A stretch of 64,000 bases of DNA from Pseudobdellovibrionaceae bacterium. GTDB lineage: Bacteria > Bdellovibrionota > Bdellovibrionia > Bdellovibrionales > UBA1609. Below are positions 1 to 64,000 of the stretch, one piece after another. A program made the translations under genes and the position numbers. A model generated the notes under the pieces. It was not told the DNA's origin, did no database searches, and saw only the letters and a list, made by a program, of their open reading frames with translations. Every line of letters starts with the position of its first letter. Positions within the stretch are counted from its first letter, which is position 1. The DNA lies in assembly GCA_947444305.1 (NCBI GenBank), contig CANEZP010000009.1, forward strand, positions 1-64,000, read 5' to 3'.

Positions 1-3000
1 CAAGGAACCGGCGCCGCGCCCGCGACGATCACCATCAGCAACGGTGCGACTTTCAATTTCGGCACGGTCGCTAACGGTTCATCGCAAGATCAATCTTTTA
101 CGCTGACGAACGACGGGGGCGTGCCCGCTTCGAGCATGACCGGTACCGGGCTTAGTGCACCGTTCTCGTTTAAGGGTGGATCGTATCCGGGCACCGGCGG
201 AACATGCGGCGCGGTCTTGAACGCGGCCGGCACGTGTACCGTCGTGGTGAACTACAATCCTTCGACGATCAACACCCACAGCGGGCAGTTCGACATCAAT
301 TACAACAACGGTTTGATCGCGCAGACTTCATCACGCGCCGTTCAGGGGACCGCGGTTGCTCCGGCCTCGTTATCATTTAGCGACGGACCGACTTACGATT
401 ACGGAATTCTCGCCACGGGCGGCTCGGCCGACAAGATCTTTACCGTCACTAACGGCGGGGCCTTCGCCGCTTCATCGATGAACGGCGCCGGTTTAGTCGC
501 TCCGTTCTCGTACAAGGGCGGATCCTATCCCGGTACCGGCGGAAATTGTGGAACGACCTTAAACGCCGCCGCGACTTGCACGGTTGTCGTGACTTACGCT
601 CCTTCATCGACAGGTGTGCAAAGCGGCACGATGACCCTGGCGTACTACGACGGCGCGAACAATCAATCGGCGACCCGCGCGGTTCAAGGAACGGGCGCGA
701 ATCCCGCGACGTTAACGATCAGCGACGGCGCGACTTATAACTTCGGAACGGTCGCGAGCGGTTCGAGCAGCGACAAATCGTTCATCGTCACGAACACCGG
801 CGGCGTGCCGGCGACGGGCGTTAGCGGTGGCGGTTTAAGCGCTCCGTATTCTTTCAAAGGCGGAACCTTCCCCGGTACGGGCGGAACGTGTACTTCGACG
901 GCGACCGCCGGCGCGACCTGTTCGATCGTCGTTACGTTTAATCCGACCACGATCGCCACGCATAGCTCACAAATCGATATCGCTTACACGAACGGCGTTA
1001 GCGCGCAGAGTGTTTCGCGTCCCGTAACCGGTACCGCCGTCGCTCCGGCCACGATCACGATTAGTGACGGTACGACGTACAACTTCGGAACACGCGCGAA
1101 CGGCTCATTGACCGACAAAACTTTTACGCTCACGAATACGGGTTCGTTCGCGGCGAGTACGGTCGGCGGTAACGGCTTGACCGCACCATATTCTTTCAAA
1201 GGCGGAGCGTACCCGGGCACCGGCGGAAATTGTGCTTCGACCATGGCGCCTTCCGCCACTTGCACGATTGTCGTAAGCTTCGCGCCGACATCGACGGGCA
1301 CGCACAACGGACAAATCGACATCAATTACAACAACGGCGTCACCGGGCAAACCAGCTCACGCGGCGTGACCGGCGTCGGCGCGCCTCCGGCCACTTTAGC
1401 GATCAGCGACGGAACGACTTTCAACTTCGGTACGAAAGCCACCGGTTCATCGACCGACAAAAGTTTCACCGTCACGAACACCGGTGGCATCGACGCGACG
1501 TCGATCACGACCGGCGGCTTGAGCGCACCTTTAACTTTCAAAGGCGGAACTTATCCCGGCTTAGGCGGAACCTGTTCGACGACGATCGCGGCTTCGGCGG
1601 CGTGTACGGTCGTCGTCACTTACGCACCGGTCGGCACGGGCGCGCATAGCGCTTCGATCGACTTCACTTACAACGACGGCGTGACCGCGACGCAAACTTC
1701 TTCGCGACCGTTAAGCGGTACGGGCGCGGCCCCCGCGACGATTACGATCAGCGACGGTACGACCTATAACTTCGGTTCGATCGCCAACGGCGGTATGGCC
1801 GACAAAACTTTCACTCTGACCAACACGGGCGGCGTCAACTCTACCGCGATGGGCGGCTCGGGCCTAGCGGCACCGTTTACGTTCAAAGGCGGATCGTATC
1901 CCGGTACCGGCGGAAGTTGCACCGGCGTCTTGAACGCCGCGGCGACGTGTACGGTTGTCGTGAATTTCGCGCCGACTTCGGCGGGCTTGCAAAGCGATAC
2001 GATGAACATCACGTACAACAACGGCGTGAGCGGTCAAACATCCTCGCGTGATCTCGACGGAACGGGCGTTGCGCCGGCCTTGCTGACGATCAGCGACGGC
2101 CCGACTTACGATTACGGTGCGGTCGTTGCGACGGCGAGCAAAGACAAAACGTTTACGGTTACGAACAGCGGCAGCCTCGCGGCGCTCACAATTGTGGGCA
2201 CCGGCATCACAGCTCCTTACACCTTCAAAGGTGGCAGCTATCCCGGTACCGGCGGAACTTGCGGCGGTACGCTGAACGCATCGATCTCATGTACCATCGT
2301 CGTAACGTTTACGCCCTCGGTGACCGGTTCATTCAACGCGACCGTCGCTCTTAATTACAACGACGGCGCGCAAAATCAGTCGGCGACCCGCGATTTGCAA
2401 GGTGCGGGCGCAACGCCGGCGAGCATTACGATCAGCGGCGGCCCAACGTACAGTTTCGGCTCGGTCGCGAACGGTTCCTCGAACGACGCGACTTTGACTT
2501 TAACGAATGGCGGCGGTGTACCGGCGACCGCGATGGCGGGCACCGGTCTTTCGGCTCCGTACACGTTCAAAGCCGGTTCTTATCCCGGCACGGGCGGAAC
2601 ATGTTTAACCACGTTGAATGCCGGCGCGACGTGCACGATCGTGGTGAACTACAATCCTTCGACGATCGCGACTCATCCCGCGACGGTTTCGATCGGGTAC
2701 CAAGACGGATTAAATACGCAGTCGGCAACGCGTAACTTGACCGGTACCGCGGTCGCGCCCGCATCGCTCACCTTGAGCGACGGTCCCACTTACGATTTCG
2801 GAACGCTGGCGACCGGCGCGGTCCTCGACAAAACTTTTACCGTCACCAATGCCGGCAGCTTCGCGGCTTCGGGTATCGGCGGCAACGGGCTAACCGCTCC
2901 GTTCACTTTTAAAGGCGGCGGCTTCCCGGGTACGGGCGGTTCGTGTACGGGAACATTGAACGCGGGCGCATCGTGTACCCTCGTAGTTCGCTGGGCGCCG

Positions 3001-6000
3001 GTTGCGACCGGCGTGCAAAGCGGTACGTTTAACGTGACCTATTTCAACGGCGCTTCAAACCAAACTTCTTCGGGCAACGTCACCGGTACCGGCGCCGCGC
3101 CAGCAACGCTGACGATCAGCGACGGAGCGACTTACAATTACGGAAGTTTCGCGACGGGCACGAACAACGATAAATCGTTTACCGTAACGAACTCGGGTGG
3201 TGTTACCGCCTTGAGCATCAGCGGTGGTGGCTTAAGCGCGCCGTACACTTTCAAAGGTGGAACTTTCCCCGGTACGGGCGGAAACTGTACCGCGACACTT
3301 TCCGCTTCGGCCGCGTGTACCATCGTCGTCACTTACTCACCGACGGTCGCCGGTACGCAAAGCAGCCAAATTGACGTGACCTACAACGACGGCGTGGCTT
3401 CGCAAACGACCAGCCGCCCCGTGACGGGAACGGCGCTCGCTCCGGCCAACATCACGATCAGCGACGGCACGACATACAACTTCGGCACGCGCGCCAATAC
3501 GTCGTCGACGGATAAGACATTCACGCTAACGAACGCCGGAAGCTTCCCCGCAACGACGATGACCGGCAACGGTTTGTCGGCGCCGTATAGTTTCAAAGGC
3601 GGATCGTATCCCGGCACGGGCGGAAATTGTTCGACGACGCTCGCGGCCTCCGCCGTTTGTACGGTCGTCGTTACCTTCAGCCCGACGGCGAGCGGAACCT
3701 ACAACGGTCAATTCGACATCGGTTACAACAACGGCGTGACCGCGCAAACTTCATCGCGCCAAGTGACCGGCGTCGGCGCGCCCGCCGCGACGTTCTCGAT
3801 CAGCGACGGAGCGACCTACACTTACGGCACACGCGCCACCGGCTCATCGACCGACAAGACCTTCACCGTTACGAATTCGGGCGGCATCGATGCGACTTCG
3901 GTGTCGGTCGCGGCGCTTTCGGCACCGTTCGCTTTCAAAGGCGGACCGTACCCAGGCACCGGCGGAACATGCACATCGACGCTGACGGCTTCGAACACTT
4001 GTACGATCGTAGTGACTTACGCACCGACCGGCACGGGTACGCAATCGGATACGATCAGCGTCACTTTCAACGACGGCGTTACCGCTTCGCAAACCAGCAC
4101 GCGCGCCTTAACGGGTACGGGCGCCGCGCCCGCGGCGATTACGATCAGCGACGGCGCGACATATAACTTCGGTACGGTCGCGAACGGCGGATCGAGCGAT
4201 AAATCATTTACGGTCAACAACACCGGCGGCGTTACCGCGACTTCGGTCGGCGGCGGCGGGCTCGCGGCTCCGTTTAATTTCAAAGGTGGATCGTTCCCCG
4301 GTACCGGCGGAAACTGCACGACGTCGCTAAACGCGGGTGCCGCATGTACGGTCGTCGTCACTTTCGCACCGACGGTTTCGGGCGTGCAAAACGATGCAAT
4401 CGACATCACTTTCAACAACGGCGTCGTCGGCGGCCAAACTTCGTCGCGCGCGGTCACCGGAACGGGCGTCGCGCCCGCGGTTCTCGATATCAGCGATTCA
4501 CCCGGTTACGATTTCGGCGCGGTCGTTGCGACGGGCAGCGCGGATAAAACTTTGACCATCACGAACAGCGGTCAACTCGTGGCTTCGAGCATCGCCGGCA
4601 CCGGTTTTAGCGCACCGTTCTCTTTCAAAGGCGGAACGTATCCCGGTTCGGGCGGAACTTGCGGTGGAACTTTGAACGGCGGTCTGTCGTGTACGGTCGT
4701 CGTCACTTTTAATCCGTCGGTCACCGGGTCATACTCGGGCTCGATGAACATCGCCTACTTCGACGGCGCTTCGAACCAAAATTCGACCCGCAGTGTACAA
4801 GGTGTCGGCGCTACGGCGGCTTCGATTACGATCAGCGACGGCGCGACATATAACTTCGGAACGGTCGCGAACGGTTCCTCACAAAATAAAACGTTCACGT
4901 TAACGAACGGCGGGGGCGTGATGGCCACGGCGATGAGCGGGAACGCTTTGACCGCGCCGTATTCATTCGTCGGCGGAACTTACCCCGGCACGGGCGGAAC
5001 TTGTTTAACCACGCTGAACGCGGCGGCAACTTGTACGGTCGTCGTGAATTACAATCCTTCGACGATCGCGACCCACAACGCAACATTGAGCATCGCTTAT
5101 ACCGACGGTCTCACCGGTCAGAACGCCACCCGCGCCGTAACCGGAACGGCCGTCGCGCCCGCATTGCTCACGATAAGCGACGGCACGACTTATGATTTCG
5201 GTACGCTCGCTACGGGCGCGACCGCCGACAAAACATTCACGATCACGAACACGGGCACGTTCACCGCCAGTGGCATGAACGGCTCGAACTTGAACGCACC
5301 TTTCACGTTCAAAGGCGGATCTTACCCAGGTCTCGGCGGTTCATGTACGGCCACGCTTAACGGAGGCAGCTCGACTTGTACGGTCGTCGTCACTTACGCG
5401 CCGACCAGCACCGGCACGCAGTCGGGCACGATGCAGATTTCGTACAGCAACGGCGCGAGCGGCCAAGTCTCTTCACGCGGCGTAACCGGAACGGGCGCGG
5501 CGCCCGCACTTCTTAATATCAGCGACGCGGGCTTCACCTACGGAACGGTTGCGAACGGTTCGAGCAACGACAAATCATTTACCGTCACCAACGCCGGTGG
5601 CGTGACCGCGACCGCGATGACCGGCGGCGGCCTGGCCGTACCGTTCAGCTTTAAAGGTGGATCGTACCCGGGCACGGGCGGTAACTGCACGACGACGCTC
5701 GCGGCTTCGACGACTTGTACGATGGTCGTTACCTTCAACTCAAGCTCGACCGGTACCTACAACGACACGATCGAATTGGATTACTTCAACGGCGCGAGCT
5801 CACAACAATCGCTGCGCGCGATTAACGGTATCTCGCAAGCACCGGCTTCGCTCACGATCAGCGACGCGGTCACTTACAATTTCGGTAACGTCGCTAACGG
5901 CGGCACGGCCGAAAAAACTTTTACGGTCACCAACGGCGGTGGTTTCGCGGCGCTGAGCATGACCGGTTCGGGTCTCGCGGCTCCGTTCACGTTCAAAGGT

Positions 6001-9000
6001 GGACCGTATCCCGGTTCAGGCGGAACTTGCGGCGGATCTTTAACCGGCGGCCAAACGTGTACCGTCGTTGTGAGTTATTCGCCGACCTCAATCGGTTCGC
6101 ATTCGAGCACGCTGACCGTTCCGTACAACGACGGCTCAAGCGCGCAAAGTGCCTCACGCCCGGTTCAGGGTGTAGGCGCGGCGCCGGCCTCGCTCACGAT
6201 TTCGGACGGCGCGACGTTTAACTTCGGAACGGTTGCGAGCGGTTCGACCAACGACAAAACTTTCACGCTGACCAACAACGGTGGCGCGATGGCCTCGACG
6301 GTTTCGGGCACCGGCTTGTCGGCTCCGTACTCTTTCAAAGGCGGATCGTTCCCGGGCACCGGCGGCACGTGTACGACTACGCTCAATCCTTCAACGAGCT
6401 GTACGTTTGTCGTTAATTACGCGCCTGGAAGTGTCGCGACTTCGAACGGTACGATCACGGTTAGCTACAACGACGGCGTGAATCCGCAATCCTCCACGCG
6501 CGCGATCACGGGTACGTCGGTGTCGGCGGCGGTCATCACGATCTCGAACGGGCCGACTTACGATTTCGGTACGATCGCGAATGGCGCAACGGCCGAGATG
6601 ACTTTCACGGTCACCAATACCGGAACGTTCACTGCAAGTTCACTCGGCGGCGCCGGCTTGATTGCACCGTTCACATTTAAGGGCGGAACTTATCCCGGTA
6701 CGGGCGGAACTTGTAATACGTCATTGAGCGGAAGCAACGCCACTTGTACCGTGATCGTAGTGTTCGCGCCCGGCACCACCGGCTCAAGTTCATCACCGCT
6801 GCAAATCGGCTACAACAACGGCGCGAGTGTGCAGCAATCGTCAATCACGGTTTCCGGCACGAGCGCCGGCCCGGCGGTGTTGACGGTGAGCGACGGCCCC
6901 GGCAATTACTCGTTCGGTACGGTCGCAACGACGACGACTAAAGACAAAGTATTTACGATCAACAATTCCGGCGGCGTAACCGCGACCGCGCTTTCGGGCG
7001 GCGGTCTTTCGCTCCCGTTCCGTTTCAAAGGCGGAACATTCCCGGGTACGGGCGGATCATGTTTGACGACCCTCGGCGCCGGCTTAAATTGTACGGTCGT
7101 CGTGAATTACGCTCCGACCGCGAACGTGACTTCGACGCAAACGATGAGCATCGGTTACACCGACGGCGTCACCACGCAGAGCGCGACCCGCGGCGTGACC
7201 GGTACGGGCGCTGCGCCCGCATCGCTAACCAGCAATCCGACGAGCTACAGCTTCGGCAGCCAGCCCGTCGGCGCGGTTGCGGAAACGACCTTCTCGATCA
7301 CCAACGGTGCGGCGACGATTTCCGCCACTTCGGTCGTGATGAACGGCTTGAACAACGGCTTCGCGTTCAAAGGCGGATCATTCCCCGGTACGGGCGGAAA
7401 CTGCGGGACGACGATCACGGCCGGCTTGTCGTGTAACGTCGTCCTCACTTACACGCCGAGTGGTTCGGGTACGCAAAGTAGCGCGCTCAACATTTCATAT
7501 AACGACGGCGCCGCGACCCAGAGCTTCTCGGTCAGCGTGGACGGGGTTGCGACTTCGGCCGCGTTGCTGACGATCTCTGACGGCACGACGTTCTCCTACG
7601 GAACGGTTGCGCAAGGTTCGACGAACGACAAAACGTTTACGATCACCAACTCGGGCGGGGTTCCCGCAACGACGCTCGCACCCGCCTCGTTTAGCGCACC
7701 GTATTCATTCAAAGGCGGATCGTATCCCGGTACGGGCGGAACGTGTACGACGGTTCTCGGCGCGAGTCCCTCGAACGTTTGTACGGTCGTCGTCACTTAC
7801 GCACCCACCACGATCGCGACGCACAACGCGACTTTGACGTTGAATTACAACGACGGTCTCGCCGCGGCTTCGGCCACGCGCGCGATCACGGGTACGGGCG
7901 CGGCGCCGGCTTTGCTCACGATCAGCGACGGCCCGACTTACGATTTCGGTTCGGGTAACTATACGAACATCGTTTATACGAAAATGTTTACGGTCACGGC
8001 GAGTGGTTCGTTCACCGCGACCAGCATGGCCGGCGGCAGCACATTGACCACGCCGTTCGCATTCAAAGCCGGTTCGTATCCCGGCACGGGCGGAAACTGT
8101 ACGACTTCGTTAGCCACAGGCGGAACTTGCACGATCGCGGTCACTTACTCGCCGACTTCGGCCGGTACGGATTCTTCGACCGTAACGTTGAACTACAACA
8201 ACGCCGCGATGAGCACGACCACGACCCGCGCGGTCGTCGGCTCGGCGCTTCTGTCGATCGCACCGGCCCCGCCCGCGGCGCCGACTCTTTCGATCACCGC
8301 GTTCTCTTCCGTCAACGTAGCGTTCACCGTTCCCGCGAGCGGCACGCAGCCGATGTCTTATAAGATTTTGAAATCGACGACGACCGGTACGGGTTTCACG
8401 CAGGTCGGTGTTGATTACAGTTCGACCGACACGCTGACCTACGTCGACGCCGCCGTCACCGCGGGTACGATTTATTACTACAAAATCCGTGCGACCGGTC
8501 CCGGCGGAACGTCGGACTCGGCCGAATCAACGGTTGTCCCGATGGGCTCGTTCAGCATTTCGAGCGTCGGTACCGGCGATCGTTCATTACTCGTCGCGTG
8601 GACCGCTTCGGCCGGCGCGACGAACTACACCGTTCGTTACGGCACGGTTAGCGGTTCGTGGCCGACCGTCGCGACCACCGTGGCTACCGGAACCGGCTAT
8701 ACAATCACCGGCTTGACCGCGGGCACGACTTACTACGTAAACGTTTACGCCACCAATGCCAAAGGCTCGGTCGTGAATGCTTCGGGCGAATATCCCGGCG
8801 TGCCCAAAGCGGTGCCGGTGAATTTCGCCAAAGCGGCACGCGCCGACTCAATGTGTTCAAGCTTATCGAACGGTATGCTCAAGTGCTGGGGCCGCGCGGC
8901 TTTCGGTATGTTGGGTAACGGTTCCGAAGTCGCGGTCGGGGACGATCCGGATGAAGTCGGCGATTTCGCGCAGCCCGCGCTCCTCGGTGCCGGTCGTACG

Positions 9001-11373
9001 GCGTCGAAAGTTTTCGCCTCGACCTCGGGTAACAATCCGGCGGCCGTATCGCACTGGTGCGCAATCTTAGACAACGGCAAAGTAAAATGCTGGGGTCTAA
9101 ACAACTTCGGTCAACTCGGCTACGGCGACACCATCGTTCGTGGTGACCAAGTTTCTAACTCGGGCGACAACTTACCTAACGTCGATCTCGGGACGGGACG
9201 TACGGCCGTTAAACTCGCCTTGGGCGGTAACCACACTTGCGCGTTACTTGATAACGGTAAAGTTAGATGTTGGGGCGCGAACAGCAATGGTCAGCTCGGC
9301 CAGGATGCCGCAACGACGCTTCACCGTGGTGATGGTCCGAACGAAATGGGCGATAACCTCAACTACTCAATCACGCCCGGTAACAGCAACGTCAGTGATA
9401 TCACCGCGGGTAACAACTTTACTTGCGTCATCTTGACCTCCGACGCCAGCGTTCGTTGCTGGGGCCGACAAGACAACAACACCGGTCAATTGGGTAACGC
9501 GAGCTTGAACAATACAAACTGGGGTACGACCGGCGGACACGGCGCCTCGACTCCGGCAGTGTTGCTCGGCACGGGCCGCACGGCGACCGCGATCGCCGCG
9601 AGCTACACTTCGGTCTGCGCGATCTTAGATAACGGACAATTGAAATGTTGGGGCCGTAACGATGCCGGCCAGCTCGGCACGGACAATACGGCAGCCATCG
9701 GTTATAACGGTAATGCGCTCACCAACACCACGCCGATGACCAACTTAGGCTCGGGCCGCACGGCCATCAAAATCGCGGGCGGTTGGCTGAACTTCTGCGC
9801 CATCCTCGACGACAACACGGCGAAGTGTTGGGGTGACGGAACGAGCGGAGCCAATGGTCAAGGGACAACCACGAATTGGGGATCGAACGCAACGACTCTA
9901 AGCATGGCGAATTTGCCGGCGATCTCTTTGAGCACGACCGGTGCGGTACCGACGTCGATCTCGATCGGTAAACAGAACGCGTGCGTTACCTTGAATAACA
10001 ACACGGCCAAGTGTTGGGGCGCGAACGCCAACGGGCAGGCCGCGTTCGGGGATGCGACCAATACGAACGTGAACTTCGGTGATACCGGCGGCGAAATGGG
10101 CGCGGCCCTCGTCGCGATCAACCTCGGTGCGAGCACGACGATCAAAGCGATCGCGGCCGGTGTCGACTCGATGTGCGCGATCCGTAACGATGATAAACTC
10201 TTCTGCTTCGGTGATAACCGTTTCGGCCGCGCGTTGCTCGGTCAACCGGCGCACACCGGTGACGATGCGGATGAGATGGGTCAATTCAATATCGCCGTCG
10301 AGCTCGGCACCGGTTTAACCGCGGTCAAATCGACGATGGGCTTGCAGCACGCTTGCGCGATCTTGAATACCGGGCAGGTGAAATGTTGGGGCCGTAACAA
10401 CGTCGGTCAATTGGGTCAAGGCAACACGACGAACATCAATAGCCAAACGCAAATGGGCGATGCCCTTCCGTTCGTCGATCTAGGCACGGGCCGTACCGCG
10501 AAAGATATCGCGGCCGGCAATTACCACACGTGCGCGGTCTTGGATAACGACACCGCACGCTGCTGGGGTTTCAACAACTTTGGCCAGCTCGGAAACCAAG
10601 GTACGATCACCCGCGGAAACTTGCCCAACCAAATGGGTAACAACATGACCCCGATCGATTTCGCGGGTTTGACCGTGAAGTCCGTCGGCGCGGGATCCGA
10701 ATTTAGCTGCGCCATCTTGAGCGACAATTCAATCCGTTGTTGGGGCCGTAACGCCAACGGACAGTTAGGTAAAGGCGATACGACCACGCGCGGAAATACT
10801 TCGGGCGTGAACGGTATGGGCGCAAATTTAACGGCGATCAACGTCGGCGCGGGCCGCACCGTTTCGCAAATGTCGGTGAACGAACAATCCGTGTGCGCGA
10901 TCTTAGACGACGCGACCGTAAAATGTTGGGGCTTGAACAACAACGGTCAAGCGGGCGTGGATAGTACGACTTCGGTTCTCACGCCTTCGGCCACGCCCAT
11001 CAACTTGGGCGCGGGTCGCACGGCGCTGAAGATCGCGGCCGGAACAAATCACGCCTGCGCGATCCTCGATAATGGAACTTGGAAGTGTTGGGGCGCCGCG
11101 GGTAACGGTCGTCTAGGAAACGGAACCAATACGCCTAACCGCGGAACGGGTACGAACACGATGGCCGGCATGGTGGTTTCGCCCAACCCGACTGGACTAA
11201 CGGCCAAAGATATCACGGCGAACAACCAGAACACCTGCGTGTTGTTTAGCGATGATCAGATCCGCTGCGTCGGTGTCGGTCAGTACGGACTGATGGGCCA
11301 AGGCACGACTCAAGACTGGGGTGATGCGGCCGCACGCTCGGGCGATAACTTAGTCGTCGCGCCGCTTTGGTAA
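1..11373 (+). CDS. Giant repeat surface protein (partial, 5' end outside window): 24 Ig-like repeats, two Fn3, 14 RCC1-type repeats
   Basis: The frame is open from the first base, so the N-terminus (and any signal peptide) lies upstream; 3790 residues are visible. From base 19 to about 8250 there are 24 copies of a ~114-residue repeat with a choice-of-anchor-D/ASPM-like beta-sandwich look: PA.LTISDG.TY.FGT, then DK.FT.TN.G, then FKGG.YPGTGG.C and TCTVVV. Each copy has two cysteines 10-12 residues apart. About 8265-8810 reads as two fibronectin type III domains (YYYKIRATGPGG; GTTYYVNVYATN). The C-terminal third is 14 RCC1-type propeller repeats (C-AILDNG-KVKCWG-N-GQLG). It ends in Trp with no LPXTG, autotransporter barrel or membrane segment. 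Most likely a secreted or surface-displayed fibre/adhesin with a propeller tip. A DsbA-like lipoprotein and a MotAB-type operon follow on the same strand. The function is inferred from architecture only. Confidence 0.93.
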   Translation, partial: QGTGAAPATITISNGATFNFGTVANGSSQDQSFTLTNDGGVPASSMTGTGLSAPFSFKGGSYPGTGGTCGAVLNAAGTCTVVVNYNPSTINTHSGQFDINYNNGLIAQTSSRAVQGTAVAPASLSFSDGPTYDYGILATGGSADKIFTVTNGGAFAASSMNGAGLVAPFSYKGGSYPGTGGNCGTTLNAAATCTVVVTYAPSSTGVQSGTMTLAYYDGANNQSATRAVQGTGANPATLTISDGATYNFGTVASGSSSDKSFIVTNTGGVPATGVSGGGLSAPYSFKGGTFPGTGGTCTSTATAGATCSIVVTFNPTTIATHSSQIDIAYTNGVSAQSVSRPVTGTAVAPATITISDGTTYNFGTRANGSLTDKTFTLTNTGSFAASTVGGNGLTAPYSFKGGAYPGTGGNCASTMAPSATCTIVVSFAPTSTGTHNGQIDINYNNGVTGQTSSRGVTGVGAPPATLAISDGTTFNFGTKATGSSTDKSFTVTNTGGIDATSITTGGLSAPLTFKGGTYPGLGGTCSTTIAASAACTVVVTYAPVGTGAHSASIDFTYNDGVTATQTSSRPLSGTGAAPATITISDGTTYNFGSIANGGMADKTFTLTNTGGVNSTAMGGSGLAAPFTFKGGSYPGTGGSCTGVLNAAATCTVVVNFAPTSAGLQSDTMNITYNNGVSGQTSSRDLDGTGVAPALLTISDGPTYDYGAVVATASKDKTFTVTNSGSLAALTIVGTGITAPYTFKGGSYPGTGGTCGGTLNASISCTIVVTFTPSVTGSFNATVALNYNDGAQNQSATRDLQGAGATPASITISGGPTYSFGSVANGSSNDATLTLTNGGGVPATAMAGTGLSAPYTFKAGSYPGTGGTCLTTLNAGATCTIVVNYNPSTIATHPATVSIGYQDGLNTQSATRNLTGTAVAPASLTLSDGPTYDFGTLATGAVLDKTFTVTNAGSFAASGIGGNGLTAPFTFKGGGFPGTGGSCTGTLNAGASCTLVVRWAPVATGVQSGTFNVTYFNGASNQTSSGNVTGTGAAPATLTISDGATYNYGSFATGTNNDKSFTVTNSGGVTALSISGGGLSAPYTFKGGTFPGTGGNCTATLSASAACTIVVTYSPTVAGTQSSQIDVTYNDGVASQTTSRPVTGTALAPANITISDGTTYNFGTRANTSSTDKTFTLTNAGSFPATTMTGNGLSAPYSFKGGSYPGTGGNCSTTLAASAVCTVVVTFSPTASGTYNGQFDIGYNNGVTAQTSSRQVTGVGAPAATFSISDGATYTYGTRATGSSTDKTFTVTNSGGIDATSVSVAALSAPFAFKGGPYPGTGGTCTSTLTASNTCTIVVTYAPTGTGTQSDTISVTFNDGVTASQTSTRALTGTGAAPAAITISDGATYNFGTVANGGSSDKSFTVNNTGGVTATSVGGGGLAAPFNFKGGSFPGTGGNCTTSLNAGAACTVVVTFAPTVSGVQNDAIDITFNNGVVGGQTSSRAVTGTGVAPAVLDISDSPGYDFGAVVATGSADKTLTITNSGQLVASSIAGTGFSAPFSFKGGTYPGSGGTCGGTLNGGLSCTVVVTFNPSVTGSYSGSMNIAYFDGASNQNSTRSVQGVGATAASITISDGATYNFGTVANGSSQNKTFTLTNGGGVMATAMSGNALTAPYSFVGGTYPGTGGTCLTTLNAAATCTVVVNYNPSTIATHNATLSIAYTDGLTGQNATRAVTGTAVAPALLTISDGTTYDFGTLATGATADKTFTITNTGTFTASGMNGSNLNAPFTFKGGSYPGLGGSCTATLNGGSSTCTVVVTYAPTSTGTQSGTMQISYSNGASGQVSSRGVTGTGAAPALLNISDAGFTYGTVANGSSNDKSFTVTNAGGVTATAMTGGGLAVPFSFKGGSYPGTGGNCTTTLAASTTCTMVVTFNSSSTGTYNDTIELDYFNGASSQQSLRAINGISQAPASLTISDAVTYNFGNVANGGTAEKTFTVTNGGGFAALSMTGSGLAAPFTFKGGPYPGSGGTCGGSLTGGQTCTVVVSYSPTSIGSHSSTLTVPYNDGSSAQSASRPVQGVGAAPASLTISDGATFNFGTVASGSTNDKTFTLTNNGGAMASTVSGTGLSAPYSFKGGSFPGTGGTCTTTLNPSTSCTFVVNYAPGSVATSNGTITVSYNDGVNPQSSTRAITGTSVSAAVITISNGPTYDFGTIANGATAEMTFTVTNTGTFTASSLGGAGLIAPFTFKGGTYPGTGGTCNTSLSGSNATCTVIVVFAPGTTGSSSSPLQIGYNNGASVQQSSITVSGTSAGPAVLTVSDGPGNYSFGTVATTTTKDKVFTINNSGGVTATALSGGGLSLPFRFKGGTFPGTGGSCLTTLGAGLNCTVVVNYAPTANVTSTQTMSIGYTDGVTTQSATRGVTGTGAAPASLTSNPTSYSFGSQPVGAVAETTFSITNGAATISATSVVMNGLNNGFAFKGGSFPGTGGNCGTTITAGLSCNVVLTYTPSGSGTQSSALNISYNDGAATQSFSVSVDGVATSAALLTISDGTTFSYGTVAQGSTNDKTFTITNSGGVPATTLAPASFSAPYSFKGGSYPGTGGTCTTVLGASPSNVCTVVVTYAPTTIATHNATLTLNYNDGLAAASATRAITGTGAAPALLTISDGPTYDFGSGNYTNIVYTKMFTVTASGSFTATSMAGGSTLTTPFAFKAGSYPGTGGNCTTSLATGGTCTIAVTYSPTSAGTDSSTVTLNYNNAAMSTTTTRAVVGSALLSIAPAPPAAPTLSITAFSSVNVAFTVPASGTQPMSYKILKSTTTGTGFTQVGVDYSSTDTLTYVDAAVTAGTIYYYKIRATGPGGTSDSAESTVVPMGSFSISSVGTGDRSLLVAWTASAGATNYTVRYGTVSGSWPTVATTVATGTGYTITGLTAGTTYYVNVYATNAKGSVVNASGEYPGVPKAVPVNFAKAARADSMCSSLSNGMLKCWGRAAFGMLGNGSEVAVGDDPDEVGDFAQPALLGAGRTASKVFASTSGNNPAAVSHWCAILDNGKVKCWGLNNFGQLGYGDTIVRGDQVSNSGDNLPNVDLGTGRTAVKLALGGNHTCALLDNGKVRCWGANSNGQLGQDAATTLHRGDGPNEMGDNLNYSITPGNSNVSDITAGNNFTCVILTSDASVRCWGRQDNNTGQLGNASLNNTNWGTTGGHGASTPAVLLGTGRTATAIAASYTSVCAILDNGQLKCWGRNDAGQLGTDNTAAIGYNGNALTNTTPMTNLGSGRTAIKIAGGWLNFCAILDDNTAKCWGDGTSGANGQGTTTNWGSNATTLSMANLPAISLSTTGAVPTSISIGKQNACVTLNNNTAKCWGANANGQAAFGDATNTNVNFGDTGGEMGAALVAINLGASTTIKAIAAGVDSMCAIRNDDKLFCFGDNRFGRALLGQPAHTGDDADEMGQFNIAVELGTGLTAVKSTMGLQHACAILNTGQVKCWGRNNVGQLGQGNTTNINSQTQMGDALPFVDLGTGRTAKDIAAGNYHTCAVLDNDTARCWGFNNFGQLGNQGTITRGNLPNQMGNNMTPIDFAGLTVKSVGAGSEFSCAILSDNSIRCWGRNANGQLGKGDTTTRGNTSGVNGMGANLTAINVGAGRTVSQMSVNEQSVCAILDDATVKCWGLNNNGQAGVDSTTSVLTPSATPINLGAGRTALKIAAGTNHACAILDNGTWKCWGAAGNGRLGNGTNTPNRGTGTNTMAGMVVSPNPTGLTAKDITANNQNTCVLFSDDQIRCVGVGQYGLMGQGTTQDWGDAAARSGDNLVVAPLW
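19..8250 (+). repeat. 24 tandem ~342-bp repeats with higher-order periodicity
   Basis: Coding tandem repeats, each ~342 bp (114 codons), diverged at DNA level but with recurring blocks around the GGTACCGGCGG stretch encoding P-G-T-G-G. Copies 1, 8 and 15 share N-P-S-T-I-x-T-H and end in G-T-A-V-A-P-A; the G-T-A-V-A codons start at 346, 2743 and 5143, so seven repeats (799-800 codons) form a super-unit. After copy 15 related copies recur every four repeats (copies 15, 19, 23). The array therefore grew by block duplication. Confidence 0.9.
8850..11310 (+). repeat. 14 RCC1-type repeats inside the giant protein
   Basis: Fourteen copies of a 50-65-residue unit whose core is C-x9-C followed by W-G-x-N-x-x-G-Q-L-G (one copy is C-F-G, the last C-V-G). 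RCC1 domains form seven-bladed propellers, so 14 units fit two propellers in series. The paired cysteines in every blade are unusual compared with eukaryotic RCC1 and would suit an extracytoplasmic, disulfide-stapled domain (inference). Confidence 0.85.
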
Positions 11374-11385
11374 GGTTGACCTTCG

Positions 11386-11414
11386 CTCACTCTATCTAGA
11401 AAATAGTTAGTGAG
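11386..11414 (+). promoter_or_regulatory. Hairpin covering the ribosome-binding site of the DsbA-like lipoprotein gene
   Basis: CTCACT-CTAT (11386-11395) pairs with ATAG (11403-11406) and AGTGAG (11409-11414), with a 7-nt loop and a 2-nt bulge. The right arm overlaps the GAGG ribosome-binding site of the gene starting at 11422. This could limit translation of the downstream gene or be an RNA-processing site in a long message. Seen in sequence; the regulatory role is inferred. Confidence 0.4.
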
Positions 11415-11421
11415 GTTCAAC

Positions 11422-12807
11422 ATGATAAATAAAATCGTTTTCATCACCGCCGCCGTTCTATTCATCACCGCTTGCGAAAACAAACCGCAAGGTTTCGGTT
11501 TGGAAGACTCGCCGATTCGCTACAAAACCCAAGCCTTCGAAGAACCGGATACCCTTGCCGAAGCCAACGGCCAGAAATTCACTAAAGGGCAAATCTTAGA
11601 TAAGTCGCCCGTGCTCAAAGATTTAGATGGCCAAGAAAACGAAACCCTCATCGGCTTGGCTTACTTAAAAATCGTTGAGCGCCTAGGCGATGCGAAGCCG
11701 CTCGGCACGGCCGAAATGCATTTAGCCGAGACCAAAACACCACTTTCCGAAATTCTTAACCGATTCGACGCCAAACCCACGCCGGGATTGAACATCGTTT
11801 TTAAAACCGGCGGACCCGAGGGCATGGCCGCGCAATATAAAGACATCAAGGTTATGCGCGACGAATTGGATACTAACCACGTCGTTATGCAAAATATTGA
11901 GCAACGCAGATACCGCGAAACCGCTTCTCAGTTGAACGGCCAAGTGGCGCGCATTTTGGTGAGTGAGACGGCCGCTAAGCGCAAACAGGATATGCAGTCC
12001 TTCCTCGAAAAAGAAGTATTTAAAGGAAACTCCGGCGCGGTTACCGACCAAGAATTGTTCACGTACCTTGATTCGATCGGCTTCGCACGGTCTGAACTTA
12101 CGGAGGAGATCAAACCTCGCTTTTTGGACGCTTTGAAAATGCGCAAGCAACAGCAAATGATCGAAGAGTACGTCGCGAAAGAAATTCTCAAAGGGCCGAT
12201 GCTCGTGTCGTTTACCGAACCGCAAACGAAGCTGAAATTGAACGAGAACTGGCGCCCGGTTGCCGGGTATAGCGACGCCCCGGTCGCGATCGTGGCCTTC
12301 AGCGGGATAACCTGCGCCGACTGCAAACCGTTCATCGATCACCTCGTAAAGGTCATGGACAAATACAAAGGACATTTGAAACTAAATTGGATCCACAACT
12401 TCAACGCCGACGACGGTGTCGCGCGCTTGATGGCGGAAGCAGCCCTTTGCGTCGATTCGCTCAAAGCAGGCAAGGCCGTTGATTTTATGAACGCGTTCGC
12501 TAAAGAGGGTAGCGCGGTCGACGAAAAAGGTTTTTACGGCTGGGCCGACAAGAACAAAGTGGATTCGGCAAAACTGAAAACCTGTTTAGGTAATTCGGGT
12601 AAAGACGGCGAGTCACTCGTCGAACAACATCGTGATTACGCTAAGCGGGTAGGTATCGTCGCGAATCCGACCATTTGGGTTGAAGGCAGCACCTTGCAAG
12701 GTTCGATCAGCAATGATCAACTCGATAAGCTCATTTCTAACTCGATCAAAACCAAAGGCTCGAGCCAACTGGCCGCCTACTGGCGTCGTTTTAAAGGCTT
12801 GTTCTAG
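11422..12807 (+). CDS. Lipoprotein with C-terminal DsbA-like thioredoxin domain (CADC)
   Basis: 461 residues. ATG 11422 is chosen over GTG 11410 because GAGG lies six bases upstream and the peptide then opens M-I-N-K-I-V with lipobox I-T-A-C (lipid Cys 18). Residues ~45-270 are helical and charged; the start (EANGQKFTKGQIL) resembles SurA/PpiC-type N-terminal regions, without a visible isomerase domain. From ~280 the chain has a DsbA/DsbG-type thioredoxin fold: APVAIVAFSGITC, active site C298-A-D-C301, and a cis-Pro loop V-A-N-P-T. Expected role: periplasmic thiol-disulfide oxidation or isomerisation, membrane-anchored. It lies 48 bp behind the giant protein, whose repeats carry dozens of paired cysteines, so that protein is the obvious candidate substrate (inference). 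A terminator follows at 12815. Confidence 0.85.
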   Translation: MINKIVFITAAVLFITACENKPQGFGLEDSPIRYKTQAFEEPDTLAEANGQKFTKGQILDKSPVLKDLDGQENETLIGLAYLKIVERLGDAKPLGTAEMHLAETKTPLSEILNRFDAKPTPGLNIVFKTGGPEGMAAQYKDIKVMRDELDTNHVVMQNIEQRRYRETASQLNGQVARILVSETAAKRKQDMQSFLEKEVFKGNSGAVTDQELFTYLDSIGFARSELTEEIKPRFLDALKMRKQQQMIEEYVAKEILKGPMLVSFTEPQTKLKLNENWRPVAGYSDAPVAIVAFSGITCADCKPFIDHLVKVMDKYKGHLKLNWIHNFNADDGVARLMAEAALCVDSLKAGKAVDFMNAFAKEGSAVDEKGFYGWADKNKVDSAKLKTCLGNSGKDGESLVEQHRDYAKRVGIVANPTIWVEGSTLQGSISNDQLDKLISNSIKTKGSSQLAAYWRRFKGLF

Positions 12808-12814
12808 CCCAATG

Positions 12815-12837
12815 CCCGGCGACCAACGTCGGGTTTT
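12815..12837 (+). terminator. Rho-independent terminator after the DsbA-like lipoprotein gene
   Basis: CCCGGCG (12815-12821), loop ACCAA, CGTCGGG (12827-12833) with one G-U pair, followed by TTTT. It sits eight bases after the lipoprotein stop codon and separates that gene from the motor operon starting at 12908, so the two are probably separate or partly separate transcription units. Confidence 0.65.
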
Positions 12838-12907
12838 GCTTCCGTAATCTACAAAACGTAAAGATTCCCCCTGCTTACGTCGAACAGACATACAGGAGAA
12901 ATCTTCT

Positions 12908-13480
12908 ATGTTGCGAAAATTATTGCTGTTAACAAGTTTAGTTTACTTAAACGTAGCCGGCGCGGACGAAGTTAAATTCGTTTTTGATCAAGCTGTCGAA
13001 GTTTCGCAACCGTCATCCGAAGGTTTGACCGACCGGCAGAACGTTGCGGCCGGTGCCGATTTCAAATTCGCGCTCGACAAAGTCTACTGGGTACAGGCGA
13101 AGGGTAAAGTTCCGCTCTTAGTCTTACCGCAAGTAAGTTCGGGTAAGGCCGAAGCGTTGCGCGTGCAAATGCCGGACGTAGCGAATTGGCCCTCGGCGGT
13201 CGTGCAGCAAGAGCTCGACAATAAATTGAGCCAGTTGGTAACCGACCTTACGCAATTTCAAGAAGCACTCCGTAAAAAGAACACCGGCGATGCCGAACGC
13301 GCGTTGGCCCGCATGGAACAGATCGGCCGTTTAGATTACTTGCACTTCTTGCGCGCCACTTTGAAGTTCGTCCAAGGCGATTTCGAAGCGGCGAAAGAGT
13401 CCACCAAATTAGGATTGCAGCGTCACCCCGCGAATGAAGAAGGCATCAAATTCTTGCAACGCCTGGAAGGTAAAAAATGA
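12908..13480 (+). CDS. Exported TPR-like helical protein, first gene of motor operon
   Basis: 190 residues with an N-terminal signal peptide (MLRKLLLLTSLVYLNVAGADE) and an AGGAGA ribosome-binding site. After a beta-rich N-terminal half, residues ~110-188 form helices of TPR character (ERALARMEQIGRLDYLHFLRATLKFVQGD; AAKESTKLGLQRHP), a likely protein-protein contact surface. No enzyme motif is visible and I do not recognise a named family. Its stop overlaps the next start (13477), so it is translationally coupled to the MotA-like gene and probably acts in the periplasm as a partner of the motor. Confidence 0.8.
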   Translation: MLRKLLLLTSLVYLNVAGADEVKFVFDQAVEVSQPSSEGLTDRQNVAAGADFKFALDKVYWVQAKGKVPLLVLPQVSSGKAEALRVQMPDVANWPSAVVQQELDNKLSQLVTDLTQFQEALRKKNTGDAERALARMEQIGRLDYLHFLRATLKFVQGDFEAAKESTKLGLQRHPANEEGIKFLQRLEGKK

Positions 13481-14187
13481 TCAGCTTACCCATTGGCTTA
13501 GTTTTCTTTTTCGTGGTTCTGGTCATCTCGGCCGGTAACGTTAAATTATCCGATTACATGAACATGCACTCGGTCGTTATCGTCTTCGCGGGCTCGCTCG
13601 CGGTCTTGTTGATCGGTACCGCAAACCCGATCATCATGGCTTTGTGGCACAACGTCGTTTCGATGTTCAAACGCCGCGCAAGTTTAGCCGACGTTCACGA
13701 CCAGTTATTAAAGCTCGGCGCCAACCGCGCATCGGTTACGGAATCGAAAGATCCGTTGATCCGTTACGCGATCTCGCTATGGGAACGCGGCGTGGACGCG
13801 AATTCGTTTCAAGCATTATTGTCGCAGCACCGCGATCAGCTCGAAGAGCAAGATGCGGAAGCCATTAGCGCGCTCCATAACCTGAACAAATATCCGCCTG
13901 CACTCGGGATGATGGGAACGGTCATGGGGATGATCTCGCTGTTCTCCCACCTTGGTGAATCGGATAAGTCGGCACTCGGTCCGTCTTTGGCGACCGCGAT
14001 GACGGCAACTTTCTACGGGTTGTTGGCTTCGAACGCCGTTCTAAGCCCGTTGGCCGACCGCATGACTTTAGAAGCCATGCACCGCAAGAAATACTACAAC
14101 GCCGTATACGAAATGATCACGCTCATCAATCGCCGCGAACCTATGAATTTGATCGAAGAGGAGCTGACGAATCGTGAAGCCGCCTAA
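13477..14187 (+). CDS. MotA-like stator/proton-channel subunit
   Basis: 236 residues. Four membrane segments (about 3-22, 33-55, 140-158, 170-192) with a charged cytoplasmic loop between 2 and 3 (R-Y-A-I-S-L-W-E-R). Segment 3 carries the MotA hallmark Y-P-P-A-L-G-M-M-G-T-V-M-G with Pro140/Pro141, and segment 4 reads A-T-A-M-T-A-T-F-Y-G-L-L-A-S-N, matching the flagellar MotA consensus. MotA subunits form the pentamer around two MotB subunits and convert ion flow into torque. The start overlaps the upstream stop by four bases and the end overlaps the MotB-like gene by 14. Unlike canonical motA, no flagellar structural genes surround it; its rotor partner may be the product of 14851-16347. Confidence 0.93.
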   Translation: MISLPIGLVFFFVVLVISAGNVKLSDYMNMHSVVIVFAGSLAVLLIGTANPIIMALWHNVVSMFKRRASLADVHDQLLKLGANRASVTESKDPLIRYAISLWERGVDANSFQALLSQHRDQLEEQDAEAISALHNLNKYPPALGMMGTVMGMISLFSHLGESDKSALGPSLATAMTATFYGLLASNAVLSPLADRMTLEAMHRKKYYNAVYEMITLINRREPMNLIEEELTNREAA

Positions 14188-14854
14188 GGATTTGCGACCC
14201 CTTACGGACATAAGGGTCACCAGAAAGACCGGCGTTGAGGCATCCCACGGGGGCGGCCACGGCTGGGCCGTATCTTACGCCGATCTACTGATGGTCTTGC
14301 TGTCATTCTTCGTTATGTATTTTAGCTTCGCCGAAGAGAACCCCAATACGGTCGACAATCAATTGCAGCGTATCGCTTTGTCGATGAAGGGCATCTCGCC
14401 GGAACAGATCAACGCCAGGATGAAAGAGAAAGACTCGGCCGAAATGTCGAGCCTTGCCGACGCGATGAAATTGGCCGGCATCAAAGTGACCCAGAAGGAA
14501 GATCACCTGGTCATGGAGTTGACGGAAGAATACAAACCGGCCGATTACCGCTTGAACAAACCGCTGAGCAAACAAATGGATGTGGTTTTGGAAGCTCTGA
14601 AACCCTACCACAATAAAGTGAATATCACGATCATCGGGCACGCCGACGCTAAAAAGCTCGCGCCGAGAAATGAATTCCTGCAGGACAACTTTGACCTATC
14701 CTCGATCCGCGCATTGCGCGCTTTGAAGTACGCCATCAACACCGGTTATCCCGAAAAATTTGCATCGGCTCGCGCCGCTTCTTACTTTGACCGGGATGCC
14801 CGGTCGCTAAGTGTTGAAGTCCGATTGAGCGCTAAGCCCGGAGGATCCACATGA
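14174..14854 (+). CDS. MotB-like stator subunit with OmpA-type peptidoglycan-binding domain
   Basis: 226 residues from GTG 14174 inside the motA-like gene. A short cytoplasmic N-terminus with a Gly/His-rich stretch precedes one membrane segment, W-A-V-S-Y-A-D37-L-L-M-V-L-L-S-F-F; Asp37 sits where the ion-carrying Asp of MotB is expected. The C-terminal half is an OmpA/MotB peptidoglycan-binding fold (I-I-G-H-A-D-A-K; F-D-L-S-S-I-R-A, keeping the Asp and Arg that bind diaminopimelate in this family). Expected to anchor the stator to the cell wall. It overlaps the next gene by four bases (ATGA), a sign of coupled translation. The pairing with the MotA-like gene is clear; what the motor drives is not. 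Confidence 0.92.
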   Translation: MKPPKDLRPLTDIRVTRKTGVEASHGGGHGWAVSYADLLMVLLSFFVMYFSFAEENPNTVDNQLQRIALSMKGISPEQINARMKEKDSAEMSSLADAMKLAGIKVTQKEDHLVMELTEEYKPADYRLNKPLSKQMDVVLEALKPYHNKVNITIIGHADAKKLAPRNEFLQDNFDLSSIRALRALKYAINTGYPEKFASARAASYFDRDARSLSVEVRLSAKPGGST

Positions 14855-16347
14855 GAATCTTAATATTCATCTGCCTAAGCTTACTTTGCGTAAGCGCCAC
14901 GGCGGCCCAGCCTATTCTAGAGCTGGAAAATCAGATGCAACAGCGGGTAACGGCGATCCTCCAGCGCGCGGACCCACTCGCGATCGTGCAAGTGCAAATC
15001 AAACCGCGCAAAGTCAGCGCCGATCTACCGATGTTCGGAATGACCGCGCAGGTAACGCCCGTCAATTTCGACGGACAAATCTCGTCGGCCACGATCGAGA
15101 GCATGAAGGTTCGCGTAATCAGCCAGTTGGAGACGATCCCCGAGTGGATTAAAACCGAAATCGTTCGCACAACGGAAGTCAGCGGCGTAAAAGTTGAAAT
15201 CAATTACGAAAAGGCGGGCGGTCAGCTCACCAACGAGAATCAAGAATTAGCTAAGATCGCGAAAGATACGAGCGAAGTAGCGATCACCAGTTTGAATCAA
15301 ATGAAGTTAGGCGTATGGGGCATCATCATCGCGCTGACTTTGAGTTTATTCGTGGTCGCTTGGACCGTGTTCTCGATGGCTAAACGTATGGAAACTTCTC
15401 TCGGCCGCGTGGTCGAAGAAAAAGTTGTCCCCGCGATGCAAGCCAACGCCGGCAACGGCGGGGGCGGCCGGTCTTCTAAATCCGAAGAGTCCGGGGATCA
15501 GCCTCGTGCGCAAGCGGCCCAGGCCGCGGCGGCCACGGGCGGGACGGGCGGTAAAGAGCTCGCCGAATTTCCGATCTCCACCCTGATGAGTCTGTTTAGC
15601 GATTGCTACTGGGCCGAGACCGACGGCTACGCTAATTACCTGTGGCAGCAGACTTCACAAAAGCAAAAGCAAGAATTGCTCGCTTCAGACTTCACCGATC
15701 CCGCTTACTTCGCGTTCGTTCGCCAAGCGGCGCCGGTAAACTTGGAATACCATCAAGATCCGCGCTATCTCAACGCGGCCACCGACTTCGCGCACGTCAA
15801 CCAAACCGAGTTGGCCGCGTGGCTCAATAAAAATCCGAAGCAATTCAGCCGCATCACGCCGCTGCGTTGGGATTTGTTGCCGCTCTCGCTCGAACAACGC
15901 ATTCAGTTCGGCGATATGAAAGCGGACGCAAAACTCGAAGCCGTAAGCGTTACGACTAAAAGTAAACCGCGTGAACTTAAAGCTCGCTTAGAGATTAAAC
16001 AGCTCCGTCCCGAAGACGAGCAGTACATCTGGGACAACGCCGCGAAGATTCCCGCGCACGTTCGTCCTTCGCTACGCTCGCTCGTTTGGCTTGCGCTCGC
16101 ACCGGTCGACGCTCGCCGCAACGCTTTGGGCGAACTTGATGCGCGCCAGCTCGCCGAAGCCTGGACTGGACCCGAAGCCGTTTTAAATTCGCTCAAAGAA
16201 GCTTTGCCGGCGAAGAAACTCGAGATGCTCGAACACTTCCTTAAGGACACAAGTCCCGGACGTGGCAACGACACATTTGCTTACCTGTGTGATTCTGGAT
16301 TACGATTATACGTAGATCCAATTTCAACACGGGCAGAAGCAGCTTGA
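14851..16347 (+). CDS. FliF-like membrane segment fused to a FliG-like cytoplasmic domain (putative rotor)
   Basis: 498 residues. Signal peptide (1-19), then a ~110-residue periplasmic domain beginning E-L-E-N-Q-M-Q-Q-R-V-T-A-I-L and ending V-K-V-E-I-N-Y-E, like the ring-building/C-terminal part of FliF. One membrane segment follows (153-177), then a Gly/Ala/Ser linker, then ~270 helical residues. Parts recall FliG: STLMSLFSDCYWAETDGYAN...L-W-Q-Q-T as the middle domain, and ALGELDARQLAEAW...L-P-A-K-K-L-E-M-L-E-H-F-L as the C-terminal torque domain. In flagella FliF and FliG are separate proteins forming the MS ring and rotor. Here one chain next to MotAB could supply a minimal rotor. The assignment rests on layout and weak motif likeness by eye; a structure comparison is needed. 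Confidence 0.6.
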   Translation: MRILIFICLSLLCVSATAAQPILELENQMQQRVTAILQRADPLAIVQVQIKPRKVSADLPMFGMTAQVTPVNFDGQISSATIESMKVRVISQLETIPEWIKTEIVRTTEVSGVKVEINYEKAGGQLTNENQELAKIAKDTSEVAITSLNQMKLGVWGIIIALTLSLFVVAWTVFSMAKRMETSLGRVVEEKVVPAMQANAGNGGGGRSSKSEESGDQPRAQAAQAAAATGGTGGKELAEFPISTLMSLFSDCYWAETDGYANYLWQQTSQKQKQELLASDFTDPAYFAFVRQAAPVNLEYHQDPRYLNAATDFAHVNQTELAAWLNKNPKQFSRITPLRWDLLPLSLEQRIQFGDMKADAKLEAVSVTTKSKPRELKARLEIKQLRPEDEQYIWDNAAKIPAHVRPSLRSLVWLALAPVDARRNALGELDARQLAEAWTGPEAVLNSLKEALPAKKLEMLEHFLKDTSPGRGNDTFAYLCDSGLRLYVDPISTRAEAA

Positions 16348-16979
16348 ATTTAGTCGCCTCCATTTTTGCTTTTCTTATTTTAGCCGCTACCGTGCCCGCA
16401 GTCTGGGCACAGGACAACGCCGTCGATCAGCCTGCTACGGCCGGCACCTCCGATTATAAAGTAAAATTAGATACCAAAGAGAGCCGGCTGCTGTTCGGTC
16501 TCTACGGTCAGATGTCGAACTTCACCCGGCAGGGCGCGGCTCTCATGGGCTACAATCTCGAAGGTCTAGCCGATTACGCGATCCGCGACAAAACTGCCGT
16601 CCAGATTTCACTCAACCAATCTCTGAGCATGGCGGGCGGTATCAGCGTTTTGTTCACGGGCTTAAGGCTAGGTGCGGCCCACGCTTGGTGGGGCGAGTTC
16701 ACGCAACGCTCTTCTTTATTGGAAGTAAACAGCCAAGACACGCTGGCCGTGCGCCCTAACGAAAGCACGATGTTCGTTACGGACGTAGGTATTGAGCAAT
16801 ATTTATTCAACGGCACCGACCGAATCGTTCCCGCCACCGGACTCTCGTTAGGTGGGCGCATGGACAAAACCATCTGGGGTATGCGCCTTTCGGCCATGCT
16901 CCGTTACGGTTCACTCGTCATCTCCGCGGACCCGGTCACCATGATCACCGCGGGCGTAGGCACCGTCATTCGTTTTTAG
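16344..16979 (+). CDS. Small outer-membrane barrel protein, last gene of motor operon
   Basis: 211 residues. TTG 16344 overlaps the preceding TGA stop and gives a clear signal peptide (F-A-F-L-I-L-A-A-T-V-P-A-V-W-A-Q). The mature part alternates polar and hydrophobic residues (LFGLYGQMSNFTRQG; GMRLSAMLRYGSLVI) and ends in Phe (G-T-V-I-R-F), typical of BAM-inserted outer-membrane beta-barrels. No family recognised. Tight coupling to the MotA/MotB/FliG-like genes suggests it is the outer-membrane part of the same apparatus (inference). Followed by a short direct repeat and no convincing terminator. Confidence 0.75.
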   Translation: MNLVASIFAFLILAATVPAVWAQDNAVDQPATAGTSDYKVKLDTKESRLLFGLYGQMSNFTRQGAALMGYNLEGLADYAIRDKTAVQISLNQSLSMAGGISVLFTGLRLGAAHAWWGEFTQRSSLLEVNSQDTLAVRPNESTMFVTDVGIEQYLFNGTDRIVPATGLSLGGRMDKTIWGMRLSAMLRYGSLVISADPVTMITAGVGTVIRF

Positions 16980-17013
16980 GCGCTCCGTACCCTACAAGGC
17001 GCTCCGTACCCTA
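16979..17013. repeat. Direct repeat GGCGCTCCGTACCCTA x2
   Basis: Two exact 16-bp copies (16979-16994 and 16998-17013), 19 bp apart, immediately after the outer-membrane barrel gene. No role can be assigned; it may be a tandem duplication scar. Confidence 0.7.
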
Positions 17014-17064
17014 GCGTAACGAAATGGTCCGGACGGCTGTAAAACCTACCGCTCTTTCGCTACA

Positions 17065-18834
17065 ATGAGAAAGATGCCGACTCGCATCCTTTCCTTCATT
17101 TTACTGTTCACCGCGGGCCAAGGCCTCGCTGCGCTTGAATTCCTAGACCGCGATAAGCCGCAATGTCTCAACATGGTTCAGGATTTTTGCCAGACGCTGT
17201 TCGCGCCCGAAAATCAAGGCAGCCTGAAGTTTGAGATCGGCGAGTCGAAGTACCACATTAAACTCGGCCAGACCGAAAACGACTTTCAAGAACCCGATTT
17301 CGAATTTATGAAAGCGCAACTTCGCGCGTGGACCAAACTGCCCGCCGAATTCCGCGAAAATCTGGTGGAAAATGGTTACAAGGCGAAGCTTGAAAAACAT
17401 TTGAAGCGCATGGCGCGCACGAAGATGGATCTTAAGGACCGCATCGCGAATATGCGCAACGAGGAAGAAATCGACTCGATCTGGAAGATGGCTTTTCGCG
17501 AAACCGTCCTCACGAAGATGGAGAAATCGGTTCCCGGCTACGCCAAGATAAAAGAAGATTTTATGCCGCTCGAGATTCGCTACGAGTCGGAACGGCAGCG
17601 TCGTATCTTACTGTCGAAGGTGGCGCTGGCGCTCTGGTCCGATCATCCGAATTGGAAAAAGGTCGAGCAAAAATTTGAGCGCGTGCGAACGACGTACAAA
17701 ATCGTGATCGCCGAGGCACGCAAATTACCCAAAGATATTAAGAAGGATTGGCTAGCGAGGCTCGACGACATCAAGTTGGTCATCCCGGGTTCGGATCCCG
17801 AAGTCGAAATGGATTCTTGTTTTCGCGACGAAGCGAACGCTTATTACTTCCGCGAAGAAAACTACATCACGGTCTGCGCGGGTGATTTTAACTCGGAAGA
17901 AATCGAACAAACGTTAGCGCACGAAATGAGCCACGCTTTAGACTTGGGACGCTCGCGCTATTTGTACCAGGTGAATTCGCCGGTAGGGGCGGCGCTCGAA
18001 GAACTCAAAGAGATGAGCTGCGGTAAGTCGACCTTCAGTTGCGAGAAGTGGAACCAGGCTAAAGCGCAATTTCCCGATTACCTCACGCATCTGTTGTCGT
18101 TCAAGCCTCAGCTTAAGGATTACAATCAATGCCTGCAGGAAAAAGAAGTGAAGTCCGAGATCCCAGATGACTATCTCTCGCGCATTTCTAAAGAGGGCGT
18201 TGAGGGTATCGTCAGTAATCTTGCCAAGCGAAACGTGTTCTTACGTATCGTGAGTCCGTCGTTGCCGTTACCGAATGGATCCCAACAAAAAAATCCGCTG
18301 CACATGAACCCGTGCGGTTACTATCTGTGGGACACGAAGGTCCAGCCGTTCGATGAGGACGTAAGCTTATTGCTGTTCTTCACCGCGGAATATAAATGCA
18401 ACGACATCAAAGACCGCGCCGAACGCTTTCAAACCGCCATCGAAACCGCGAAGTCCCTGCAGACTTCTTTCGCGAAAGCCACCATCGCGAGCGAGGGTGA
18501 ATTCTCTGGCCGCTGGCGCCTTGATCGCGACGGCTATTCCTCGTCGCCCACCGAAAGATTCGCGGATAGCCTCGGCCAGATGGTTTTCGCGCGGATCCTC
18601 AAGGAAGAGCCCGACGTGCGCAAACGCCGCGCGCGCTACCTCGCGAACAACGCATGGCTCTGCCGCAAACCTTCACTGCAACAGCTCTTCACCGCCGAAG
18701 CTAAAATCCAGCGCAGCTATTACGTCGAGCCCCACAGCGAAACTAACCAACGCCAAAAAGAATTGTTGACCGAAGAGATCCGTGAAACGCTCAATTGCAA
18801 ACGCGACTTCGACGCCAATCAGTGTAAATTTTAA
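17065..18834 (+). CDS. Exported zincin-like metallopeptidase (HEMSH)
   Basis: 589 residues with a signal peptide (SFILLFTAGQGLAA). ATG 17065 is used; ATG 17074 is an equally possible start. Near residue 290 the sequence T-L-A-H-E-M-S-H-A-L-D has the HExxH zinc signature, here preceded by a Cys-containing beta strand (Y-I-T-V-C-A-G-D). Many cysteines are spread along the chain (MVQDFCQTLF, DSCFRDE, MSCGKSTFSC), fitting a secreted disulfide-bonded protein. A second conserved-looking stretch, S-S-P-T-E-R-F-A-D-S-L-G near the C-terminus, could supply the third zinc ligand or define the family. The N-terminal ~250 residues are helical and unrecognised. Role probably extracytoplasmic proteolysis; substrate unknown. 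Stands alone between two non-coding gaps. Confidence 0.7.
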   Translation: MRKMPTRILSFILLFTAGQGLAALEFLDRDKPQCLNMVQDFCQTLFAPENQGSLKFEIGESKYHIKLGQTENDFQEPDFEFMKAQLRAWTKLPAEFRENLVENGYKAKLEKHLKRMARTKMDLKDRIANMRNEEEIDSIWKMAFRETVLTKMEKSVPGYAKIKEDFMPLEIRYESERQRRILLSKVALALWSDHPNWKKVEQKFERVRTTYKIVIAEARKLPKDIKKDWLARLDDIKLVIPGSDPEVEMDSCFRDEANAYYFREENYITVCAGDFNSEEIEQTLAHEMSHALDLGRSRYLYQVNSPVGAALEELKEMSCGKSTFSCEKWNQAKAQFPDYLTHLLSFKPQLKDYNQCLQEKEVKSEIPDDYLSRISKEGVEGIVSNLAKRNVFLRIVSPSLPLPNGSQQKNPLHMNPCGYYLWDTKVQPFDEDVSLLLFFTAEYKCNDIKDRAERFQTAIETAKSLQTSFAKATIASEGEFSGRWRLDRDGYSSSPTERFADSLGQMVFARILKEEPDVRKRRARYLANNAWLCRKPSLQQLFTAEAKIQRSYYVEPHSETNQRQKELLTEEIRETLNCKRDFDANQCKF

Positions 18835-18848
18835 GCTGAAGAGCGCAA

Positions 18849-18882
18849 CGCAATGTTTCCTTTCCAGACAGGAAACATTGCG
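18849..18882. repeat. Perfect 13-bp-stem palindromic element (copy 1)
   Basis: CGCAATGTTTCCT (18849-18861), 8-nt loop, AGGAAACATTGCG (18870-18882). It lies between the convergent ends of the zincin gene and the thiamine-diphosphokinase-like gene and could stop transcription both ways, though there is no T-run. The right arm A-G-A-C-A-G-G-A-A-A and flank TGCGA recur in the element at 29620-29670, so this may be a dispersed palindromic repeat family. Confidence 0.7.
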
Positions 18883-18895
18883 ACATAAACAATCT

Positions 18896-19537
18896 TTATA
18901 ATATCTGCGGTAAAAAGATAAAGCATGGCGAAGCCGAAGAAAACTTCACCCGCCCGTGCCCGACGTTGCTTAGCCCGAAGCTCGACGCGGGCTCGATCAT
19001 TTTTAAGTCACTAGATTGGTATTCGCAATCGCCCGAGATGAGAACGGCCGCGCGTTCAAAAACCATCACCGAAAATAATCCATCGATTTCAAGTTCGAGC
19101 TCACCCGACGTGAAAGCGACGCATTCAATGCCGGCAACGCCGTGAAAATTCACCGTCGCCAGACCTGACCGATGAGTTAAGAACGAATGGATCTCACCGA
19201 AATTAGCAAGTTCGTGATCGCGCCGTCCGCCGAGAAAGCCAAACAACTCGAGCGCCGTAACGGAAGAGGGTAGGCTTCGCAAAGCAAATGCTAGGTCGGA
19301 GAAGTCTTTGCGCTCGGCCAATCGCTGGTTCATGGGAACCGAAGCCGAATCGCCGTCGCCGACCGAAATCACGGGGTGGAGATTCGCTTTCTCGGAAAGC
19401 GCGAGGTTAGTGGCCAAAAAATCGGCGCCGCCATCGACATATATTGTCGGCATGACCAGCGGGCGCGCGCGATCGAGCATGGGCCCAACCAAAGCGACGC
19501 GATTTTTAACTTTTGCTAGAAACTCCGCCCAGGTCAC
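18896..19537 (-). CDS. Thiamine diphosphokinase-like protein
   Basis: 213 residues. Motifs of the thiamine pyrophosphokinase family occur in order: a Rossmann-like start with Y-V-D-G-G-A (~52), V-G-D-G-D-S (~80), K-D-F-S-D-L-A-F-A-L (~98), and G-F-L-G-G-R-R-D-H-E-L-A-N (~125), then a beta-rich C-terminal half. The family transfers pyrophosphate from ATP to thiamine to make the cofactor thiamine diphosphate. G-D-G-D-S differs from the commoner G-D-F-D-S, so the exact substrate is not certain. It is the second gene of a two-gene minus-strand unit; its start overlaps the stop of the BamE-like lipoprotein gene by four bases. Confidence 0.75.
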   Translation of the reverse strand: MTWAEFLAKVKNRVALVGPMLDRARPLVMPTIYVDGGADFLATNLALSEKANLHPVISVGDGDSASVPMNQRLAERKDFSDLAFALRSLPSSVTALELFGFLGGRRDHELANFGEIHSFLTHRSGLATVNFHGVAGIECVAFTSGELELEIDGLFSVMVFERAAVLISGDCEYQSSDLKMIEPASSFGLSNVGHGRVKFSSASPCFIFLPQIL

Positions 19538-19875
19538 GGAACGGACTTGAAGCCGGCATCGCCGGGACCCGCGCCGGAAGTCGCGCCTTCAAGCTCTTTG
19601 TCCCAGTTGGCTTTCGCGCGTGGTTTCGTGATTCGCTCGACCTTACCGGACTCAAAGATAACTTCTCGACTAAGCTCTTTTCCGCCTTCGAAATAAACGT
19701 AGATCCAGTGATCTTCCCCATGCTCACGGAAGGTGCGCTTGGGATTTCCGGCCGAATCGAGCACGGCGCCCTTGTCCATGCCGGGCTGCACGCGATCGAG
19801 CGAATGGTGCACGGGGATTGAGGAACAAGCCATTAACCCCATCAGCGCCGTAAAGATCAGAATAGTTTTTCGCAT
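19534..19875 (-). CDS. Small BamE/SmpA-like lipoprotein
   Basis: 113 residues. Signal peptide with lipobox L-M-A-C-S (lipid Cys 17). The mature part reads L-D-R-V-Q-P-G-M-D-K-G-A-V-L-D-S-A-G-N-P-K-R, followed by H-W-I-Y-V-Y-F and a beta strand, the SmpA/OmlA (BamE-like) pattern. BamE proteins help the BAM complex insert outer-membrane proteins, but the fold is shared by many other small envelope lipoproteins, so the family is clearer than the function. First gene of the minus-strand pair, translationally coupled to 18896-19537; divergent from the oxidase cluster across ~200 bp. Confidence 0.75.
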   Translation of the reverse strand: MRKTILIFTALMGLMACSSIPVHHSLDRVQPGMDKGAVLDSAGNPKRTFREHGEDHWIYVYFEGGKELSREVIFESGKVERITKPRAKANWDKELEGATSGAGPGDAGFKSVP

Positions 19876-19949
19876 GGCCCGGCTCCTTCGCTATCTATAT
19901 ATTATTTTAGTCCCGAACCGGGGTCTCTGCCACGCGCGAACTTCACGCG

Positions 19950-19962
19950 TCTCATAATGAGA
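19950..19962. promoter_or_regulatory. Inverted repeat TCTCAT-A-ATGAGA in divergent intergenic region
   Basis: A perfect 6-bp inverted repeat with a one-base centre in the 202-bp gap between the BamE-like gene and the oxidase cluster; it includes CATAAT, a possible -10-like hexamer. It could be an operator or promoter element for the oxidase cluster. No partner -35 stands out, so confidence is low. Confidence 0.25.
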
Positions 19963-20077
19963 TGGAACTAGGCGTTACATTTCACGCGAATTTATGAAAA
20001 CCAAATGAATCTGGGGACGTGACTCGGGTTTTATGTTGATGATACTGTCCGTCTACAGTCTGACAAAGGTAGAAGTT

Positions 20078-20617
20078 ATGCAGAACGACAGTTACAACCG
20101 TAGTGGGTTCATAGCCTTCCTCTTCTCCATGGTTTTTTCATTAACCTTTTTTGTTTACGTCACGGTTTTTCACAAGGGAATCGACCTTAAAGAAGTCCCC
20201 GAAGCCGCGGCCGGCGCCGATGTTACCATCGCGACCGAAACGGCAAAAAAGGTGGATGTTTCAAAGAACGATACGCCCTGGGTTGAAAGCGCCGACATGG
20301 CGGCCCACGGTGCGAGCATTTACGCGAACAACTGCGCGGTTTGCCACGGCCCGAAAGGCGCCGGCGACGGCCCCGCGGGTACGGCGTTGAATCCGCCGCC
20401 CCGGAATTTGATTGAAGGTAAGTGGAAAAAGGGCGGCGATTCCGAAGGCCTCTTCGTCGTCTTGCAAAAAGGTATTCCGGGCAGCAGCATGGCCTCGTTC
20501 GCGCACCTCCCGGTTATTGATCGCTGGGCGCTCGTTCAATATATCCATTCGATCACGCAGAACAGAGTGAAGGACGATCCGGCAAAACTGGAAGCCTTCG
20601 CGAAAACAGCTAAGTAG
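20078..20617 (+). CDS. Membrane-anchored monohaem cytochrome c, first gene of caa3 oxidase cluster
   Basis: 179 residues. ATG 20078 is preferred over an upstream in-frame ATG (20033) because AAGGTAG lies just before it and the peptide then has a short polar start and one uncleaved membrane anchor (F-I-A-F-L-F-S-M-V-F-S-L-T-F-F). A linker of ~50 residues leads to a class I cytochrome c domain: N-N-C-A-V-C-H (haem attachment), P-P-P-R-N-L, and the distal ligand region G-S-S-M-A-S-F-A-H-L. Likely hands electrons to the CuA site of the oxidase encoded downstream, or is an extra subunit. Ends eight bases before the SCO gene. Confidence 0.88.
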   Translation: MQNDSYNRSGFIAFLFSMVFSLTFFVYVTVFHKGIDLKEVPEAAAGADVTIATETAKKVDVSKNDTPWVESADMAAHGASIYANNCAVCHGPKGAGDGPAGTALNPPPRNLIEGKWKKGGDSEGLFVVLQKGIPGSSMASFAHLPVIDRWALVQYIHSITQNRVKDDPAKLEAFAKTAK

Positions 20618-20625
20618 GAACCTCG

Positions 20626-21456
20626 ATGATTCGCCTCGTGCTGGCAACGGCACTCGCCCTCATGACTAATGCCGCCCTGGCATACGATCCGGTGAACGAA
20701 ACCGTGACGGGTCATGCTTTACCAAAAGAGCTCGAATCCGTCGGGGTTGAGGAACATTTAGGCGCGCAGCTTAATCTTGATCTCGAGTTCACCGACGACA
20801 AAGGCGTGACCGCGCCGCTCGGCCGTTTCTTCGGCGGGCACAAGCCCGTGCTCATGGCGATGGTCTATTACAATTGCCCAAGCCTTTGCAGCTATCACCT
20901 CAATTCGATCAACGAAACGATCAAGCAGCTCAAGTGGACGACCGGCGATCAATTCGAAATCGTCGCGGTGAGTATGGACCACAGCGAAACCGCCGATCTC
21001 GCCGCCAAAAAGAAACATAATTACCTCGCGGCTTACGGCCGCACAGAAGGTGAAAAGGGCTGGCACTTCTTGGTCGGTAACGAAGCCAACGTAAAAGCGC
21101 TGGCCGCGCAGCTCGGTTTCAAGTTTCATTGGCTGCCCGAGAAAAAGCAATTCGCCCACGCGGCGGTGGCCTACGTGATTACGCCTAACGGCAAAATCTC
21201 TCGTTACCTTCATGGTCTCGGGACCGATGCCAATACGATGAAGTATAGTTTGCTCGAAGCCTCGAACGGTAAAATCGGTTCGATCGTTGAGCAAGTGATG
21301 ATGTTCTGTTTTCAGTTTGATCCTAAGAAGAACAAATACACGCTGTACGCCTGGAACATGATGCGCATCGGGGGAATCTTGATGCTGTTGATGCTCGCGG
21401 TGATACTCATTCCACTTTGGAAGCGTGAAAACTTATTTGGTTCCCCTAGGACTTAA
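20626..21456 (+). CDS. SCO1/SenC copper chaperone for oxidase CuA site
   Basis: 276 residues. Signal peptide (ATALALMTNAALA), then a thioredoxin-like SCO domain with the copper motif Y-N-C84-P-S-L-C88 and the distal His in F-A-H-A-A-V-A-Y-V (~183). A second hydrophobic segment near the C-terminus (MRIGGILMLLMLAVILIPLW) probably anchors it to the inner membrane, an arrangement seen in SCO proteins of some deltaproteobacterial-type lineages. SCO proteins deliver copper to the CuA centre of CoxB, which is the next gene. Its end overlaps the possible upstream extension of coxB. Confidence 0.92.
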   Translation: MIRLVLATALALMTNAALAYDPVNETVTGHALPKELESVGVEEHLGAQLNLDLEFTDDKGVTAPLGRFFGGHKPVLMAMVYYNCPSLCSYHLNSINETIKQLKWTTGDQFEIVAVSMDHSETADLAAKKKHNYLAAYGRTEGEKGWHFLVGNEANVKALAAQLGFKFHWLPEKKQFAHAAVAYVITPNGKISRYLHGLGTDANTMKYSLLEASNGKIGSIVEQVMMFCFQFDPKKNKYTLYAWNMMRIGGILMLLMLAVILIPLWKRENLFGSPRT

Positions 21457-21475
21457 TTATGCGGAGGAAGGTTTG

Positions 21476-22426
21476 ATGAGTATGGCAACGGGCAGTAAAT
21501 TTATGCCACCTCAGGCGACGGAAATCGCCAAGAGTGTTGATAGCCTTTATGAATTCCTGCTGATCGTCAGCTTCATCTCTTGCGTGCTGGTCATCGGTGG
21601 GTTGATTTATTTCGCCATCGTTCACCGCCGCAAACATGAGGGTGAGAAAACTCCGTACATCGCGCACAACACGACGCTCGAATTTCTATGGAGCTTCATC
21701 CCGTTCGTGATCTTCATGGTCGTTTTCGTTTGGGGCTGGGTGGTCTACCATCAACTCCGCCACATGCCCGAAAACGGTCTCGAGATCGGCGTTCAGGGCC
21801 AAAAGTGGGATTGGACTTTCATTTATAAAAGCGGACGCAAGACCGCCGGCGAGATCTACGTGCCGGTGAATCAAGACGTAAAACTTTTGATGACCTCGGC
21901 CGACGTCATTCATAGCTTTTACATCCCGGCCTTCCGTACCAAACAGGATGTCGTGCCGGGCCGCTATTCGGCATTGTGGTTTAACGCCAATCGCGAAGGC
22001 ACGTTCCAAGTTTTCTGTACGGAATACTGCGGTGACAAGCACTCGGCGATGGCGGCTAAGATTCATGTCGTCAGCCGCGAAAAGTATGAAGACTGGGTGC
22101 AAACCGATGCCTACAAAGGTTTGTCCTCGGTCGAAATCGGCGCGAAGGTGTACGGCCAACGCTGTATCGCTTGTCACAGTTTGACCCCCACGCCCGAAGG
22201 CGCCAATCCCATCGCGCCCAGCTATTATGGATTATTCGGTAAGCAAGAAAAACTCGACGACGGCTCTACGGTACTCGTCGATGAAAACTACGTTCGTGAA
22301 TCGATTTTGAATCCCAACGCTAAGATCGTGGCTGGTTATAAAAAAGGCATTATGCCTACCTTCGCCGGTCAGCTTTCTGAAGAAGAAGTCATGGGACTCA
22401 TCGATTACCTGAAGACAGTGAAATAG
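21476..22426 (+). CDS. coxB: Cytochrome c oxidase subunit II with fused cytochrome c domain (caa3 type)
   Basis: 316 residues. ATG 21476 is chosen because GCGGAGGAAGG lies directly upstream; a GTG at 21425 would add 17 residues overlapping the SCO gene. Two membrane segments (about 25-50 and 70-95) precede the cupredoxin domain. CuA ligands are visible: [10 protein letters not shown] and [14 protein letters not shown]-terminal cytochrome c domain follows with R-C-I-A-C-H and a Met ligand region (K-G-I-M-P-T-F-A-G). The fusion defines caa3-type oxidases, where subunit II takes electrons directly from a carrier. Fully intact. Confidence 0.96.
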
Positions 22427-22434
22427 AGGAAATT

Positions 22435-24027
22435 ATGGCAAGTGGCGCACACGATCCAAATTTGAATTATCTAAACTGGGAAAAGGGCCTCTGGTCTTGG
22501 TTGACCACGCTTGATCACAAACGCATCGGGATTATGTACATGATCTCGGTCATGTGCTTTTTCGCGCTGGGCGGAACTTTCGCCATGCTTATCCGCTGGG
22601 AGTTGTTCTCGGTCGGTAAGACGATCATGGACGCAAAACAGTATAACCAAGCGATGACTTTCCACGGCGCCATCATGGTGTTCATGGTCATCATTCCTGG
22701 CATCCCGGCGTTCCTCGGCAACTTCATCATGCCGATGCAAATCGGTGCGAAGGACGTCGCCTTCCCGCGGCTGAACTTAGCGAGCTGGTATTGCTTGATG
22801 GCCGGGGCCGCGGTCGCGTTCATCTCTCTTATATATAACGGTGCCGACACGGGTTGGACCTTCTACACGCCGTACTCGATTACCACGCAAAACGGAACGA
22901 TCTGGCTCGTTACCGGTGCGTTCATCATCGGCTTCTCCTCAATCTTGACCGGTTTGAACTTCATCGTGACGGTTCACAAGTTGCGCGCGCCGGGCATGAG
23001 CTTCTGGCGCATGCCGCTGTTCGTATGGGCGCTTTACTCGACGGCGATCTTGCAGGTGCTCGCAACCCCGGTGTTAGCGATCACGCTCGCGCTGCTCGTC
23101 GCCGAGCGGTTACTGGGCGTGGGCATTTTCGATCCGAAGTTGGGCGGCGATCCCGTCTTGTTCCAGCACTTTTTTTGGTTCTATTCCCACCCGGCAGTTT
23201 ACATCATGATCTTGCCCGCCATGGGCGTGGTCTCCGAGTTGATCGCGACGTTCTCGCAAAAAACGATTTTCGGTTACAAAGCCATCGCGCTTTCAAGTAT
23301 CGGGATCGCGGCCGTCAGCTTCTTCGTGTGGGGTCACCACATGTTCGTCAGCGGCCAGAGTGAATTCGCGGGCATCTTATTCTCGTTCATCACGATGCTG
23401 GTCGGTGTTCCGACCGCGATCAAAACGTTTAACTGGGTCGCGACCATGTACAAAGGTTCGATCCGCTTCGATTCACCGATGCTCTACGCGATGGGCTTTA
23501 TCTTTTTGTTCACGATCGGCGGCGTAACGGGGATCATGCTCGCGGTCGTCGGCGTAGATGTGCATTTCCACGATACGTACTTCGTCGTGGCGCACTTTCA
23601 CTACGTGATGGTGGGCGGAACTTTGATGGCGATCATGGGGGGTATCTATTACTGGATGCCTAAGATGTTCGGCCGCATGGTCAACGAGACTTGGGCGCGC
23701 ATCAGCTTCGTTCTCGTGTTTGTCGGTTTTAACGTAACGTTCTTCCCGCAATTTATCCTTGGCGCGATGGGGATGCCCCGCCGCTACTATGATTATTTGC
23801 CCGAGTACGAAAGCTTGAACCGCATCTCATCAATGGGCGCTTGGACCATCGGTGTCGGTTTCTTGGTGGCCCTCGGTGTGATCTTGCACGCGATCAAGCG
23901 CGGGAAGATTGCCGGCCCCAACCCCTGGAACGCGAAGACCTTAGAGTGGACGGCACCGTCGCCGCCCCCGCACGAGAATTTCCATGTTCAACCCGTAGTC
24001 ACGGCAGGTCCATATGAGTACCGCTAA
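22435..24027 (+). CDS. coxA: Cytochrome c oxidase subunit I (A2-type)
   Basis: 530 residues, 12 membrane segments. It binds haem a and the haem a3-CuB centre where O2 is reduced and protons pumped. Visible signatures: M-T-F-H-G-A-I-M (haem a ligand), [10 protein letters not shown] (CuB His and cross-linked Tyr), W-G-H-H-M-F (CuB His pair), and [12 protein letters not shown] (haem ligands). The Y-S-H-P form, lacking the Glu of the G-H-P-E-V form, marks an A2-type haem-copper oxidase. It starts nine bases after coxB and overlaps coxC by 14 bases. Confidence 0.97.
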
Positions 24028-24721
24028 CACTTCCGCGAGCAGCGACGGCAAGTCGCACGTTCATCATCACGCGCATCACTTTGATAGCGCCGAGCACGAG
24101 TACAACGCGGCCAAGTTCGGCACGTGGACTTTCCTCGTGACCGAGATCCTGATGTTCGGTGGTTTGTTCGTCGGTTACATTCTTTACCACGAACGTTTCC
24201 CCGAAATGTTTAAGGCAGGGGCAACGTTCTTAGACTGGAAGATGGGCGCGCTGAATACCATCGTTCTTCTGTTCAGCTCGCTAACGATGGCGCTTTCGAT
24301 CTATTACATGCAGCACGACAACAAGAAGATGACGCTGATCAACCTCTACGTGACGTTGGCCTGCGCCTGTATTTTCATGGTTGTGAAGTATTTCGAGTAC
24401 ACGCACAAATTGCATCTCGGGATCGGACCCGGCAATTACTTCCAGCCCCACGGGCACGGCGAAGAAGTGCAACGCGCGCTCGGCTTCTTAAAAGATTACC
24501 CGAACATCGGCATGTACTTTTCGTTCTACTTTTGCATGACCGGTCTTCACGGTTCGCACGTACTCATCGGGATGGGCTTGATCATTTGGTTGATCCGCCG
24601 CACGCACCGTAACGAGTTCAGTTCGAAGTATTACACCGCCATCGAATGCGTCGGTCTGTTCTGGCATTTGGTCGATTTGATTTGGATTTATTTGTTCCCT
24701 TTGCTTTATCTCGTTGGATAG
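24014..24721 (+). CDS. coxC: Cytochrome c oxidase subunit III
   Basis: 235 residues with a His-rich N-terminus ([10 protein letters not shown]) and five membrane segments rather than seven, as in many caa3 oxidases. Family motifs are [23 protein letters not shown], and [14 protein letters not shown]. Subunit III stabilises the core and proton uptake. The His-rich tail could bind metal but may be incidental. Starts inside the end of coxA and is followed nine bases later by coxD. Confidence 0.95.
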
Positions 24722-24730
24722 GAGTTCCGC

Positions 24731-25048
24731 ATGGCTTCCGGTGGCGCACACGATCATCATATTATCCCGCTGAAGATTTACTTCCGCGTGATCGCGATCC
24801 TCATGTTCTTGACCGTTGTGACGGTCGCGGCCTCGCGCGTGGACTTCGGTGTTATGAACACCGTCATCGCGATGTTGATCGCGTCGGTGAAAGCCGGGCT
24901 GGTCCTCGCGTTCTTCATGCACTTGAAGTACGACGACAAGATGTACACCGTGGCTTTCGGGACAAGCGTGTTCTTCCTCCTCGTGTTGTACTTCTTTGCT
25001 TGGGTCGATTTTTATACCCGTTTTATTCACACGGGGATCGTCCAATAA
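24731..25048 (+). CDS. coxD: Cytochrome c oxidase subunit IV-like protein
   Basis: 105 residues with GGAG upstream. Three hydrophobic segments (about 16-36, 44-66, 78-98) and the bacterial oxidase subunit IV pattern: I-Y-F-R-V-I-A-I-L-M-F-L-T-V-V-T-V, M-L-I-A-S-V-K-A-G-L-V-L-A-F-F-M-H-L-K-Y. A small structural or assembly subunit of caa3 oxidases. The N-terminus is again His-rich (A-H-D-H-H). Ends one base before the ctaB start. Confidence 0.92.
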   Translation: MASGGAHDHHIIPLKIYFRVIAILMFLTVVTVAASRVDFGVMNTVIAMLIASVKAGLVLAFFMHLKYDDKMYTVAFGTSVFFLLVLYFFAWVDFYTRFIHTGIVQ

Positions 25049-25049
25049 G

Positions 25050-25925
25050 ATGACCATCCTTCGTGGATATCTTCAGCTGACCAAAACCGGAATCATCCTC
25101 TTTGCCTTGGTCAGCGCTCTCGCCGGTTACGCCGTTAGTTATCAAGTTGGTCATGCTTTTGATGTTTGGCATCCCATTCTCCTCGCGATCGGCCTGTATT
25201 TAGTTTCGGGCGGCGGATTCGCAATAAACCAAGCGCAGGAATGGCGCATCGACGCCCGCATGGACCGCACCCGCAAGCGTCCCATCCCGGCAGGATTGTT
25301 TAGCCCTTTTCAGGGTTACGCGATCGGCACGATCATGTGCGTTTTTGGTCTCGGGGTCTTGTACCTTTTGGGGCCGGTACCCGCGGGTCTCGCGTTGTTA
25401 ACTTTGTTCTTGTACAACGGCGTCTACACTTTGTTTTTGAAAAGACAGTGGGCTTTCGGCGCGGTACCCGGCGCGATCCCGGGAGCGATGCCCGTGGTGA
25501 TCGGTTATTCGGTGAACCAAGTTGAAATCTGGCGGCCCGATTGCGTCTACCTCTTTCTCGTTTTGTTCTTGTGGCAGATGCCGCACTTCTGGTCGCTGGC
25601 CATTCGCTTTCGCGAAGACTATCGTCAGGGCGGGATTCCCGTATTGCCCGTTCAGCTCGGCGTTGACCGCTCGATGTATCACATCGGTCTTTACGTTTTC
25701 ACCTACGTCGGCGTCGCGCTTTTAGCACCGTGGTTCTTGCGTGCGCACGCGCTGTACATACTGTTGGTCTTCCCCGTGTCGATCAAAGTGATCTACGAAT
25801 TCTTTAAATACTTTCGTCAGACCGAGGGTCGTGGTTGGTTACCGTTCTTCCTCTGGACCAACTTAAGTTTGCTCGTTTACCTGGCCGTCCCGGTCATGGA
25901 CAAGTGGCTTTATTTAGCGCTTTAG
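25050..25925 (+). CDS. ctaB: Protohaem IX farnesyltransferase (haem O synthase)
   Basis: 291 residues from ATG 25050, one base after coxD; an ATG at 24996 inside coxD is less likely because it adds residues foreign to the family. UbiA-superfamily prenyltransferase: first Asp-rich region N-Q-A-Q-E-W-R-I-D-A-R-M-D-R-T-R-K-R-P-I (here N-x-x-x-E-x-x-x-D variant), second region F-R-E-D-Y-R-Q-G-G-I-P-V-L-P; about nine membrane segments. Adds a farnesyl chain to haem B giving haem O, the precursor of the haem A needed by CoxA. Co-transcribed with the oxidase subunits and haem A synthase. Confidence 0.93.
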   Translation: MTILRGYLQLTKTGIILFALVSALAGYAVSYQVGHAFDVWHPILLAIGLYLVSGGGFAINQAQEWRIDARMDRTRKRPIPAGLFSPFQGYAIGTIMCVFGLGVLYLLGPVPAGLALLTLFLYNGVYTLFLKRQWAFGAVPGAIPGAMPVVIGYSVNQVEIWRPDCVYLFLVLFLWQMPHFWSLAIRFREDYRQGGIPVLPVQLGVDRSMYHIGLYVFTYVGVALLAPWFLRAHALYILLVFPVSIKVIYEFFKYFRQTEGRGWLPFFLWTNLSLLVYLAVPVMDKWLYLAL

Positions 25926-25940
25926 GGTAAATCATAGGGC

Positions 25941-26915
25941 ATGAACTCGATCACGCTCGACTCCCAAAATGCGGCCACCGTTCGCACCAATGTAAATAAA
26001 AAGAATTTGCCGCCGCACCTCGCGGCCTGGAACGTACCGGGTTGGTTCGTTACCACGCTAGGCTTCTTAGTTATCGAAGTTTTTTTGTTGATCGCGCTGG
26101 GTGGTTCGGTTCGCCTGATGAACGCGGGGCTCGCGTGTCCCGATTGGCCGCTTTGCTTCGGCGACGTGATTCCGGACTACCACCCGCAAGTGTACCTTGA
26201 ATTTATTCACCGCGCGTTCGCGGGTCTGGTTTCGATCGTCACGGGTGTGCTCGCGATCACTTTGTTGTTCCGCTCAAAAGCGCCGCTCGGGTTGAAACGC
26301 TTCATGGCCGGCGCGGTCGTTTTGTTGTTGGTTCAGGTGGTCTTCGGCGGCTTGACCGTCCTTTTGCAGTTGCATTCAAAAGTCGTGGCCGCACATCTTG
26401 GGATGGGCACCGGATTCTTTGCGCTTCTGCTCGCACTTTACCTTCGCGTTAAAGAACCGAATCCGCCCGGCGTCGCCTCGCAGAATCTACGGCGATGGAT
26501 TTGGGTCGTTGGATTCGCGATTTTTGGTCAGATTATCTTGGGCGGTTTGGTCGCCTCGCACTACGCCTCGCTTGCGTGCACGGATTTCCCCACTTGCCAC
26601 GGCCAATGGTTTCCCACTTTTAGGGGCATCATCGGCCTGCACGTCATCCATCGCTTAGGAGCGTACACGCTTTTCTCGATCATCTTGGCGAACGCCGTGA
26701 TCATGTGGCGAACGAAACAACCAGCGCGGCTTAAAAAGTTAGCAACTTGGATGTTCGTGCTGGTTTGTATGCAGGTCGCCATCGGGATCGCCAATGTAGT
26801 TTGGCTGACCCCCCCGCTGATCGCGGTCGTGCATCTCGCCACGGCCATGACGATTCTTTCGGTAGCGGTGCGGCAACTTCAATTCGCCAACGTGCTGCCG
26901 ATCCAAACACAATAA
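25941..26915 (+). CDS. ctaA: Haem A synthase (COX15/CtaA family)
   Basis: 324 residues, about eight membrane segments. Conserved features: G-G-S-V-R-L-M-N-A-G-L-A-C-P-D-W-P-L-C and a matching second half, A-S-L-A-C-T-D-F-P-T-C-H, with the cysteine pairs of Bacillus-type CtaA; haem-ligand histidines lie in F-I-H-R-A-F-A, A-A-H-L-G, V-I-H-R-L-G-A and V-V-H-L-A. Oxidises the C8 methyl of haem O to formyl, giving haem A. It starts 15 bases after ctaB and closes the core oxidase cluster. Confidence 0.93.
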   Translation: MNSITLDSQNAATVRTNVNKKNLPPHLAAWNVPGWFVTTLGFLVIEVFLLIALGGSVRLMNAGLACPDWPLCFGDVIPDYHPQVYLEFIHRAFAGLVSIVTGVLAITLLFRSKAPLGLKRFMAGAVVLLLVQVVFGGLTVLLQLHSKVVAAHLGMGTGFFALLLALYLRVKEPNPPGVASQNLRRWIWVVGFAIFGQIILGGLVASHYASLACTDFPTCHGQWFPTFRGIIGLHVIHRLGAYTLFSIILANAVIMWRTKQPARLKKLATWMFVLVCMQVAIGIANVVWLTPPLIAVVHLATAMTILSVAVRQLQFANVLPIQTQ

Positions 26916-26957
26916 AAACTTTTCCCGGTTCCATTCTGGCTTGCGGAATCCGGTGGA

Positions 26958-27815
26958 GTGCCCCTACAGTTAAGGCACTTGAAAACGTTGCACCGCCTTT
27001 TCATGACGGTTGTTGCGGCCTCACTCCTCTGGCCGATCGCAGATTCCGCCTACGCGCGCGAATTTGCCCGGCTGCCGCCGCTCGACGTAGCGGGAATCCG
27101 AAACAATCTCATCATCGCCGCGGAAGACCGGGCCGAATCCCGTTTCGCCGAAATTCTGGCGGATTATCTCGCTAAAGAAGAGGCCGATTCCGGTTTAATC
27201 TTGATCGGCGCGGCCGAAGATCACGAAATCGAATCCGCCCGCAAATTCTCGACCGCACTAAAGAAGAAGCTGAACTTACGGGTCGTTTTGATTTCGACCT
27301 GGGGTGCGAGTTCGGTGCCCGCGTTCGACGGCGTGGTGATCGACGCGAGCAACCAAATCGTTGCTAACTTCTCGATGAAGCGGATCGCGAGTCCCGAAAT
27401 TGAAAAGTTGGCGAGTGCCGCCAAGGGCGCGTTCTCAAAGATCCGTCATTTCTCAACGGTAGACAGATGGCTCGAGGTTATGCTCAATCAAGTCAGCCGA
27501 CATCCCGTGACCGGTTCGCTCAGACTACTGACTTCGCATCACGAATATCTTCTTAAGCGCTCGTACGGCGAAGTGAGCGATGAGGTTTCTATCTTTAAGA
27601 TCGGTTCCGACCGGCCGAATTGGGTTTTCATCGACAGCTCATCGCCGCTCAAATTCAATGAGCAAGACGCGGAAGAGTTCGATAAAGAAATTTCCGACGT
27701 GATCGAAAACAACAAAGCGCGCGCGGTGATTCTGCATTCGCAAGGACGCTTCTTTCCGTTTAAGGGCGGTCGCGCCTGCGAGCGATCGCTGACCGCGACT
27801 CAACCGAAGAAATAA
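26958..27815 (+). CDS. Exported protein of unknown function downstream of oxidase cluster
   Basis: Up to 285 residues. The start is uncertain: GTG 26958, TTG 26979 or 26988 (AAGG at 26972) and ATG 27003 are all in frame; each leaves a signal peptide (VVAASLLWPIADSAYA). The mature protein is an alpha/beta chain: I-R-N-N-L-I-I-A-A-E-D-R-A-E, G-L-I-L-I-G-A-A, L-R-V-V-L-I-S-T-W-G-A-S, F-D-G-V-V-I-D-A-S-N. It ends in a basic Cys-containing tail. No catalytic motif recognised. It lies 42 bp after ctaA on the same strand, so it may be expressed with the oxidase, but a function in oxidase assembly is only a guess. Confidence 0.7.
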   Translation: MPLQLRHLKTLHRLFMTVVAASLLWPIADSAYAREFARLPPLDVAGIRNNLIIAAEDRAESRFAEILADYLAKEEADSGLILIGAAEDHEIESARKFSTALKKKLNLRVVLISTWGASSVPAFDGVVIDASNQIVANFSMKRIASPEIEKLASAAKGAFSKIRHFSTVDRWLEVMLNQVSRHPVTGSLRLLTSHHEYLLKRSYGEVSDEVSIFKIGSDRPNWVFIDSSSPLKFNEQDAEEFDKEISDVIENNKARAVILHSQGRFFPFKGGRACERSLTATQPKK

Positions 27816-27839
27816 ATTAGATCTCCGACTATTCGCCCT

Positions 27840-28484
27840 TCAACTTTCCGTATCGGGTTGCTTCGCGGGGTGCGCTCGCTCGAAGGCGGCGAGCTTGGTT
27901 GCGGCGGCGTCGATTCGCGCGATCAACGGATAATCTTCGACCTTTACGTTGAAGCGACGGGCGGCAAAACACTGCGGAATCAAAAAACACTCGGCCGACG
28001 AAACTTCGGAGCCGACGCAAAATTCGCCGGCGGTTTTTTCGAGAACACGCTCTAAACTTTCAAAGCCGCTCGTCATCCAATGACGGGTCCAATCGCCGAT
28101 CTGCTCTTTGCTCAACCCGTATTTCACTTCGAGTTCTTTATGCACCTTTAAATTTTGCAAAGGCTGGATTCCGCTGTTGAGCAGTTCGGTAATTTGCAAA
28201 ACAGTCGCGCGTTTTTTAGGATCGGTAGGGATAAGGCGGCGGGCGGGCGCGAGTGAATCTAAGTAATCGATCATGGCCACGCTTTCCGAAACCACGAACC
28301 CGTCGTGATCCAAAGCCGGGACGTGCCCCATGGGATTGACTTTGCGGAACTCGGCAGAGTTTTGTTTACCGCCTTCTTTCACTAAGTGAACCGGAACGTA
28401 CTCGAACGGCAGTTCTTTCCAGTGTAAAGCAATTCGTACCCGGTACGAGGCGCTGCTACGGAAATAGGAATAAAGTTTCAGCAT
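27840..28484 (-). CDS. maiA: Maleylacetoacetate isomerase (zeta-class GST)
   Basis: 214 residues. ATG 28484 follows GGAGG by seven bases; an upstream TTG (28490) is unlikely. The N-terminal thioredoxin-like domain has Y-F-R-S-S-A-S-Y-R-V-R-I-A-L, the S-S-x-S-x-R-V-R-I-A-L motif of zeta-class glutathione transferases; then N-P-M-G-H-V-P-A-L and E-S-V-A-M-I-D-Y-L; the C-terminal domain is helical. Isomerises maleylacetoacetate to fumarylacetoacetate using glutathione, the step before the enzyme encoded divergently at 28519. Family length is normal. Confidence 0.9.
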   Translation of the reverse strand: MLKLYSYFRSSASYRVRIALHWKELPFEYVPVHLVKEGGKQNSAEFRKVNPMGHVPALDHDGFVVSESVAMIDYLDSLAPARRLIPTDPKKRATVLQITELLNSGIQPLQNLKVHKELEVKYGLSKEQIGDWTRHWMTSGFESLERVLEKTAGEFCVGSEVSSAECFLIPQCFAARRFNVKVEDYPLIARIDAAATKLAAFERAHPAKQPDTES

Positions 28485-28518
28485 GGACAAACCTCCGAAC
28501 GCCGCCTAAATTGGGGCC

Positions 28519-29499
28519 ATGAAATTAGGCAGCCTCAAGTCAGACAAGTCGCGTGATGGGGAACTTATCGTTGTTTCCCGGGACAATCAAAGGGCCGTTC
28601 GTCCCGGCGCGGTAGCCGCTTCGTTGCGGGAAGCCGTCGAAAATTGGGCGCGCGTTAAACCTCAACTCGAAGAACTTTTCGCGCAGCTGAACGCGGGCAC
28701 CGCTAAAAACGCTTTCGAATTGAACGGTAAAGATTTGCATTCACCGCTGCCGCGCTCGTTCCAATGGGCCGACGGTAGCGCGTTCATTCACCATATAAAA
28801 TTAGTGCGCTTGTCGCGCAACGCTCCCTTGCCCGAAACGCTCGAAACTTTGCCTCTCATGTATCAAGGCACCGGCGATGCATTCCTCGCGCCGGGCGACG
28901 ATATCCCGCAAGTTGATTTCAGCCACGGCACCGATTTCGAGGGCGAAGTCGGCGTTATCCTCGACGAAGTCCCGATGGGCATCAGTCCCGAAAAAGCGCT
29001 CGAGAAAATTCTGTTGTTCGTCATCATCAACGACGTCTCTTTGCGCGGGTTGATTCCCGAAGAACTCGCGCAAGGTTTCGGTTTCTTGCAGGGCAAACCA
29101 TCTAGCGCGTTCGCACCGTTCGCCGTGACCGAAGAAGAACTCGCGGGTGCGTTCATCGACGGCCGCGTGCACCTTCCGCTTAAGGTTGATTACAACGGCG
29201 AATTCTTCGGCAACGCCGACGCCGGCGCGATGCATTTTCACTTCGGCCAACTGATCGCGCACGCGGCGCGCACGCGTAATCTGACCGCCGGCACCATCAT
29301 CGGTAGCGGCACCGTCAGCAACGAAGACATGGCCCGCGGTTCCAGCTGCATCGCCGAAAAACGCATGCTCGAAAAAATCCACGAGGGCGTCATCAAGACT
29401 CCGTTCATGAAAGCCGGCGACACCGTGAAGATGGAGATGTTCGACAAAGAAGGTCGCAACATCTTCGGCACCATCATGCAAAAGGTCGCGAAGGTTTAG
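28519..29499 (+). CDS. Fumarylacetoacetate hydrolase
   Basis: 326 residues. FAH-family fold: metal-binding F-S-H-G-T-D-F-E-G-E-V-G-V-I, I-I-N-D-V-S-L-R-G, G-K-P-S-S-A-F-A-P-F-A-V, and G-T-I-I-G-S-G-T-V-S-N-E-D. The length and N-terminal part fit the bacterial tyrosine-pathway FAH rather than short FAH-like hydrolases. Cleaves fumarylacetoacetate to fumarate and acetoacetate. Only 34 bp separate its start from the start of the divergent isomerase gene, the preceding enzyme of the same pathway, so the two share a very compact regulatory region. Other tyrosine-pathway genes are not in the window. Confidence 0.9.
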   Translation: MKLGSLKSDKSRDGELIVVSRDNQRAVRPGAVAASLREAVENWARVKPQLEELFAQLNAGTAKNAFELNGKDLHSPLPRSFQWADGSAFIHHIKLVRLSRNAPLPETLETLPLMYQGTGDAFLAPGDDIPQVDFSHGTDFEGEVGVILDEVPMGISPEKALEKILLFVIINDVSLRGLIPEELAQGFGFLQGKPSSAFAPFAVTEEELAGAFIDGRVHLPLKVDYNGEFFGNADAGAMHFHFGQLIAHAARTRNLTAGTIIGSGTVSNEDMARGSSCIAEKRMLEKIHEGVIKTPFMKAGDTVKMEMFDKEGRNIFGTIMQKVAKV

Positions 29500-29563
29500 T
29501 TCCCACGCGAGTCTTTTGACTCATTGTTTAAATCCTGGAAAAGAGACGGCGCGTAATTCCGTC

Positions 29564-29593
29564 GTGGAAGCGCTCATTGGTGGAGCGCTCATT
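29564..29593. repeat. Short near-direct repeat GTGGA(A)GCGCTCATT x2
   Basis: GTGGAAGCGCTCATT (29564-29578) is followed directly by GGTGGAGCGCTCATT (29579-29593). Each contains the palindrome AGCGCT. It lies in the 200-bp gap between the fumarylacetoacetase gene and the unknown lipoprotein gene, just before the larger palindromic element. No role assigned. Confidence 0.6.
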
Positions 29594-29619
29594 ATTAATC
29601 AAAGAGGTTTACCGTTTCC

Positions 29620-29670
29620 GGTGACGCAACGATTCCTGTCTAGACAGGAAATGGTGCGATGCCGGTCACC
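29620..29670. repeat. Large interrupted palindrome (copy 2 of palindromic element)
   Basis: The centre is a perfect 18-bp palindrome, TTCCTGTCTAGACAGGAA (29633-29650). Outside it CGCA pairs with TGCG, and the outer arms GGTGAC (29620-29625) and GTCACC (29665-29670) also pair. It sits between the convergent ends of the fumarylacetoacetase gene and the lipoprotein gene. The central right arm AGACAGGAAA and the TGCGA flank resemble the element at 18849-18882, which is also between convergent genes. Confidence 0.75.
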
Positions 29671-29702
29671 ATTCGAAAGTAGGTGTTCTTAAGGCTCGAT
29701 GC

Positions 29703-30569
29703 TTAAGGCTTCGGGCAAACCGCGGGCGTGAAGCTTTCGCTGTTCAACAATTGGCGTACGGCCGTCATGGTTTCAAACTTTAACTTCACCGGCGCACGCA
29801 GATTTTGCGGCGTTTGCTCGGCCACCTGCGCCGCTAATTCATCGGGCGCTTTGATCACCGAGGCGATCGCTTGGGCGAAGCCGCGATCCAACTCGATGTT
29901 GAGCATCGCGTTTTCGCGGGCGATCACGTATTTGATCATACGAACGCCGCCGTGCAAGCCGCAGAAGGGTTGATCCGGTTTGAAGAGTGTTACGGTAAAC
30001 GGGGCCACGCGGTTATACTGGTAGCGTAAAGTGATGAGCGGATTGCGGGTGTTGCGCAACCAAAGCTCGTCGGCCGATTTCTTAATGATCATGAAGTCGG
30101 GAGTCTCGGCAACGCCGCGGATGGAGGCCACCTCGCACTTTGCATCGAGGGCTACGACCGACATCAGAGCTTCGATTGAACTATTCTGTAATTTACCGGC
30201 GGTGATGGATTCGAGAACCGGCTCGAACGAATCTTTAGCGAGCGTCGCCGAAGCGCGGATCTTAACATCGGTCTCTTCGTTGAACTTCAAATTGGTCAAA
30301 CCGGCCGAAGCAAATTTTCCGATGTTGAGGTCCGACGTGTAGATCAGAAGATTCTCATCGGGGACCTTCATGTACTCAGTGATCAATTTGTCGATGCGTA
30401 AACACTTTGAGTCGGTAAGCGCACCGTTTATCGCCTTCGTGCGTTCGCTCGCCTTGGCATCAACGACCGGGCGGCCTTTTTTCAACGACACACGCCGTTT
30501 CCCACCGTCGTTGCACGCGGTGACGACAAACGACAGTCCAAGAGCGATAATGACGAAATGGCGGTACAT
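29703..30569 (-). CDS. Lipoprotein of unknown function
   Basis: 288 residues. ATG 30569 is preferred over a start 27 bases upstream because GGGAGG precedes it and the peptide then has a clean lipoprotein signal (M-Y-R-H-F-V-I-I ... V-V-T-A-C-N, lipid Cys at ~19). The mature chain is basic at first (K-R-R-V-S-L-K-K-G-R-P) then mixed alpha/beta, with cysteines in D-S-K-C-L-R-I, D-A-K-C-E-V, Q-P-F-C-G-L-H-G-G-V-R and a terminal A-V-C-P-K-P that could form disulfides. I do not recognise a family. Monocistronic, divergent from purN. Confidence 0.75.
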   Translation of the reverse strand: MYRHFVIIALGLSFVVTACNDGGKRRVSLKKGRPVVDAKASERTKAINGALTDSKCLRIDKLITEYMKVPDENLLIYTSDLNIGKFASAGLTNLKFNEETDVKIRASATLAKDSFEPVLESITAGKLQNSSIEALMSVVALDAKCEVASIRGVAETPDFMIIKKSADELWLRNTRNPLITLRYQYNRVAPFTVTLFKPDQPFCGLHGGVRMIKYVIARENAMLNIELDRGFAQAIASVIKAPDELAAQVAEQTPQNLRAPVKLKFETMTAVRQLLNSESFTPAVCPKP

Positions 30570-30688
30570 AGGCGCCTCCCGTCTTCTAGAGAGCAAATCG
30601 TACTCCAGCCTATGGCAGGTATAGCGGGGGCTCGGGGCCCAAAACGGTCACTTGCCACTTCGTACCCGGCCCAATTAACTTGTGTCCC

Positions 30689-31288
30689 ATGATCCCAAAA
30701 ATCGTGGTCTGCGCTTCGGGCGAAGGCACCAATTTCGAAGCCATTGTTCAAGCAAGCCGCTCGGGCCAACTCAAAGCCACGGTCTCCGGTTTACTCGCGA
30801 GCCGAAAAAACATCGGCGCTTTCGGCCGCGCGAACCTCCTCGATATTCCCCGCAAGGTTTTGAACCCGCGCGACTACGCTGCGCGTTCAGAATGGGACCG
30901 GGCCATGCTCCAACAATTACGGGCGTGGGAAGCGGACTGGGTCGTCCTCGCCGGTTTTTTAGTCCGGGTGGGGCCCGAGGTGCTCTCCGCTTTTCCGCAC
31001 CGAATCGTGAACAGCCATCCTTCGTTACTTCCGAAATTCGGCGGCGAGGGGATGTACGGCGACTACGTCCACGCGGCCGTGGTTGAGTCCGGGGATGAAG
31101 AGTCCGGCGTGACGATCCACACCATCGACGGCGACTACGACCGCGGCCAAATCCTGGCGCAGGGTCGGGTCAAAGTCGTAAAGACGGACACCGCCGCGTC
31201 GCTTTCCGACCGGGTAAAAACTTTTGAAGTCTCGTTTTATCCTAAAGTTCTCAATGATTTGGTGACCGGTCGAATCACGATCGGTTGA
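30689..31288 (+). CDS. purN: Phosphoribosylglycinamide formyltransferase
   Basis: 199 residues from ATG 30689 (a TTG nine bases earlier is less likely). GART family: C-A-S-G-E-G-T-N-F-E-A-I (phosphate loop), L-A-G-F-L-V-R-V-G (folate pocket), catalytic N-S-H-P-S-L-L-P-K-F-G-G and G-V-T-I-H-T-I-D-G-D-Y-D-R-G-Q-I. The Asn-x-His pair and the Asp correspond to N106, H108 and D144 of the Escherichia coli enzyme. Transfers a formyl group from 10-formyltetrahydrofolate to GAR, the third step of purine synthesis. Stands alone; no other pur gene nearby. Confidence 0.92.
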   Translation: MIPKIVVCASGEGTNFEAIVQASRSGQLKATVSGLLASRKNIGAFGRANLLDIPRKVLNPRDYAARSEWDRAMLQQLRAWEADWVVLAGFLVRVGPEVLSAFPHRIVNSHPSLLPKFGGEGMYGDYVHAAVVESGDEESGVTIHTIDGDYDRGQILAQGRVKVVKTDTAASLSDRVKTFEVSFYPKVLNDLVTGRITIG

Positions 31289-31339
31289 CCGGCGGACGCC
31301 GCGTCGGGTACGTCTTGAACTGCACTTCGGAGGGGATTT

Positions 31340-32500
31340 ATGCGTCGCTTTATCCGTATCGTCACTACGGTTTCGGTTCTTTTCTTGTCAGTTTCTTGTA
31401 CGAAAAATTCCGGCCAGACCCCGTCGCAAATCGCGGCCGCGCTGACCGAAATCCGGATCGGCCAGTTCGGTTCGATGACCGGTGGTGAAGCGACCTTCGG
31501 ACAATCGACCGACAAAGGCATCCGGCTCGCGATCGACGCCAAGAATGCGTCCGGCGGAATCAAGGGCAAGAAAATTGTTCTGATCACCGAAGACAATCAA
31601 GGCAAGCCGGACGAAGCTTCGGCCGTCGTAAAGAAATTGATCACGCAAGACAACGTGCTGGCCGTTCTCGGTGAAGTCGCTTCGACCCGGTCGCTCGCCG
31701 CCGCGCCGATCGCGCAAAAAAATAAAATCCCGATGATCTCTCCCAGCTCGACGAATCCGAAAGTGACGAAGGTCGGAGATTACATCTTCCGTGTTTGTTT
31801 CATCGATCCGTTCCAAGGCTCGGTGATGGCGCGTTTTGCAAACGACAATTTGAAAGTTAAGAAAGTCGCCATCCTTAAAGATTTAAAGTCGGATTACTCC
31901 TTAGGTTTAGCTGAGTTCTTCAGCGCGAAATTTAAAGAGCTCGGCGGCGAAATTGTTTCTGAACAAAACTTCCAAACCGGTGATTCGGATTTTAAAGGTC
32001 AGTTGACCCGCATCCGCTCGTCGAATCCCGACGCGCTCTTTATCCCGGCCTATTACACCGAAGTGGGATTGATCGCCCGCCAGGCTCGCCAACTCGGCAT
32101 CAAGGCCGTACTCCTTGGCGGCGACGGCTGGGACAGCCCGAAATTGTTCGAGATCGGGGAGACCGCGATCAACGGCGCTTACTTCTCAAATCATTACGCG
32201 ACCGAATCAAATAATCTCGCTACGCAAAATTTCATCAAGAACTTCAAAGCGAAGTACAATCACACGCCCGACGGATTAGCCGCCGCAGGTTACGATGCCG
32301 CGATGATCCTGATCAACGCTATCGAAACCGCGCCCGAGCTTACGCCCGAAGCGATTCGCAACCAAATCGCGGCGACGAAAAATTACGACGGCGCGACCGG
32401 CAAGATCACGATCAACGGTGAGCGCAATGCCGACAAAGATGCTTTCATCGTTAAAGTTGACGGTAAAGGCTTGAAGTTCATCACGCTGCTCGGGCCATAA
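31340..32500 (+). CDS. livK: Branched-chain amino-acid ABC transporter substrate-binding lipoprotein
   Basis: 386 residues, strong GGAGGGG ribosome-binding site. Lipobox L-S-V-S-C (lipid Cys 20), so this binding protein is membrane-tethered although the organism is diderm. Leu/Ile/Val-binding (type I periplasmic) fold: I-R-I-G-Q-F-G-S-M-T-G-G-E-A-T-F-G, G-I-K-G-K-K-I-V-L-I-T-E-D-N-Q-G-K, S-S-T-N-P-K-V-T, Y-D-A-A-M-I-L-I-N-A-I. Delivers amino acids to the LivHM permease encoded next. First gene of a five- or six-gene unit; five bases separate it from livH. Confidence 0.93.
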   Translation: MRRFIRIVTTVSVLFLSVSCTKNSGQTPSQIAAALTEIRIGQFGSMTGGEATFGQSTDKGIRLAIDAKNASGGIKGKKIVLITEDNQGKPDEASAVVKKLITQDNVLAVLGEVASTRSLAAAPIAQKNKIPMISPSSTNPKVTKVGDYIFRVCFIDPFQGSVMARFANDNLKVKKVAILKDLKSDYSLGLAEFFSAKFKELGGEIVSEQNFQTGDSDFKGQLTRIRSSNPDALFIPAYYTEVGLIARQARQLGIKAVLLGGDGWDSPKLFEIGETAINGAYFSNHYATESNNLATQNFIKNFKAKYNHTPDGLAAAGYDAAMILINAIETAPELTPEAIRNQIAATKNYDGATGKITINGERNADKDAFIVKVDGKGLKFITLLGP

Positions 32501-32504
32501 CCGC

Positions 32505-33407
32505 ATGGAAGAGTTCGTACAGCATCTTCTCAACGGCTTGAACCTCGGCGCGGTCTACGCGTTAATCGCCTTGGGCTACACGATGGTGTACGGCGTTTTG
32601 CAATTGATCAACTTTGCGCATTCCGAAGTCTACATGGTCGGTGCCTTCGCGGGCTTTTACGGCGCAAATTTCCTTCGGCTTACCGACAAACCCGGTTGGG
32701 GAGCGTTCGCGCTAACGCTTTTGATGTCCGTCGTGGTTTGTTCCGTCTTGGGTTTGTGCATCGAGCGTTTCGCCTACCGCCCCTTAAGGAATGCGCCCAA
32801 ACTTAACGCCCTGATCACCGCGATCGGAGTGTCTTTGTTTCTGCAGTTCGCGGGACAGGTAGTTTTCGGGGCGACGCCGCAGTTCTTTCCGCAAGTGCTC
32901 GAAGACCGCACGTTGTTCCAAGCGGGCGCGATCCAGATTCAGTTGTTTGACGTTACGATTCTCTCGGTGGCACTCATCGCGATGGCGGGTTTGCACTATT
33001 TAATCCAGTACACGCGTACGGGCATGGCGATCCGCGCGGTTTCATTTTCTTTCCGCTCGGCAACGCTCATGGGCATCAACGTGAACGGTGTCATCGCGGT
33101 CACTTTCATCATCGGCTCATCGTTGGCCGGCATCGCCGCGGTTTTGGTCGCGTTAAAATACCCGAAAATCGATCCGCTCATGGGCATGCTCTACGGGATG
33201 AAAGCCTTCGTTGCCGCCGTATTAGGTGGAATCGGTAACTTTCGTGGCGCGGTACTCGGCGGGATCATCATGGGTCTCAGTGAGGAAATGGTCGTCGCTT
33301 ACTTGTCTTCCTCATTGCGTGACGCTTTAGCATTCGGATTGTTAATTTTTATTTTGCTCGTCCGGCCCTCGGGTTTGCTCGGGCAAATGAAAGTCGAGAA
33401 GGTTTGA
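32505..33407 (+). CDS. livH: Branched-chain amino-acid ABC transporter permease
   Basis: 300 residues, about eight membrane segments. LivH signature: L-N-G-L-N-L-G-A-V-Y-A-L-I-A-L-G-Y-T-M-V-Y-G at the N-terminus, R-A-V-S-F-S-F-R-S-A-T-L-M-G-I-N, and F-V-A-A-V-L-G-G-I-G-N-F-R-G-A-V-L-G-G. One half of the membrane channel. Its stop overlaps the livM start by four bases. Confidence 0.94.
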   Translation: MEEFVQHLLNGLNLGAVYALIALGYTMVYGVLQLINFAHSEVYMVGAFAGFYGANFLRLTDKPGWGAFALTLLMSVVVCSVLGLCIERFAYRPLRNAPKLNALITAIGVSLFLQFAGQVVFGATPQFFPQVLEDRTLFQAGAIQIQLFDVTILSVALIAMAGLHYLIQYTRTGMAIRAVSFSFRSATLMGINVNGVIAVTFIIGSSLAGIAAVLVALKYPKIDPLMGMLYGMKAFVAAVLGGIGNFRGAVLGGIIMGLSEEMVVAYLSSSLRDALAFGLLIFILLVRPSGLLGQMKVEKV

Positions 33408-34402
33408 TGAACGATAAACCTTCGCTGACCAACAACATGTTCGTGGGATGGGTCTTCGTCATCGCGGCCGCGTTCGCCGTCGCCTTGGCCGCCATGGGGC
33501 TCAACGCTTACGTGCAACAAATTTTATTCTACATCGCGATCAACATCATGCTCGCCACTTCACTAAATTTGGTGAACGGTTTCTGCGGTCAGTTTTCGCT
33601 CGGGCACGCCGGATTCATGGCGGTCGGGGCTTACACCGGTGCGATGTTAAGTCTAAAATTCGCGCCCTTCCCGGAAAACCTAGGCATTCTAAATTTTCCG
33701 ATCTACGTGATTGCCGGTGGCCTCGCCGCGGCCGCGGCCGGTTTCTTGGTCGGTATGCCGTCGCTTCGCCTGCGCGGCGACTATCTCGCCATCGTGACTT
33801 TAGGCTTCGGTGAAATTATCCGGGTCACCGTACTCAACACCGAAGCGGTCGGTGGAGCGCGCGGGCTTTACAGCATCCCCGGTAATACCGACTTCGCGGC
33901 TTGCGTTCACGTCTATCTCTGGGCCGGCGCGACGATCTTGCTCTTGTGGCGGTTAGTCCATTCCTCTTACGGACGCGCGTTCATGAGCGTACGCGAAGAT
34001 GAAATCGCGGCCGAGTGCATGGGCATCAATACGACTTCGATCAAAGTAAAAGCCTTCATAATTTCAAGCTTCTTCGCGGGCGCGGCGGGTGCGCTCTTTG
34101 CGCAGACCACGAACTCTCTCAATCCCGCAACGTTCACGTTCGTAAAATCGGTCGACGTTGTGATCATGGTTGTCCTCGGGGGCATGGGCTCGCTTAGCGG
34201 TTCGGTCGTCGGGGCGATCCTCGTGACGATTTTGCCCGAAGCGCTAAGGCCGCTGCAGGCTTACACCGGCGGCGTCGATCTGCGCATGGTGATTTATTCG
34301 CTCGCTTTAATCCTGCTGATGATTTTGCGCCCGCAAGGTTTATTCGGTTCGCGTGAATGGGTGCAGTTCAGATTCCGGAGGCCGCGTGCTACTGGAAGTT
34401 AA
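33404..34402 (+). CDS. livM: Branched-chain amino-acid ABC transporter permease
   Basis: 332 residues, about nine membrane segments. LivM signature: L-N-L-V-N-G-F-C-G-Q-F-S-L-G-H-A-G-F-M-A, L-R-G-D-Y-L-A-I-V-T-L-G-F-G-E-I, V-R-E-D-E-I-A-A-E-C-M-G-I-N (EAA-type loop contacting the ATPase), and M-V-V-L-G-G-M-G-S-L-S-G. Pairs with LivH. Overlaps livH by four bases and the ATPase gene livG by 17. Confidence 0.94.
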   Translation: MMNDKPSLTNNMFVGWVFVIAAAFAVALAAMGLNAYVQQILFYIAINIMLATSLNLVNGFCGQFSLGHAGFMAVGAYTGAMLSLKFAPFPENLGILNFPIYVIAGGLAAAAAGFLVGMPSLRLRGDYLAIVTLGFGEIIRVTVLNTEAVGGARGLYSIPGNTDFAACVHVYLWAGATILLLWRLVHSSYGRAFMSVREDEIAAECMGINTTSIKVKAFIISSFFAGAAGALFAQTTNSLNPATFTFVKSVDVVIMVVLGGMGSLSGSVVGAILVTILPEALRPLQAYTGGVDLRMVIYSLALILLMILRPQGLFGSREWVQFRFRRPRATGS

Positions 34403-35156
34403 GAACGTCAGTATTCAATTCGGCGGCCTGAAAGTGATCGAAGGCCTAAACGTAAGCATGAAACCGGGCGAACTCGTCGGGCTCATCGGTCCGAACGGCG
34501 CGGGGAAAACCACGGCGTTCAATTTGATTTCCGGAATTTATAAACCGACCGCCGGCGAGATTCTGTTTGGCGGTGAGAACGTCGGGCAGCTTAAAGCTTA
34601 CCAGGTTGCACGCAAAGGTATCATTCGCACGTTCCAAAACATCCGTTTGTTCCCGACGATGTCGGTACTAGATAACATTTTGGTGACGATGCATATGGGT
34701 TGCCGTTACTCGATGGCGCACGCTTTTTTGAAATCACCGCGCTTCTTCGCGGTCGAAAAGGATTTTCGCAAAGATGCGATGGCCCTGCTCGAAATCTTTA
34801 ATCTGCAGGGTTTGTACAACCACGAAGCCGGTTCACTACCGTATGGTCTCCAACGAAAAATCGAGATCGTACGTGCCCTCGCGGGACATCCTAAGCTTAT
34901 GCTGCTCGACGAGCCCGCGGCCGGCATGAATCACGCCGAGACCGAAGAACTCATGGGGTTGATTCAAAAGATTCGCGCCGAGTTCAACATGGCGGTTCTT
35001 CTTATCGAGCACGACATGAAGTTGGTCATGGGAATTTGCGAGCGCATCATCGTGCTCGATCACGGCCAGTGCATCGCCGAGGGCAAACCCGAAGCCATTC
35101 AAAATAATCCCAAGGTCATCGAAGCGTACCTCGGTGTAGAGGACACTTCGGCATGA
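34386..35156 (+). CDS. livG: Branched-chain amino-acid ABC transporter ATPase
   Basis: 256 residues. GTG 34386 is chosen since GGAGG lies four bases upstream and the product then begins L-L-E-V-K-N-V as in the family; a GTG at 34353 is in frame but adds a foreign leader. Walker A G-P-N-G-A-G-K-T-T, signature region L-P-Y-G-L-Q-R-K-I-E-I-V-R-A-L-A (LSGGQ-equivalent of LivG), Walker B L-M-L-L-D-E-P-A-A-G-M-N, and H-loop L-I-E-H-D-M. Powers transport. Overlaps livF by four bases. Confidence 0.95.
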   Translation: MLLEVKNVSIQFGGLKVIEGLNVSMKPGELVGLIGPNGAGKTTAFNLISGIYKPTAGEILFGGENVGQLKAYQVARKGIIRTFQNIRLFPTMSVLDNILVTMHMGCRYSMAHAFLKSPRFFAVEKDFRKDAMALLEIFNLQGLYNHEAGSLPYGLQRKIEIVRALAGHPKLMLLDEPAAGMNHAETEELMGLIQKIRAEFNMAVLLIEHDMKLVMGICERIIVLDHGQCIAEGKPEAIQNNPKVIEAYLGVEDTSA

Positions 35157-35869
35157 GCGCACCGGTCCTATCGGTTAAAAATTTAAAAGTGAACTACGGC
35201 GCGATCGAAGCGGTCAAAGGCATTTCGTTCGAAGTTTTCGCCGGGGAAGTCGTCTCGCTGATCGGCGCCAACGGCGCGGGTAAGACGACAACCCTGCGTG
35301 CGGTCTCGAGACTCCTGCCCAGCGAAGGCGAGATTTTACTCAACGGTAAAGACATCACCGGGACGGCACCTCACAAACTCATCGATGAAGGTTTGGTTCA
35401 CTCGCCGGAGGGCCGCGGAATCTTCCTAAACATGACCGTCGAAGAAAATTTAAAGTTGGGTGCCTTTCGCCGCAAGGACCTGAAGGATCTCGAAAGCGAG
35501 ATGAACGCTTGTTTCGATATGTTTCCGCGTTTGAAGGAGCGTCTCAGAGCTTCGGCCGGAACTTTATCCGGCGGCGAGCAACAAATGCTTTCGATTAGCC
35601 GGGCGCTCCTTTCCAAACCAAAAGTTCTGATTCTCGACGAACCTTCGCTGGGGCTCGCGCCCCGAATCGTTCAACAAATTTTCCAAATCATTCAAACGCT
35701 GAATAAACAAGGCATGACCATTTTGCTGGTCGAGCAGAACGCGCGCATGGCCTTGAAAGTCAGTCACCGCGCCTACGTTTTAGAAACCGGCAAAGTGCGT
35801 TTGAGCGGTGAGGGCCGTGCGCTCCTCGCGAATCCTGAAATACAAGCCGCATACCTAGGGGTCACATGA
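35153..35869 (+). CDS. livF: Branched-chain amino-acid ABC transporter ATPase
   Basis: 238 residues. Walker A G-A-N-G-A-G-K-T-T, Q-loop region S-P-E-G-R-G-I-F, signature L-S-G-G-E-Q-Q-M-L-S-I-S-R-A-L, Walker B V-L-I-L-D-E-P-S-L-G-L-A-P, and V-E-Q-N in place of the usual H-loop histidine context, all typical of LivF. It completes the heterodimeric ATPase with LivG. It overlaps both neighbours by four bases, including the unknown exported protein gene that follows. Confidence 0.95.
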   Translation: MSAPVLSVKNLKVNYGAIEAVKGISFEVFAGEVVSLIGANGAGKTTTLRAVSRLLPSEGEILLNGKDITGTAPHKLIDEGLVHSPEGRGIFLNMTVEENLKLGAFRRKDLKDLESEMNACFDMFPRLKERLRASAGTLSGGEQQMLSISRALLSKPKVLILDEPSLGLAPRIVQQIFQIIQTLNKQGMTILLVEQNARMALKVSHRAYVLETGKVRLSGEGRALLANPEIQAAYLGVT

Positions 35870-36630
35870 AAAATCCGCTTATGATCTCGTTTAAGGCCGT
35901 TGCGATCATTCTGTGCGCCGGAGCGCTGTTGCCCGTGTTTGCGCAATGTCCGGGCGAAGATCCCGAACCCGCGATGACGGTCAAAACCAGCAACGGCACC
36001 ACGCTCTTTGTCTGCGGTTTTGAAGATCGAGACGTCGCCGGTTCGAAAGGCAAACGCGCCTTCTCGGATTTCGCGGTTTATTACGAATTAAGCGCGAAGG
36101 AAGAGGCGGGCGAAAAGATCGCGCCGCCGCCGCCGATCCCCCCCGCCGGGGCGCCGGCCAAGCCCGCGAAAGGTGCGCCGCCAAACTCGGCCGCCGCCGT
36201 CCCCGCAACGGTTTTCGATTCGTTAAAAGCGTTCGCGAGCACGCCCAACGAAACCTATTGGATCAAGCAAATTCCCGGCAAAGGCTTAGAGCTTGAAGAA
36301 CTCTGGTTCTTCTCGGAAAAGCCGACCCCCGCGCTAAGGCAAGAAATAACCTGCACCGCCGATACCTGTTCGGCATCGCCGCAAAAATGCATTTTGAAAA
36401 TGAAGGCGAATTCTTTCCCGAAGGCCTTGCCCGAGTTTCGTAAACGAAGCGCTGCGGGAAGTCTGAAAGACGACGGCGAAGAATTGATTGATCAAATCTT
36501 TGCGCAAGCGTTTTTGGGCGACGCCGCGGCGATCGAATTCTACAAAGCTCAACCGGCCAACCTCGATCCCGCGTTGATCGAGGCGTTCACGACGAACAAA
36601 AAAAAGTTAGAGACCGGCTGTCAGCGCTAG
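35866..36630 (+). CDS. Exported protein of unknown function coupled to liv operon
   Basis: 254 residues. Signal peptide (SFKAVAIILCAGALLPVFAQ), then a Cys-containing N-terminal domain (C-P-G-E-D-P; L-F-V-C-G-F-E-D-R-D), a Pro/Ala-rich linker (P-P-P-P-I-P-P-A-G-A-P) and a C-terminal domain with three closely spaced cysteines (E-I-T-C-T-A-D-T-C-S-A-S-P-Q-K-C). No family recognised. The ATG overlaps the livF stop (ATGA), so it is translated with the transporter and may be an accessory of amino-acid uptake or simply the last gene of the transcript. Its stop overlaps the convergent carboxypeptidase stop within CTAG (36627-36630). Confidence 0.8.
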   Translation: MKNPLMISFKAVAIILCAGALLPVFAQCPGEDPEPAMTVKTSNGTTLFVCGFEDRDVAGSKGKRAFSDFAVYYELSAKEEAGEKIAPPPPIPPAGAPAKPAKGAPPNSAAAVPATVFDSLKAFASTPNETYWIKQIPGKGLELEELWFFSEKPTPALRQEITCTADTCSASPQKCILKMKANSFPKALPEFRKRSAAGSLKDDGEELIDQIFAQAFLGDAAAIEFYKAQPANLDPALIEAFTTNKKKLETGCQR

Positions 36631-38108
36631 AGGTAGCGCGCCCGCAGGTGCGCTTTGAAGGCCGAAGCGCTCAAAGGCCCGGCCGCGGCCGCCACCGTTT
36701 CCATCGTATGAACCTTGGTGCCCTGACTCCAAATATTTTTGTTTAGCCAGCCACGCACGGTTTCGAAGTGCCCCGCCGCGATATCGTTGCGTACGCCCGG
36801 CAGCTCCGTTTGCATTTTTGCGAACAGTTGCGCCGCGATCACCGCGCCGAAAGTATAGGCGGGGAAGTAACCGAAGGCCCCCGACGGCCAGTGGACGTCC
36901 TGCATGCAACCATCCTTGTCGTTCCCGAGCGTAGACAATCCCAAATAGGATTTCATTTTCTCGTTCCAAACGCCCGGTAGCTCGGCAAGTGGCCAGCGGT
37001 CTTCCATCAAGTCACGCTCGATCTCGAAACGCAAAATGATGTGCGCCGGGTAGGTCACCTCGTCGGCGTCGACGCGGATGTAGCCGGGCTTCACGCGTGA
37101 GACAAGTTTCACGAGATTCTCCGTCTCAAGCGATTCGGGGTTCTTCACGAACGGCGCCATATGTTTTCGGATCAAGGGAGCGGCGAAGGTCAAGAATTCG
37201 TGCGAACGGCAAACCTGCATTTCCATGAACAAACTTTGCGATTCGTGCACGGACATCCCACACGCGGCACCTACCGGTTGGGTCAGCCACTCTTCGGGCA
37301 GGTGTTGTTCGTAAAGTGCGTGACCGGTTTCGTGCAACACGCCCATCAACGACGAGACAAACTCGCCTTCGTTATAGCGGGTGGTGATCCGCACGTCGCG
37401 CGGGTTGCCGCCGCAAAAAGGGTGGTGGCTTTCGTCTAGCCGGCCGTTCTTAAACGAAAAGCCGACCGCGGCCATGAGCTCAAGGCCTAACGCCTTTTGC
37501 GCAGCCATCGGGAACACGCCCTCCGGCTGCAAGCATGTCTCATTGGCTTGTTTAGCCACCACGTCTTGAATCATACCGGGTAAAAACGATTTCAATTCAC
37601 CGAACAGGGAGTCGACCGCGCCGGTGGATAACCCTGGGGAAAACTGGGATAACGCCGTATCGTAGGCGCTCAATCCATTATGTTTGCGCAATTCGGCGGT
37701 TGTTTGGCGCGTAAGATCTAAAACTTCCTGCAAGTAGGGCAGGAACGCCTTCCAATTATTTTCGCCACGAAGTTTGCGCCACTGCTGTTCACAGTTCATG
37801 CGCGCGACGGTGGCCCTTTGGTTTAGCTCGGCGGGGACCGCGGTGTTCTCGATAAAGATACGGCGCATTTCGCGGAGGTTAGCGGTCTGCCATTCGCCTT
37901 CGGTTTCGGCGCCGGCGATCCACTCGCCGACTTCCGGGCTGCTGACCAAATTCTGTATGACCACGCCGAGCTCGGCCATGGCGTCGTTACGGTAAGGGCT
38001 TGCGCCCTCGGGCATGACCACGGCTTCGTCCCAGCCGATGATCGAGCGAACATCGCTCAAGCGGTTGATCTGACGAAAGCGGGCTTCGAGTCTTTGATAG
38101 TTTGTCAT
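36627..38108 (-). CDS. M32 family carboxypeptidase (Taq/Pfu type)
   Basis: 493 residues from ATG 38108 (a start 36 bases upstream is in frame but adds a non-family leader). M32 signature: G-V-L-H-E-T-G-H-A-L-Y-E-Q (HExxH zinc site), D-V-R-I-T-T-R-Y, E-S-Q-S-L-F-M-E-M-Q-V (third ligand Glu), R-V-D-A-D-E-V-T-Y-P-A-H-I-I-L-R-F-E, and G-A-F-G-Y-F-P-A-Y-T-F-G. Cytoplasmic zinc carboxypeptidase releasing C-terminal residues from peptides; the length is typical (~500). It faces the liv operon and probably helps recycle peptides. Confidence 0.95.
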   Translation of the reverse strand: MTNYQRLEARFRQINRLSDVRSIIGWDEAVVMPEGASPYRNDAMAELGVVIQNLVSSPEVGEWIAGAETEGEWQTANLREMRRIFIENTAVPAELNQRATVARMNCEQQWRKLRGENNWKAFLPYLQEVLDLTRQTTAELRKHNGLSAYDTALSQFSPGLSTGAVDSLFGELKSFLPGMIQDVVAKQANETCLQPEGVFPMAAQKALGLELMAAVGFSFKNGRLDESHHPFCGGNPRDVRITTRYNEGEFVSSLMGVLHETGHALYEQHLPEEWLTQPVGAACGMSVHESQSLFMEMQVCRSHEFLTFAAPLIRKHMAPFVKNPESLETENLVKLVSRVKPGYIRVDADEVTYPAHIILRFEIERDLMEDRWPLAELPGVWNEKMKSYLGLSTLGNDKDGCMQDVHWPSGAFGYFPAYTFGAVIAAQLFAKMQTELPGVRNDIAAGHFETVRGWLNKNIWSQGTKVHTMETVAAAAGPLSASAFKAHLRARYL

Positions 38109-38150
38109 GCCCAGCTCATACCGTAGCGGTTGGAACAATTGCAAAGGAAA

Positions 38151-38240
38151 GTGACAAGCAAGGTCACCGGTCGGGCACGTACATGGATGTTGATCGCCGC
38201 GGTTATTTTTCTCGGTCTCGCGGCGGGGGTATCGGCGTAA
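38151..38240 (+). CDS. Possible 29-residue single-span membrane peptide
   Basis: GTG 38151 preceded by AAAGGAAA opens a short frame: a basic N-terminus (T-S-K-V-T-G-R-A-R-T-W) followed by a hydrophobic stretch M-L-I-A-A-V-I-F-L-G-L-A-A-G-V-S-A and a stop. The make-up is that of a small membrane peptide, and it fills an otherwise empty 166-bp gap between minus-strand genes. The ribosome-binding site is closer to the start than usual, and a frame this short can arise by chance. Confidence 0.3.
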   Translation: MTSKVTGRARTWMLIAAVIFLGLAAGVSA

Positions 38241-38274
38241 GCGGCGTCGGTTCGCCCGAGCCTGAACCTTAATC

Positions 38275-39402
38275 TTAGCTCGAAGCCCCGCGCACGTTCA
38301 CGAGCGCCGGTTCGGAAACTCCCGGTACGTGCTTCTTCATTTTTGACTTCGGGCCCTTGTGGCCGGCCAGCCCCAAAATCTTGACCGGTTTGTTCGCCTT
38401 CGCCGATTCATGAATGGCGCGGATGATTTTCACGTCGTTCATTCCTTCAAGCGCACCGGGTTCGGGCGTTTTCTCTTTCAAAATACAATCGGAGAAATAA
38501 AGGATCTCCGGGCCGAACTGATCGGCCTTTGGGTATTTCTTCGCCTTAACAATTTCGCCGTTGCGGCGAAAGGTCAGTTTTCGGGCGGTCGTGTATTCGA
38601 ACGCATTTTCTAAAAGCAAAGAGCCCTTCGTGCCGTAAAGCTGAAACGCCGAGGCCCGGTCGGTGCCGAAGCTGCAATTGAAGTTTGCGAATTGTTCATT
38701 CGGAAATTTCATAAGCACCGATACCGTTTCGGGCACTTCTTTGAAGCGCGGATCCCCGGGGCGGCGGGCGGCGTAGGCAAATACTTCTAGCGGCTCGGCC
38801 TGAAAAAGCGTGCGTGCGGAATTGATGCAGTAAATTCCGATATCTCCGACCGGACCACCATCGGTTGCACTTTTCAAACGAATGTTATCGGGATCGGTAA
38901 TTTGGTACGAGAATTCGGCCGAATAATAGCGCAGGTCTCCAAGTTTGCCTTTCTTCACCATCTTGAGCGCATCGAGGTTCGCCTCCTCAAAATGCAGACG
39001 GTAAGCCGTCATGAAACGCCGGTTATTTTTTTTCGCAGCTTGGTCGATGCGCAAACAATTTTCGGCATTTTCGGCGAGGGGTTTTTCGCAAAGAACGTGC
39101 AATCCCGCTTCGAGTGCCCTTATTGAATATTCCGCGTGGAGGTGATTGGGTAAGCAAATGTAGAGTGCGTCGGCGACGCCGGCCTTCAGCAACTCGTCGT
39201 ATTGTTCGTAGGAGTAAACCGCCGAGGCCTCAACGTTATACTTTTTGGCTACTTTGCGTGCTTTTTTAGGATCTCCGGTCACCAAGGCGGTGAGTACCGA
39301 ATTCCGTTTCGCTCCCTTAAACGCGGGGAGTGCCGCGACCTGCGCGATGTGTCCCAACCCGACGACGGCGTAACGTACCAATCCAGATTCTTTTTGTTTC
39401 AC
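38275..39402 (-). CDS. Gfo/Idh/MocA family NAD(P)-dependent oxidoreductase
   Basis: 375 residues. GTG 39402 is chosen because GGGAGG lies upstream and the Rossmann fold then starts near residue 9; the open frame runs on for another 61 codons of doubtful coding. Motifs: Y-A-V-V-G-L-G-H-I-A-Q-V-A-A-L-P (dinucleotide binding), C-L-P-N-H-L-H-A-E-Y-S, C-E-K-P-L-A-E (catalytic Lys), and D-I-G-I-Y-C-I-N-S-A-R-T (family G-x-x-x-D-x-x-x-H/N region). Related to glucose-fructose oxidoreductases and sugar dehydrogenases. Substrate not predictable. A Lys-rich C-terminal tail follows the domain. Monocistronic. Confidence 0.88.
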   Translation of the reverse strand: MKQKESGLVRYAVVGLGHIAQVAALPAFKGAKRNSVLTALVTGDPKKARKVAKKYNVEASAVYSYEQYDELLKAGVADALYICLPNHLHAEYSIRALEAGLHVLCEKPLAENAENCLRIDQAAKKNNRRFMTAYRLHFEEANLDALKMVKKGKLGDLRYYSAEFSYQITDPDNIRLKSATDGGPVGDIGIYCINSARTLFQAEPLEVFAYAARRPGDPRFKEVPETVSVLMKFPNEQFANFNCSFGTDRASAFQLYGTKGSLLLENAFEYTTARKLTFRRNGEIVKAKKYPKADQFGPEILYFSDCILKEKTPEPGALEGMNDVKIIRAIHESAKANKPVKILGLAGHKGPKSKMKKHVPGVSEPALVNVRGASS

Positions 39403-39605
39403 AAGAATACCTCCCGGCTCAAGCCGGTCTAAATAAGCAAAGGCAGGACCACGGTGCAGGGTTGTTCGGCTCGGTCGGCTTACGCATTTGAGAAAAATTG
39501 CCCCGGTAAACGAGGGATTCTCGCCTCTTGTTCCGGGCTTACGGGCTCCGCCGCCCTTCACCGCCGTGGCACCCGCATTGCTCAATGAGAGTGCAGGAGG
39601 TCTAT

Positions 39606-39788
39606 ATGCTAAGAGCCGCGATTGGATTACTCACGTTGGTGGGTCTCGCTTACCTCCTCATGTTTGCGGGACAACTTGAGCGAACGATCGAGATCGGCCG
39701 CATACTTTTTGTTCTATCCCTAGTCGTCGCGGTCATCGCGACCTCCATTCGGGTGATCAGCGACAATTCACCGGATGAAATCATATGA
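39606..39788 (+). CDS. Small two-span membrane protein
   Basis: 60 residues from ATG 39606 with AGGAGG upstream; earlier in-frame starts lack a ribosome-binding site. Two hydrophobic segments (A-I-G-L-L-T-L-V-G-L-A-Y-L-L-M-F and I-L-F-V-L-S-L-V-V-A-V-I-A-T-S-I) and a short acidic tail. It resembles the DUF1328-type small membrane proteins in size and layout, though I am not sure of the family. Its stop overlaps the hemerythrin gene start by four bases, so the two are made together; it may anchor or localise the hemerythrin (inference). Confidence 0.75.
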   Translation: MLRAAIGLLTLVGLAYLLMFAGQLERTIEIGRILFVLSLVVAVIATSIRVISDNSPDEII

Positions 39789-40309
39789 AAAATCTTTTGT
39801 TTGAATCGTTAGAAAAAGACCATCAAATCATTCGCGAACGGATGGCCGAGCTTAAGGCTCTCGTCAACCGGGCCCGCCCCGATGAAGAGCGATGTCTCGA
39901 ACTCTTTCGCATCTTAAAGGCCACCGTGGTGGCCCATGCTAAAGCCGAAGAATTCGTGCTCTACGCCGTCGTCGAAGAGCCGCACAACGCTCCCGAGAAA
40001 GAGCTTCAGCATTTCGCCTACGAAGGCTACGAAGAGCATGACCTTATCGACTTCTTAATGAAGGAGATGGGAACGTCCGAGGAAATCACCTTACAATGGC
40101 GCGCTCAACTTAACGTCTTAGGTGAAATGCTTGAACATCACTTAAGTGATGAAGAGGAAGATTTTTTTCCGAAGATCAGTGTTTTGTTGCCCGAAAAGGC
40201 CGCGATGGAACTGGGCGAGGCTTACGCGAAAGAAAGAGACATCATTTTCGCTAAGAAAACCGGAACGAGGCCCGCGGTTTCGCTGGCCCCATCCCTTCAA
40301 CATCATTAG
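39785..40309 (+). CDS. Hemerythrin HHE-domain protein
   Basis: 174 residues. HHE cation-binding four-helix bundle: L-E-K-D-H-Q-I-I-R-E-R-M, A-T-V-V-A-H-A-K-A-E-E-F-V-L-Y, Y-E-G-Y-E-E-H-D-L-I-D-F-L-M, and L-G-E-M-L-E-H-H-L-S-D-E-E-E-D-F-F-P-K, giving His and Glu ligands for a di-iron site. Such proteins bind O2 or NO, or act in redox stress sensing. Cytoplasmic, no signal. Translationally coupled to the small membrane protein upstream. Confidence 0.88.
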   Translation: MKNLLFESLEKDHQIIRERMAELKALVNRARPDEERCLELFRILKATVVAHAKAEEFVLYAVVEEPHNAPEKELQHFAYEGYEEHDLIDFLMKEMGTSEEITLQWRAQLNVLGEMLEHHLSDEEEDFFPKISVLLPEKAAMELGEAYAKERDIIFAKKTGTRPAVSLAPSLQHH

Positions 40310-40318
40310 TTCAAAATA

Positions 40319-40867
40319 TTAGTTCAGGAAAACGGTGCAGATTCCGGCGGCCAAGAAATTCTGGCGCAACATCGGAATCCGTTGGTACTGGTGGTGCCGT
40401 CCTTCTTGAATGACCTGGCTACCGTTAACCACGATCGTCCAACCGTAACGGCTCGACACAATCTGACACGGACCGTGCGGGCGGTGAATGGGCAGCGGCA
40501 GAGCTACGGGAGGGCCGCCGGCGCCGCAACGGGGACCGCAGCCACCACGTCCGTATTGTTCCGCGTAACCTTCTTCAAAACGCTCTTCGCGGTAACCTTC
40601 TTCACGGTAACCCTCTTCGCGACGGTATCCACCTTCGCCGATGCGGGCGGCATCGCGATTGGGACGGCGGTACTCAGGGTCAAGTCCTTCGTCCGGTGCC
40701 TGGTCGTAACCACGGTCGGGATTGGTTAGCGGCGGCTGTTGTTGTTCTTGTTGCTGGCGGCGTTTTTCAGCGAGTTCGCGTTTGATAGCTTCGAGTTCGT
40801 CGGCGTGGGCGAACAAAGCCGAGCCCATGGTCATCGCCAAAGTGAAAAGAATGATCTTTGATTTCAT
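40319..40867 (-). CDS. Exported Tyr/Glu/Arg-repeat protein
   Basis: 182 residues, GGAGG ribosome-binding site. Signal peptide (I-I-L-F-T-L-A-M-T-M-G-S-A-L-F-A-H-A), then a helical charged Gln/Glu/Arg stretch, a Pro-rich linker and a short tandem repeat (Y-R-E-E-G-Y-R-E-E-G-Y-R-E-E-R-F-E-E-G-Y), then a Gly/Cys turn (G-C-G-P-R-C-G-A-G) and a C-terminal domain with I-V-S-S-R-Y-G-W-T-I-V-V-N-G and a final Cys. Low complexity in the middle, possibly disordered or wall-binding. No family recognised. Single gene, divergent from the motor-like operon across 249 bp. Confidence 0.8.
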   Translation of the reverse strand: MKSKIILFTLAMTMGSALFAHADELEAIKRELAEKRRQQQEQQQPPLTNPDRGYDQAPDEGLDPEYRRPNRDAARIGEGGYRREEGYREEGYREERFEEGYAEQYGRGGCGPRCGAGGPPVALPLPIHRPHGPCQIVSSRYGWTIVVNGSQVIQEGRHHQYQRIPMLRQNFLAAGICTVFLN

Positions 40868-41028
40868 GAATCCTCCAAGGATTAATTAAAATTCCATTTT
40901 TAGTGGCTCTCTTGTACATCAATTTTATTTGTTCACCTATACGTAATGTTTAGCGTTTCCGTCCAAAACTTCGACAGTACAGACCCGCGTTAAGTCCGGA
41001 AAACAGACCAAGGTCTAGCGTCTTATGG

Positions 41029-41046
41029 TGAGAATTCTCATATAAA
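41029..41046 (+). promoter_or_regulatory. Perfect 12-bp palindrome abutting a TATAAA box
   Basis: TGAGAATTCTCA (41029-41040) is directly followed by TATAAA (41041-41046), about 70 bp upstream of the MotB-like gene at 41117 in the 249-bp divergent region. A plausible promoter -10 with an overlapping operator. No convincing -35 at the expected spacing. Confidence 0.35.
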
Positions 41047-41116
41047 TTCAGGCTGTTAAGTCGCCTCGCAAGAGCTCCGATAGGTGTACGGGTGTGTTTA
41101 TCGTTCTGGGGGATCG

Positions 41117-42823
41117 ATGTCGTTCGACTATAGCAAAAACAAACAGGGTCACAATTCCGACTCGTTTTGGACGTCGTACTCCGATTTGTTCCTGGGTCTT
41201 TCTACGATCTTCCTTCTGCTTTACGTAACGGCTTCGATCCGCACCGGTACCGATTCGATCAAATCGCAAGTCGACAACCGCAAGCTCTCGATGGAAAACG
41301 AAGAATTAAAATCACAACTCAAAATGTACGAAGCCGTAAAAGAAAATTACATGGAGAAAGACGCCTCCAAAGGTGAAGTACAAGAGTACCAAGAGCTCAT
41401 GGATAAATTAACCTTGCTCGAGGAAGACTCGAAAGACGAGCGGGATAAGCTCGCGAAAAAAGCGCTGGAGAATGATCGTAAGTCGATCGCGTTGAACAAG
41501 TACCAACAGTTGGTTCGGAACATCATCAACGCCAACAAATTGCAAAAAACCAAAGTTAACGCCCGTAACGATTTGATCGACGAGCAGGACACGACGATCG
41601 ATCAGCAAGGCAAAGAGATCACCACGCTTGCTTCCGAAGTCGAACAAAAGAAAAAGCTGATCGATCAGAACCAAAAGCAGATCGACAACGCACGCGCCGC
41701 GCTCGCCAAGAAGAAGAAGGACTTGCTCGCCGCGTTCAAAGCCCAAGAAATGACCAAGGCCGCTTACGAAGAAAAAGTCCGCCAAACGCAAGAGGCGGGG
41801 ACGCAGAAAATCGAAGCGCTTAAAGTCGTGAACAAGAACTACTCTTCGCAGTTGAATCAGTTATCGAACGAGCTCAAGGGCACGCAAGTGGCCTTACAAC
41901 AAAAGAGCCAAGAGAGCGATCAGCTTGCGACCAAGCTTGGCCAAGCGGCCGGCGAAGCCGAAGGCTTGAAAGCGAAAATGGCGGGCTTACGTTCCGCGCA
42001 TGACAAAGAGCTCGGTGCAGCAAAAGCCGCCCTTGAAGCCGAATTTCAAAAAGGCCAAATGGATGCCGCCGAGCACGCACGCCGCGAAGGCGAATTGCGC
42101 GCCGACGCCGCCCGCAAAGAGAAAGACCTAGCGGGTAAGCTCGCGGGATTGTCGGGTCAACTCAAAGACACCGAAGGCAAACTGGCGAGCACGCAAGGCA
42201 CCTTGCGCGATACCGCCGGTCAATTGGCTAAAGCGAAAGAAGAAGCGGACACACGTCGCGGGATCGCGCGCGAAATCAAAAAAGGTTTCGCCGCCGCGGG
42301 CATCAAGGCCGACATCGATATGCAAACCGGGGAAGTCCTCTTGGACTTCGGCGAGAACTACTTCGAAAGTGATTCGGCCAATTTAAAGGACGCGATGAAA
42401 GACATCATCGAGCGCGCCATGCCCGTTTATTCGAAATCTTTGTTCGGCAATCCGAAACTCGCCGGCAAAATCACGACCGTCGAGGTCGTAGGCTTCGCAT
42501 CGCCCACCTACAAAGGCCGTTACGTCGACCCGACCAGCAACAAGGCCGACGACAAAGCCGCGCTCAAGTACAACATGGACCTGAGCTACCGCCGCGCAAA
42601 TTCCATCTTTAATTATCTATTAGAGAATAACGGTAACGGGCAGTTCGACCATCAGAAGGACCTTTTGTCCTTAATGAAAGTTTCGGGTCGCAGTTTCCTC
42701 GAAGTGATGAAAGTGAACAAGGGCGCGCGCATTCCGGCCAACGCCGCTGAATTTTGTAAGCTCAATGATTGCAAAAAAGCGCAACGGGTTGTCGTTCGCT
42801 TTAGCATGGATGGCAAGAAGTAA
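41117..42823 (+). CDS. MotB/OmpA-type protein with long coiled-coil stalk
   Basis: 568 residues. ATG 41117 follows GGGGGATCG; an upstream GTG (41084) is less likely. One membrane segment near the N-terminus (S-Y-S-D23-L-F-L-G-L-S-T-I-F-L-L-L-Y) keeps an Asp where MotB/ExbD proteins carry their ion-binding Asp. Residues ~45-400 are almost entirely charged heptad coiled coil (Lys/Glu/Gln-rich). Residues ~425-568 are an OmpA-like domain (I-T-T-V-E-V-V-G-F-A-S-P and N-M-D-L-S-Y-R-R-A-N-S-I), expected to bind peptidoglycan. Usual MotB is ~250-300 residues, so the stalk is the oddity. Followed 20 bases later by a MotA/TolQ-type gene: together a likely ion-driven unit. Confidence 0.85.
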   Translation: MSFDYSKNKQGHNSDSFWTSYSDLFLGLSTIFLLLYVTASIRTGTDSIKSQVDNRKLSMENEELKSQLKMYEAVKENYMEKDASKGEVQEYQELMDKLTLLEEDSKDERDKLAKKALENDRKSIALNKYQQLVRNIINANKLQKTKVNARNDLIDEQDTTIDQQGKEITTLASEVEQKKKLIDQNQKQIDNARAALAKKKKDLLAAFKAQEMTKAAYEEKVRQTQEAGTQKIEALKVVNKNYSSQLNQLSNELKGTQVALQQKSQESDQLATKLGQAAGEAEGLKAKMAGLRSAHDKELGAAKAALEAEFQKGQMDAAEHARREGELRADAARKEKDLAGKLAGLSGQLKDTEGKLASTQGTLRDTAGQLAKAKEEADTRRGIAREIKKGFAAAGIKADIDMQTGEVLLDFGENYFESDSANLKDAMKDIIERAMPVYSKSLFGNPKLAGKITTVEVVGFASPTYKGRYVDPTSNKADDKAALKYNMDLSYRRANSIFNYLLENNGNGQFDHQKDLLSLMKVSGRSFLEVMKVNKGARIPANAAEFCKLNDCKKAQRVVVRFSMDGKK

Positions 42824-42843
42824 GAAAGAGAACGGGTGAAGTT

Positions 42844-43776
42844 ATGAATACGAAAGCGCTAGTCGAATATTTTATCCTCGGCCTGCCATACATCATGGCC
42901 GCTATTTTCATGGCGGGCGTGTTCTTCCGTTTTTTCATCTGGTACACGGTGAAACGGCACGAATGGTTCGCGAAGCAATTCGAAATCCGCGTATCGCGCT
43001 ACATCGAACACGAGAAGCCGGGTAAGACCGACAACGTCTCGTTCTACGTTGTTTCGAAACGCTTGCTTGAGCGCACCTATTACGAAACCTTCGCCGTACG
43101 TGATCGCATGAAACGTCGCCGTGGTGACGGAGTCATGGGCCTCAGCGACCGTGTGTTCTTGGTAAAACAGGGCGCCGCCTGGATGGTTAAGGATCTACTT
43201 AATCAACTTAAGTTCTTGAAGTGGACCGACGACACCCCGAAGTTGCAGCAGATCACTCGCGCGACCATGTCGCAGAACCCTTGCTTTAACAAAGTGTTCG
43301 GCGTTTTCCCGATCGCGGGCGTAAACGATCTCGTTAACATCTTGCCGGGTCTCTTCGTCATCGCCGGTATCTTGGGAACCTTCGTCGGTATCGCCGGCGG
43401 TTTGCAAGAATTGGGCGGCATGAATTTGCAGGATCTCGATAACACTAAAAACGTCATGGACCGCTTCTTACAAGAGATCGCTTTCGCCATGAAGACTTCC
43501 ATCGCGGGGATCGTGTTCTCGTTGATGGCGCACATCTTCAACACGATCTTCAGCCCGGAACGTACTTACGTTTCGATGGTCGATCGTTTTGAAACCTCGT
43601 TAGACCTAGTTTGGTACCGCTGCGACAATAACAATTACCCGTCGGGCGATAAAAAATTCGACGAACACCGTGACCCCGTCGAGGCTTTAGCCGAAGACGC
43701 GGTGAATATGGAAGCGAAGCGCGCTCCTAAAAGTCAGGTGACCAAAACTGAAGAAGCGGGTCCGAAAGCTTCTTAA
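42844..43776 (+). CDS. MotA/TolQ/ExbB-type proton channel protein
   Basis: 310 residues. A first membrane segment (~10-35, I-M-A-A-I-F-M-A-G-V-F-F-R-F-F) is followed by ~125 basic cytoplasmic residues, then two adjacent segments (~165-190, L-P-G-L-F-V-I-A-G-I-L-G-T-F-V-G-I-A-G-G-L; ~222-246, A-M-K-T-S-I-A-G-I-V-F-S-L-M-A-H-I-F). G-I-L-G-T-F-x-G and the small-residue-rich third segment are the signature of the MotA/TolQ/ExbB family; the layout recalls ZorA-type channel cores but lacks the long ZorA tail. The C-terminus is acidic/basic and soluble. Its stop overlaps the FHA gene start by one base. Forms the motor with the MotB-type protein. Confidence 0.85.
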   Translation: MNTKALVEYFILGLPYIMAAIFMAGVFFRFFIWYTVKRHEWFAKQFEIRVSRYIEHEKPGKTDNVSFYVVSKRLLERTYYETFAVRDRMKRRRGDGVMGLSDRVFLVKQGAAWMVKDLLNQLKFLKWTDDTPKLQQITRATMSQNPCFNKVFGVFPIAGVNDLVNILPGLFVIAGILGTFVGIAGGLQELGGMNLQDLDNTKNVMDRFLQEIAFAMKTSIAGIVFSLMAHIFNTIFSPERTYVSMVDRFETSLDLVWYRCDNNNYPSGDKKFDEHRDPVEALAEDAVNMEAKRAPKSQVTKTEEAGPKAS

Positions 43777-46088
43777 TGGGCGCGTTGGCCGACACCTCGA
43801 CGGGGGGCTTTTTCGTAACGATTGCCACTCCTAAAGGCGGCACTACGACCAAAAAGATCGAGGGCGACCAACTTACGGTCGGCCGCGGTGAAGATTGCAA
43901 CCTCACGATCCAGCACGAAACTCTAAGCCGCCGGCACATGAGCGTGCAGTTGAAAAACGGCCAGTGCTGGGTTGAAGATCACGGTTCATCCAACGGAACT
44001 TTCGTTAACGGTAAAAGGCTTAAGGCCCACACACCCGCTAGGGTTTTGCCCGAAGATTTTATCCAACTCGGTCAGAGCGGCGTGCGTTTAAGCGTTTCCG
44101 TCGAAGCGCAAGCTTGGAAAAGTTCGACCCCGCCGTCCTTGCCGGTCAACACGCCGGATGAAAACACCCAGCTTAAAGAGCCACCGAAGGACGACACGAT
44201 CGTAACGTCAACGACGAACGAACGCCGCGCCGTCCGTGATGCGCAAGACTTCAAAGTTCTGCCGCGCAAATCCGACGAGGCCGGTGAGCAAGCCGAAAAA
44301 CTCGTACAAGACGCGCAAAAACGCGCCTCGGCCTTAATCCAAGAAGCCGAACTCGATGCCGAACGCCGGGTCGAAGATATCTATCGTCGTGCGCACGCCA
44401 CGCAAGCCAAGATGGACGAGGTCTACCAAAAGCGATTGAACGAAGCGTACCGCTCGGCCGAAATGGTTTACCAAAAATCACAGAGCGAATCCGAAACGAT
44501 GCTCGATCAAGCCCGCGCGAAATCGGCTGAGATACGGACGCAGGCCGAAGGCTTCGTCATGGAGCTTCGCCGCCGTACCGAAGAAGATTGCGAACGCATT
44601 TTAGACGAAGCGCAAGTGACCGCCCGCGAACTCAAAGAGGGCCGTCTTGCCGAAGCCGAAGAGATGATCCGGCGCAAAGAAGAAGACATCATTCGTGCCA
44701 CGCGCGAAGCCATGGCGACGCGTCTCGCCCGCTTTGAAGAAGACTTGCTCAAAGAAGCCGGGCGCCAACGCGAACTGCTCGAGGGTGAGCTCAACGACCG
44801 CCGTTTGCAACTTGAAGTCGATAATAAAGAGCAAATCGAAAATATTCAAAAGTTGAAAACCGAAGCGAGTCACCTGGCCGAAGCCCGTGACCGCGAAATC
44901 TTATCGTTCAGAGAAAAATACGAGTCCGAGACCAAACGTTTGGCGGAGCTCGTAGATACCGAGACGAAGCGGCTGCACCAAGCGATCGCGACCGAGACGG
45001 CAAAGCTACAAGCCGCCGAGGCCGAGGCCGCTAAGCAAGCGATCAAGTTACAAGCTCTTAAAGATGAAGTCGGCGTTAACGGCAAAAAAATCAGCGATGA
45101 CCTCGCAACGTTAGCGACGCTCAAAACCGAAATCGCCGCTTACCACAAAACGCAAGACGAAGCGAAAAAGGCGGCCGATAAGGTTCGCATTACGCAAGAA
45201 GAAGTCGACGGCCAATTGCTCGCCATTCGCTCCAAGTTCGAAGAAGCTAAAGGTAAGTTGCAGCGCGATGAGCTCAAACATTCCGAAGAAATGAAGTTAG
45301 AGACCACCCGCAAGATTGCGGTTCTTGAGCAACAGCTCGTTGAAGAGTTGTTCGGCAAGAAAGAACGTCTTTCGCGCGAAATCGGTTTGATGATCGAAAC
45401 GCACATCAAAGAACATCCCGAATCGACGCCGAAGTCTATGCGTGCCATGCAAGAGCAACTCGATCGTTTGATGGACACGCAGATCGCGACTCTTTCTAAG
45501 CATCCCGGGGCCGTAGAAAAACAAAAAAGTTTGGTCGAACTGAAGAGCCGCGAAAAATGGAAAGCCACTTGGATCGGCATCGCTTTAGGTTGCATCGCGG
45601 CGATGGGCGGGCAGCGCGCTTACCGCATCGTTAAGGCCGAGACCTCGCCTATCCAGCGTAAGGTGATCGCCGCGCAAGACGAACGCAAAGCCGATTTAGA
45701 AAAACGAAAATTCAATCCGCCGCAAACCAAAGAGATCCGGGAGACCTACGCCGACAGCGTAATCTACACGGAAGGCTTCGTCCAAAGATACCAGAACGAG
45801 GAGTTCCAGAAGAAGCTCCTGACGGCCGCGGCGCCTTACATGCTGAAGACCTGGCGCATCGACGAAGAAAAGACCATCCAGCTACTCGCGTCTACCTCGG
45901 CGCTCGTCACGATCTTGAAGGAGCGCCGCGAAGCGATCCATCCCGATTATATTCCGCAAGGCCTCGAAAAGATGAAAGAAGCCGAGAACGAAGCGAACGT
46001 TAAAATCCGTGCTTTGTTAGGCTCGCAAGTCCGCTTCGAATCTTACAAGAAGTTCGAACGCACATTCTTTGAAGAGAACGCGCCGTAA
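43776..46088 (+). CDS. FHA-domain protein with long coiled coil and membrane segment
   Basis: 770 residues. N-terminal FHA domain (~15-110): V-G-R-G-E-D-C-N-L-T-I, L-S-R-R-H-M-S-V, D-H-G-S-S-N-G-T-F-V-N-G, the phosphothreonine-binding residues Arg, Ser, His and Asn being present. Residues ~165-580 are continuous charged coiled coil; the first part resembles DivIVA-like helices. One membrane segment (~594-615, W-I-G-I-A-L-G-C-I-A-A-M-G-G) precedes a ~155-residue helical C-terminus, probably periplasmic. Third gene of the motor-like operon. The FHA domain suggests control by a Ser/Thr kinase, and the coil may connect the motor to a cytoplasmic target (inference). No kinase or phosphatase gene is in the window. 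Confidence 0.88.
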   Translation: MGALADTSTGGFFVTIATPKGGTTTKKIEGDQLTVGRGEDCNLTIQHETLSRRHMSVQLKNGQCWVEDHGSSNGTFVNGKRLKAHTPARVLPEDFIQLGQSGVRLSVSVEAQAWKSSTPPSLPVNTPDENTQLKEPPKDDTIVTSTTNERRAVRDAQDFKVLPRKSDEAGEQAEKLVQDAQKRASALIQEAELDAERRVEDIYRRAHATQAKMDEVYQKRLNEAYRSAEMVYQKSQSESETMLDQARAKSAEIRTQAEGFVMELRRRTEEDCERILDEAQVTARELKEGRLAEAEEMIRRKEEDIIRATREAMATRLARFEEDLLKEAGRQRELLEGELNDRRLQLEVDNKEQIENIQKLKTEASHLAEARDREILSFREKYESETKRLAELVDTETKRLHQAIATETAKLQAAEAEAAKQAIKLQALKDEVGVNGKKISDDLATLATLKTEIAAYHKTQDEAKKAADKVRITQEEVDGQLLAIRSKFEEAKGKLQRDELKHSEEMKLETTRKIAVLEQQLVEELFGKKERLSREIGLMIETHIKEHPESTPKSMRAMQEQLDRLMDTQIATLSKHPGAVEKQKSLVELKSREKWKATWIGIALGCIAAMGGQRAYRIVKAETSPIQRKVIAAQDERKADLEKRKFNPPQTKEIRETYADSVIYTEGFVQRYQNEEFQKKLLTAAAPYMLKTWRIDEEKTIQLLASTSALVTILKERREAIHPDYIPQGLEKMKEAENEANVKIRALLGSQVRFESYKKFERTFFEENAP

Positions 46089-46198
46089 CGTAAGCGACTA
46101 AGAACGGCTACGCGTTCGACAGCCACCCCGCACTCGACAAATAGTATTGGTTTGTATGCATCTCCCTCCGTCTGGCGGGTCTTCGTTTTGCAAAAGAT

Positions 46199-47317
46199 AT
46201 GTTCGTGAACCGCTTCACTAGATGTTCCAACTTGACGGTGTTCGCGATATTTTTCTTTGTTACCGGATGCGGCAAGATGTCCGCATGGCAATTCGGAAAG
46301 ACTTCCGCACTTAGTGCCGTATGGCCCGAAGGCCCGGCTTCCGTGCCCGTAACCCCGGGCGATCTCGATTCGGGAATCCTCACGCCGTTCTCATCCATCG
46401 ATCCCGAGCGCGAAGTATGGGTCGCAAGCTACGGCAACGATACGGCCCCGGGCACGCTGTTCCAGCCTAAACGCACCATCGGCGCGGCGATCCTGATAGC
46501 TGCGCCCGGTACTTCGATCATGGTCAAGGCGGGCGTCTACCGGGAAAATTTATCCCTTAACGGTACGCCCGGCACGATGACTAAACCAATCTGGTTACGC
46601 TCGGCCGACGGCAAAGGCGCGGCCGAAATGCAGGCGCTGCTCGCGGGGGCCGAGGCCCTCAACTTAGCGGGCGCGAACGCCGTACTGATCGAAGGCTTTA
46701 AAATCAACGGTGGCGTAGTGATCGAACCCGCCGGCCAAAAGGGGCCGTCGAACATCGTCTTGCAAAATAATCTGATCACCAACGGCTTAGTCGACGGCAT
46801 CAACGTACAGTACGGGTCAAATCTCTACCTCATCGCCAACGAGATATCGGCGTCACCGAGGGGGCAAGGGATTCAGATGCACGCTTGCCACAACGTGCTG
46901 ATCGCCGATAACTACATTCACGACCTTCGCGGCAGCGGCACAAAGAACGACGGGATCAATCTCAAAGGCGACATGCAAGCGGTGATGATTCAAAGTAATA
47001 TAATTGATCGCATCGACGGCTCCGGGTTGGTGCTCGAAGGTCTTAACGTCGTCGCTCGCGTAAACTCATTAAAAGCCACTCGCCGTGCCGCCACCTTTAG
47101 TGGTTGCACTTCTTGCGCGCTCGAAAAGAATAATATCTTCAAGACCACCGGTATCTTGAGTGACGTCGGTCTCTCGACCGGTGATTCGCCCGTACATAGA
47201 ACCGTGAATATTAAACTGAGTTCAAATTGTATTTACCGTAGTGACTGGCTTTACGTTGAGCAAGGCACCGGCACCGGTTTGATTAATCAAGCGAACTCCT
47301 CGAAAGCTTGCCTCTAG
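46199..47317 (+). CDS. Lipoprotein with right-handed parallel beta-helix
   Basis: 372 residues. Lipobox F-V-T-G-C (lipid Cys ~24). After ~60 residues comes an Asp-Gly-type start of a beta-helix (V-W-V-A-S-Y-G-N-D-T-A-P-G-T), then successive PbH1-like coils: I-M-V-K-A-G-V-Y-R-E-N-L, V-L-I-E-G-F-K-I-N-G-G, I-V-L-Q-N-N-L-I-T-N-G, L-Y-L-I-A-N-E-I-S, V-L-I-A-D-N-Y-I-H-D-L, V-M-I-Q-S-N-I-I-D-R-I. Such folds occur in polysaccharide lyases, epimerases and adhesins; no catalytic set is clear. Surface or periplasmic location expected. Only a weak ribosome-binding site (AAAAGAT). 110 bp downstream of the FHA gene, probably its own unit. Confidence 0.8.
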   Translation: MFVNRFTRCSNLTVFAIFFFVTGCGKMSAWQFGKTSALSAVWPEGPASVPVTPGDLDSGILTPFSSIDPEREVWVASYGNDTAPGTLFQPKRTIGAAILIAAPGTSIMVKAGVYRENLSLNGTPGTMTKPIWLRSADGKGAAEMQALLAGAEALNLAGANAVLIEGFKINGGVVIEPAGQKGPSNIVLQNNLITNGLVDGINVQYGSNLYLIANEISASPRGQGIQMHACHNVLIADNYIHDLRGSGTKNDGINLKGDMQAVMIQSNIIDRIDGSGLVLEGLNVVARVNSLKATRRAATFSGCTSCALEKNNIFKTTGILSDVGLSTGDSPVHRTVNIKLSSNCIYRSDWLYVEQGTGTGLINQANSSKACL

Positions 47318-47341
47318 ACCGCAGAGTGCTAAGCTCGGGCA

Positions 47342-48085
47342 ATGAGAACTTCAAATCCCGCCCTAAGCGAAAAAACTTTTAATAATCTTACCGCCACCGG
47401 CGATCGGATGACGATCAACGGCGCCGTCCATAAAAGCTTCTTGTTGATCGCGATCTTATTCGCGACGGCTATTTTTAGCTGGAGTTCGGCTTTCCCGGAA
47501 GGCTGGTCCGAAGGCGCGGCACCGCAAATCCCGGTTTGGTATTTGCCCGCGGGCATCGGCGCCTTGGTCTTCGCGTTGATCATCATCTTCAAGCCGACGA
47601 CCGCGCCGTACCTCACGCCGGTCTACGCCGCGCTTGAGGGTTTGCTGCTCGGCGCGATTTCGGCGCTCTTCGAAGTCAAATATCCGGGGATCGTTTTGCA
47701 AGCGGTGCTGTGCACGGCGGGCGTCTTCCTGTCTTTGCTCCTGGCTTACCAATCTAAGCTCATCAAAGTGACGGAAAATTTCCGGCTCGGGGTCGTAGCC
47801 GCGACGGGCGGCATCGCGATCGTTTACCTGATTGATTTCGGAATGCGCTTCTTCGGCATGAACATGCCGTTCATTCACGAGACCGGGCCTTTGGGTATCG
47901 CCGTTTCGCTCGTTATCGTAGTAGTCGCCTCGCTCAACCTGGTGCTCGATTTTGATTTTATCGAGCAGGGCGCCGAACGTGGCGCGCCGAAGTACATGGA
48001 ATGGTATGCCGCCTTCGGTTTAGTCGTTACGCTCGTGTGGCTGTACCTTGAAATGTTGCGTTTGCTTTCGAAAGGCCGTAAGTAA
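47342..48085 (+). CDS. Bax inhibitor-1/YccA family membrane protein
   Basis: 247 residues, seven membrane segments. BI-1/YccA pattern: M-T-I-N-G-A-V-H-K-S-F-L-L at the start, T-P-V-Y-A-A-L-E-G-L-L-L-G-A-I-S-A-L-F-E, V-V-A-A-T-G-G-I-A-I-V-Y, L-V-L-D-F-D-F-I-E-Q-G, and M-E-W-Y-A-A-F-G-L-V-V-T-L-V-W-L-Y-L-E. The buried Asp pair in D-F-D-F-I-E is that implicated in pH-dependent calcium leak in the bacterial homologue YetJ. Role in the cell unclear. Starts 24 bases after the beta-helix gene and five bases before the next gene. Confidence 0.92.
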   Translation: MRTSNPALSEKTFNNLTATGDRMTINGAVHKSFLLIAILFATAIFSWSSAFPEGWSEGAAPQIPVWYLPAGIGALVFALIIIFKPTTAPYLTPVYAALEGLLLGAISALFEVKYPGIVLQAVLCTAGVFLSLLLAYQSKLIKVTENFRLGVVAATGGIAIVYLIDFGMRFFGMNMPFIHETGPLGIAVSLVIVVVASLNLVLDFDFIEQGAERGAPKYMEWYAAFGLVVTLVWLYLEMLRLLSKGRK

Positions 48086-48090
48086 TATTT

Positions 48091-48573
48091 ATGAAAAATT
48101 TAAAAACGGTTTACCTCAGCGCGTCCGTAGGTCTTCTACTTCTGGGTTCGGCGGCTTTCGCTAGCGAAAAGTACATGCCCGATCCCGAAAATCAAATGAC
48201 CGCCAAGGGCGTCGTCACCGTTTCGGTGCCTTGGATTAAAGACAAGGGCAAAAAGTTCGACGTCAGCCTCAACATCCACAACGAAGACACGGACAAAGGC
48301 ATCATTATTTTCCTAAGCGATCTAGGCTGCCAGCGCGGTAAAGTCCGTGGCGAGTTAAAACACACCTTTTTCAACACCGGCGAAAAAACAATTGATTTCA
48401 AGCCGAACGAAACAAAGACTTTCACCCTCGTGTGCCGGGTCGCGGGCGAGACTCGCGGCGATTTCAAATTGTCCGTCGCGAAGGTCTACGGCAATCCGAG
48501 CATGGACGGCAAAACCGTCAGCAAAGTTATCGCTAAAGATCTGACCTGGTCACAATCCGATAAGCGCGAGTAA
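48091..48573 (+). CDS. Exported beta-sandwich-like protein of unknown function
   Basis: 160 residues. Signal peptide (S-V-G-L-L-L-L-G-S-A-A-F-A), then strands such as G-V-V-T-V-S-V-P-W, K-K-F-D-V-S-L-N-I-H-N-E-D-T-D-K-G-I-I-I-F, F-K-P-N-E-T-K-T-F-T-L-V-C-R-V, ending in a short tail. Two cysteines (L-G-C-Q-R-G and L-V-C-R) may form a disulfide. Looks like a single immunoglobulin-like periplasmic domain. No named family. Five bases after the BI-1 gene; convergent with the Cys-rich gene five bases beyond its stop. Confidence 0.75.
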   Translation: MKNLKTVYLSASVGLLLLGSAAFASEKYMPDPENQMTAKGVVTVSVPWIKDKGKKFDVSLNIHNEDTDKGIIIFLSDLGCQRGKVRGELKHTFFNTGEKTIDFKPNETKTFTLVCRVAGETRGDFKLSVAKVYGNPSMDGKTVSKVIAKDLTWSQSDKRE

Positions 48574-48578
48574 ACAAC

Positions 48579-48899
48579 TTATTTTTTCGGTACCAGCTGA
48601 CAGAGCTTCTTTACGCATTTCGGAACGCTGACCGGCTCGGTGCATTTACAGACCGGCTTTGGCTCTTTGCAATAGCGTTCGAGCGCCGCGTACTTTCTCT
48701 CGGAACGTTTGTTCATCGCAACGAAATCACAGCAGCCGCAAAGTTGTACGGTCATCGTGCATTCGGCATCGGTCGTACACGCCAGAAACGGCTTCGGGAT
48801 CGGGATTTTCTGGCGCTCGGGTTTTTTATCCTGACCGTGGGCGAAGTTGGCCAATCCGGCGAAACTCAAAGACAAGATTAAGTAGGACAAGATTTTCAT
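48579..48899 (-). CDS. Small secreted cysteine-rich protein
   Basis: 106 residues. Signal peptide (Y-L-I-L-S-L-S-F-A-G-L-A-N-F-A-H-G), then a basic Pro-rich stretch and a compact domain with ten cysteines: A-C-T-T-D-A-E-C, L-C-G-C-C-D, Y-C-K, V-C-K-C-T, K-C-V-K-K-L-C. Even number and spacing fit five disulfides, a knottin-like secreted mini-protein. I do not recognise a family; bacterial proteins with this density of cysteines are uncommon, and it could be an inhibitor, toxin-like or metal-binding protein. Confidence 0.75.
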   Translation of the reverse strand: MKILSYLILSLSFAGLANFAHGQDKKPERQKIPIPKPFLACTTDAECTMTVQLCGCCDFVAMNKRSERKYAALERYCKEPKPVCKCTEPVSVPKCVKKLCQLVPKK

Positions 48900-48957
48900 T
48901 CCGGCATCGTAACTTGGTGTGAAATGAATGTAAATCCCGGCAAAATTTGACCGGTTC

Positions 48958-49000
48958 GGCCCCCTCTGCTTACCTCATCCTTCCGTAGACAGGGGGAGCC
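48958..49000 (+). promoter_or_regulatory. Hairpin enclosing the ribosome-binding site of the dihaem cytochrome gene
   Basis: GGC then CCCTCTG (48958-48968) pair with CAGGGGG and GCC (48990-49000) apart from one mismatch and one G-U, with a 21-nt loop. The right arm is the GGGGGAG ribosome-binding site just before ATG 49001. A potential translational switch; also possible that it is coincidental. Confidence 0.35.
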
Positions 49001-50407
49001 ATGGGGTGGTGGGGCTGTTTCGCGGCGTTGGTAATCACTTGGTCAAGCACCGGTCACGCGGTGCTGCGCCTGGAAGCCGATCGCGAAACTAAAAAAGCAT
49101 TTCAAGATCTGCACTTCTTCAGTGAAGGCCGCGGGATGACGCTCTCGCCGGGTTTGATTTCGGCGTACAACATTGCCGTTCCCGGCCTCGGCGTCGTCGA
49201 CCGCGAAACGATGACCGATCGCTGGGGTATCCTCTTCAACGAAGAGAATAAAATCTCGGGACTAAATGACGTTGAATATAAAAGTCACCGCGTCGGTGTC
49301 ATGGGCTGCGTGGCTTGCCACAGCGGGCGGGCGGCCGGTCAGTTCGTCATCGGACTCGGCAATAAAAATATCGATGTTCTGCAAATGGGCAAAGACGTCG
49401 CGCTCATCGAAGCTTACTGGAAGTGGTTCGTACCTTGGCTCATGAAGGACCGCGCTTACATCGAAGTAGAGGATGCTTCGCTTGAATTCGTCAATTACCT
49501 CGCGAATCCCAAGATCGGCAATCTTACGCAAGGACTCGTGCCGATCTCATTCATCCGCGGGTGGTTTTACCGCATCCACGGTCAAGAGCTTCCGGGCGAT
49601 ATGACCCGCGGCCAAGTCAAAGTCCCTCCGCTCTGGGGCTACGGCGAGAAGCGAAAAGCCGGGCAGTTCTGCGACGGCTTCGGGGACGGCACCGAGCTAG
49701 GCTGGGCCGTGGCGGTCGAACTCGCGGCCGGGCAAACTCCCGAAGCGGTTCGTGCTTATTACCCGAAGGTAAAGGAAGCCGAGGAATCTTTCTCGCATCT
49801 TTTGCCGCCGCCTTACCCTTTCGAGATCGACCCGATGCTCGCCGGGCGTGGCCGTGAGATTTATCTCAACAGTTGCGTTCGCTGCCACGGTAAGTACCAA
49901 CGGGATAATGACGGCCTACCGGTCTACGAACAACCTCACTGGATTCCGTGGCAAATCGTGAAGACGGACCGAGACCGCTTGAACGGGCACAGCCTCGCCT
50001 TTAATCAATTGGTCGACGGCAATCCGCTCAATCAGATCTTGCGCTACAAAACTTCCGAGCACGGCTACTTCGCGCCGAGGCTCGACGGCGTGTGGTCCCG
50101 CTTTCCGTATCTGCACAACGGCTCGGTCGCGAACCTTGCCGACCTCCTTACGCCGGCGGCCGAGCGGCCAAAGATTTTTTCCATGAGACGCGCGGGCGAC
50201 CGCGAAAGGTTTGACGTAAAACGGATGGGGCTTACTACGCCCGCTCATCCGCGCGAACTCGCGGCTATGCAAGCCGAAGCGAAAGCCGGCGCGCGCGACA
50301 TCTACGACACCACGCGGATAGGGCATTCGAACGAAGGACACGAGTTTTTTACGGACTTGGAAGACGACGCGAAGACGGCGTTGATCGAGTATCTAAAAAC
50401 ACTTTAG
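49001..50407 (+). CDS. Exported dihaem c-type cytochrome (RoxA/peroxidase-like)
   Basis: 468 residues, GGGGGAG ribosome-binding site. Signal peptide (C-F-A-A-L-V-I-T-W-S-S-T-G-H-A). Two haem c sites: M-G-C-V-A-C-H-S-G (~103) and N-S-C-V-R-C-H-G-K-Y (~290). Near the C-terminus F-P-Y-L-H-N-G-S-V-A-N-L-A-D-L-L-T-P-A-A-E-R-P is the conserved stretch of RoxA-like rubber oxygenases and related dihaem peroxidase-type cytochromes. Likely a periplasmic or secreted haem oxidoreductase; the substrate cannot be told. RoxA-like proteins are usually longer (~650-680), so this is a shorter relative. Monocistronic. Confidence 0.85.
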   Translation: MGWWGCFAALVITWSSTGHAVLRLEADRETKKAFQDLHFFSEGRGMTLSPGLISAYNIAVPGLGVVDRETMTDRWGILFNEENKISGLNDVEYKSHRVGVMGCVACHSGRAAGQFVIGLGNKNIDVLQMGKDVALIEAYWKWFVPWLMKDRAYIEVEDASLEFVNYLANPKIGNLTQGLVPISFIRGWFYRIHGQELPGDMTRGQVKVPPLWGYGEKRKAGQFCDGFGDGTELGWAVAVELAAGQTPEAVRAYYPKVKEAEESFSHLLPPPYPFEIDPMLAGRGREIYLNSCVRCHGKYQRDNDGLPVYEQPHWIPWQIVKTDRDRLNGHSLAFNQLVDGNPLNQILRYKTSEHGYFAPRLDGVWSRFPYLHNGSVANLADLLTPAAERPKIFSMRRAGDRERFDVKRMGLTTPAHPRELAAMQAEAKAGARDIYDTTRIGHSNEGHEFFTDLEDDAKTALIEYLKTL

Positions 50408-50419
50408 TACGCGTGGACC

Positions 50420-51148
50420 TTAGCGTTTGCTCGCCATGACGCGGTTGTTAGCGGCGCCGCGCATTTCGGAGATCACGCGGTATTCAACCGGCAGCGCGTT
50501 CAAGTTCGTTCGCCGTACGCGAAGGATGACCGACAAAGCTTGGTCAAAGCGTTTGGTGCGCGTTAGGTACTTCACGTAAGAGTGCACATGCTCAATTTTT
50601 AACGGGCGCGCACTTAACGCGCGCTCAAAGTGCTTCGAAGCTTCTTCGATCTGGTTGGTTTCCGCCAGCGCGCGCGCGAGCGTCGCGTGGGCTTGGGCAT
50701 CGGCTTTGCCGCCGGCGATGTACTTGCGAAGGCTGCCGATCGCTTCTTTATATTTCTGACGGGTAATCAGGTAATCCGCTAAGCGGGTCGCGCGGCGCGG
50801 ATCAAACTTCACCTGGCGGGTCAGCGCGTGCTCGACGCACGAAGGTTTGTTCAATTCCATGCAGATCTGCGTAAGGCGTTCAAGACTTGAGATTGAAGAT
50901 AAGCCGACAAAATCGCGGGTTTGTAGGTAGCGCAATTCTACGCTCGAAGCGAGCAGCACGAAGGTCAAAACCATACCGCCCGCAATCGCGAGCAGCAGGC
51001 GCGAATCCGCTTTCTCGTGTTGGCCTTCGGAAGACGCATTCGGGCGGCCCAGCGTGTATCCGCAGTTGTCGCAGATAAACGGAACGATCTTTAAACGTTC
51101 TTCGGAGACTCCAAGGCGGCAGCGGGGGCAGTTGTGCTGTACGGACAT
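50420..51148 (-). CDS. Zinc-ribbon, membrane-anchored TPR protein
   Basis: 242 residues from ATG 51148 with GAAGGAAG upstream; a longer frame upstream has no ribosome-binding site. N-terminal zinc ribbon (C-P-R-C-R-L ... F-I-C-D-N-C-G-Y), a membrane segment (~52-74, L-L-L-A-I-A-G-G-M-V-L-T-F-V-L-L-A), then TPR-type repeats (A-T-R-L-A-D-Y-L-I-T-R-Q-K-Y-K-E-A-I; A-H-A-T-L-A-R-A-L-A-E-T-N-Q-I-E-E-A-S-K). The ribbon would be cytoplasmic and the repeats periplasmic if the segment spans once. Function unknown; probably a scaffold. Confidence 0.8.
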   Translation of the reverse strand: MSVQHNCPRCRLGVSEERLKIVPFICDNCGYTLGRPNASSEGQHEKADSRLLLAIAGGMVLTFVLLASSVELRYLQTRDFVGLSSISSLERLTQICMELNKPSCVEHALTRQVKFDPRRATRLADYLITRQKYKEAIGSLRKYIAGGKADAQAHATLARALAETNQIEEASKHFERALSARPLKIEHVHSYVKYLTRTKRFDQALSVILRVRRTNLNALPVEYRVISEMRGAANNRVMASKR

Positions 51149-51351
51149 GTTCTTCCTTCTGTTGTTATCCCAAAACGAAGCGGGACAGTCGGCGGACCCG
51201 TGATCACCATCTATCTTTGCAAGAAGAGGGACTGCCTTAGCTCTTAGGTATTGATCTTCGCGTTCCACGTTTGCCTAAACTCCGACCACTGCCCAGGAGT
51301 TCGCCGAAGATGGAATTGCGTCTCAAGATGAGATTGCGAAGGCGACGGTTT

Positions 51352-51876
51352 TTATTTGATCGTTAGGCTAAGAATATTCGAAGTGAGTTTGTGCACGGCT
51401 TCGGTGGCGGATGAACCTTTACCGAAAACGAACATCGTCAGCTCGCCGCTCATCTTGTAAGTTCCTGCCGGATAGAGGCCGGCATTAAACATAATATTTG
51501 CGGTAGCGTTTATCTTTTCGCCCGGCGGAAGCGATCCCATTTTTTGCCGCGTCTTCCAAGATGCGTACGCAAATCGAACGAGCGGTTCCTGCGAAACTTT
51601 TCCGTCCTCGGAGATGATATTCAGTTTAAAATTTCCGCCCGGCAAAATCTCGCGGTTGACCGCGACGGTCTCTTTACAAACGTTGCGCAACTCATAGCTC
51701 AGCTCAAGCTTTCCGTCCTTGCTTAGTTCCTGAGTAGGTGAGGCAACGTTTAATTCCAAGCACGCCGGATCATGCACCTTTGGTCCACCGGCCGTGGTAC
51801 CGACGGGTGCCGCGTGGGCTAGGCCGAATCCAAAAATAAGCTGACCCAACGTAAGTACGAAACAGGTATTGAACAT
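51352..51876 (-). CDS. Exported Ig-like domain protein, unknown function
   Basis: 174 residues. Signal peptide (L-T-L-G-Q-L-I-F-G-F-G-L-A-H-A), then an immunoglobulin-like domain: L-E-L-S-Y-E-L-R-N-V-C-K-E-T-V-A-V-N, F-K-L-N-I-I-S-E-D-G-K, L-P-P-G-E-K-I-N-A-T-A-N-I, Y-P-A-G-T-Y-K-M-S-G-E-L. One Cys pair (A-C-L-E; V-C-K-E). No named family. Monocistronic between two short non-coding stretches. Confidence 0.75.
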   Translation of the reverse strand: MFNTCFVLTLGQLIFGFGLAHAAPVGTTAGGPKVHDPACLELNVASPTQELSKDGKLELSYELRNVCKETVAVNREILPGGNFKLNIISEDGKVSQEPLVRFAYASWKTRQKMGSLPPGEKINATANIMFNAGLYPAGTYKMSGELTMFVFGKGSSATEAVHKLTSNILSLTIK

Positions 51877-51988
51877 GCGCGATCTTAACCGGACCTTTTC
51901 GCGTGCGCCAACCTTTTACAAGGCGCAAAAGTCCGTGCCTCACACCGCGATTACTTGATCGTGAAGTCGTACGTCCCGAGGGAAAAAC

Positions 51989-53647
51989 TTAAGGCAGCGC
52001 AAATCCGAGTTGCCGTAACTGGTCGGGCGTCCCTAACGTGTAACGCATCGAATACGTACGGGTGTCTCCCATTTTGAAATTTACTTTTGAATTCGGAAGT
52101 AACTGGGAGTTGAAGGCGTAGGCGTGAAATTCGATGTTGCCGCACGCATCGCCAAGCTTCGCTAAATCCTCCGCGCCACATTCCAGCGCATTCTTTGACA
52201 GGATTAAGAAAGCCTCGAACTTCTGACCGGCGACCGAAGGGTGAACGGCCAACGCGAGGTCCTTACCGGCAACCTTCCAAATTAGAATCACGTAAGGTAC
52301 CGGATGAGATTTAAAACTGTAGTGACTTTGATCTGCGCGCACGGCCGCTTCTTTTGCGCCCGCGAGTGAGAAGCCATCATAGGGTCGCACGTAGGCGGGT
52401 GTTACCGATGATTCCACGGGTGGAACATATACGCGCAAATCACCTTTACGGGCCGCCGCTTTGTCCAAATAAAGAGCCTGGTCGATCGCCCACCACGACC
52501 AATTCTGGTTAACGGTCGCCCGCAAAGAAAGGGCATTATCAAACTCCGCAACGTTACCCAATGCGGTTGCACGGCTGCCACCCACGATCTTCGATTGGCC
52601 GTCGTCAAAGCGATAGCCCATATTGAAGCAGGGACTGTGCTTTTCGGACGTCAGCCATTGCGTTTGTCCGTCAATGACCGGATGAAGGTGGTCGGTAAAC
52701 ATCGGATTCCAACCGACTTGCGAAAGACCTGAACTGCCGTTCGCGTAAGTCCCGGCGTAACCCCACTGCTGCATCATATTGCCGGCCGCTTGGTTCACCA
52801 CCAAAGTCTTCGCGGAGGGCGCGTCGTAAGCCATGTACGCGGATTGCCACGCCGAACCTGCGGCGCTTCTCGCTTCTAAAATTTGTAGCGGTTGGTCGGG
52901 ACGCTCGCGGTTGATTAAGTTGAAGCGGGTGGCGACCCCGCCGAAGTTTCGGCTAATACCGATGTCTGCTACGGCGTCTTTGCCGATAAACTTGGCCGCG
53001 TCGGTTGCCTCGGGAATTCCTAAACCGGGGAAATTACACGTTAGCCCTTGATCTACGGCCGAAAGCGCAGAGGTGTTCCGCTTAAACCTCCATCTGACGT
53101 CGATGAAACCACCGGCGCCGATCTCCAACGGAAAAGGCGCGAGTGTGCCGCCGCCCGCGTGACCGTAGAGTGCGTAGCTGGACTCGGGATGGTCGACGCA
53201 ATCACGACAAGCCGAGACGTAAACATCGTAACCATCCGGAATCGAAATGCCCATTTCATATTTACCGGCCGGCAAGGGTTGCTGGAATGACGTCGCGCCG
53301 AACGGGAAGCTAAGCTGGGTCGGCTCTCGCAAGGAAACGACGGCACCCGGTTGATTGAACGGTTGGCCTTTGTCGTCCGAGACCACACCTTGTACCGATC
53401 CGCAGAGCAGGGGTGAGTCCTCACAATATTTTTTTGCGTCTTGCGCGAAGGCGGTGTTCACGTCGATATTTTTGCCGGTCTGATTGAAGCTAAAGACAGG
53501 CACGGAGAAAGGTTGCAGCGGTGAAGCGACCGAAGGCAACGTGACTTCCAATGGCGAAACGGAAGGTGATTGCCCAGAGCAATTTTGAAATAATAGAATA
53601 AGCAAAGAGGCGCCGAAGAATACGGCTACAATACGAGACAATTTCAC
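51989..53647 (-). CDS. Large lipoprotein with F-Q-N-C processing site
   Basis: 552 residues from GTG 53647 with GGGGGT upstream; the frame extends 12 codons further without a ribosome-binding site. Hydrophobic signal (A-V-F-F-G-A-S-L-L-I-L-L-F-Q-N-C-S-G): Asn in place of the usual small residue before the lipid Cys, a form I associate with Bdellovibrio-type lipoproteins. Near residue 90 a short domain (V-Q-G-V-V-S-D-D-K-G-Q-P; G-A-V-V-S-L-R-E; L-P-A-G-K-Y-E-M-G-I) resembles carboxypeptidase-regulatory-like folds. The rest is beta-rich, unrecognised, with Trp/Tyr-rich loops like carbohydrate-binding proteins. Possible glycan-binding surface lipoprotein (inference). Confidence 0.78.
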   Translation of the reverse strand: MKLSRIVAVFFGASLLILLFQNCSGQSPSVSPLEVTLPSVASPLQPFSVPVFSFNQTGKNIDVNTAFAQDAKKYCEDSPLLCGSVQGVVSDDKGQPFNQPGAVVSLREPTQLSFPFGATSFQQPLPAGKYEMGISIPDGYDVYVSACRDCVDHPESSYALYGHAGGGTLAPFPLEIGAGGFIDVRWRFKRNTSALSAVDQGLTCNFPGLGIPEATDAAKFIGKDAVADIGISRNFGGVATRFNLINRERPDQPLQILEARSAAGSAWQSAYMAYDAPSAKTLVVNQAAGNMMQQWGYAGTYANGSSGLSQVGWNPMFTDHLHPVIDGQTQWLTSEKHSPCFNMGYRFDDGQSKIVGGSRATALGNVAEFDNALSLRATVNQNWSWWAIDQALYLDKAAARKGDLRVYVPPVESSVTPAYVRPYDGFSLAGAKEAAVRADQSHYSFKSHPVPYVILIWKVAGKDLALAVHPSVAGQKFEAFLILSKNALECGAEDLAKLGDACGNIEFHAYAFNSQLLPNSKVNFKMGDTRTYSMRYTLGTPDQLRQLGFALP

Positions 53648-53765
53648 GGGACCCCCAACGTAACTTGATCGTAACATACGCATTGAACCACCGTGTCCCG
53701 CAGCATTTCCTGTTCTTGAATTGAGACACTCGTTCGCTGGCTCACGCCTTGCTTACGTGATCGTC

Positions 53766-54302
53766 ATGAAAATCTTCTTCTCCATTTTTGCGTTACTGAT
53801 GGTCTACCTTCCCGCTCACGCCGATTTCGAAGCGCTCTCGATCACGCAGTCGAGAAATAAAGAGGGACAATCGTTACTTTGTTACAAGCCTACGCTCGAA
53901 GCGAAGAAACCGAATTGCGTCGTTGTTCAAACCATTACGCCCGAAAAATTGAAAGACGATCCGGAGTTGGATCTCGTCGAAGTCCACTTGACCGAGTACA
54001 CCGTGACCGGTTCCGCCGATTTCGCGGCCGTCATCCAATGGAAGGGCAATGCCAAAGGTACATTTAAAATCGCGGGTCCCGCCGGCCGCATTTTTGCGAT
54101 CGGCTACCTCAAAGACGGCGAAATCAAAATCGACCGTTTTAGCGACGAAAAGTTAAGCCAACAATTCGACCGCGCCATGCTCTTCGGCGAATCCGACCCG
54201 ATGCGCCTGCGAATCAAAACGCAAATCTGGCTCGAGTCGATTTTACTGCCGTCGATCCAAGCCCATTTCAACGATTTAAATAAAATCGCTCCGAAGCCTT
54301 GA
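53766..54302 (+). CDS. Exported protein of unknown function
   Basis: 178 residues from ATG 53766, which gives a clean signal peptide (M-K-I-F-F-S-I-F-A-L-L-M-V-Y-L-P-A-H-A); a start 45 bases upstream has no such signal at its front. The mature chain is short strands and charged helices (L-D-L-V-E-V-H-L-T-E-Y-T-V-T-G-S-A-D-F-A-A-V; I-W-L-E-S-I-L-L-P-S-I-Q-A-H-F) with two cysteines near the N-terminus. No family recognised. Thirteen bases separate it from the serine protease gene. Confidence 0.72.
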   Translation: MKIFFSIFALLMVYLPAHADFEALSITQSRNKEGQSLLCYKPTLEAKKPNCVVVQTITPEKLKDDPELDLVEVHLTEYTVTGSADFAAVIQWKGNAKGTFKIAGPAGRIFAIGYLKDGEIKIDRFSDEKLSQQFDRAMLFGESDPMRLRIKTQIWLESILLPSIQAHFNDLNKIAPKP

Positions 54303-54315
54303 GCCTTCTGATAAC

Positions 54316-55230
54316 GTGAAGATCTACCTCTTCTTTTCGATCCTTTATTTCGGTCTGCAGGCGCCGTCGCTTTCCCATGGTCGGCCGGCAATATACGATC
54401 GGAACTTACTCGATTCTCATCCCCAGCTTGTTATAAAAACCAATAACTTCGATAAAGACGGCAAGGACCCGCTCACGAAGATCGAACCTGACGGTCGAAA
54501 GAACTCTTTCGGTACAATTGGCCGAATTCTTCCGCGGCAAGAAATTCCGTGGAAACTGCCTAATGAACAAATGATCAAGACTAAAGATATGGAGAGCACG
54601 GGATTTCTAATCTCGCCCTGTTTGATTATGGCTAATTATCATTCGGTTTTTGGAACTTCTAAAAGTCCAAACACGAAAGATTTTTCTGTTACTTTCATCG
54701 CTAACCGCGAAGCCATTGCGCATCCGGTTGTATGGGGAGATTACGATGTTCAAAAGGAAATAAGTAATGATTGGGTTTTACTTAAGCTAGAAAAAAATAA
54801 TTGCCTTGGGCTCGAAGTCGGTTGGTTGACGTATGCACCGCTCGATCGTGATAAGTATACGAGTACTGAATTCCTGACGGCGGGATTTGCTGGAAGAAAA
54901 GTGCAGGCCTTAAATCCCAACCAGCTTTGGGGAGATCTTGACTGCCGAATCTATGCGTTGGGCACTGGGCTACATCGCGATACTTTATTTAATGATTGTG
55001 CTCTCAATGCGGGTCAATCCGGGAGCCCAATTCTCTTCCGGGCGCCCAATGGCGACCTACAATTTGTAGGAATGCAGTCGAGTGATTTTGAAAAAACAAC
55101 GAAATTTCTGCGCAAATATAGTGTCAAACACGCGAACGTAGCCGTCGACATGCTTCCTGTCCTAGCCTTCGGCGTAGTACAATTGATTCGAAAAGATCTC
55201 ATAGAAAATAACATAATAAAACCTAATTAA
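54316..55230 (+). CDS. Exported trypsin-like serine protease (AT-rich gene)
   Basis: 304 residues from GTG 54316. Signal peptide (L-F-F-S-I-L-Y-F-G-L-Q-A-P-S-L-S). S1-type catalytic triad: His in L-I-M-A-N-Y-H-S-V-F, Asp in S-N-D-W-V-L-L-K-L, Ser in N-A-G-Q-S-G-S-P-I-L. Cys pair D-L-D-C-R-I and F-N-D-C-A-L may bridge near the active site. Length and the G-S-G-S-P form fit bacterial trypsin-like/V8-like proteases. Base use is visibly richer in A/T, with AAT, AAA and TTT codons, than its neighbours, suggesting recent acquisition. Secreted protein digestion is the probable role. Confidence 0.82.
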   Translation: MKIYLFFSILYFGLQAPSLSHGRPAIYDRNLLDSHPQLVIKTNNFDKDGKDPLTKIEPDGRKNSFGTIGRILPRQEIPWKLPNEQMIKTKDMESTGFLISPCLIMANYHSVFGTSKSPNTKDFSVTFIANREAIAHPVVWGDYDVQKEISNDWVLLKLEKNNCLGLEVGWLTYAPLDRDKYTSTEFLTAGFAGRKVQALNPNQLWGDLDCRIYALGTGLHRDTLFNDCALNAGQSGSPILFRAPNGDLQFVGMQSSDFEKTTKFLRKYSVKHANVAVDMLPVLAFGVVQLIRKDLIENNIIKPN

Positions 55231-55268
55231 TAATCGGGCTGACGGCAGGTTCAGCCCTCTAACTTTAT

Positions 55269-57338
55269 TTACGGATTTTTGATTCCGAGCGTTTGCAAAA
55301 ATGCCTTCTGATTCGGTTTGCGTCCCAAGAACCGGGTCAGAAGATCCATCGGGTCTTCCATATCTCCACGCTCCAAAATAACGCTTCGGTATTTCAAGCC
55401 GGTCGCCGGATTGAGCAGGCCCGACTTTTTAAAAACGGTGAATATATCTTCGGCGTAAACGTTCGACCAAAGATAGCCGTAGTAGCCGGCATCGTACCCG
55501 CCCATCAAATGACCGAAGCTCGCGGGAAATTGCAAACCCGTCATTTGCTCCTGGCCGGTGATGTCTTTGAAGAACTTGTCGAACATGCCGACGGTGTTCA
55601 CCGCGCCCTTTTGCATGTTGATCGTCATATCAAAGGTGCCGAGCAATAATTGACGGGTATAAAAACGTGCTTGCTGAAAATTTTTAAGGTCGATCAAAGA
55701 TTTAATCATCTGGGGCGGGATCTTTTTCGAATGATCAAGGTAGTGCCCCGATAAGCGATTTAAAATCGCAACGTCGTACACCCAATTTTCGAGCATCTGC
55801 GAAGGTAGTTCAACGAAGTCACGTTTGACCGCCGTACCGGACATGCTTGCGTAAGGCGCGCGCGTGAGCGTGGCGTGCATCGCGTGACCAAACTCGTGAA
55901 ATAGCGTCACGACTTCCCCGCGATTGGCAAAAGTGAGAAGTGACGGTTTGCTGTCCGTCGGTTTGGAAAAGTTCGCGTAAACCGCCGCCACGGGAATATT
56001 ATAGGAACCGTCTTTTAAGCGGCGACCTTTCGTCAAAGTCGTGCAGGCGGCGTGGGTGTATTTTCCCGGTCGGCCGAATAGATCCAGGTAGACGAATCCG
56101 ATGAGGCGGCCGTCTTTTTTATCGGTCACTTCAAACTGCTTCACTTCGGAAGCCCATGCTTTAGGCTGCGCAATTTCGCGGAAGTTCACGCTCAACATTT
56201 CCGAGTAAACCTTCAGCATGCCCTCGATCACCACGTCGACGGGAAAATATTCGCGCACCTCATCGAGGTTAATGGCTAAACTTTTGCTTTGCAGTTGATA
56301 CGACAGAAAATCATTATCCCATTGGTTAACGACGGTCGCGCCGGGCTCGAGTTCCTTTTTAAATTTTAAGAGCTCGTTCATGTCGACGCGGTTCTGCGCG
56401 CTTAGCTTTTTCCTCAAGCCGTTAAGGAAACTCATGACCGTAGTGCTGTTCTTCGCCATCCGATCGGAGATCCTGTAATCCGCCCAATTTTTGTAACCCA
56501 ACAGCGCGGCGATTTCCTGACGGATTAAAAGTGCCTGTTCCAGCAAGGCGATGTTGGCCGCACCACCTCTGCGGTTGTACACCCCAAGCATCTTTTTACG
56601 AGATTCCGCATTGGATACTCGCTGCATGACTTCTAAATAATCGGTCGCGCGCGTGGGCACTTTCACTTGCCCAAGTTCGTTCTTTTTCAACGAGCCGAGG
56701 TAATCGGGGCGTAGCCCGGGCAGTTCACTTTCCATGAATAGCGCTTCCGAAGTGTCGTTACGGTTGTTCGCGGCGAACTCGAGCTCTAAGTTCGAAAGTT
56801 TAACGCTCAGCTCGCGGTATTTTTTCAAGCCCTCGTCCGAAAGCTTCATCCCATTCTCTTCGAATTCTTTGATCATCTCGGTCGCCAAGCGTTTTTCATC
56901 GGGGTTGCGGCCCTTTTGATCTTTGATCGCGAGGTAGAGATCGCGACGGGTGGAGACGTCGTTGTCGAATTCGGAAAGGGCGACCGAGCAGTCTTGGGAT
57001 TCCTGCCGCGTGCCTTCGTTCAAATGCACGTTCTTCATAAAGATGTACGTGAGGGCCTCATCGTAGAGAGCCGTTGAAGCTTCTTCCGCGGCTAGAATAG
57101 TCGAATCCATCGTGCGCGCTTCGGGCTTTAAGGCGGCAATCGCTTTGTAGCGCTCGTCGGCCTTCGCGATCGCGGCTTTGCACGCCGCAATCAATTCACC
57201 TTTTTGGTATTCAAATTTCAAAGACTCACTCGCGGGCCGGCGTTCTTTAAGGCTCGTGGCCGGTTTTGAAGCGCATCCCAAAACTGAGGCACAACCTAAA
57301 AAAAAGGACATGGAATATAAGAACAATATTTTAGACAT
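55269..57338 (-). CDS. M3 family oligopeptidase, lipoprotein
   Basis: 689 residues. Signal with lipobox S-V-L-G-C (lipid Cys ~22; an earlier L-G-C-A could also be used). Thimet-oligopeptidase (M3) features: long helical N-terminal half, Y-T-H-A-A-C-T, catalytic L-F-H-E-F-G-H-A-M-H-A-T, S-G-T-A-V-K-R-D-F-V-E-L-P-S-Q-M-L-E-N-W (third zinc ligand Glu), and a C-terminal G-Y-D-A-G-Y-Y-G-Y-L-W-S. Cleaves short peptides; most M3 enzymes are cytoplasmic, so envelope anchoring is notable and fits digestion of peptides outside the cytoplasm. Monocistronic, divergent from the OmpA gene. Confidence 0.93.
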   Translation of the reverse strand: MSKILFLYSMSFFLGCASVLGCASKPATSLKERRPASESLKFEYQKGELIAACKAAIAKADERYKAIAALKPEARTMDSTILAAEEASTALYDEALTYIFMKNVHLNEGTRQESQDCSVALSEFDNDVSTRRDLYLAIKDQKGRNPDEKRLATEMIKEFEENGMKLSDEGLKKYRELSVKLSNLELEFAANNRNDTSEALFMESELPGLRPDYLGSLKKNELGQVKVPTRATDYLEVMQRVSNAESRKKMLGVYNRRGGAANIALLEQALLIRQEIAALLGYKNWADYRISDRMAKNSTTVMSFLNGLRKKLSAQNRVDMNELLKFKKELEPGATVVNQWDNDFLSYQLQSKSLAINLDEVREYFPVDVVIEGMLKVYSEMLSVNFREIAQPKAWASEVKQFEVTDKKDGRLIGFVYLDLFGRPGKYTHAACTTLTKGRRLKDGSYNIPVAAVYANFSKPTDSKPSLLTFANRGEVVTLFHEFGHAMHATLTRAPYASMSGTAVKRDFVELPSQMLENWVYDVAILNRLSGHYLDHSKKIPPQMIKSLIDLKNFQQARFYTRQLLLGTFDMTINMQKGAVNTVGMFDKFFKDITGQEQMTGLQFPASFGHLMGGYDAGYYGYLWSNVYAEDIFTVFKKSGLLNPATGLKYRSVILERGDMEDPMDLLTRFLGRKPNQKAFLQTLGIKNP

Positions 57339-57669
57339 TTTGGCTCCCCTTGAGTCTTCAATTCTTCAAGGACACCGCCCGGTTAGCAAGGGATTAGCAA
57401 GAAGCTGGACAACCTTTAAATCATTACAGGCGATAAGCCGCGCCGATTGCGGTATGACCACCGTCAGGAGATCCGAAGTACGAAGAACTCCTTCGCAATT
57501 TCTTTCGCTCCAGCCTTGCGCGGGTGAGTTCCTCGCAGGCAACCTTCGACTGTTACTCGGCAAGAATCAAATAGGCACGTCCTTCGAAAAACCAGTGGTC
57601 GGTCCAGGTTTAGTCAAAAAATTCGGTTAGTGATCGACGAGGCCGGGGTCGATTTGTGACAATCGCCGA
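57339..57669. other. 331-bp divergent intergenic region
   Basis: Lies between the M3 peptidase (minus) and OmpA-family (plus) genes and must hold both promoters. A short direct repeat TTAGCAAG occurs twice 12 bp apart near 57383-57402. I see no RNA gene, no convincing promoter pair and no supported coding frame; a plus-strand open frame crossing it overlaps the peptidase start and lacks coding character. Confidence 0.6.
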
Positions 57670-58722
57670 ATGAGAATCCGTTTTTTAGCCGGCATCCTAT
57701 CGTTTTTTATTTTCTCCTTAAAAGTTCAGGCTTCCGCCTTTTCCGAAAATTTCGGGCTGCTCGCGAGCGGTTCGCTCGAAGCGGGTAGGATCGGAAGCGA
57801 CGATGCGGGTCTAAAAGACCGCTGGATGAACGCATTCTCGGTGGATGCACTCGGCGGCTACCAGCTCGGCCGTTTATTGATCGGCCTTCACGGTGATTAC
57901 CGGCTTCAGGGGCAAATGACGAGTTTGTCCGGGGCGGGCGGCACGAATCTCAAGGGCGATGCTTTTTTGTTGGGTTTAGGAGCCGGCTACCGTTTCAGCG
58001 AAAAATTTTACGGCATGGCCGCGCTCGACCTGCTCGGTAAATATAACTTCGGCCAAGACACGCAAGACGGAAACAGCGACGAGTTGCGCTCGCCGATCGG
58101 ACTGCGCGCGAAGTTTGGTTACTTCTTTACCGAACGATTTCCGCTCACCCTCGACTTCGACATGCAGTACCTGCAATTCCAAAAGTTCCACGTCGGCGGC
58201 GTCGACAACGGTTGGAAAACAAACCAATGGATGGCCGGTGCCGGTTTGACTTATCACTTCGGTGCAACCGGACGTACGACCGCTTCCGCAGCGCAAGTTT
58301 CCGAGCCGGTTCCCGCCGCGACTCCGGCCCCTGCGCCGGCCGAGGCCGCGGAACAAAAACCCGCTCCGGCTTCACCGAATTTCGAAACGATCGTGCTTCA
58401 ATTTGCACCTTACGGCACTTCGCTTTCGGGAGAGGCTCAAGAAACGCTTCGTAAGGCCGCGGCCGCGCTCGCCGGCCGACCCGCGGTGAGAATACGCGTT
58501 GAAGGTCACAGCGACACATCCGGCGAACCGACCCGCAACATCAATCTTTCAAAAAAGCGTGCAGAATCGGTCCGGGCATTCCTTGTTAAGAATGGTGTCG
58601 CAAAGGATCGCATCACCGTCGTCGGTTTAGGTTCGAGTCGCCCGGTCGCCGACAATGAAGAGAAATCGGGTCGTGCCACTAATCGCCGCGTCGAGATTCA
58701 CCTCGAAACGGCCGGAGAATAA
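57670..58722 (+). CDS. OmpA-family outer-membrane protein
   Basis: 350 residues. Signal peptide (G-I-L-S-F-F-I-F-S-L-K-V-Q-A). Residues ~22-195 form an eight-strand-type barrel (L-L-I-G-L-H-G-D-Y-R-L, L-L-G-L-G-A-G-Y-R-F, M-A-G-A-G-L-T-Y-H-F). A Pro/Ala-rich hinge follows, then an OmpA C-terminal peptidoglycan-binding domain (V-R-I-R-V-E-G-H-S-D-T-S-G, N-I-N-L-S-K-K-R-A-E-S-V, A-T-N-R-R-V-E-I). It links outer membrane to cell wall. Two bases separate its stop from the next start, so it is co-translated with the cadherin-like lipoprotein. Confidence 0.93.
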   Translation: MRIRFLAGILSFFIFSLKVQASAFSENFGLLASGSLEAGRIGSDDAGLKDRWMNAFSVDALGGYQLGRLLIGLHGDYRLQGQMTSLSGAGGTNLKGDAFLLGLGAGYRFSEKFYGMAALDLLGKYNFGQDTQDGNSDELRSPIGLRAKFGYFFTERFPLTLDFDMQYLQFQKFHVGGVDNGWKTNQWMAGAGLTYHFGATGRTTASAAQVSEPVPAATPAPAPAEAAEQKPAPASPNFETIVLQFAPYGTSLSGEAQETLRKAAAALAGRPAVRIRVEGHSDTSGEPTRNINLSKKRAESVRAFLVKNGVAKDRITVVGLGSSRPVADNEEKSGRATNRRVEIHLETAGE

Positions 58723-58724
58723 TT

Positions 58725-60119
58725 ATGAATAACGTATTTCACCTGATCCTCACGTTTGCGTTCGCGACCGGAATTACCGCCTGCGGAATTTCGGGGGGAC
58801 CTTCTCTCTCCAAAGTTTCGGCCAGCAGTAATTCAAGCTTATCTTCTCTCTCGATTTCGGCGGGCGCTTTGGTGCCGTCCTTTTCGAGCTCGGTCAAAGC
58901 GTATTCGCTCACGGTACCGGCCGGCGAAAACGTTTTAACATTAGGCTTCAACGCGGATTCCGCAGCGTCCGTAAAGGTAAACGGAGCCGCCGTTTCGGCG
59001 GGCGCATCGTCCGACATAAATATCCCCATCGGCGCGAGCGTCGTGAACGTGGTCGTGACCGCGGCCGACGGCAGCGTCACCACTTACGTGATTTCAATTA
59101 CCCGGCCGTCGGGATCCTCCAATGCCGACCTGACTTCCTTAGCTCTTTCCGCGGGAGCGCTCGATCCCATGTTTGCGACGGGCACGATCAACTACGCCGT
59201 CTTGATGAGTAATATCCCGACCGCCTTCACCGTGACGCCGACCTCATCCGACGTGAACGCGCAAATCGATTTACGTTTCAACGGCGGAAGTTATCAGCGC
59301 GTAGCCTCGGGGGCCGTAAGCACAAGCTTGTTGCCGAACGGCGGGGCGAACACTTTAGAAGTTCGCGTGAAAGCGGAAGACGATACGTACAAAACCTACA
59401 CCGTCGCGGTGACTTACGGACTTTGCCCCGCGGGTTATTATTCGAACGGCGTAAACGCGTGCGTGCAAGTGGGACTCGGATTTTGGTCGCCCGCCGCCGA
59501 CAATTTACGTTACGCGTGCACGAACAAGCCGGCGTCGAACGCCCGCTACACGAGCCCCACGGCGGTCGGCGCGGGTTGTCCTTGGAGCTGCGACAATGGC
59601 TATCTCACCACCGACGGCGTAACTTGCCAGGCAAACGCAAATGCGCTCGCGCTCATTTGCAACGATGATGAAATCGCGGTTGGTCTCTACGGCCGGGACG
59701 GTGCGATCATTGATCGCCTTGGTGTACGCTGCGCCCTTTATCCCGGCGACGGAACAACCGGCACTGTCCGCAACGGTCCCGATTACGGCGGAAATGGTGG
59801 ATCGGCATTTAACATTTCGGGTACGAATGATTGCCCCGCCGGTTCCGTGCTTTACGAAGTCGATGGATTTTTAGCCTTGTATTCGGGAGCGCCACGCACG
59901 GGGCGTGTCCGTTTCCGATGTAAATCATTATTAAGCGGTGCACTCTCCTCGTGGAGCTTAGGTGGTGGTTACTGGGGTACGCAATCGGATCGCGGCGCCT
60001 TCAACTTCCACTGCGGCGCCACGGCCAATCCCTTCGGCGATTACGTCAACGGTCTCATCATCGACAACGCAGGCGGCGCCGCCTACACGGGCGACACCTT
60101 GGGAATCACCTGCCGGTAA
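58725..60119 (+). CDS. Lipoprotein with two cadherin-like beta-sandwich domains
   Basis: 464 residues. Lipobox I-T-A-C-G (lipid Cys ~20). Two tandem PF12733-type cadherin-like beta-sandwich domains: L-S-S-L-S-I-S-A-G-A-L-V-P-S-F ... T-Y-V-I-S-I-T-R and L-T-S-L-A-L-S-A-G-A-L-D-P-M-F ... T-Y-T-V-A-V-T-Y. Residues ~235-310 are Cys-rich (C-P-A-G-Y-Y-S-N-G, N-A-C-V-Q-V), like EGF-type or growth-factor-receptor-like turns. The C-terminal ~155 residues are Gly-rich with paired cysteines (L-I-C-N-D-D-E, F-R-C-K-S-L, F-H-C-G-A-T). Likely surface-exposed and disulfide-rich; binding role inferred. A terminator follows. Confidence 0.85.
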   Translation: MNNVFHLILTFAFATGITACGISGGPSLSKVSASSNSSLSSLSISAGALVPSFSSSVKAYSLTVPAGENVLTLGFNADSAASVKVNGAAVSAGASSDINIPIGASVVNVVVTAADGSVTTYVISITRPSGSSNADLTSLALSAGALDPMFATGTINYAVLMSNIPTAFTVTPTSSDVNAQIDLRFNGGSYQRVASGAVSTSLLPNGGANTLEVRVKAEDDTYKTYTVAVTYGLCPAGYYSNGVNACVQVGLGFWSPAADNLRYACTNKPASNARYTSPTAVGAGCPWSCDNGYLTTDGVTCQANANALALICNDDEIAVGLYGRDGAIIDRLGVRCALYPGDGTTGTVRNGPDYGGNGGSAFNISGTNDCPAGSVLYEVDGFLALYSGAPRTGRVRFRCKSLLSGALSSWSLGGGYWGTQSDRGAFNFHCGATANPFGDYVNGLIIDNAGGAAYTGDTLGITCR

Positions 60120-60132
60120 ATTCTAATTATTT

Positions 60133-60171
60133 AAAGGCTGACGGGGAGAATCCTCCTTCGCGGCCTTTTTA
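60133..60171 (+). terminator. Rho-independent terminator after the OmpA/cadherin-like lipoprotein pair
   Basis: AAAGGCTG (60133-60140) pairs with CGGCCTTT (60161-60168, one G-U), enclosing an inner GGGGA-GAA-TCCTC hairpin, and runs into TTTTT. Located 14 bases after the lipoprotein stop. Confidence 0.65.
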
Positions 60172-60286
60172 AGCTCCTCTGTAATCAATTTAGCCAGGCA
60201 ATTCTTCCTCAAACACTCTATATGCGGCCCGATTTCGGCATAGATCTTCCATTGCTAGAATGGTTCGGACCAAAATCGGAGATATC

Positions 60287-61318
60287 GTGAAACAGCTTAT
60301 CATTCTCGCGCTGACCCTCGTGACCGCTCAATCGGCCTATGCCCAGTCGGGATGGACAGGTTTCAAGAGGTCCAACGAGCCCGACATTCCGAAGCCGATC
60401 CAAAAGGCCTCTGAATCTGTCTTTCGCATTTTCTTCCCCGGCGCGCCGTTCGAGATCGTTGATCTGAGCGATCCGGCGAAGCTCGATTCCGTGATCGAGC
60501 AGTACAACAACAAGAATTGGGAGATGCTCCAACTTGGGTACTGCCGCGTACAAGGCATCGCGAAATGCCCCGTCTCGGCCGCAAAAAAATTGGGCGGAGG
60601 TTCCGCCTACATCGTTCGCGATAAAAAAACGGTGGCGACGAATCTCCACAATCTTCAACCATGGATCAGCATGGTCGCCGCGAACAACGGTTGGAAGACG
60701 GAAGACTTTAAAGAGAAACTCGGCGAAATCGTTGTTCCCGTTTTACTCATCGATCAAAACGAGCAGCCGGTGTTCACGGCGAGCGAAGCCCTAACGACGG
60801 GCGAGGCTTATCGCATTAAAGTCATTAACGACGATCCGCGATTGTATGCTCCGTCGGTGAATCCGCGACAGTTTGGTTTCGCCCTAAGCGACTACGTCGA
60901 GCTCGAATTCAAAAATGACTTCAAAGTTCCGTCTTTACCCATGGCGACCTCTTCGGTTGCCGACTTATATTTCGTGATCGGCTTTCCCGGACCGACAAAT
61001 ATTTTCGCGAAGCAGGGTTTAGTTGATGCCGACGGCATTCATCAAATGGTTTCCACCGGCTCACGAAGCGAGATAGAATTGCCGTCGAACCCCGGTTCGA
61101 TGTTGGCTCAGATAAAGTACTTCACCCGCATCACGGCTCCGACCTTCGTGGGCAACAGCGGCGGTCCGGTATTGAACGCTCGCGGCGAAGTCGTCGGAAT
61201 CTTGAGCTCAGGCGATCTCGAACGACAAATTAACGGAAAGCCCGCCTACTATTCCGAGTTCATCAACACCGGCAAACTGGACGACCTCCAAAAAACTTGG
61301 AAGACGGGGCAGCCTTGA
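60287..61318 (+). CDS. Exported trypsin-like serine protease
   Basis: 343 residues. GTG 60287 is preferred over ATG 60260: CGGAG lies six bases upstream, and the signal peptide then begins at once (M-K-Q-L-I-I-L-A-L-T-L-V-T-A-Q-S-A-Y-A). Chymotrypsin/HtrA-type fold: G-G-G-S-A-Y-I-V-R-D, T-N-L-H-N-L (His), F-A-L-S-D-Y-V-E-L-E-F (Asp), and A-P-T-F-V-G-N-S-G-G-P-V-L-N (Ser), followed by G-E-V-V-G-I-L-S-S-G. No PDZ domain, so not a full DegP/HtrA. Likely secreted or periplasmic. Unrelated in detail to the protease at 54316. Confidence 0.85.
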   Translation: MKQLIILALTLVTAQSAYAQSGWTGFKRSNEPDIPKPIQKASESVFRIFFPGAPFEIVDLSDPAKLDSVIEQYNNKNWEMLQLGYCRVQGIAKCPVSAAKKLGGGSAYIVRDKKTVATNLHNLQPWISMVAANNGWKTEDFKEKLGEIVVPVLLIDQNEQPVFTASEALTTGEAYRIKVINDDPRLYAPSVNPRQFGFALSDYVELEFKNDFKVPSLPMATSSVADLYFVIGFPGPTNIFAKQGLVDADGIHQMVSTGSRSEIELPSNPGSMLAQIKYFTRITAPTFVGNSGGPVLNARGEVVGILSSGDLERQINGKPAYYSEFINTGKLDDLQKTWKTGQP

Positions 61319-61331
61319 TTTGAGGGCATCG

Positions 61332-61637
61332 TCATTTAAGAAATGAACGTGTAAGTTTGTAGAGACTTGCGCCCAGCTGATCAGTCAGCTGCGCCAACTC
61401 CGGGCTCAGCAAATCTTCAATCTCAAGAATCGTAATCGATTCGCGAAAAGAGCCATGAGCAATTTCGTAGAAGCGAGCCTTCTCCTTATTTGAGAGCTTC
61501 GCATTCCCCTCCGCAAGATTGAGAGCAATCGAAGAACAACAACGAAGATATTGATCTCTCAAATGCACGGGCAACTTAAGCACGCGCGTTTTCCGGTAAT
61601 AGTCTTTAGCCAAATCCAGAGTTCGAAAATTTCCCAC
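61332..61637 (-). CDS. Four-helix-bundle protein of the S23/23S-rRNA intervening-sequence family
   Basis: 101 residues. GTG 61637 is chosen: CTGGAG lies five bases upstream and the chain then starts as the family does; the frame continues 30 codons upstream without a ribosome-binding site. Family pattern: N-F-R-T-L-D-L-A-K-D-Y-Y, L-K-L-P-V-H-L-R-D-Q-Y-L-R-C-C-S-S-I-A-L-N-L-A-E-G-N, E-K-A-R-F-Y-E-I-A-H-G-S-F-R-E-S. Such proteins were named from intervening sequences within 23S rRNA genes; relatives serve as accessory (Avd-like) proteins of diversity-generating retroelements. Neither is present here. Instead it sits behind a repeat tract and a tRNA-Ser gene, hinting at a small mobile unit (inference). 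Confidence 0.82.
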   Translation of the reverse strand: MGNFRTLDLAKDYYRKTRVLKLPVHLRDQYLRCCSSIALNLAEGNAKLSNKEKARFYEIAHGSFRESITILEIEDLLSPELAQLTDQLGASLYKLTRSFLK

Positions 61638-61716
61638 AGCATCTCCAGGAACGAATTTCCCGAGATCACTCTGCAAAAATTCAAGATTGTTCAAACGGAC
61701 GACACGAGACGAGAAC

Positions 61717-61826
61717 GAATTCGGCACCTGAATACCGAACCAGTATTCGGACCGGTATTCAGTATTCAGATCGGTATTCAGTATTCAGTCCAGAATTCGG
61801 AATACCGAATTCAGAATTCCGTATTC
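61717..61826. repeat. Dense GTATTC/GAATAC/GAATTC repeat tract
   Basis: Twelve GAATTC, GTATTC or GAATAC hexamers in 110 bp, with an exact CGGTATTCAGTATTCAG unit at 61753 and 61772 (19-bp period) and inverted partners such as CTGAATACCG (61728-61737). It can fold into several alternative hairpins. It lies between the tRNA-Ser 3' end and the four-helix-bundle gene. The base make-up differs from everything around it. Probable part of a mobile or selfish unit (inference). Confidence 0.85.
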
Positions 61827-61840
61827 AGGAGCGCGCGAAT

Positions 61841-61930
61841 TGGCGGAGAGAGTGAGATTCGAACTCACGGTGACCTTGCGACCACGGCAGCGTTCCAGGC
61901 TGCTGGATTAAACCACTCTCCCATCTCTCC
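61841..61930 (-). tRNA. tRNA-Ser (anticodon GGA)
   Basis: Reading the minus strand, the acceptor arm GGAGAGA pairs with TCTCTCC, followed by discriminator G and an encoded CCA (61843-61841). The anticodon arm is GCAGC-CTGGAAC-GCTGC with anticodon GGA. A long variable arm (around CGTGGTCGCAAGGTCACC) is typical of serine tRNAs, and the T arm is GTGAG-TTCGAAT-CTCAC. It reads UCC/UCU codons. The gene appears complete; the repeat tract and the four-helix-bundle gene lie directly 3' of it. Confidence 0.95.
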
Positions 61931-62062
61931 GCACTTGAGGAACAATGAAGGATTTCATGGAGATAGCATCCGCGTACGGCGGTGTCCAGTGACCCTTTGT
62001 AAAACTAATCCAAATAACGACACCGAAGTGTGTTAAGGTGACTTCTCTTAAGGGGGCTGTAA

Positions 62063-62374
62063 ATGGACAATAAGACCGTACTCGTTGGTAACTTCGCCGC
62101 GTCAACCGACACAAGTGATCTGGATATCATGTTTTCGACCGTCGGCAACGTTGAGAAGATCAGTTTCGTTACCGACGCCAATACCGGTCGTGTTCGTTGC
62201 CTCGTCGAAATGTCTACCCCTTTAGAAGCCGTTGACTGCGTTGATCGTTTTCACGGCCAGGATTTGAACGGCCAAACGATCACCGTTTCCATGAATATCA
62301 TCCGCACTTTCGCACCTTTGAAGCTTGTTGAGACCAAAAAAAAACGCGTCCGTCGGGCCGCGTTTTCAAAGTAA
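62063..62374 (+). CDS. RRM RNA-binding protein with degenerate RNP1
   Basis: 103 residues. Single RRM: RNP2 is T-V-L-V-G-N-F (near consensus), followed by a helix and D-A-N-T-G-R-V-R-C-L-V-E-M, where RNP1 aromatic residues (normally G-F-G-F-V) are replaced by V, R, C, L. The C-terminus is strongly basic (K-K-K-R-V-R-R-A-A-F-S-K). Loss of stacking aromatics suggests altered or weak RNA binding, perhaps with binding carried by the basic tail. Bacterial RRM proteins are often cold- or stress-linked. A hairpin terminator follows at 62403. Confidence 0.85.
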   Translation: MDNKTVLVGNFAASTDTSDLDIMFSTVGNVEKISFVTDANTGRVRCLVEMSTPLEAVDCVDRFHGQDLNGQTITVSMNIIRTFAPLKLVETKKKRVRRAAFSK

Positions 62375-62402
62375 GCAAATTTTAGTTCAAAGATTTGATC
62401 CA

Positions 62403-62422
62403 AAGGCAGGCGAACCTGCCTT
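62403..62422. terminator. Bidirectional hairpin between convergent RRM and FKBP genes
   Basis: AAGGCAGG (62403-62410), CGAA tetraloop, CCTGCCTT (62415-62422), an eight-pair perfect stem, followed by a T-rich CTTTC on the plus side. It lies between the two convergent stop codons (62374 and 62436). Confidence 0.7.
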
Positions 62423-62435
62423 CTTTCATAACAAT

Positions 62436-62909
62436 CTAATGTAAGCTTGCCTTCGGATCCCAAGGATTCGAATCTGCAACTTCGTCTAAGGTCGCCGCAC
62501 GCGCGGCGGTTGCCTCAATCTCGAAAACCAAATCTTGGCCGGCGAGCGGGTGGTTCGCGTCGAGCGTCACGTCGTCGCCCAAAATTTCGGTGACCCGGTA
62601 AACTTGTTTGTCGCCGTTGTCGGCCAGCATGACCGTATCGCCCAGACTCAAAACTTTATTGCGCTTCAAGTTTTCGCGCGAGCAATGCAGAACTTGGCGG
62701 GGATCGTAAAAACCATAAGCCTCTTTGGCCGAGACGACGATCCGTCTTTTCTCGCCCTTACTTAGATTTTGCAGACCCTTGATCAAGCCGACCAACAGGT
62801 CCTTCTGATTTTCGTCGTAAGTCAGCACGTCATGATTGAACGTAGAGCTGATCACGCGTCCCATCTTGTCTTTGACTACGCAATGGAACGAAACAATTTG
62901 AGCATTCAT
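62436..62909 (-). CDS. FKBP-type peptidyl-prolyl isomerase, SlyD-like
   Basis: 157 residues. SlyD/FKBP arrangement: F-H-C-V-V-K-D-K-M-G-R-V-I-S-S-T, L-L-V-G-L-I-K-G-L-Q-N-L-S-K-G-E-K-R (FKBP strand), an insert-in-flap domain (~75-125), and D-A-N-H-P-L-A-G-Q-D-L-V-F-E-I-E, the SlyD hallmark N-H-P-L-A-G. No His-rich metal-binding tail. Cytoplasmic isomerase/chaperone helping protein folding. Single gene, divergent from the Gly-rich RRM gene. Confidence 0.92.
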   Translation of the reverse strand: MNAQIVSFHCVVKDKMGRVISSTFNHDVLTYDENQKDLLVGLIKGLQNLSKGEKRRIVVSAKEAYGFYDPRQVLHCSRENLKRNKVLSLGDTVMLADNGDKQVYRVTEILGDDVTLDANHPLAGQDLVFEIEATAARAATLDEVADSNPWDPKASLH

Positions 62910-63253
62910 GGCGTTTCCTTCCTGTGCACCGGAATTAAACCGGTGGATTTATGAACTAAACCTGAGGATCAGGGAACAGAACGTTTTCGCTTAAACGGTA
63001 CCCAGAACAGAAAAGTCTCAAGATCGAGAAGGCTGGGATCTAAATGCTTAATTACAGGACCGAAAGAAGAAGGGGTCCATATATAGGATAGGCTCAATTC
63101 TAAGGGGACGTCAAATTTTCACACAATTACGGCAATCCTCTACCAATTTGAGACACTCGTTGCTATATCAAGCCCCAGAACTGGCCTTGTTAAGAGTCTC
63201 TAGGTATTTCACCTGTGTCCTCTGAACTGGCTCCCTAGCCCTTTGGAGGTTAT
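62910..63253. other. 344-bp divergent intergenic region
   Basis: Separates the FKBP gene (minus) and the Gly-rich RRM gene (plus). It holds AT-rich stretches (CATATATAGGATAG near 63078; TGCTATATC at 63161-63169, an extended -10-like sequence without a good -35) and two copies of GAACTGGC about 45 bp apart in the likely 5' leader of the RRM gene. A long leader would suit a cold- or self-regulated RNA-binding protein, but no defined riboswitch is recognisable. Confidence 0.5.
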
Positions 63254-63595
63254 GTGGGAAGAAAATTATACGTCGGGAATTTGCCGTTTTCGGCGACCGA
63301 ACAAGTGCTGAGCGACACTTTTGCTCAATGTGGACAGGTAGATACCGTCAAGATCATTACTGATCGTGATACCGGCCGCAGCAAAGGTTTCGGTTTCGTA
63401 GAAATGGGTTCTGATGAAGAAGCCCAAGCTGCGATCGACAAATTGAACGGCCAAGACTTCGAAGGCCGCGCTCTTACGGTAAACGAAGCTAAGCCCATGC
63501 CCCCCCGTGATTCACGTGGCGGCGGCGGTGGTGGCGGCGGCGGACGCGGCGGAGGCGGCGGTGGTCGCGGCGGCGGCGGCGGCGGTCGTTGGTAG
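63254..63595 (+). CDS. Glycine-rich RRM RNA-binding protein
   Basis: 113 residues. GTG 63254 is chosen since GGAGG is four bases upstream; an overlapping ATG at 63252 is in another frame. Canonical RRM: RNP2 K-L-Y-V-G-N-L, RNP1 S-K-G-F-G-F-V-E-M, followed by a short Pro-rich linker and a Gly/Arg tail of ~25 residues (G-G-G-R-G-G-G-G-G). The layout matches bacterial and plant Gly-rich RNA-binding proteins, often RNA chaperones in cold or stress. A strong terminator lies 29 bases after the stop. Confidence 0.93.
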   Translation: MGRKLYVGNLPFSATEQVLSDTFAQCGQVDTVKIITDRDTGRSKGFGFVEMGSDEEAQAAIDKLNGQDFEGRALTVNEAKPMPPRDSRGGGGGGGGGRGGGGGGRGGGGGGRW

Positions 63596-63624
63596 AACTT
63601 AGATTTCATTATTGAAATTGTCTT

Positions 63625-63652
63625 AAAGGCTCTCGCAAGAGAGCCTTTTTTT
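63625..63652 (+). terminator. Strong Rho-independent terminator after the Gly-rich RRM gene
   Basis: AAAGGCTCTC (63625-63634), GCAA tetraloop, GAGAGCCTTT (63639-63648), ten perfect pairs, continuing into a run of T. A textbook intrinsic terminator. Confidence 0.92.
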
Positions 63653-63700
63653 ATATGATATTGCGGCGCCGGAGCGGCGGCGCCTTTCATCGGGGGCAAC

Positions 63701-63931
63701 ATGTTTCATACGATTAAAATGGGTTTGGATTCGGGTAAGCAGGCCGAAGTGATTTCGATTCTCTCGCGCGAGAAGATTGCGCACATTCAGACGAGCGGTG
63801 GCTTGTGCGTGAAGGCGACAACCGAAGAATTGAACAAAGCGCTCGGCAAGACGGCCCAGGGTTTGAGCGTCGAGAAAGTTAATCCGTCGGAGGAAGTTCC
63901 GCCCGACGTTCGTGCGTTTATGGAAAGTTAG
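63701..63931 (+). CDS. Small protein of unknown function
   Basis: 76 residues, GGGGC before the ATG. Soluble alpha/beta chain: T-I-K-M-G-L-D-S-G-K-Q-A-E-V-I-S-I-L-S, L-C-V-K-A-T-T-E-E-L-N-K-A-L-G-K, and an acidic tail (V-P-P-D-V-R-A-F-M-E-S). No signal peptide or motif I recognise. It may be a small regulatory or ribosome-associated protein; nothing more can be said. Its stop abuts the stop of a minus-strand gene that runs off the window. Confidence 0.7.
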   Translation: MFHTIKMGLDSGKQAEVISILSREKIAHIQTSGGLCVKATTEELNKALGKTAQGLSVEKVNPSEEVPPDVRAFMES

Positions 63932-64000
63932 TTAGTAGCGTTTTTTATAGAGGTGCTGGATCCGGCGAAGTTCTTCTTCGCGGTTGTCCGAGTACCAACC
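63932..64000 (-). CDS. 3' end of a minus-strand gene (partial)
   Basis: Reading in from the window end, 22 codons are open before TAA at 63934-63932: G-W-Y-S-D-N-R-E-E-E-L-R-R-I-Q-H-L-Y-K-K-R-Y. The helical, charged make-up and the position exactly beyond the convergent stop at 63931 suggest a real gene tail. Too short to identify. Confidence 0.5.
   Translation of the reverse strand, partial: GWYSDNREEELRRIQHLYKKRY

Follow-up and report, generated by a model that had tools for sequence, protein, structure and literature searches.

A compact set of genes in Pseudobdellovibrionaceae bacterium, encoding a MotA/MotB stator pair, a rotor-like protein in which FliF- and FliG-like domains are fused, a periplasmic TPR protein and a small outer-membrane beta-barrel, stands next to the gene of a giant surface lipoprotein, and it recurs in other genomes of the Bdellovibrionota, often beside large lipoproteins with a common N-terminal tag. 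The evidence leans modestly towards a rotor-stator motor that is driven by protons, works independently of the flagellum and acts on exchangeable giant surface adhesins.

The DNA analysed, referred to as the window, is a stretch of 64,000 nucleotides that begins at the start of contig C9 (G000:C9:1) of a genome of 4.17 Mb in 29 contigs. A first-pass annotation, made from sequence alone, had described in it a block of seven genes and read the block as a possible non-flagellar, adhesin-linked motor. All seven reading frames, with their coordinates and overlaps, were confirmed by an ORF check (Table 1); the last five genes, from 12908 to 16979, overlap by 4, 14, 4 and 4 bases. Also upheld, by Pfam and fold comparisons, were the DsbA-like, MotA, MotB, barrel and TPR identities, and the FliF/FliG-like call held for FliG by sequence and fold and drew support for FliF from fold. 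The giant protein does exceed the 3790 residues then given, with the correction that what was seen is the 3' part of a larger gene; because window and contig start at the same position, this gene is truncated by the contig end and not by the window alone. A scan of 28 window proteins detected no flagellar gene, in agreement with what had been stated for FliM/FliN, rod, hook, filament and export genes; flagellar FliG and FliF are encoded on contig C11 of the same genome and FliM on contig C10.

Table 1. Features of the gene block at the start of the window
Feature	Position in window	Strand	Remarks
Giant surface lipoprotein, 3' part	1..11373	+	3790 aa, open at window edge
DsbA-like (Thioredoxin_4) lipoprotein	11410..12807	+	Thioredoxin_4 match with CxxC; active-site motif CADC
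Periplasmic TPR protein	12908..13480	+	N-terminal beta-rich part, C-terminal TPR-like helices
MotA-type stator subunit	13477..14187	+	MotA_ExbB 2.4e-18; cytoplasmic (torque) loop shortened
MotB-type stator subunit	14174..14854	+	MotB_plug 3.6e-9 and OmpA; TM helix with channel Asp D37
Fused FliF/FliG-like, rotor-like protein	14851..16347	+	Signal peptide, RBM3-like domain, TM helix, linker, FliG M/C-like domain
FliF RBM3-like domain of fused protein (kinship likely)	14893..15225	+	VIA-align against 6sd1: Z 8.9, rmsd 2.8 Å, 88 residues
FliG-like domain of fused protein	15565..16326	+	Foldseek best match 1lkv; 8ucs Z 8.2 on residues 409-492
8-stranded outer-membrane beta-barrel	16344..16979	+	TTG start; 4-base overlap with rotor gene

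A terminator-like hairpin lies after dsbA, at 12814-12834, so that the giant and dsbA on the one hand and the motor genes on the other may be separate transcripts; such sites are no commoner than by chance. Just 3' of the set, at 17065-18834, a 589-aa exported protein with a weak Peptidase_M76-type match is encoded, which was not recognised at other copies. Elsewhere in the window (41084-46088, +) there is a second motor-like set, consisting of a 579-aa coiled-coil protein with a weak ZorB/Pal-type end, a 310-aa ZorA-like MotA/ExbB protein (1.9e-11) and a 770-aa FHA protein matching the gliding protein GltG (4.5e-8); in G099 (L229) a similar cluster of FHA, MotA-like and 579-aa proteins is found near a tag-bearing lipoprotein of 1027 aa.

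The fused protein is composed of a signal peptide, a periplasmic domain (residues ~15-125), a TM helix (~155-178), a linker and a cytoplasmic domain (~239-492). The last, helical and of about 250 residues, is homologous to FliG, as established by Pfam, by HMM ranking controlled with decoys and by fold. The window protein alone retrieved nothing in Pfam, NCBIfam or PDB sequence searches; Pfam FliG_C is matched by four of 31 orthologues (best 1.5e-7), no other family being matched by more than two, and in whole-genome searches the FliG_C cut-off is exceeded by two genes belonging to the set (G158, 34 bits; G139, 23.5 bits). When 628 sequences including reversed decoys were ranked with an HMM of the cytoplasmic domain, flagellar FliG occupied 22 of the top 25 places. 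Confidence in the AlphaFold model, built from a 3-sequence alignment, is low as a whole (pLDDT 57) and good only at residues ~385-485; the best PDB match of the model in Foldseek is a FliG structure (prob 1.00, E 2.6e-3), and VIA-align places it on FliG MC 3ajc (Z 8.8) and on FliG as bound to MotAB in 8ucs (80 residues, 3.1 Å). Alignment by hhalign with flagellar FliG and FliF of the same genomes brought the right regions together with probabilities of just a few per cent, and weight was therefore placed on Pfam, the decoy-controlled ranking and the folds. The FliM-binding EHPQ motif (EHPQR, in the middle domain) is present in none of 32 fused proteins, as against 24 of 25 flagellar FliGs from the same genomes.

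The periplasmic domain, of about 110 residues, has the order helix-strand-strand-helix-strand, with an LPG loop in most members. Its kinship with FliF RBM3 is likely and rests on fold and topology, namely the superposition of residues 15-125 on the Salmonella FliF RBM3/collar (Table 1); the sequence match is marginal, FliF filling the first nine ranks of the periplasmic-profile HMM at E values of only ~0.05-0.1. A profile extended with the TM helix was discarded, as reversed decoys scored with it. Since the RBM fold is common and unrelated proteins such as OsmC also reach Z ~8, the link to FliF leans on fold together with position, before a TM helix and in fusion with FliG. RBM1, RBM2 and the first TM helix of FliF are absent, the signal peptide being followed by a single RBM-like domain.

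The stator proteins are of the MotA and MotB type, with the channel Asp conserved in all 29 MotB copies scanned; MotB also has a plug and an OmpA-type peptidoglycan-binding domain. This identity is shown; ion-driven rotation, which in this family takes place in a 5:2 complex, is inferred from it. In a tree, MotA groups with MotA-type stators and stands apart, at 100/100, from five proteins of its own genome that resemble TolQ/ExbB; no AglR reference was included, and it remains unresolved whether the MotAs of the set form one clade apart from flagellar MotA. Their cytoplasmic loop is shorter than that of flagellar MotA, and of the E. coli contact residues R90 and E98 (PMC12505986) a basic residue near the position of R90 is found in most, while the part of the loop in which E98 would be expected is missing (the equivalence is our reading of the alignment). 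The best structural matches of the barrel are NspA, OmpX, Ail, OmpA and OmpW (prob 1.00), and the TPR protein is a lipoprotein in some genomes.

With the window protein as a single query, relatives of the fused protein were found in 16 of the 141 genomes of the order, the other 125 being without; an alignment query matched 31 of the 369 genomes of the phylum Bdellovibrionota, of which G180 and G182 were discarded, their match being confined to the region around the TM helix, and 29 were kept. In a scan of contigs the fused protein of the window as sole query found no relative, and a scan with an alignment of closer members named two carriers only, Bdellovibrionaceae bacterium ACE_BDE5 and Bdellovibrio sp. 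MAG_58. Among plasmids there was no relative of the fused protein, and MotA matched distant stators only. Homologues of the TPR protein, MotA, MotB and the barrel surround the fused gene in the 29 genomes, so the block is not a chance arrangement. It occurs either as a single operon or with motAB divergent from tpr-fused-barrel (L047, L050, L051, L052), and in more than one copy in G054, G309 and G280; the exceptions, L096-L098 from one genus, have the fused gene without adjacent MotAB. The barrel is present at nearly all copies where the extent of the contig permits. The set is found in many families, but its distribution is patchy and most genomes of the phylum are without it. All 29 set-bearing genomes also have flagellar FliG, and 28 have FliF; flagellar genes are absent from most loci of the set, and flagellin genes flank it in L090, L091 and L095. 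Most set-bearing genomes also encode extra FliG_C proteins of ~150, ~220-280 and ~620-790 aa (e.g., G000:C15:30202-30504), the role of which is unknown.

The genomic linkage of giant lipoproteins to the set, and the tag they share, are shown. At 20 of 35 loci a protein of at least 900 aa is encoded no more than two genes away from the set, and contig ends cut many of the other loci; L052, L090, L091 and L100 are well covered and have no giant nearby. By mechanically called ORFs, 22 of 113 genes within two genes of the set encode at least 900 aa, as against 2 of 210 further out (Fisher p = 3e-9). Although the bodies of the lipoproteins differ, a short tag follows the lipidated Cys (e.g., CGSSSGQIDDLFG): within about 10 residues they carry [hydrophobic]-D-x-[LAFV]-[FLV] or a close variant, more fully [hydrophobic]-D-x-[L/A/F/V]-[F/L/V]-[G/D/N]. 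Of 22 large or truncated lipoproteins next to the set, 20 have this tag, compared with 2 of 16 other lipoproteins. The tag was defined post hoc, except for the N-termini of the window giant (CSGGSSTVDKFVG), G040 (CSAGSDSVDKLIG), G078 (CSKGSNAVDEFFG) and G099 (CKEDSSIDDAFSG), which were obtained later and fit it; that of G116 (CLKKGSDFSFVEG) fits poorly. None of six lipoproteins from other loci, taken as a control, carries the tag, a sample too small to weigh. The linkage also holds from the side of the adhesin, for when the N-terminal 165 residues of the giant were searched against the order, seven genomes gave strong matches (E < 1e-9). Six of them carry the set (p = 5e-6, or 4e-5 if the query genome is excluded), and in the seventh, G116, the search led to a divergent but complete set not recognised before. 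There the match, a 1021-aa lipoprotein, is directly followed by TPR (6e-9), MotA and MotB, then by a 553-aa protein whose two ends both match the fused-protein profile (1.2e-9) and by a small exported protein rich in beta structure. In G040 the giant has the barrel gene immediately upstream of its 5' end.

The first-pass annotation had proposed that its reading would be refuted if the MotA/MotB homologues served the normal flagellum and the giant and barrel genes were not conserved neighbours. Gene positions speak against both, the flagellar FliG, FliF and FliM genes being on other contigs and both the giant and the barrel recurring beside the set. The reading is largely supported; rotation, a moving adhesin and gliding remain inference, and the flagellin genes flanking the set in three genomes call for caution against "entirely non-flagellar".

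In the giant of the window the 3790-aa part contains more than 20 choice_anch_D/ASH Ig-like repeats and fn3 domains, followed by an RCC1-type beta-propeller tip, and is rich in cysteine (76 Cys). Its 5' part is a 4496-aa frame (L193:6512-20000) that is still open where contig C3 ends, with choice_anch_D repeats ~50-69% identical to those on C9; at its N-terminus a lipoprotein signal (LVG-C) precedes the tag, C-SGGSSTVDKFVG. The C3-C9 join is inferred, and probably correct; the joined giant would have at least ~8,290 residues, a size above 8,000 being plausible because in G040 the orthologue runs uninterrupted over 6816 aa. The break in the assembly falls within this giant repeat gene, and repeat frames of 8825 and 10123 codons were seen in G098 and G074. 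Other copies of the set adjoin proteins whose length is 900-2,800 aa or more and which contain invasin_D3/Big_1, choice_anch_D, fn3, NHL, LamG and fibrinogen-C domains, and the giants are not orthologous between lineages. Three loci have a giant with 2% Cys or more, and only there is the DsbA-like gene found; it is thus likely a folding helper rather than a part of the motor, and its product probably forms disulfides in the Cys-rich giant. Small proteins, lipidated or membrane-anchored, that by eye resemble folding helpers of the SurA/PrsA type adjoin the set in L086 (5051-5554), L102 (2255-3262) and L042 (11855-12817), and may perhaps replace DsbA.

In the mechanism proposed, the fused FliF-RBM3/TM/FliG protein would form a ring driven by MotA/MotB stators anchored to peptidoglycan, and a single chain would do the work of both the MS-ring and the FliG ring of the flagellum. 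Ion flow through MotAB would turn this ring, whose periplasmic side would act on giant surface lipoproteins by way of the TPR protein and the small barrel. The lipoproteins would dock through the short tag after the Cys; the contact partner of the tag is unknown. The stalks of the adhesins (choice_anch_D or invasin_D3/Big_1) would be exchangeable, as would their tips (RCC1/NHL propellers, LamG lectin, fibrinogen-C), and the predicted output is movement or tension of surface adhesins leading to attachment, gliding or prey handling. Because the set has no FliM/FliN-like switch, chemotactic reversal of the flagellar type is not expected, which is again an inference. Ring formation, the proton as the ion, torque, physical docking and the role in gliding or adhesion are all inferred, and no experiment supports them as yet.

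Other explanations may be considered. It is possible, though less likely, that the ion-driven complex provides the energy for transporting or displaying the giant across the outer membrane, much as the T9SS is powered by GldLM/PorLM, the adhesin being static afterwards. Each locus has one giant lipoprotein as the apparent client, the N-terminal tag resembles a sorting signal, and the DsbA-like protein, or in L086 and L102 another small lipoprotein, may be a folding helper beside the set. Against export, the sole part in the outer membrane is a barrel of 8 strands, through which no protein could pass; the set has no secretin, large translocon or ATPase, and a FliG-type torque domain is not known in secretion motors. 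A role as a flagellar accessory, providing extra stators, a sheath or a brake, with the FliG-like protein as an auxiliary rotor ring, is improbable. In its favour are the flagellar FliG and FliF of the set-bearing genomes, the flagellin genes beside three copies and the MotA/MotB type of the stators; however, most genomes of the order are without the set (125 of 141), the fused protein has its own TM helix and periplasmic domain and no EHPQ motif, most loci have no flagellar genes, and the set is linked to giant adhesins.

That the MotAB-FliG-like set is real but the giants lie nearby by accident, in variable regions, is hardly tenable: the giants are indeed non-orthologous between lineages and missing at some loci, yet this is outweighed by the Fisher test, the common tag and the recovery of the G116 set from the giant N-terminus alone. 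An envelope or defence motor resembling Tol-Pal or Zorya is very improbable. MotB gave weak ZorB matches in PADLOC (9e-7), but these are generic to MotB/OmpA and the defence reading was rejected; there is no ZorA match and there are no neighbours of the ZorC/D/E type, MotA scores best with flagellar MotA models, and either reading leaves the linkage to adhesins unexplained. A rotor-stator motor acting on adhesins remains the preferred reading.

No system with the composition of the set was found in the open-access literature searched, by comparison with the flagellum, GldLM-SprB, Agl-Glt and Zorya, and the set is probably undescribed. It would resemble Bacteroidota gliding and the T9SS in outline, an ion-driven motor being combined with a giant repeat surface adhesin (SprB has ~6,500 aa; PMC13104615). 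It differs from GldLM-SprB in its MotAB/FliG-type motor, its lipoprotein adhesins and the lack of T9SS genes; no GldL/GldM-type motor is seen, the stator proteins of the set matching the MotA and MotB_plug/OmpA models. With Agl-Glt of Myxococcus it would share an ion-driven motor acting on a surface adhesin across the periplasm and outer membrane (PMC13104615), but AglRS group with transporters of the TolQR/ExbBD type (PMC12505986), no protein of the set matches the Glt families, and the Agl-Glt machinery is not known to have a FliG-type rotor.

The closest likeness is to the flagellar motor, in MotA/MotB with channel Asp, plug and peptidoglycan-binding domain and in the FliF RBM3-like and FliG M/C-like domains. 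Unlike in the flagellum, RBM3, TM helix and FliG are joined in a single protein with a signal peptide and no FliM-binding motif, FliM/FliN, rod, hook, filament and export genes are lacking, and the set is joined to a TPR protein, a barrel and a giant lipoprotein. As far as is known, FliG and FliF are treated as specific to the flagellum. A bolder reading, for which the doubts at present slightly outweigh the support, is that the FliF-FliG fusion as rotor, MotAB as stator and the tag-bearing adhesins as load constitute a missing gliding or adhesion motor of the Bdellovibrionota. If true, a flagellar rotor-stator pair would be able to work outside any flagellum, and a conserved set of MotAB and a FliF/FliG fusion doing another job would bear on the origin or re-use of the flagellar motor. 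Concrete candidate genes are supplied in those members that carry the set, though most genomes of the phylum do not. In B. bacteriovorus HD100 three motAB pairs reportedly serve a single flagellum (PMC11323537 with its reference 41), and a survey of the MotAB stator superfamily (mBio 2025, PMC12505986) assigns units of the MotA/MotB type to flagella; the MotA of the set falls with this type, yet it is partnered by a rotor-like protein outside the flagellum.
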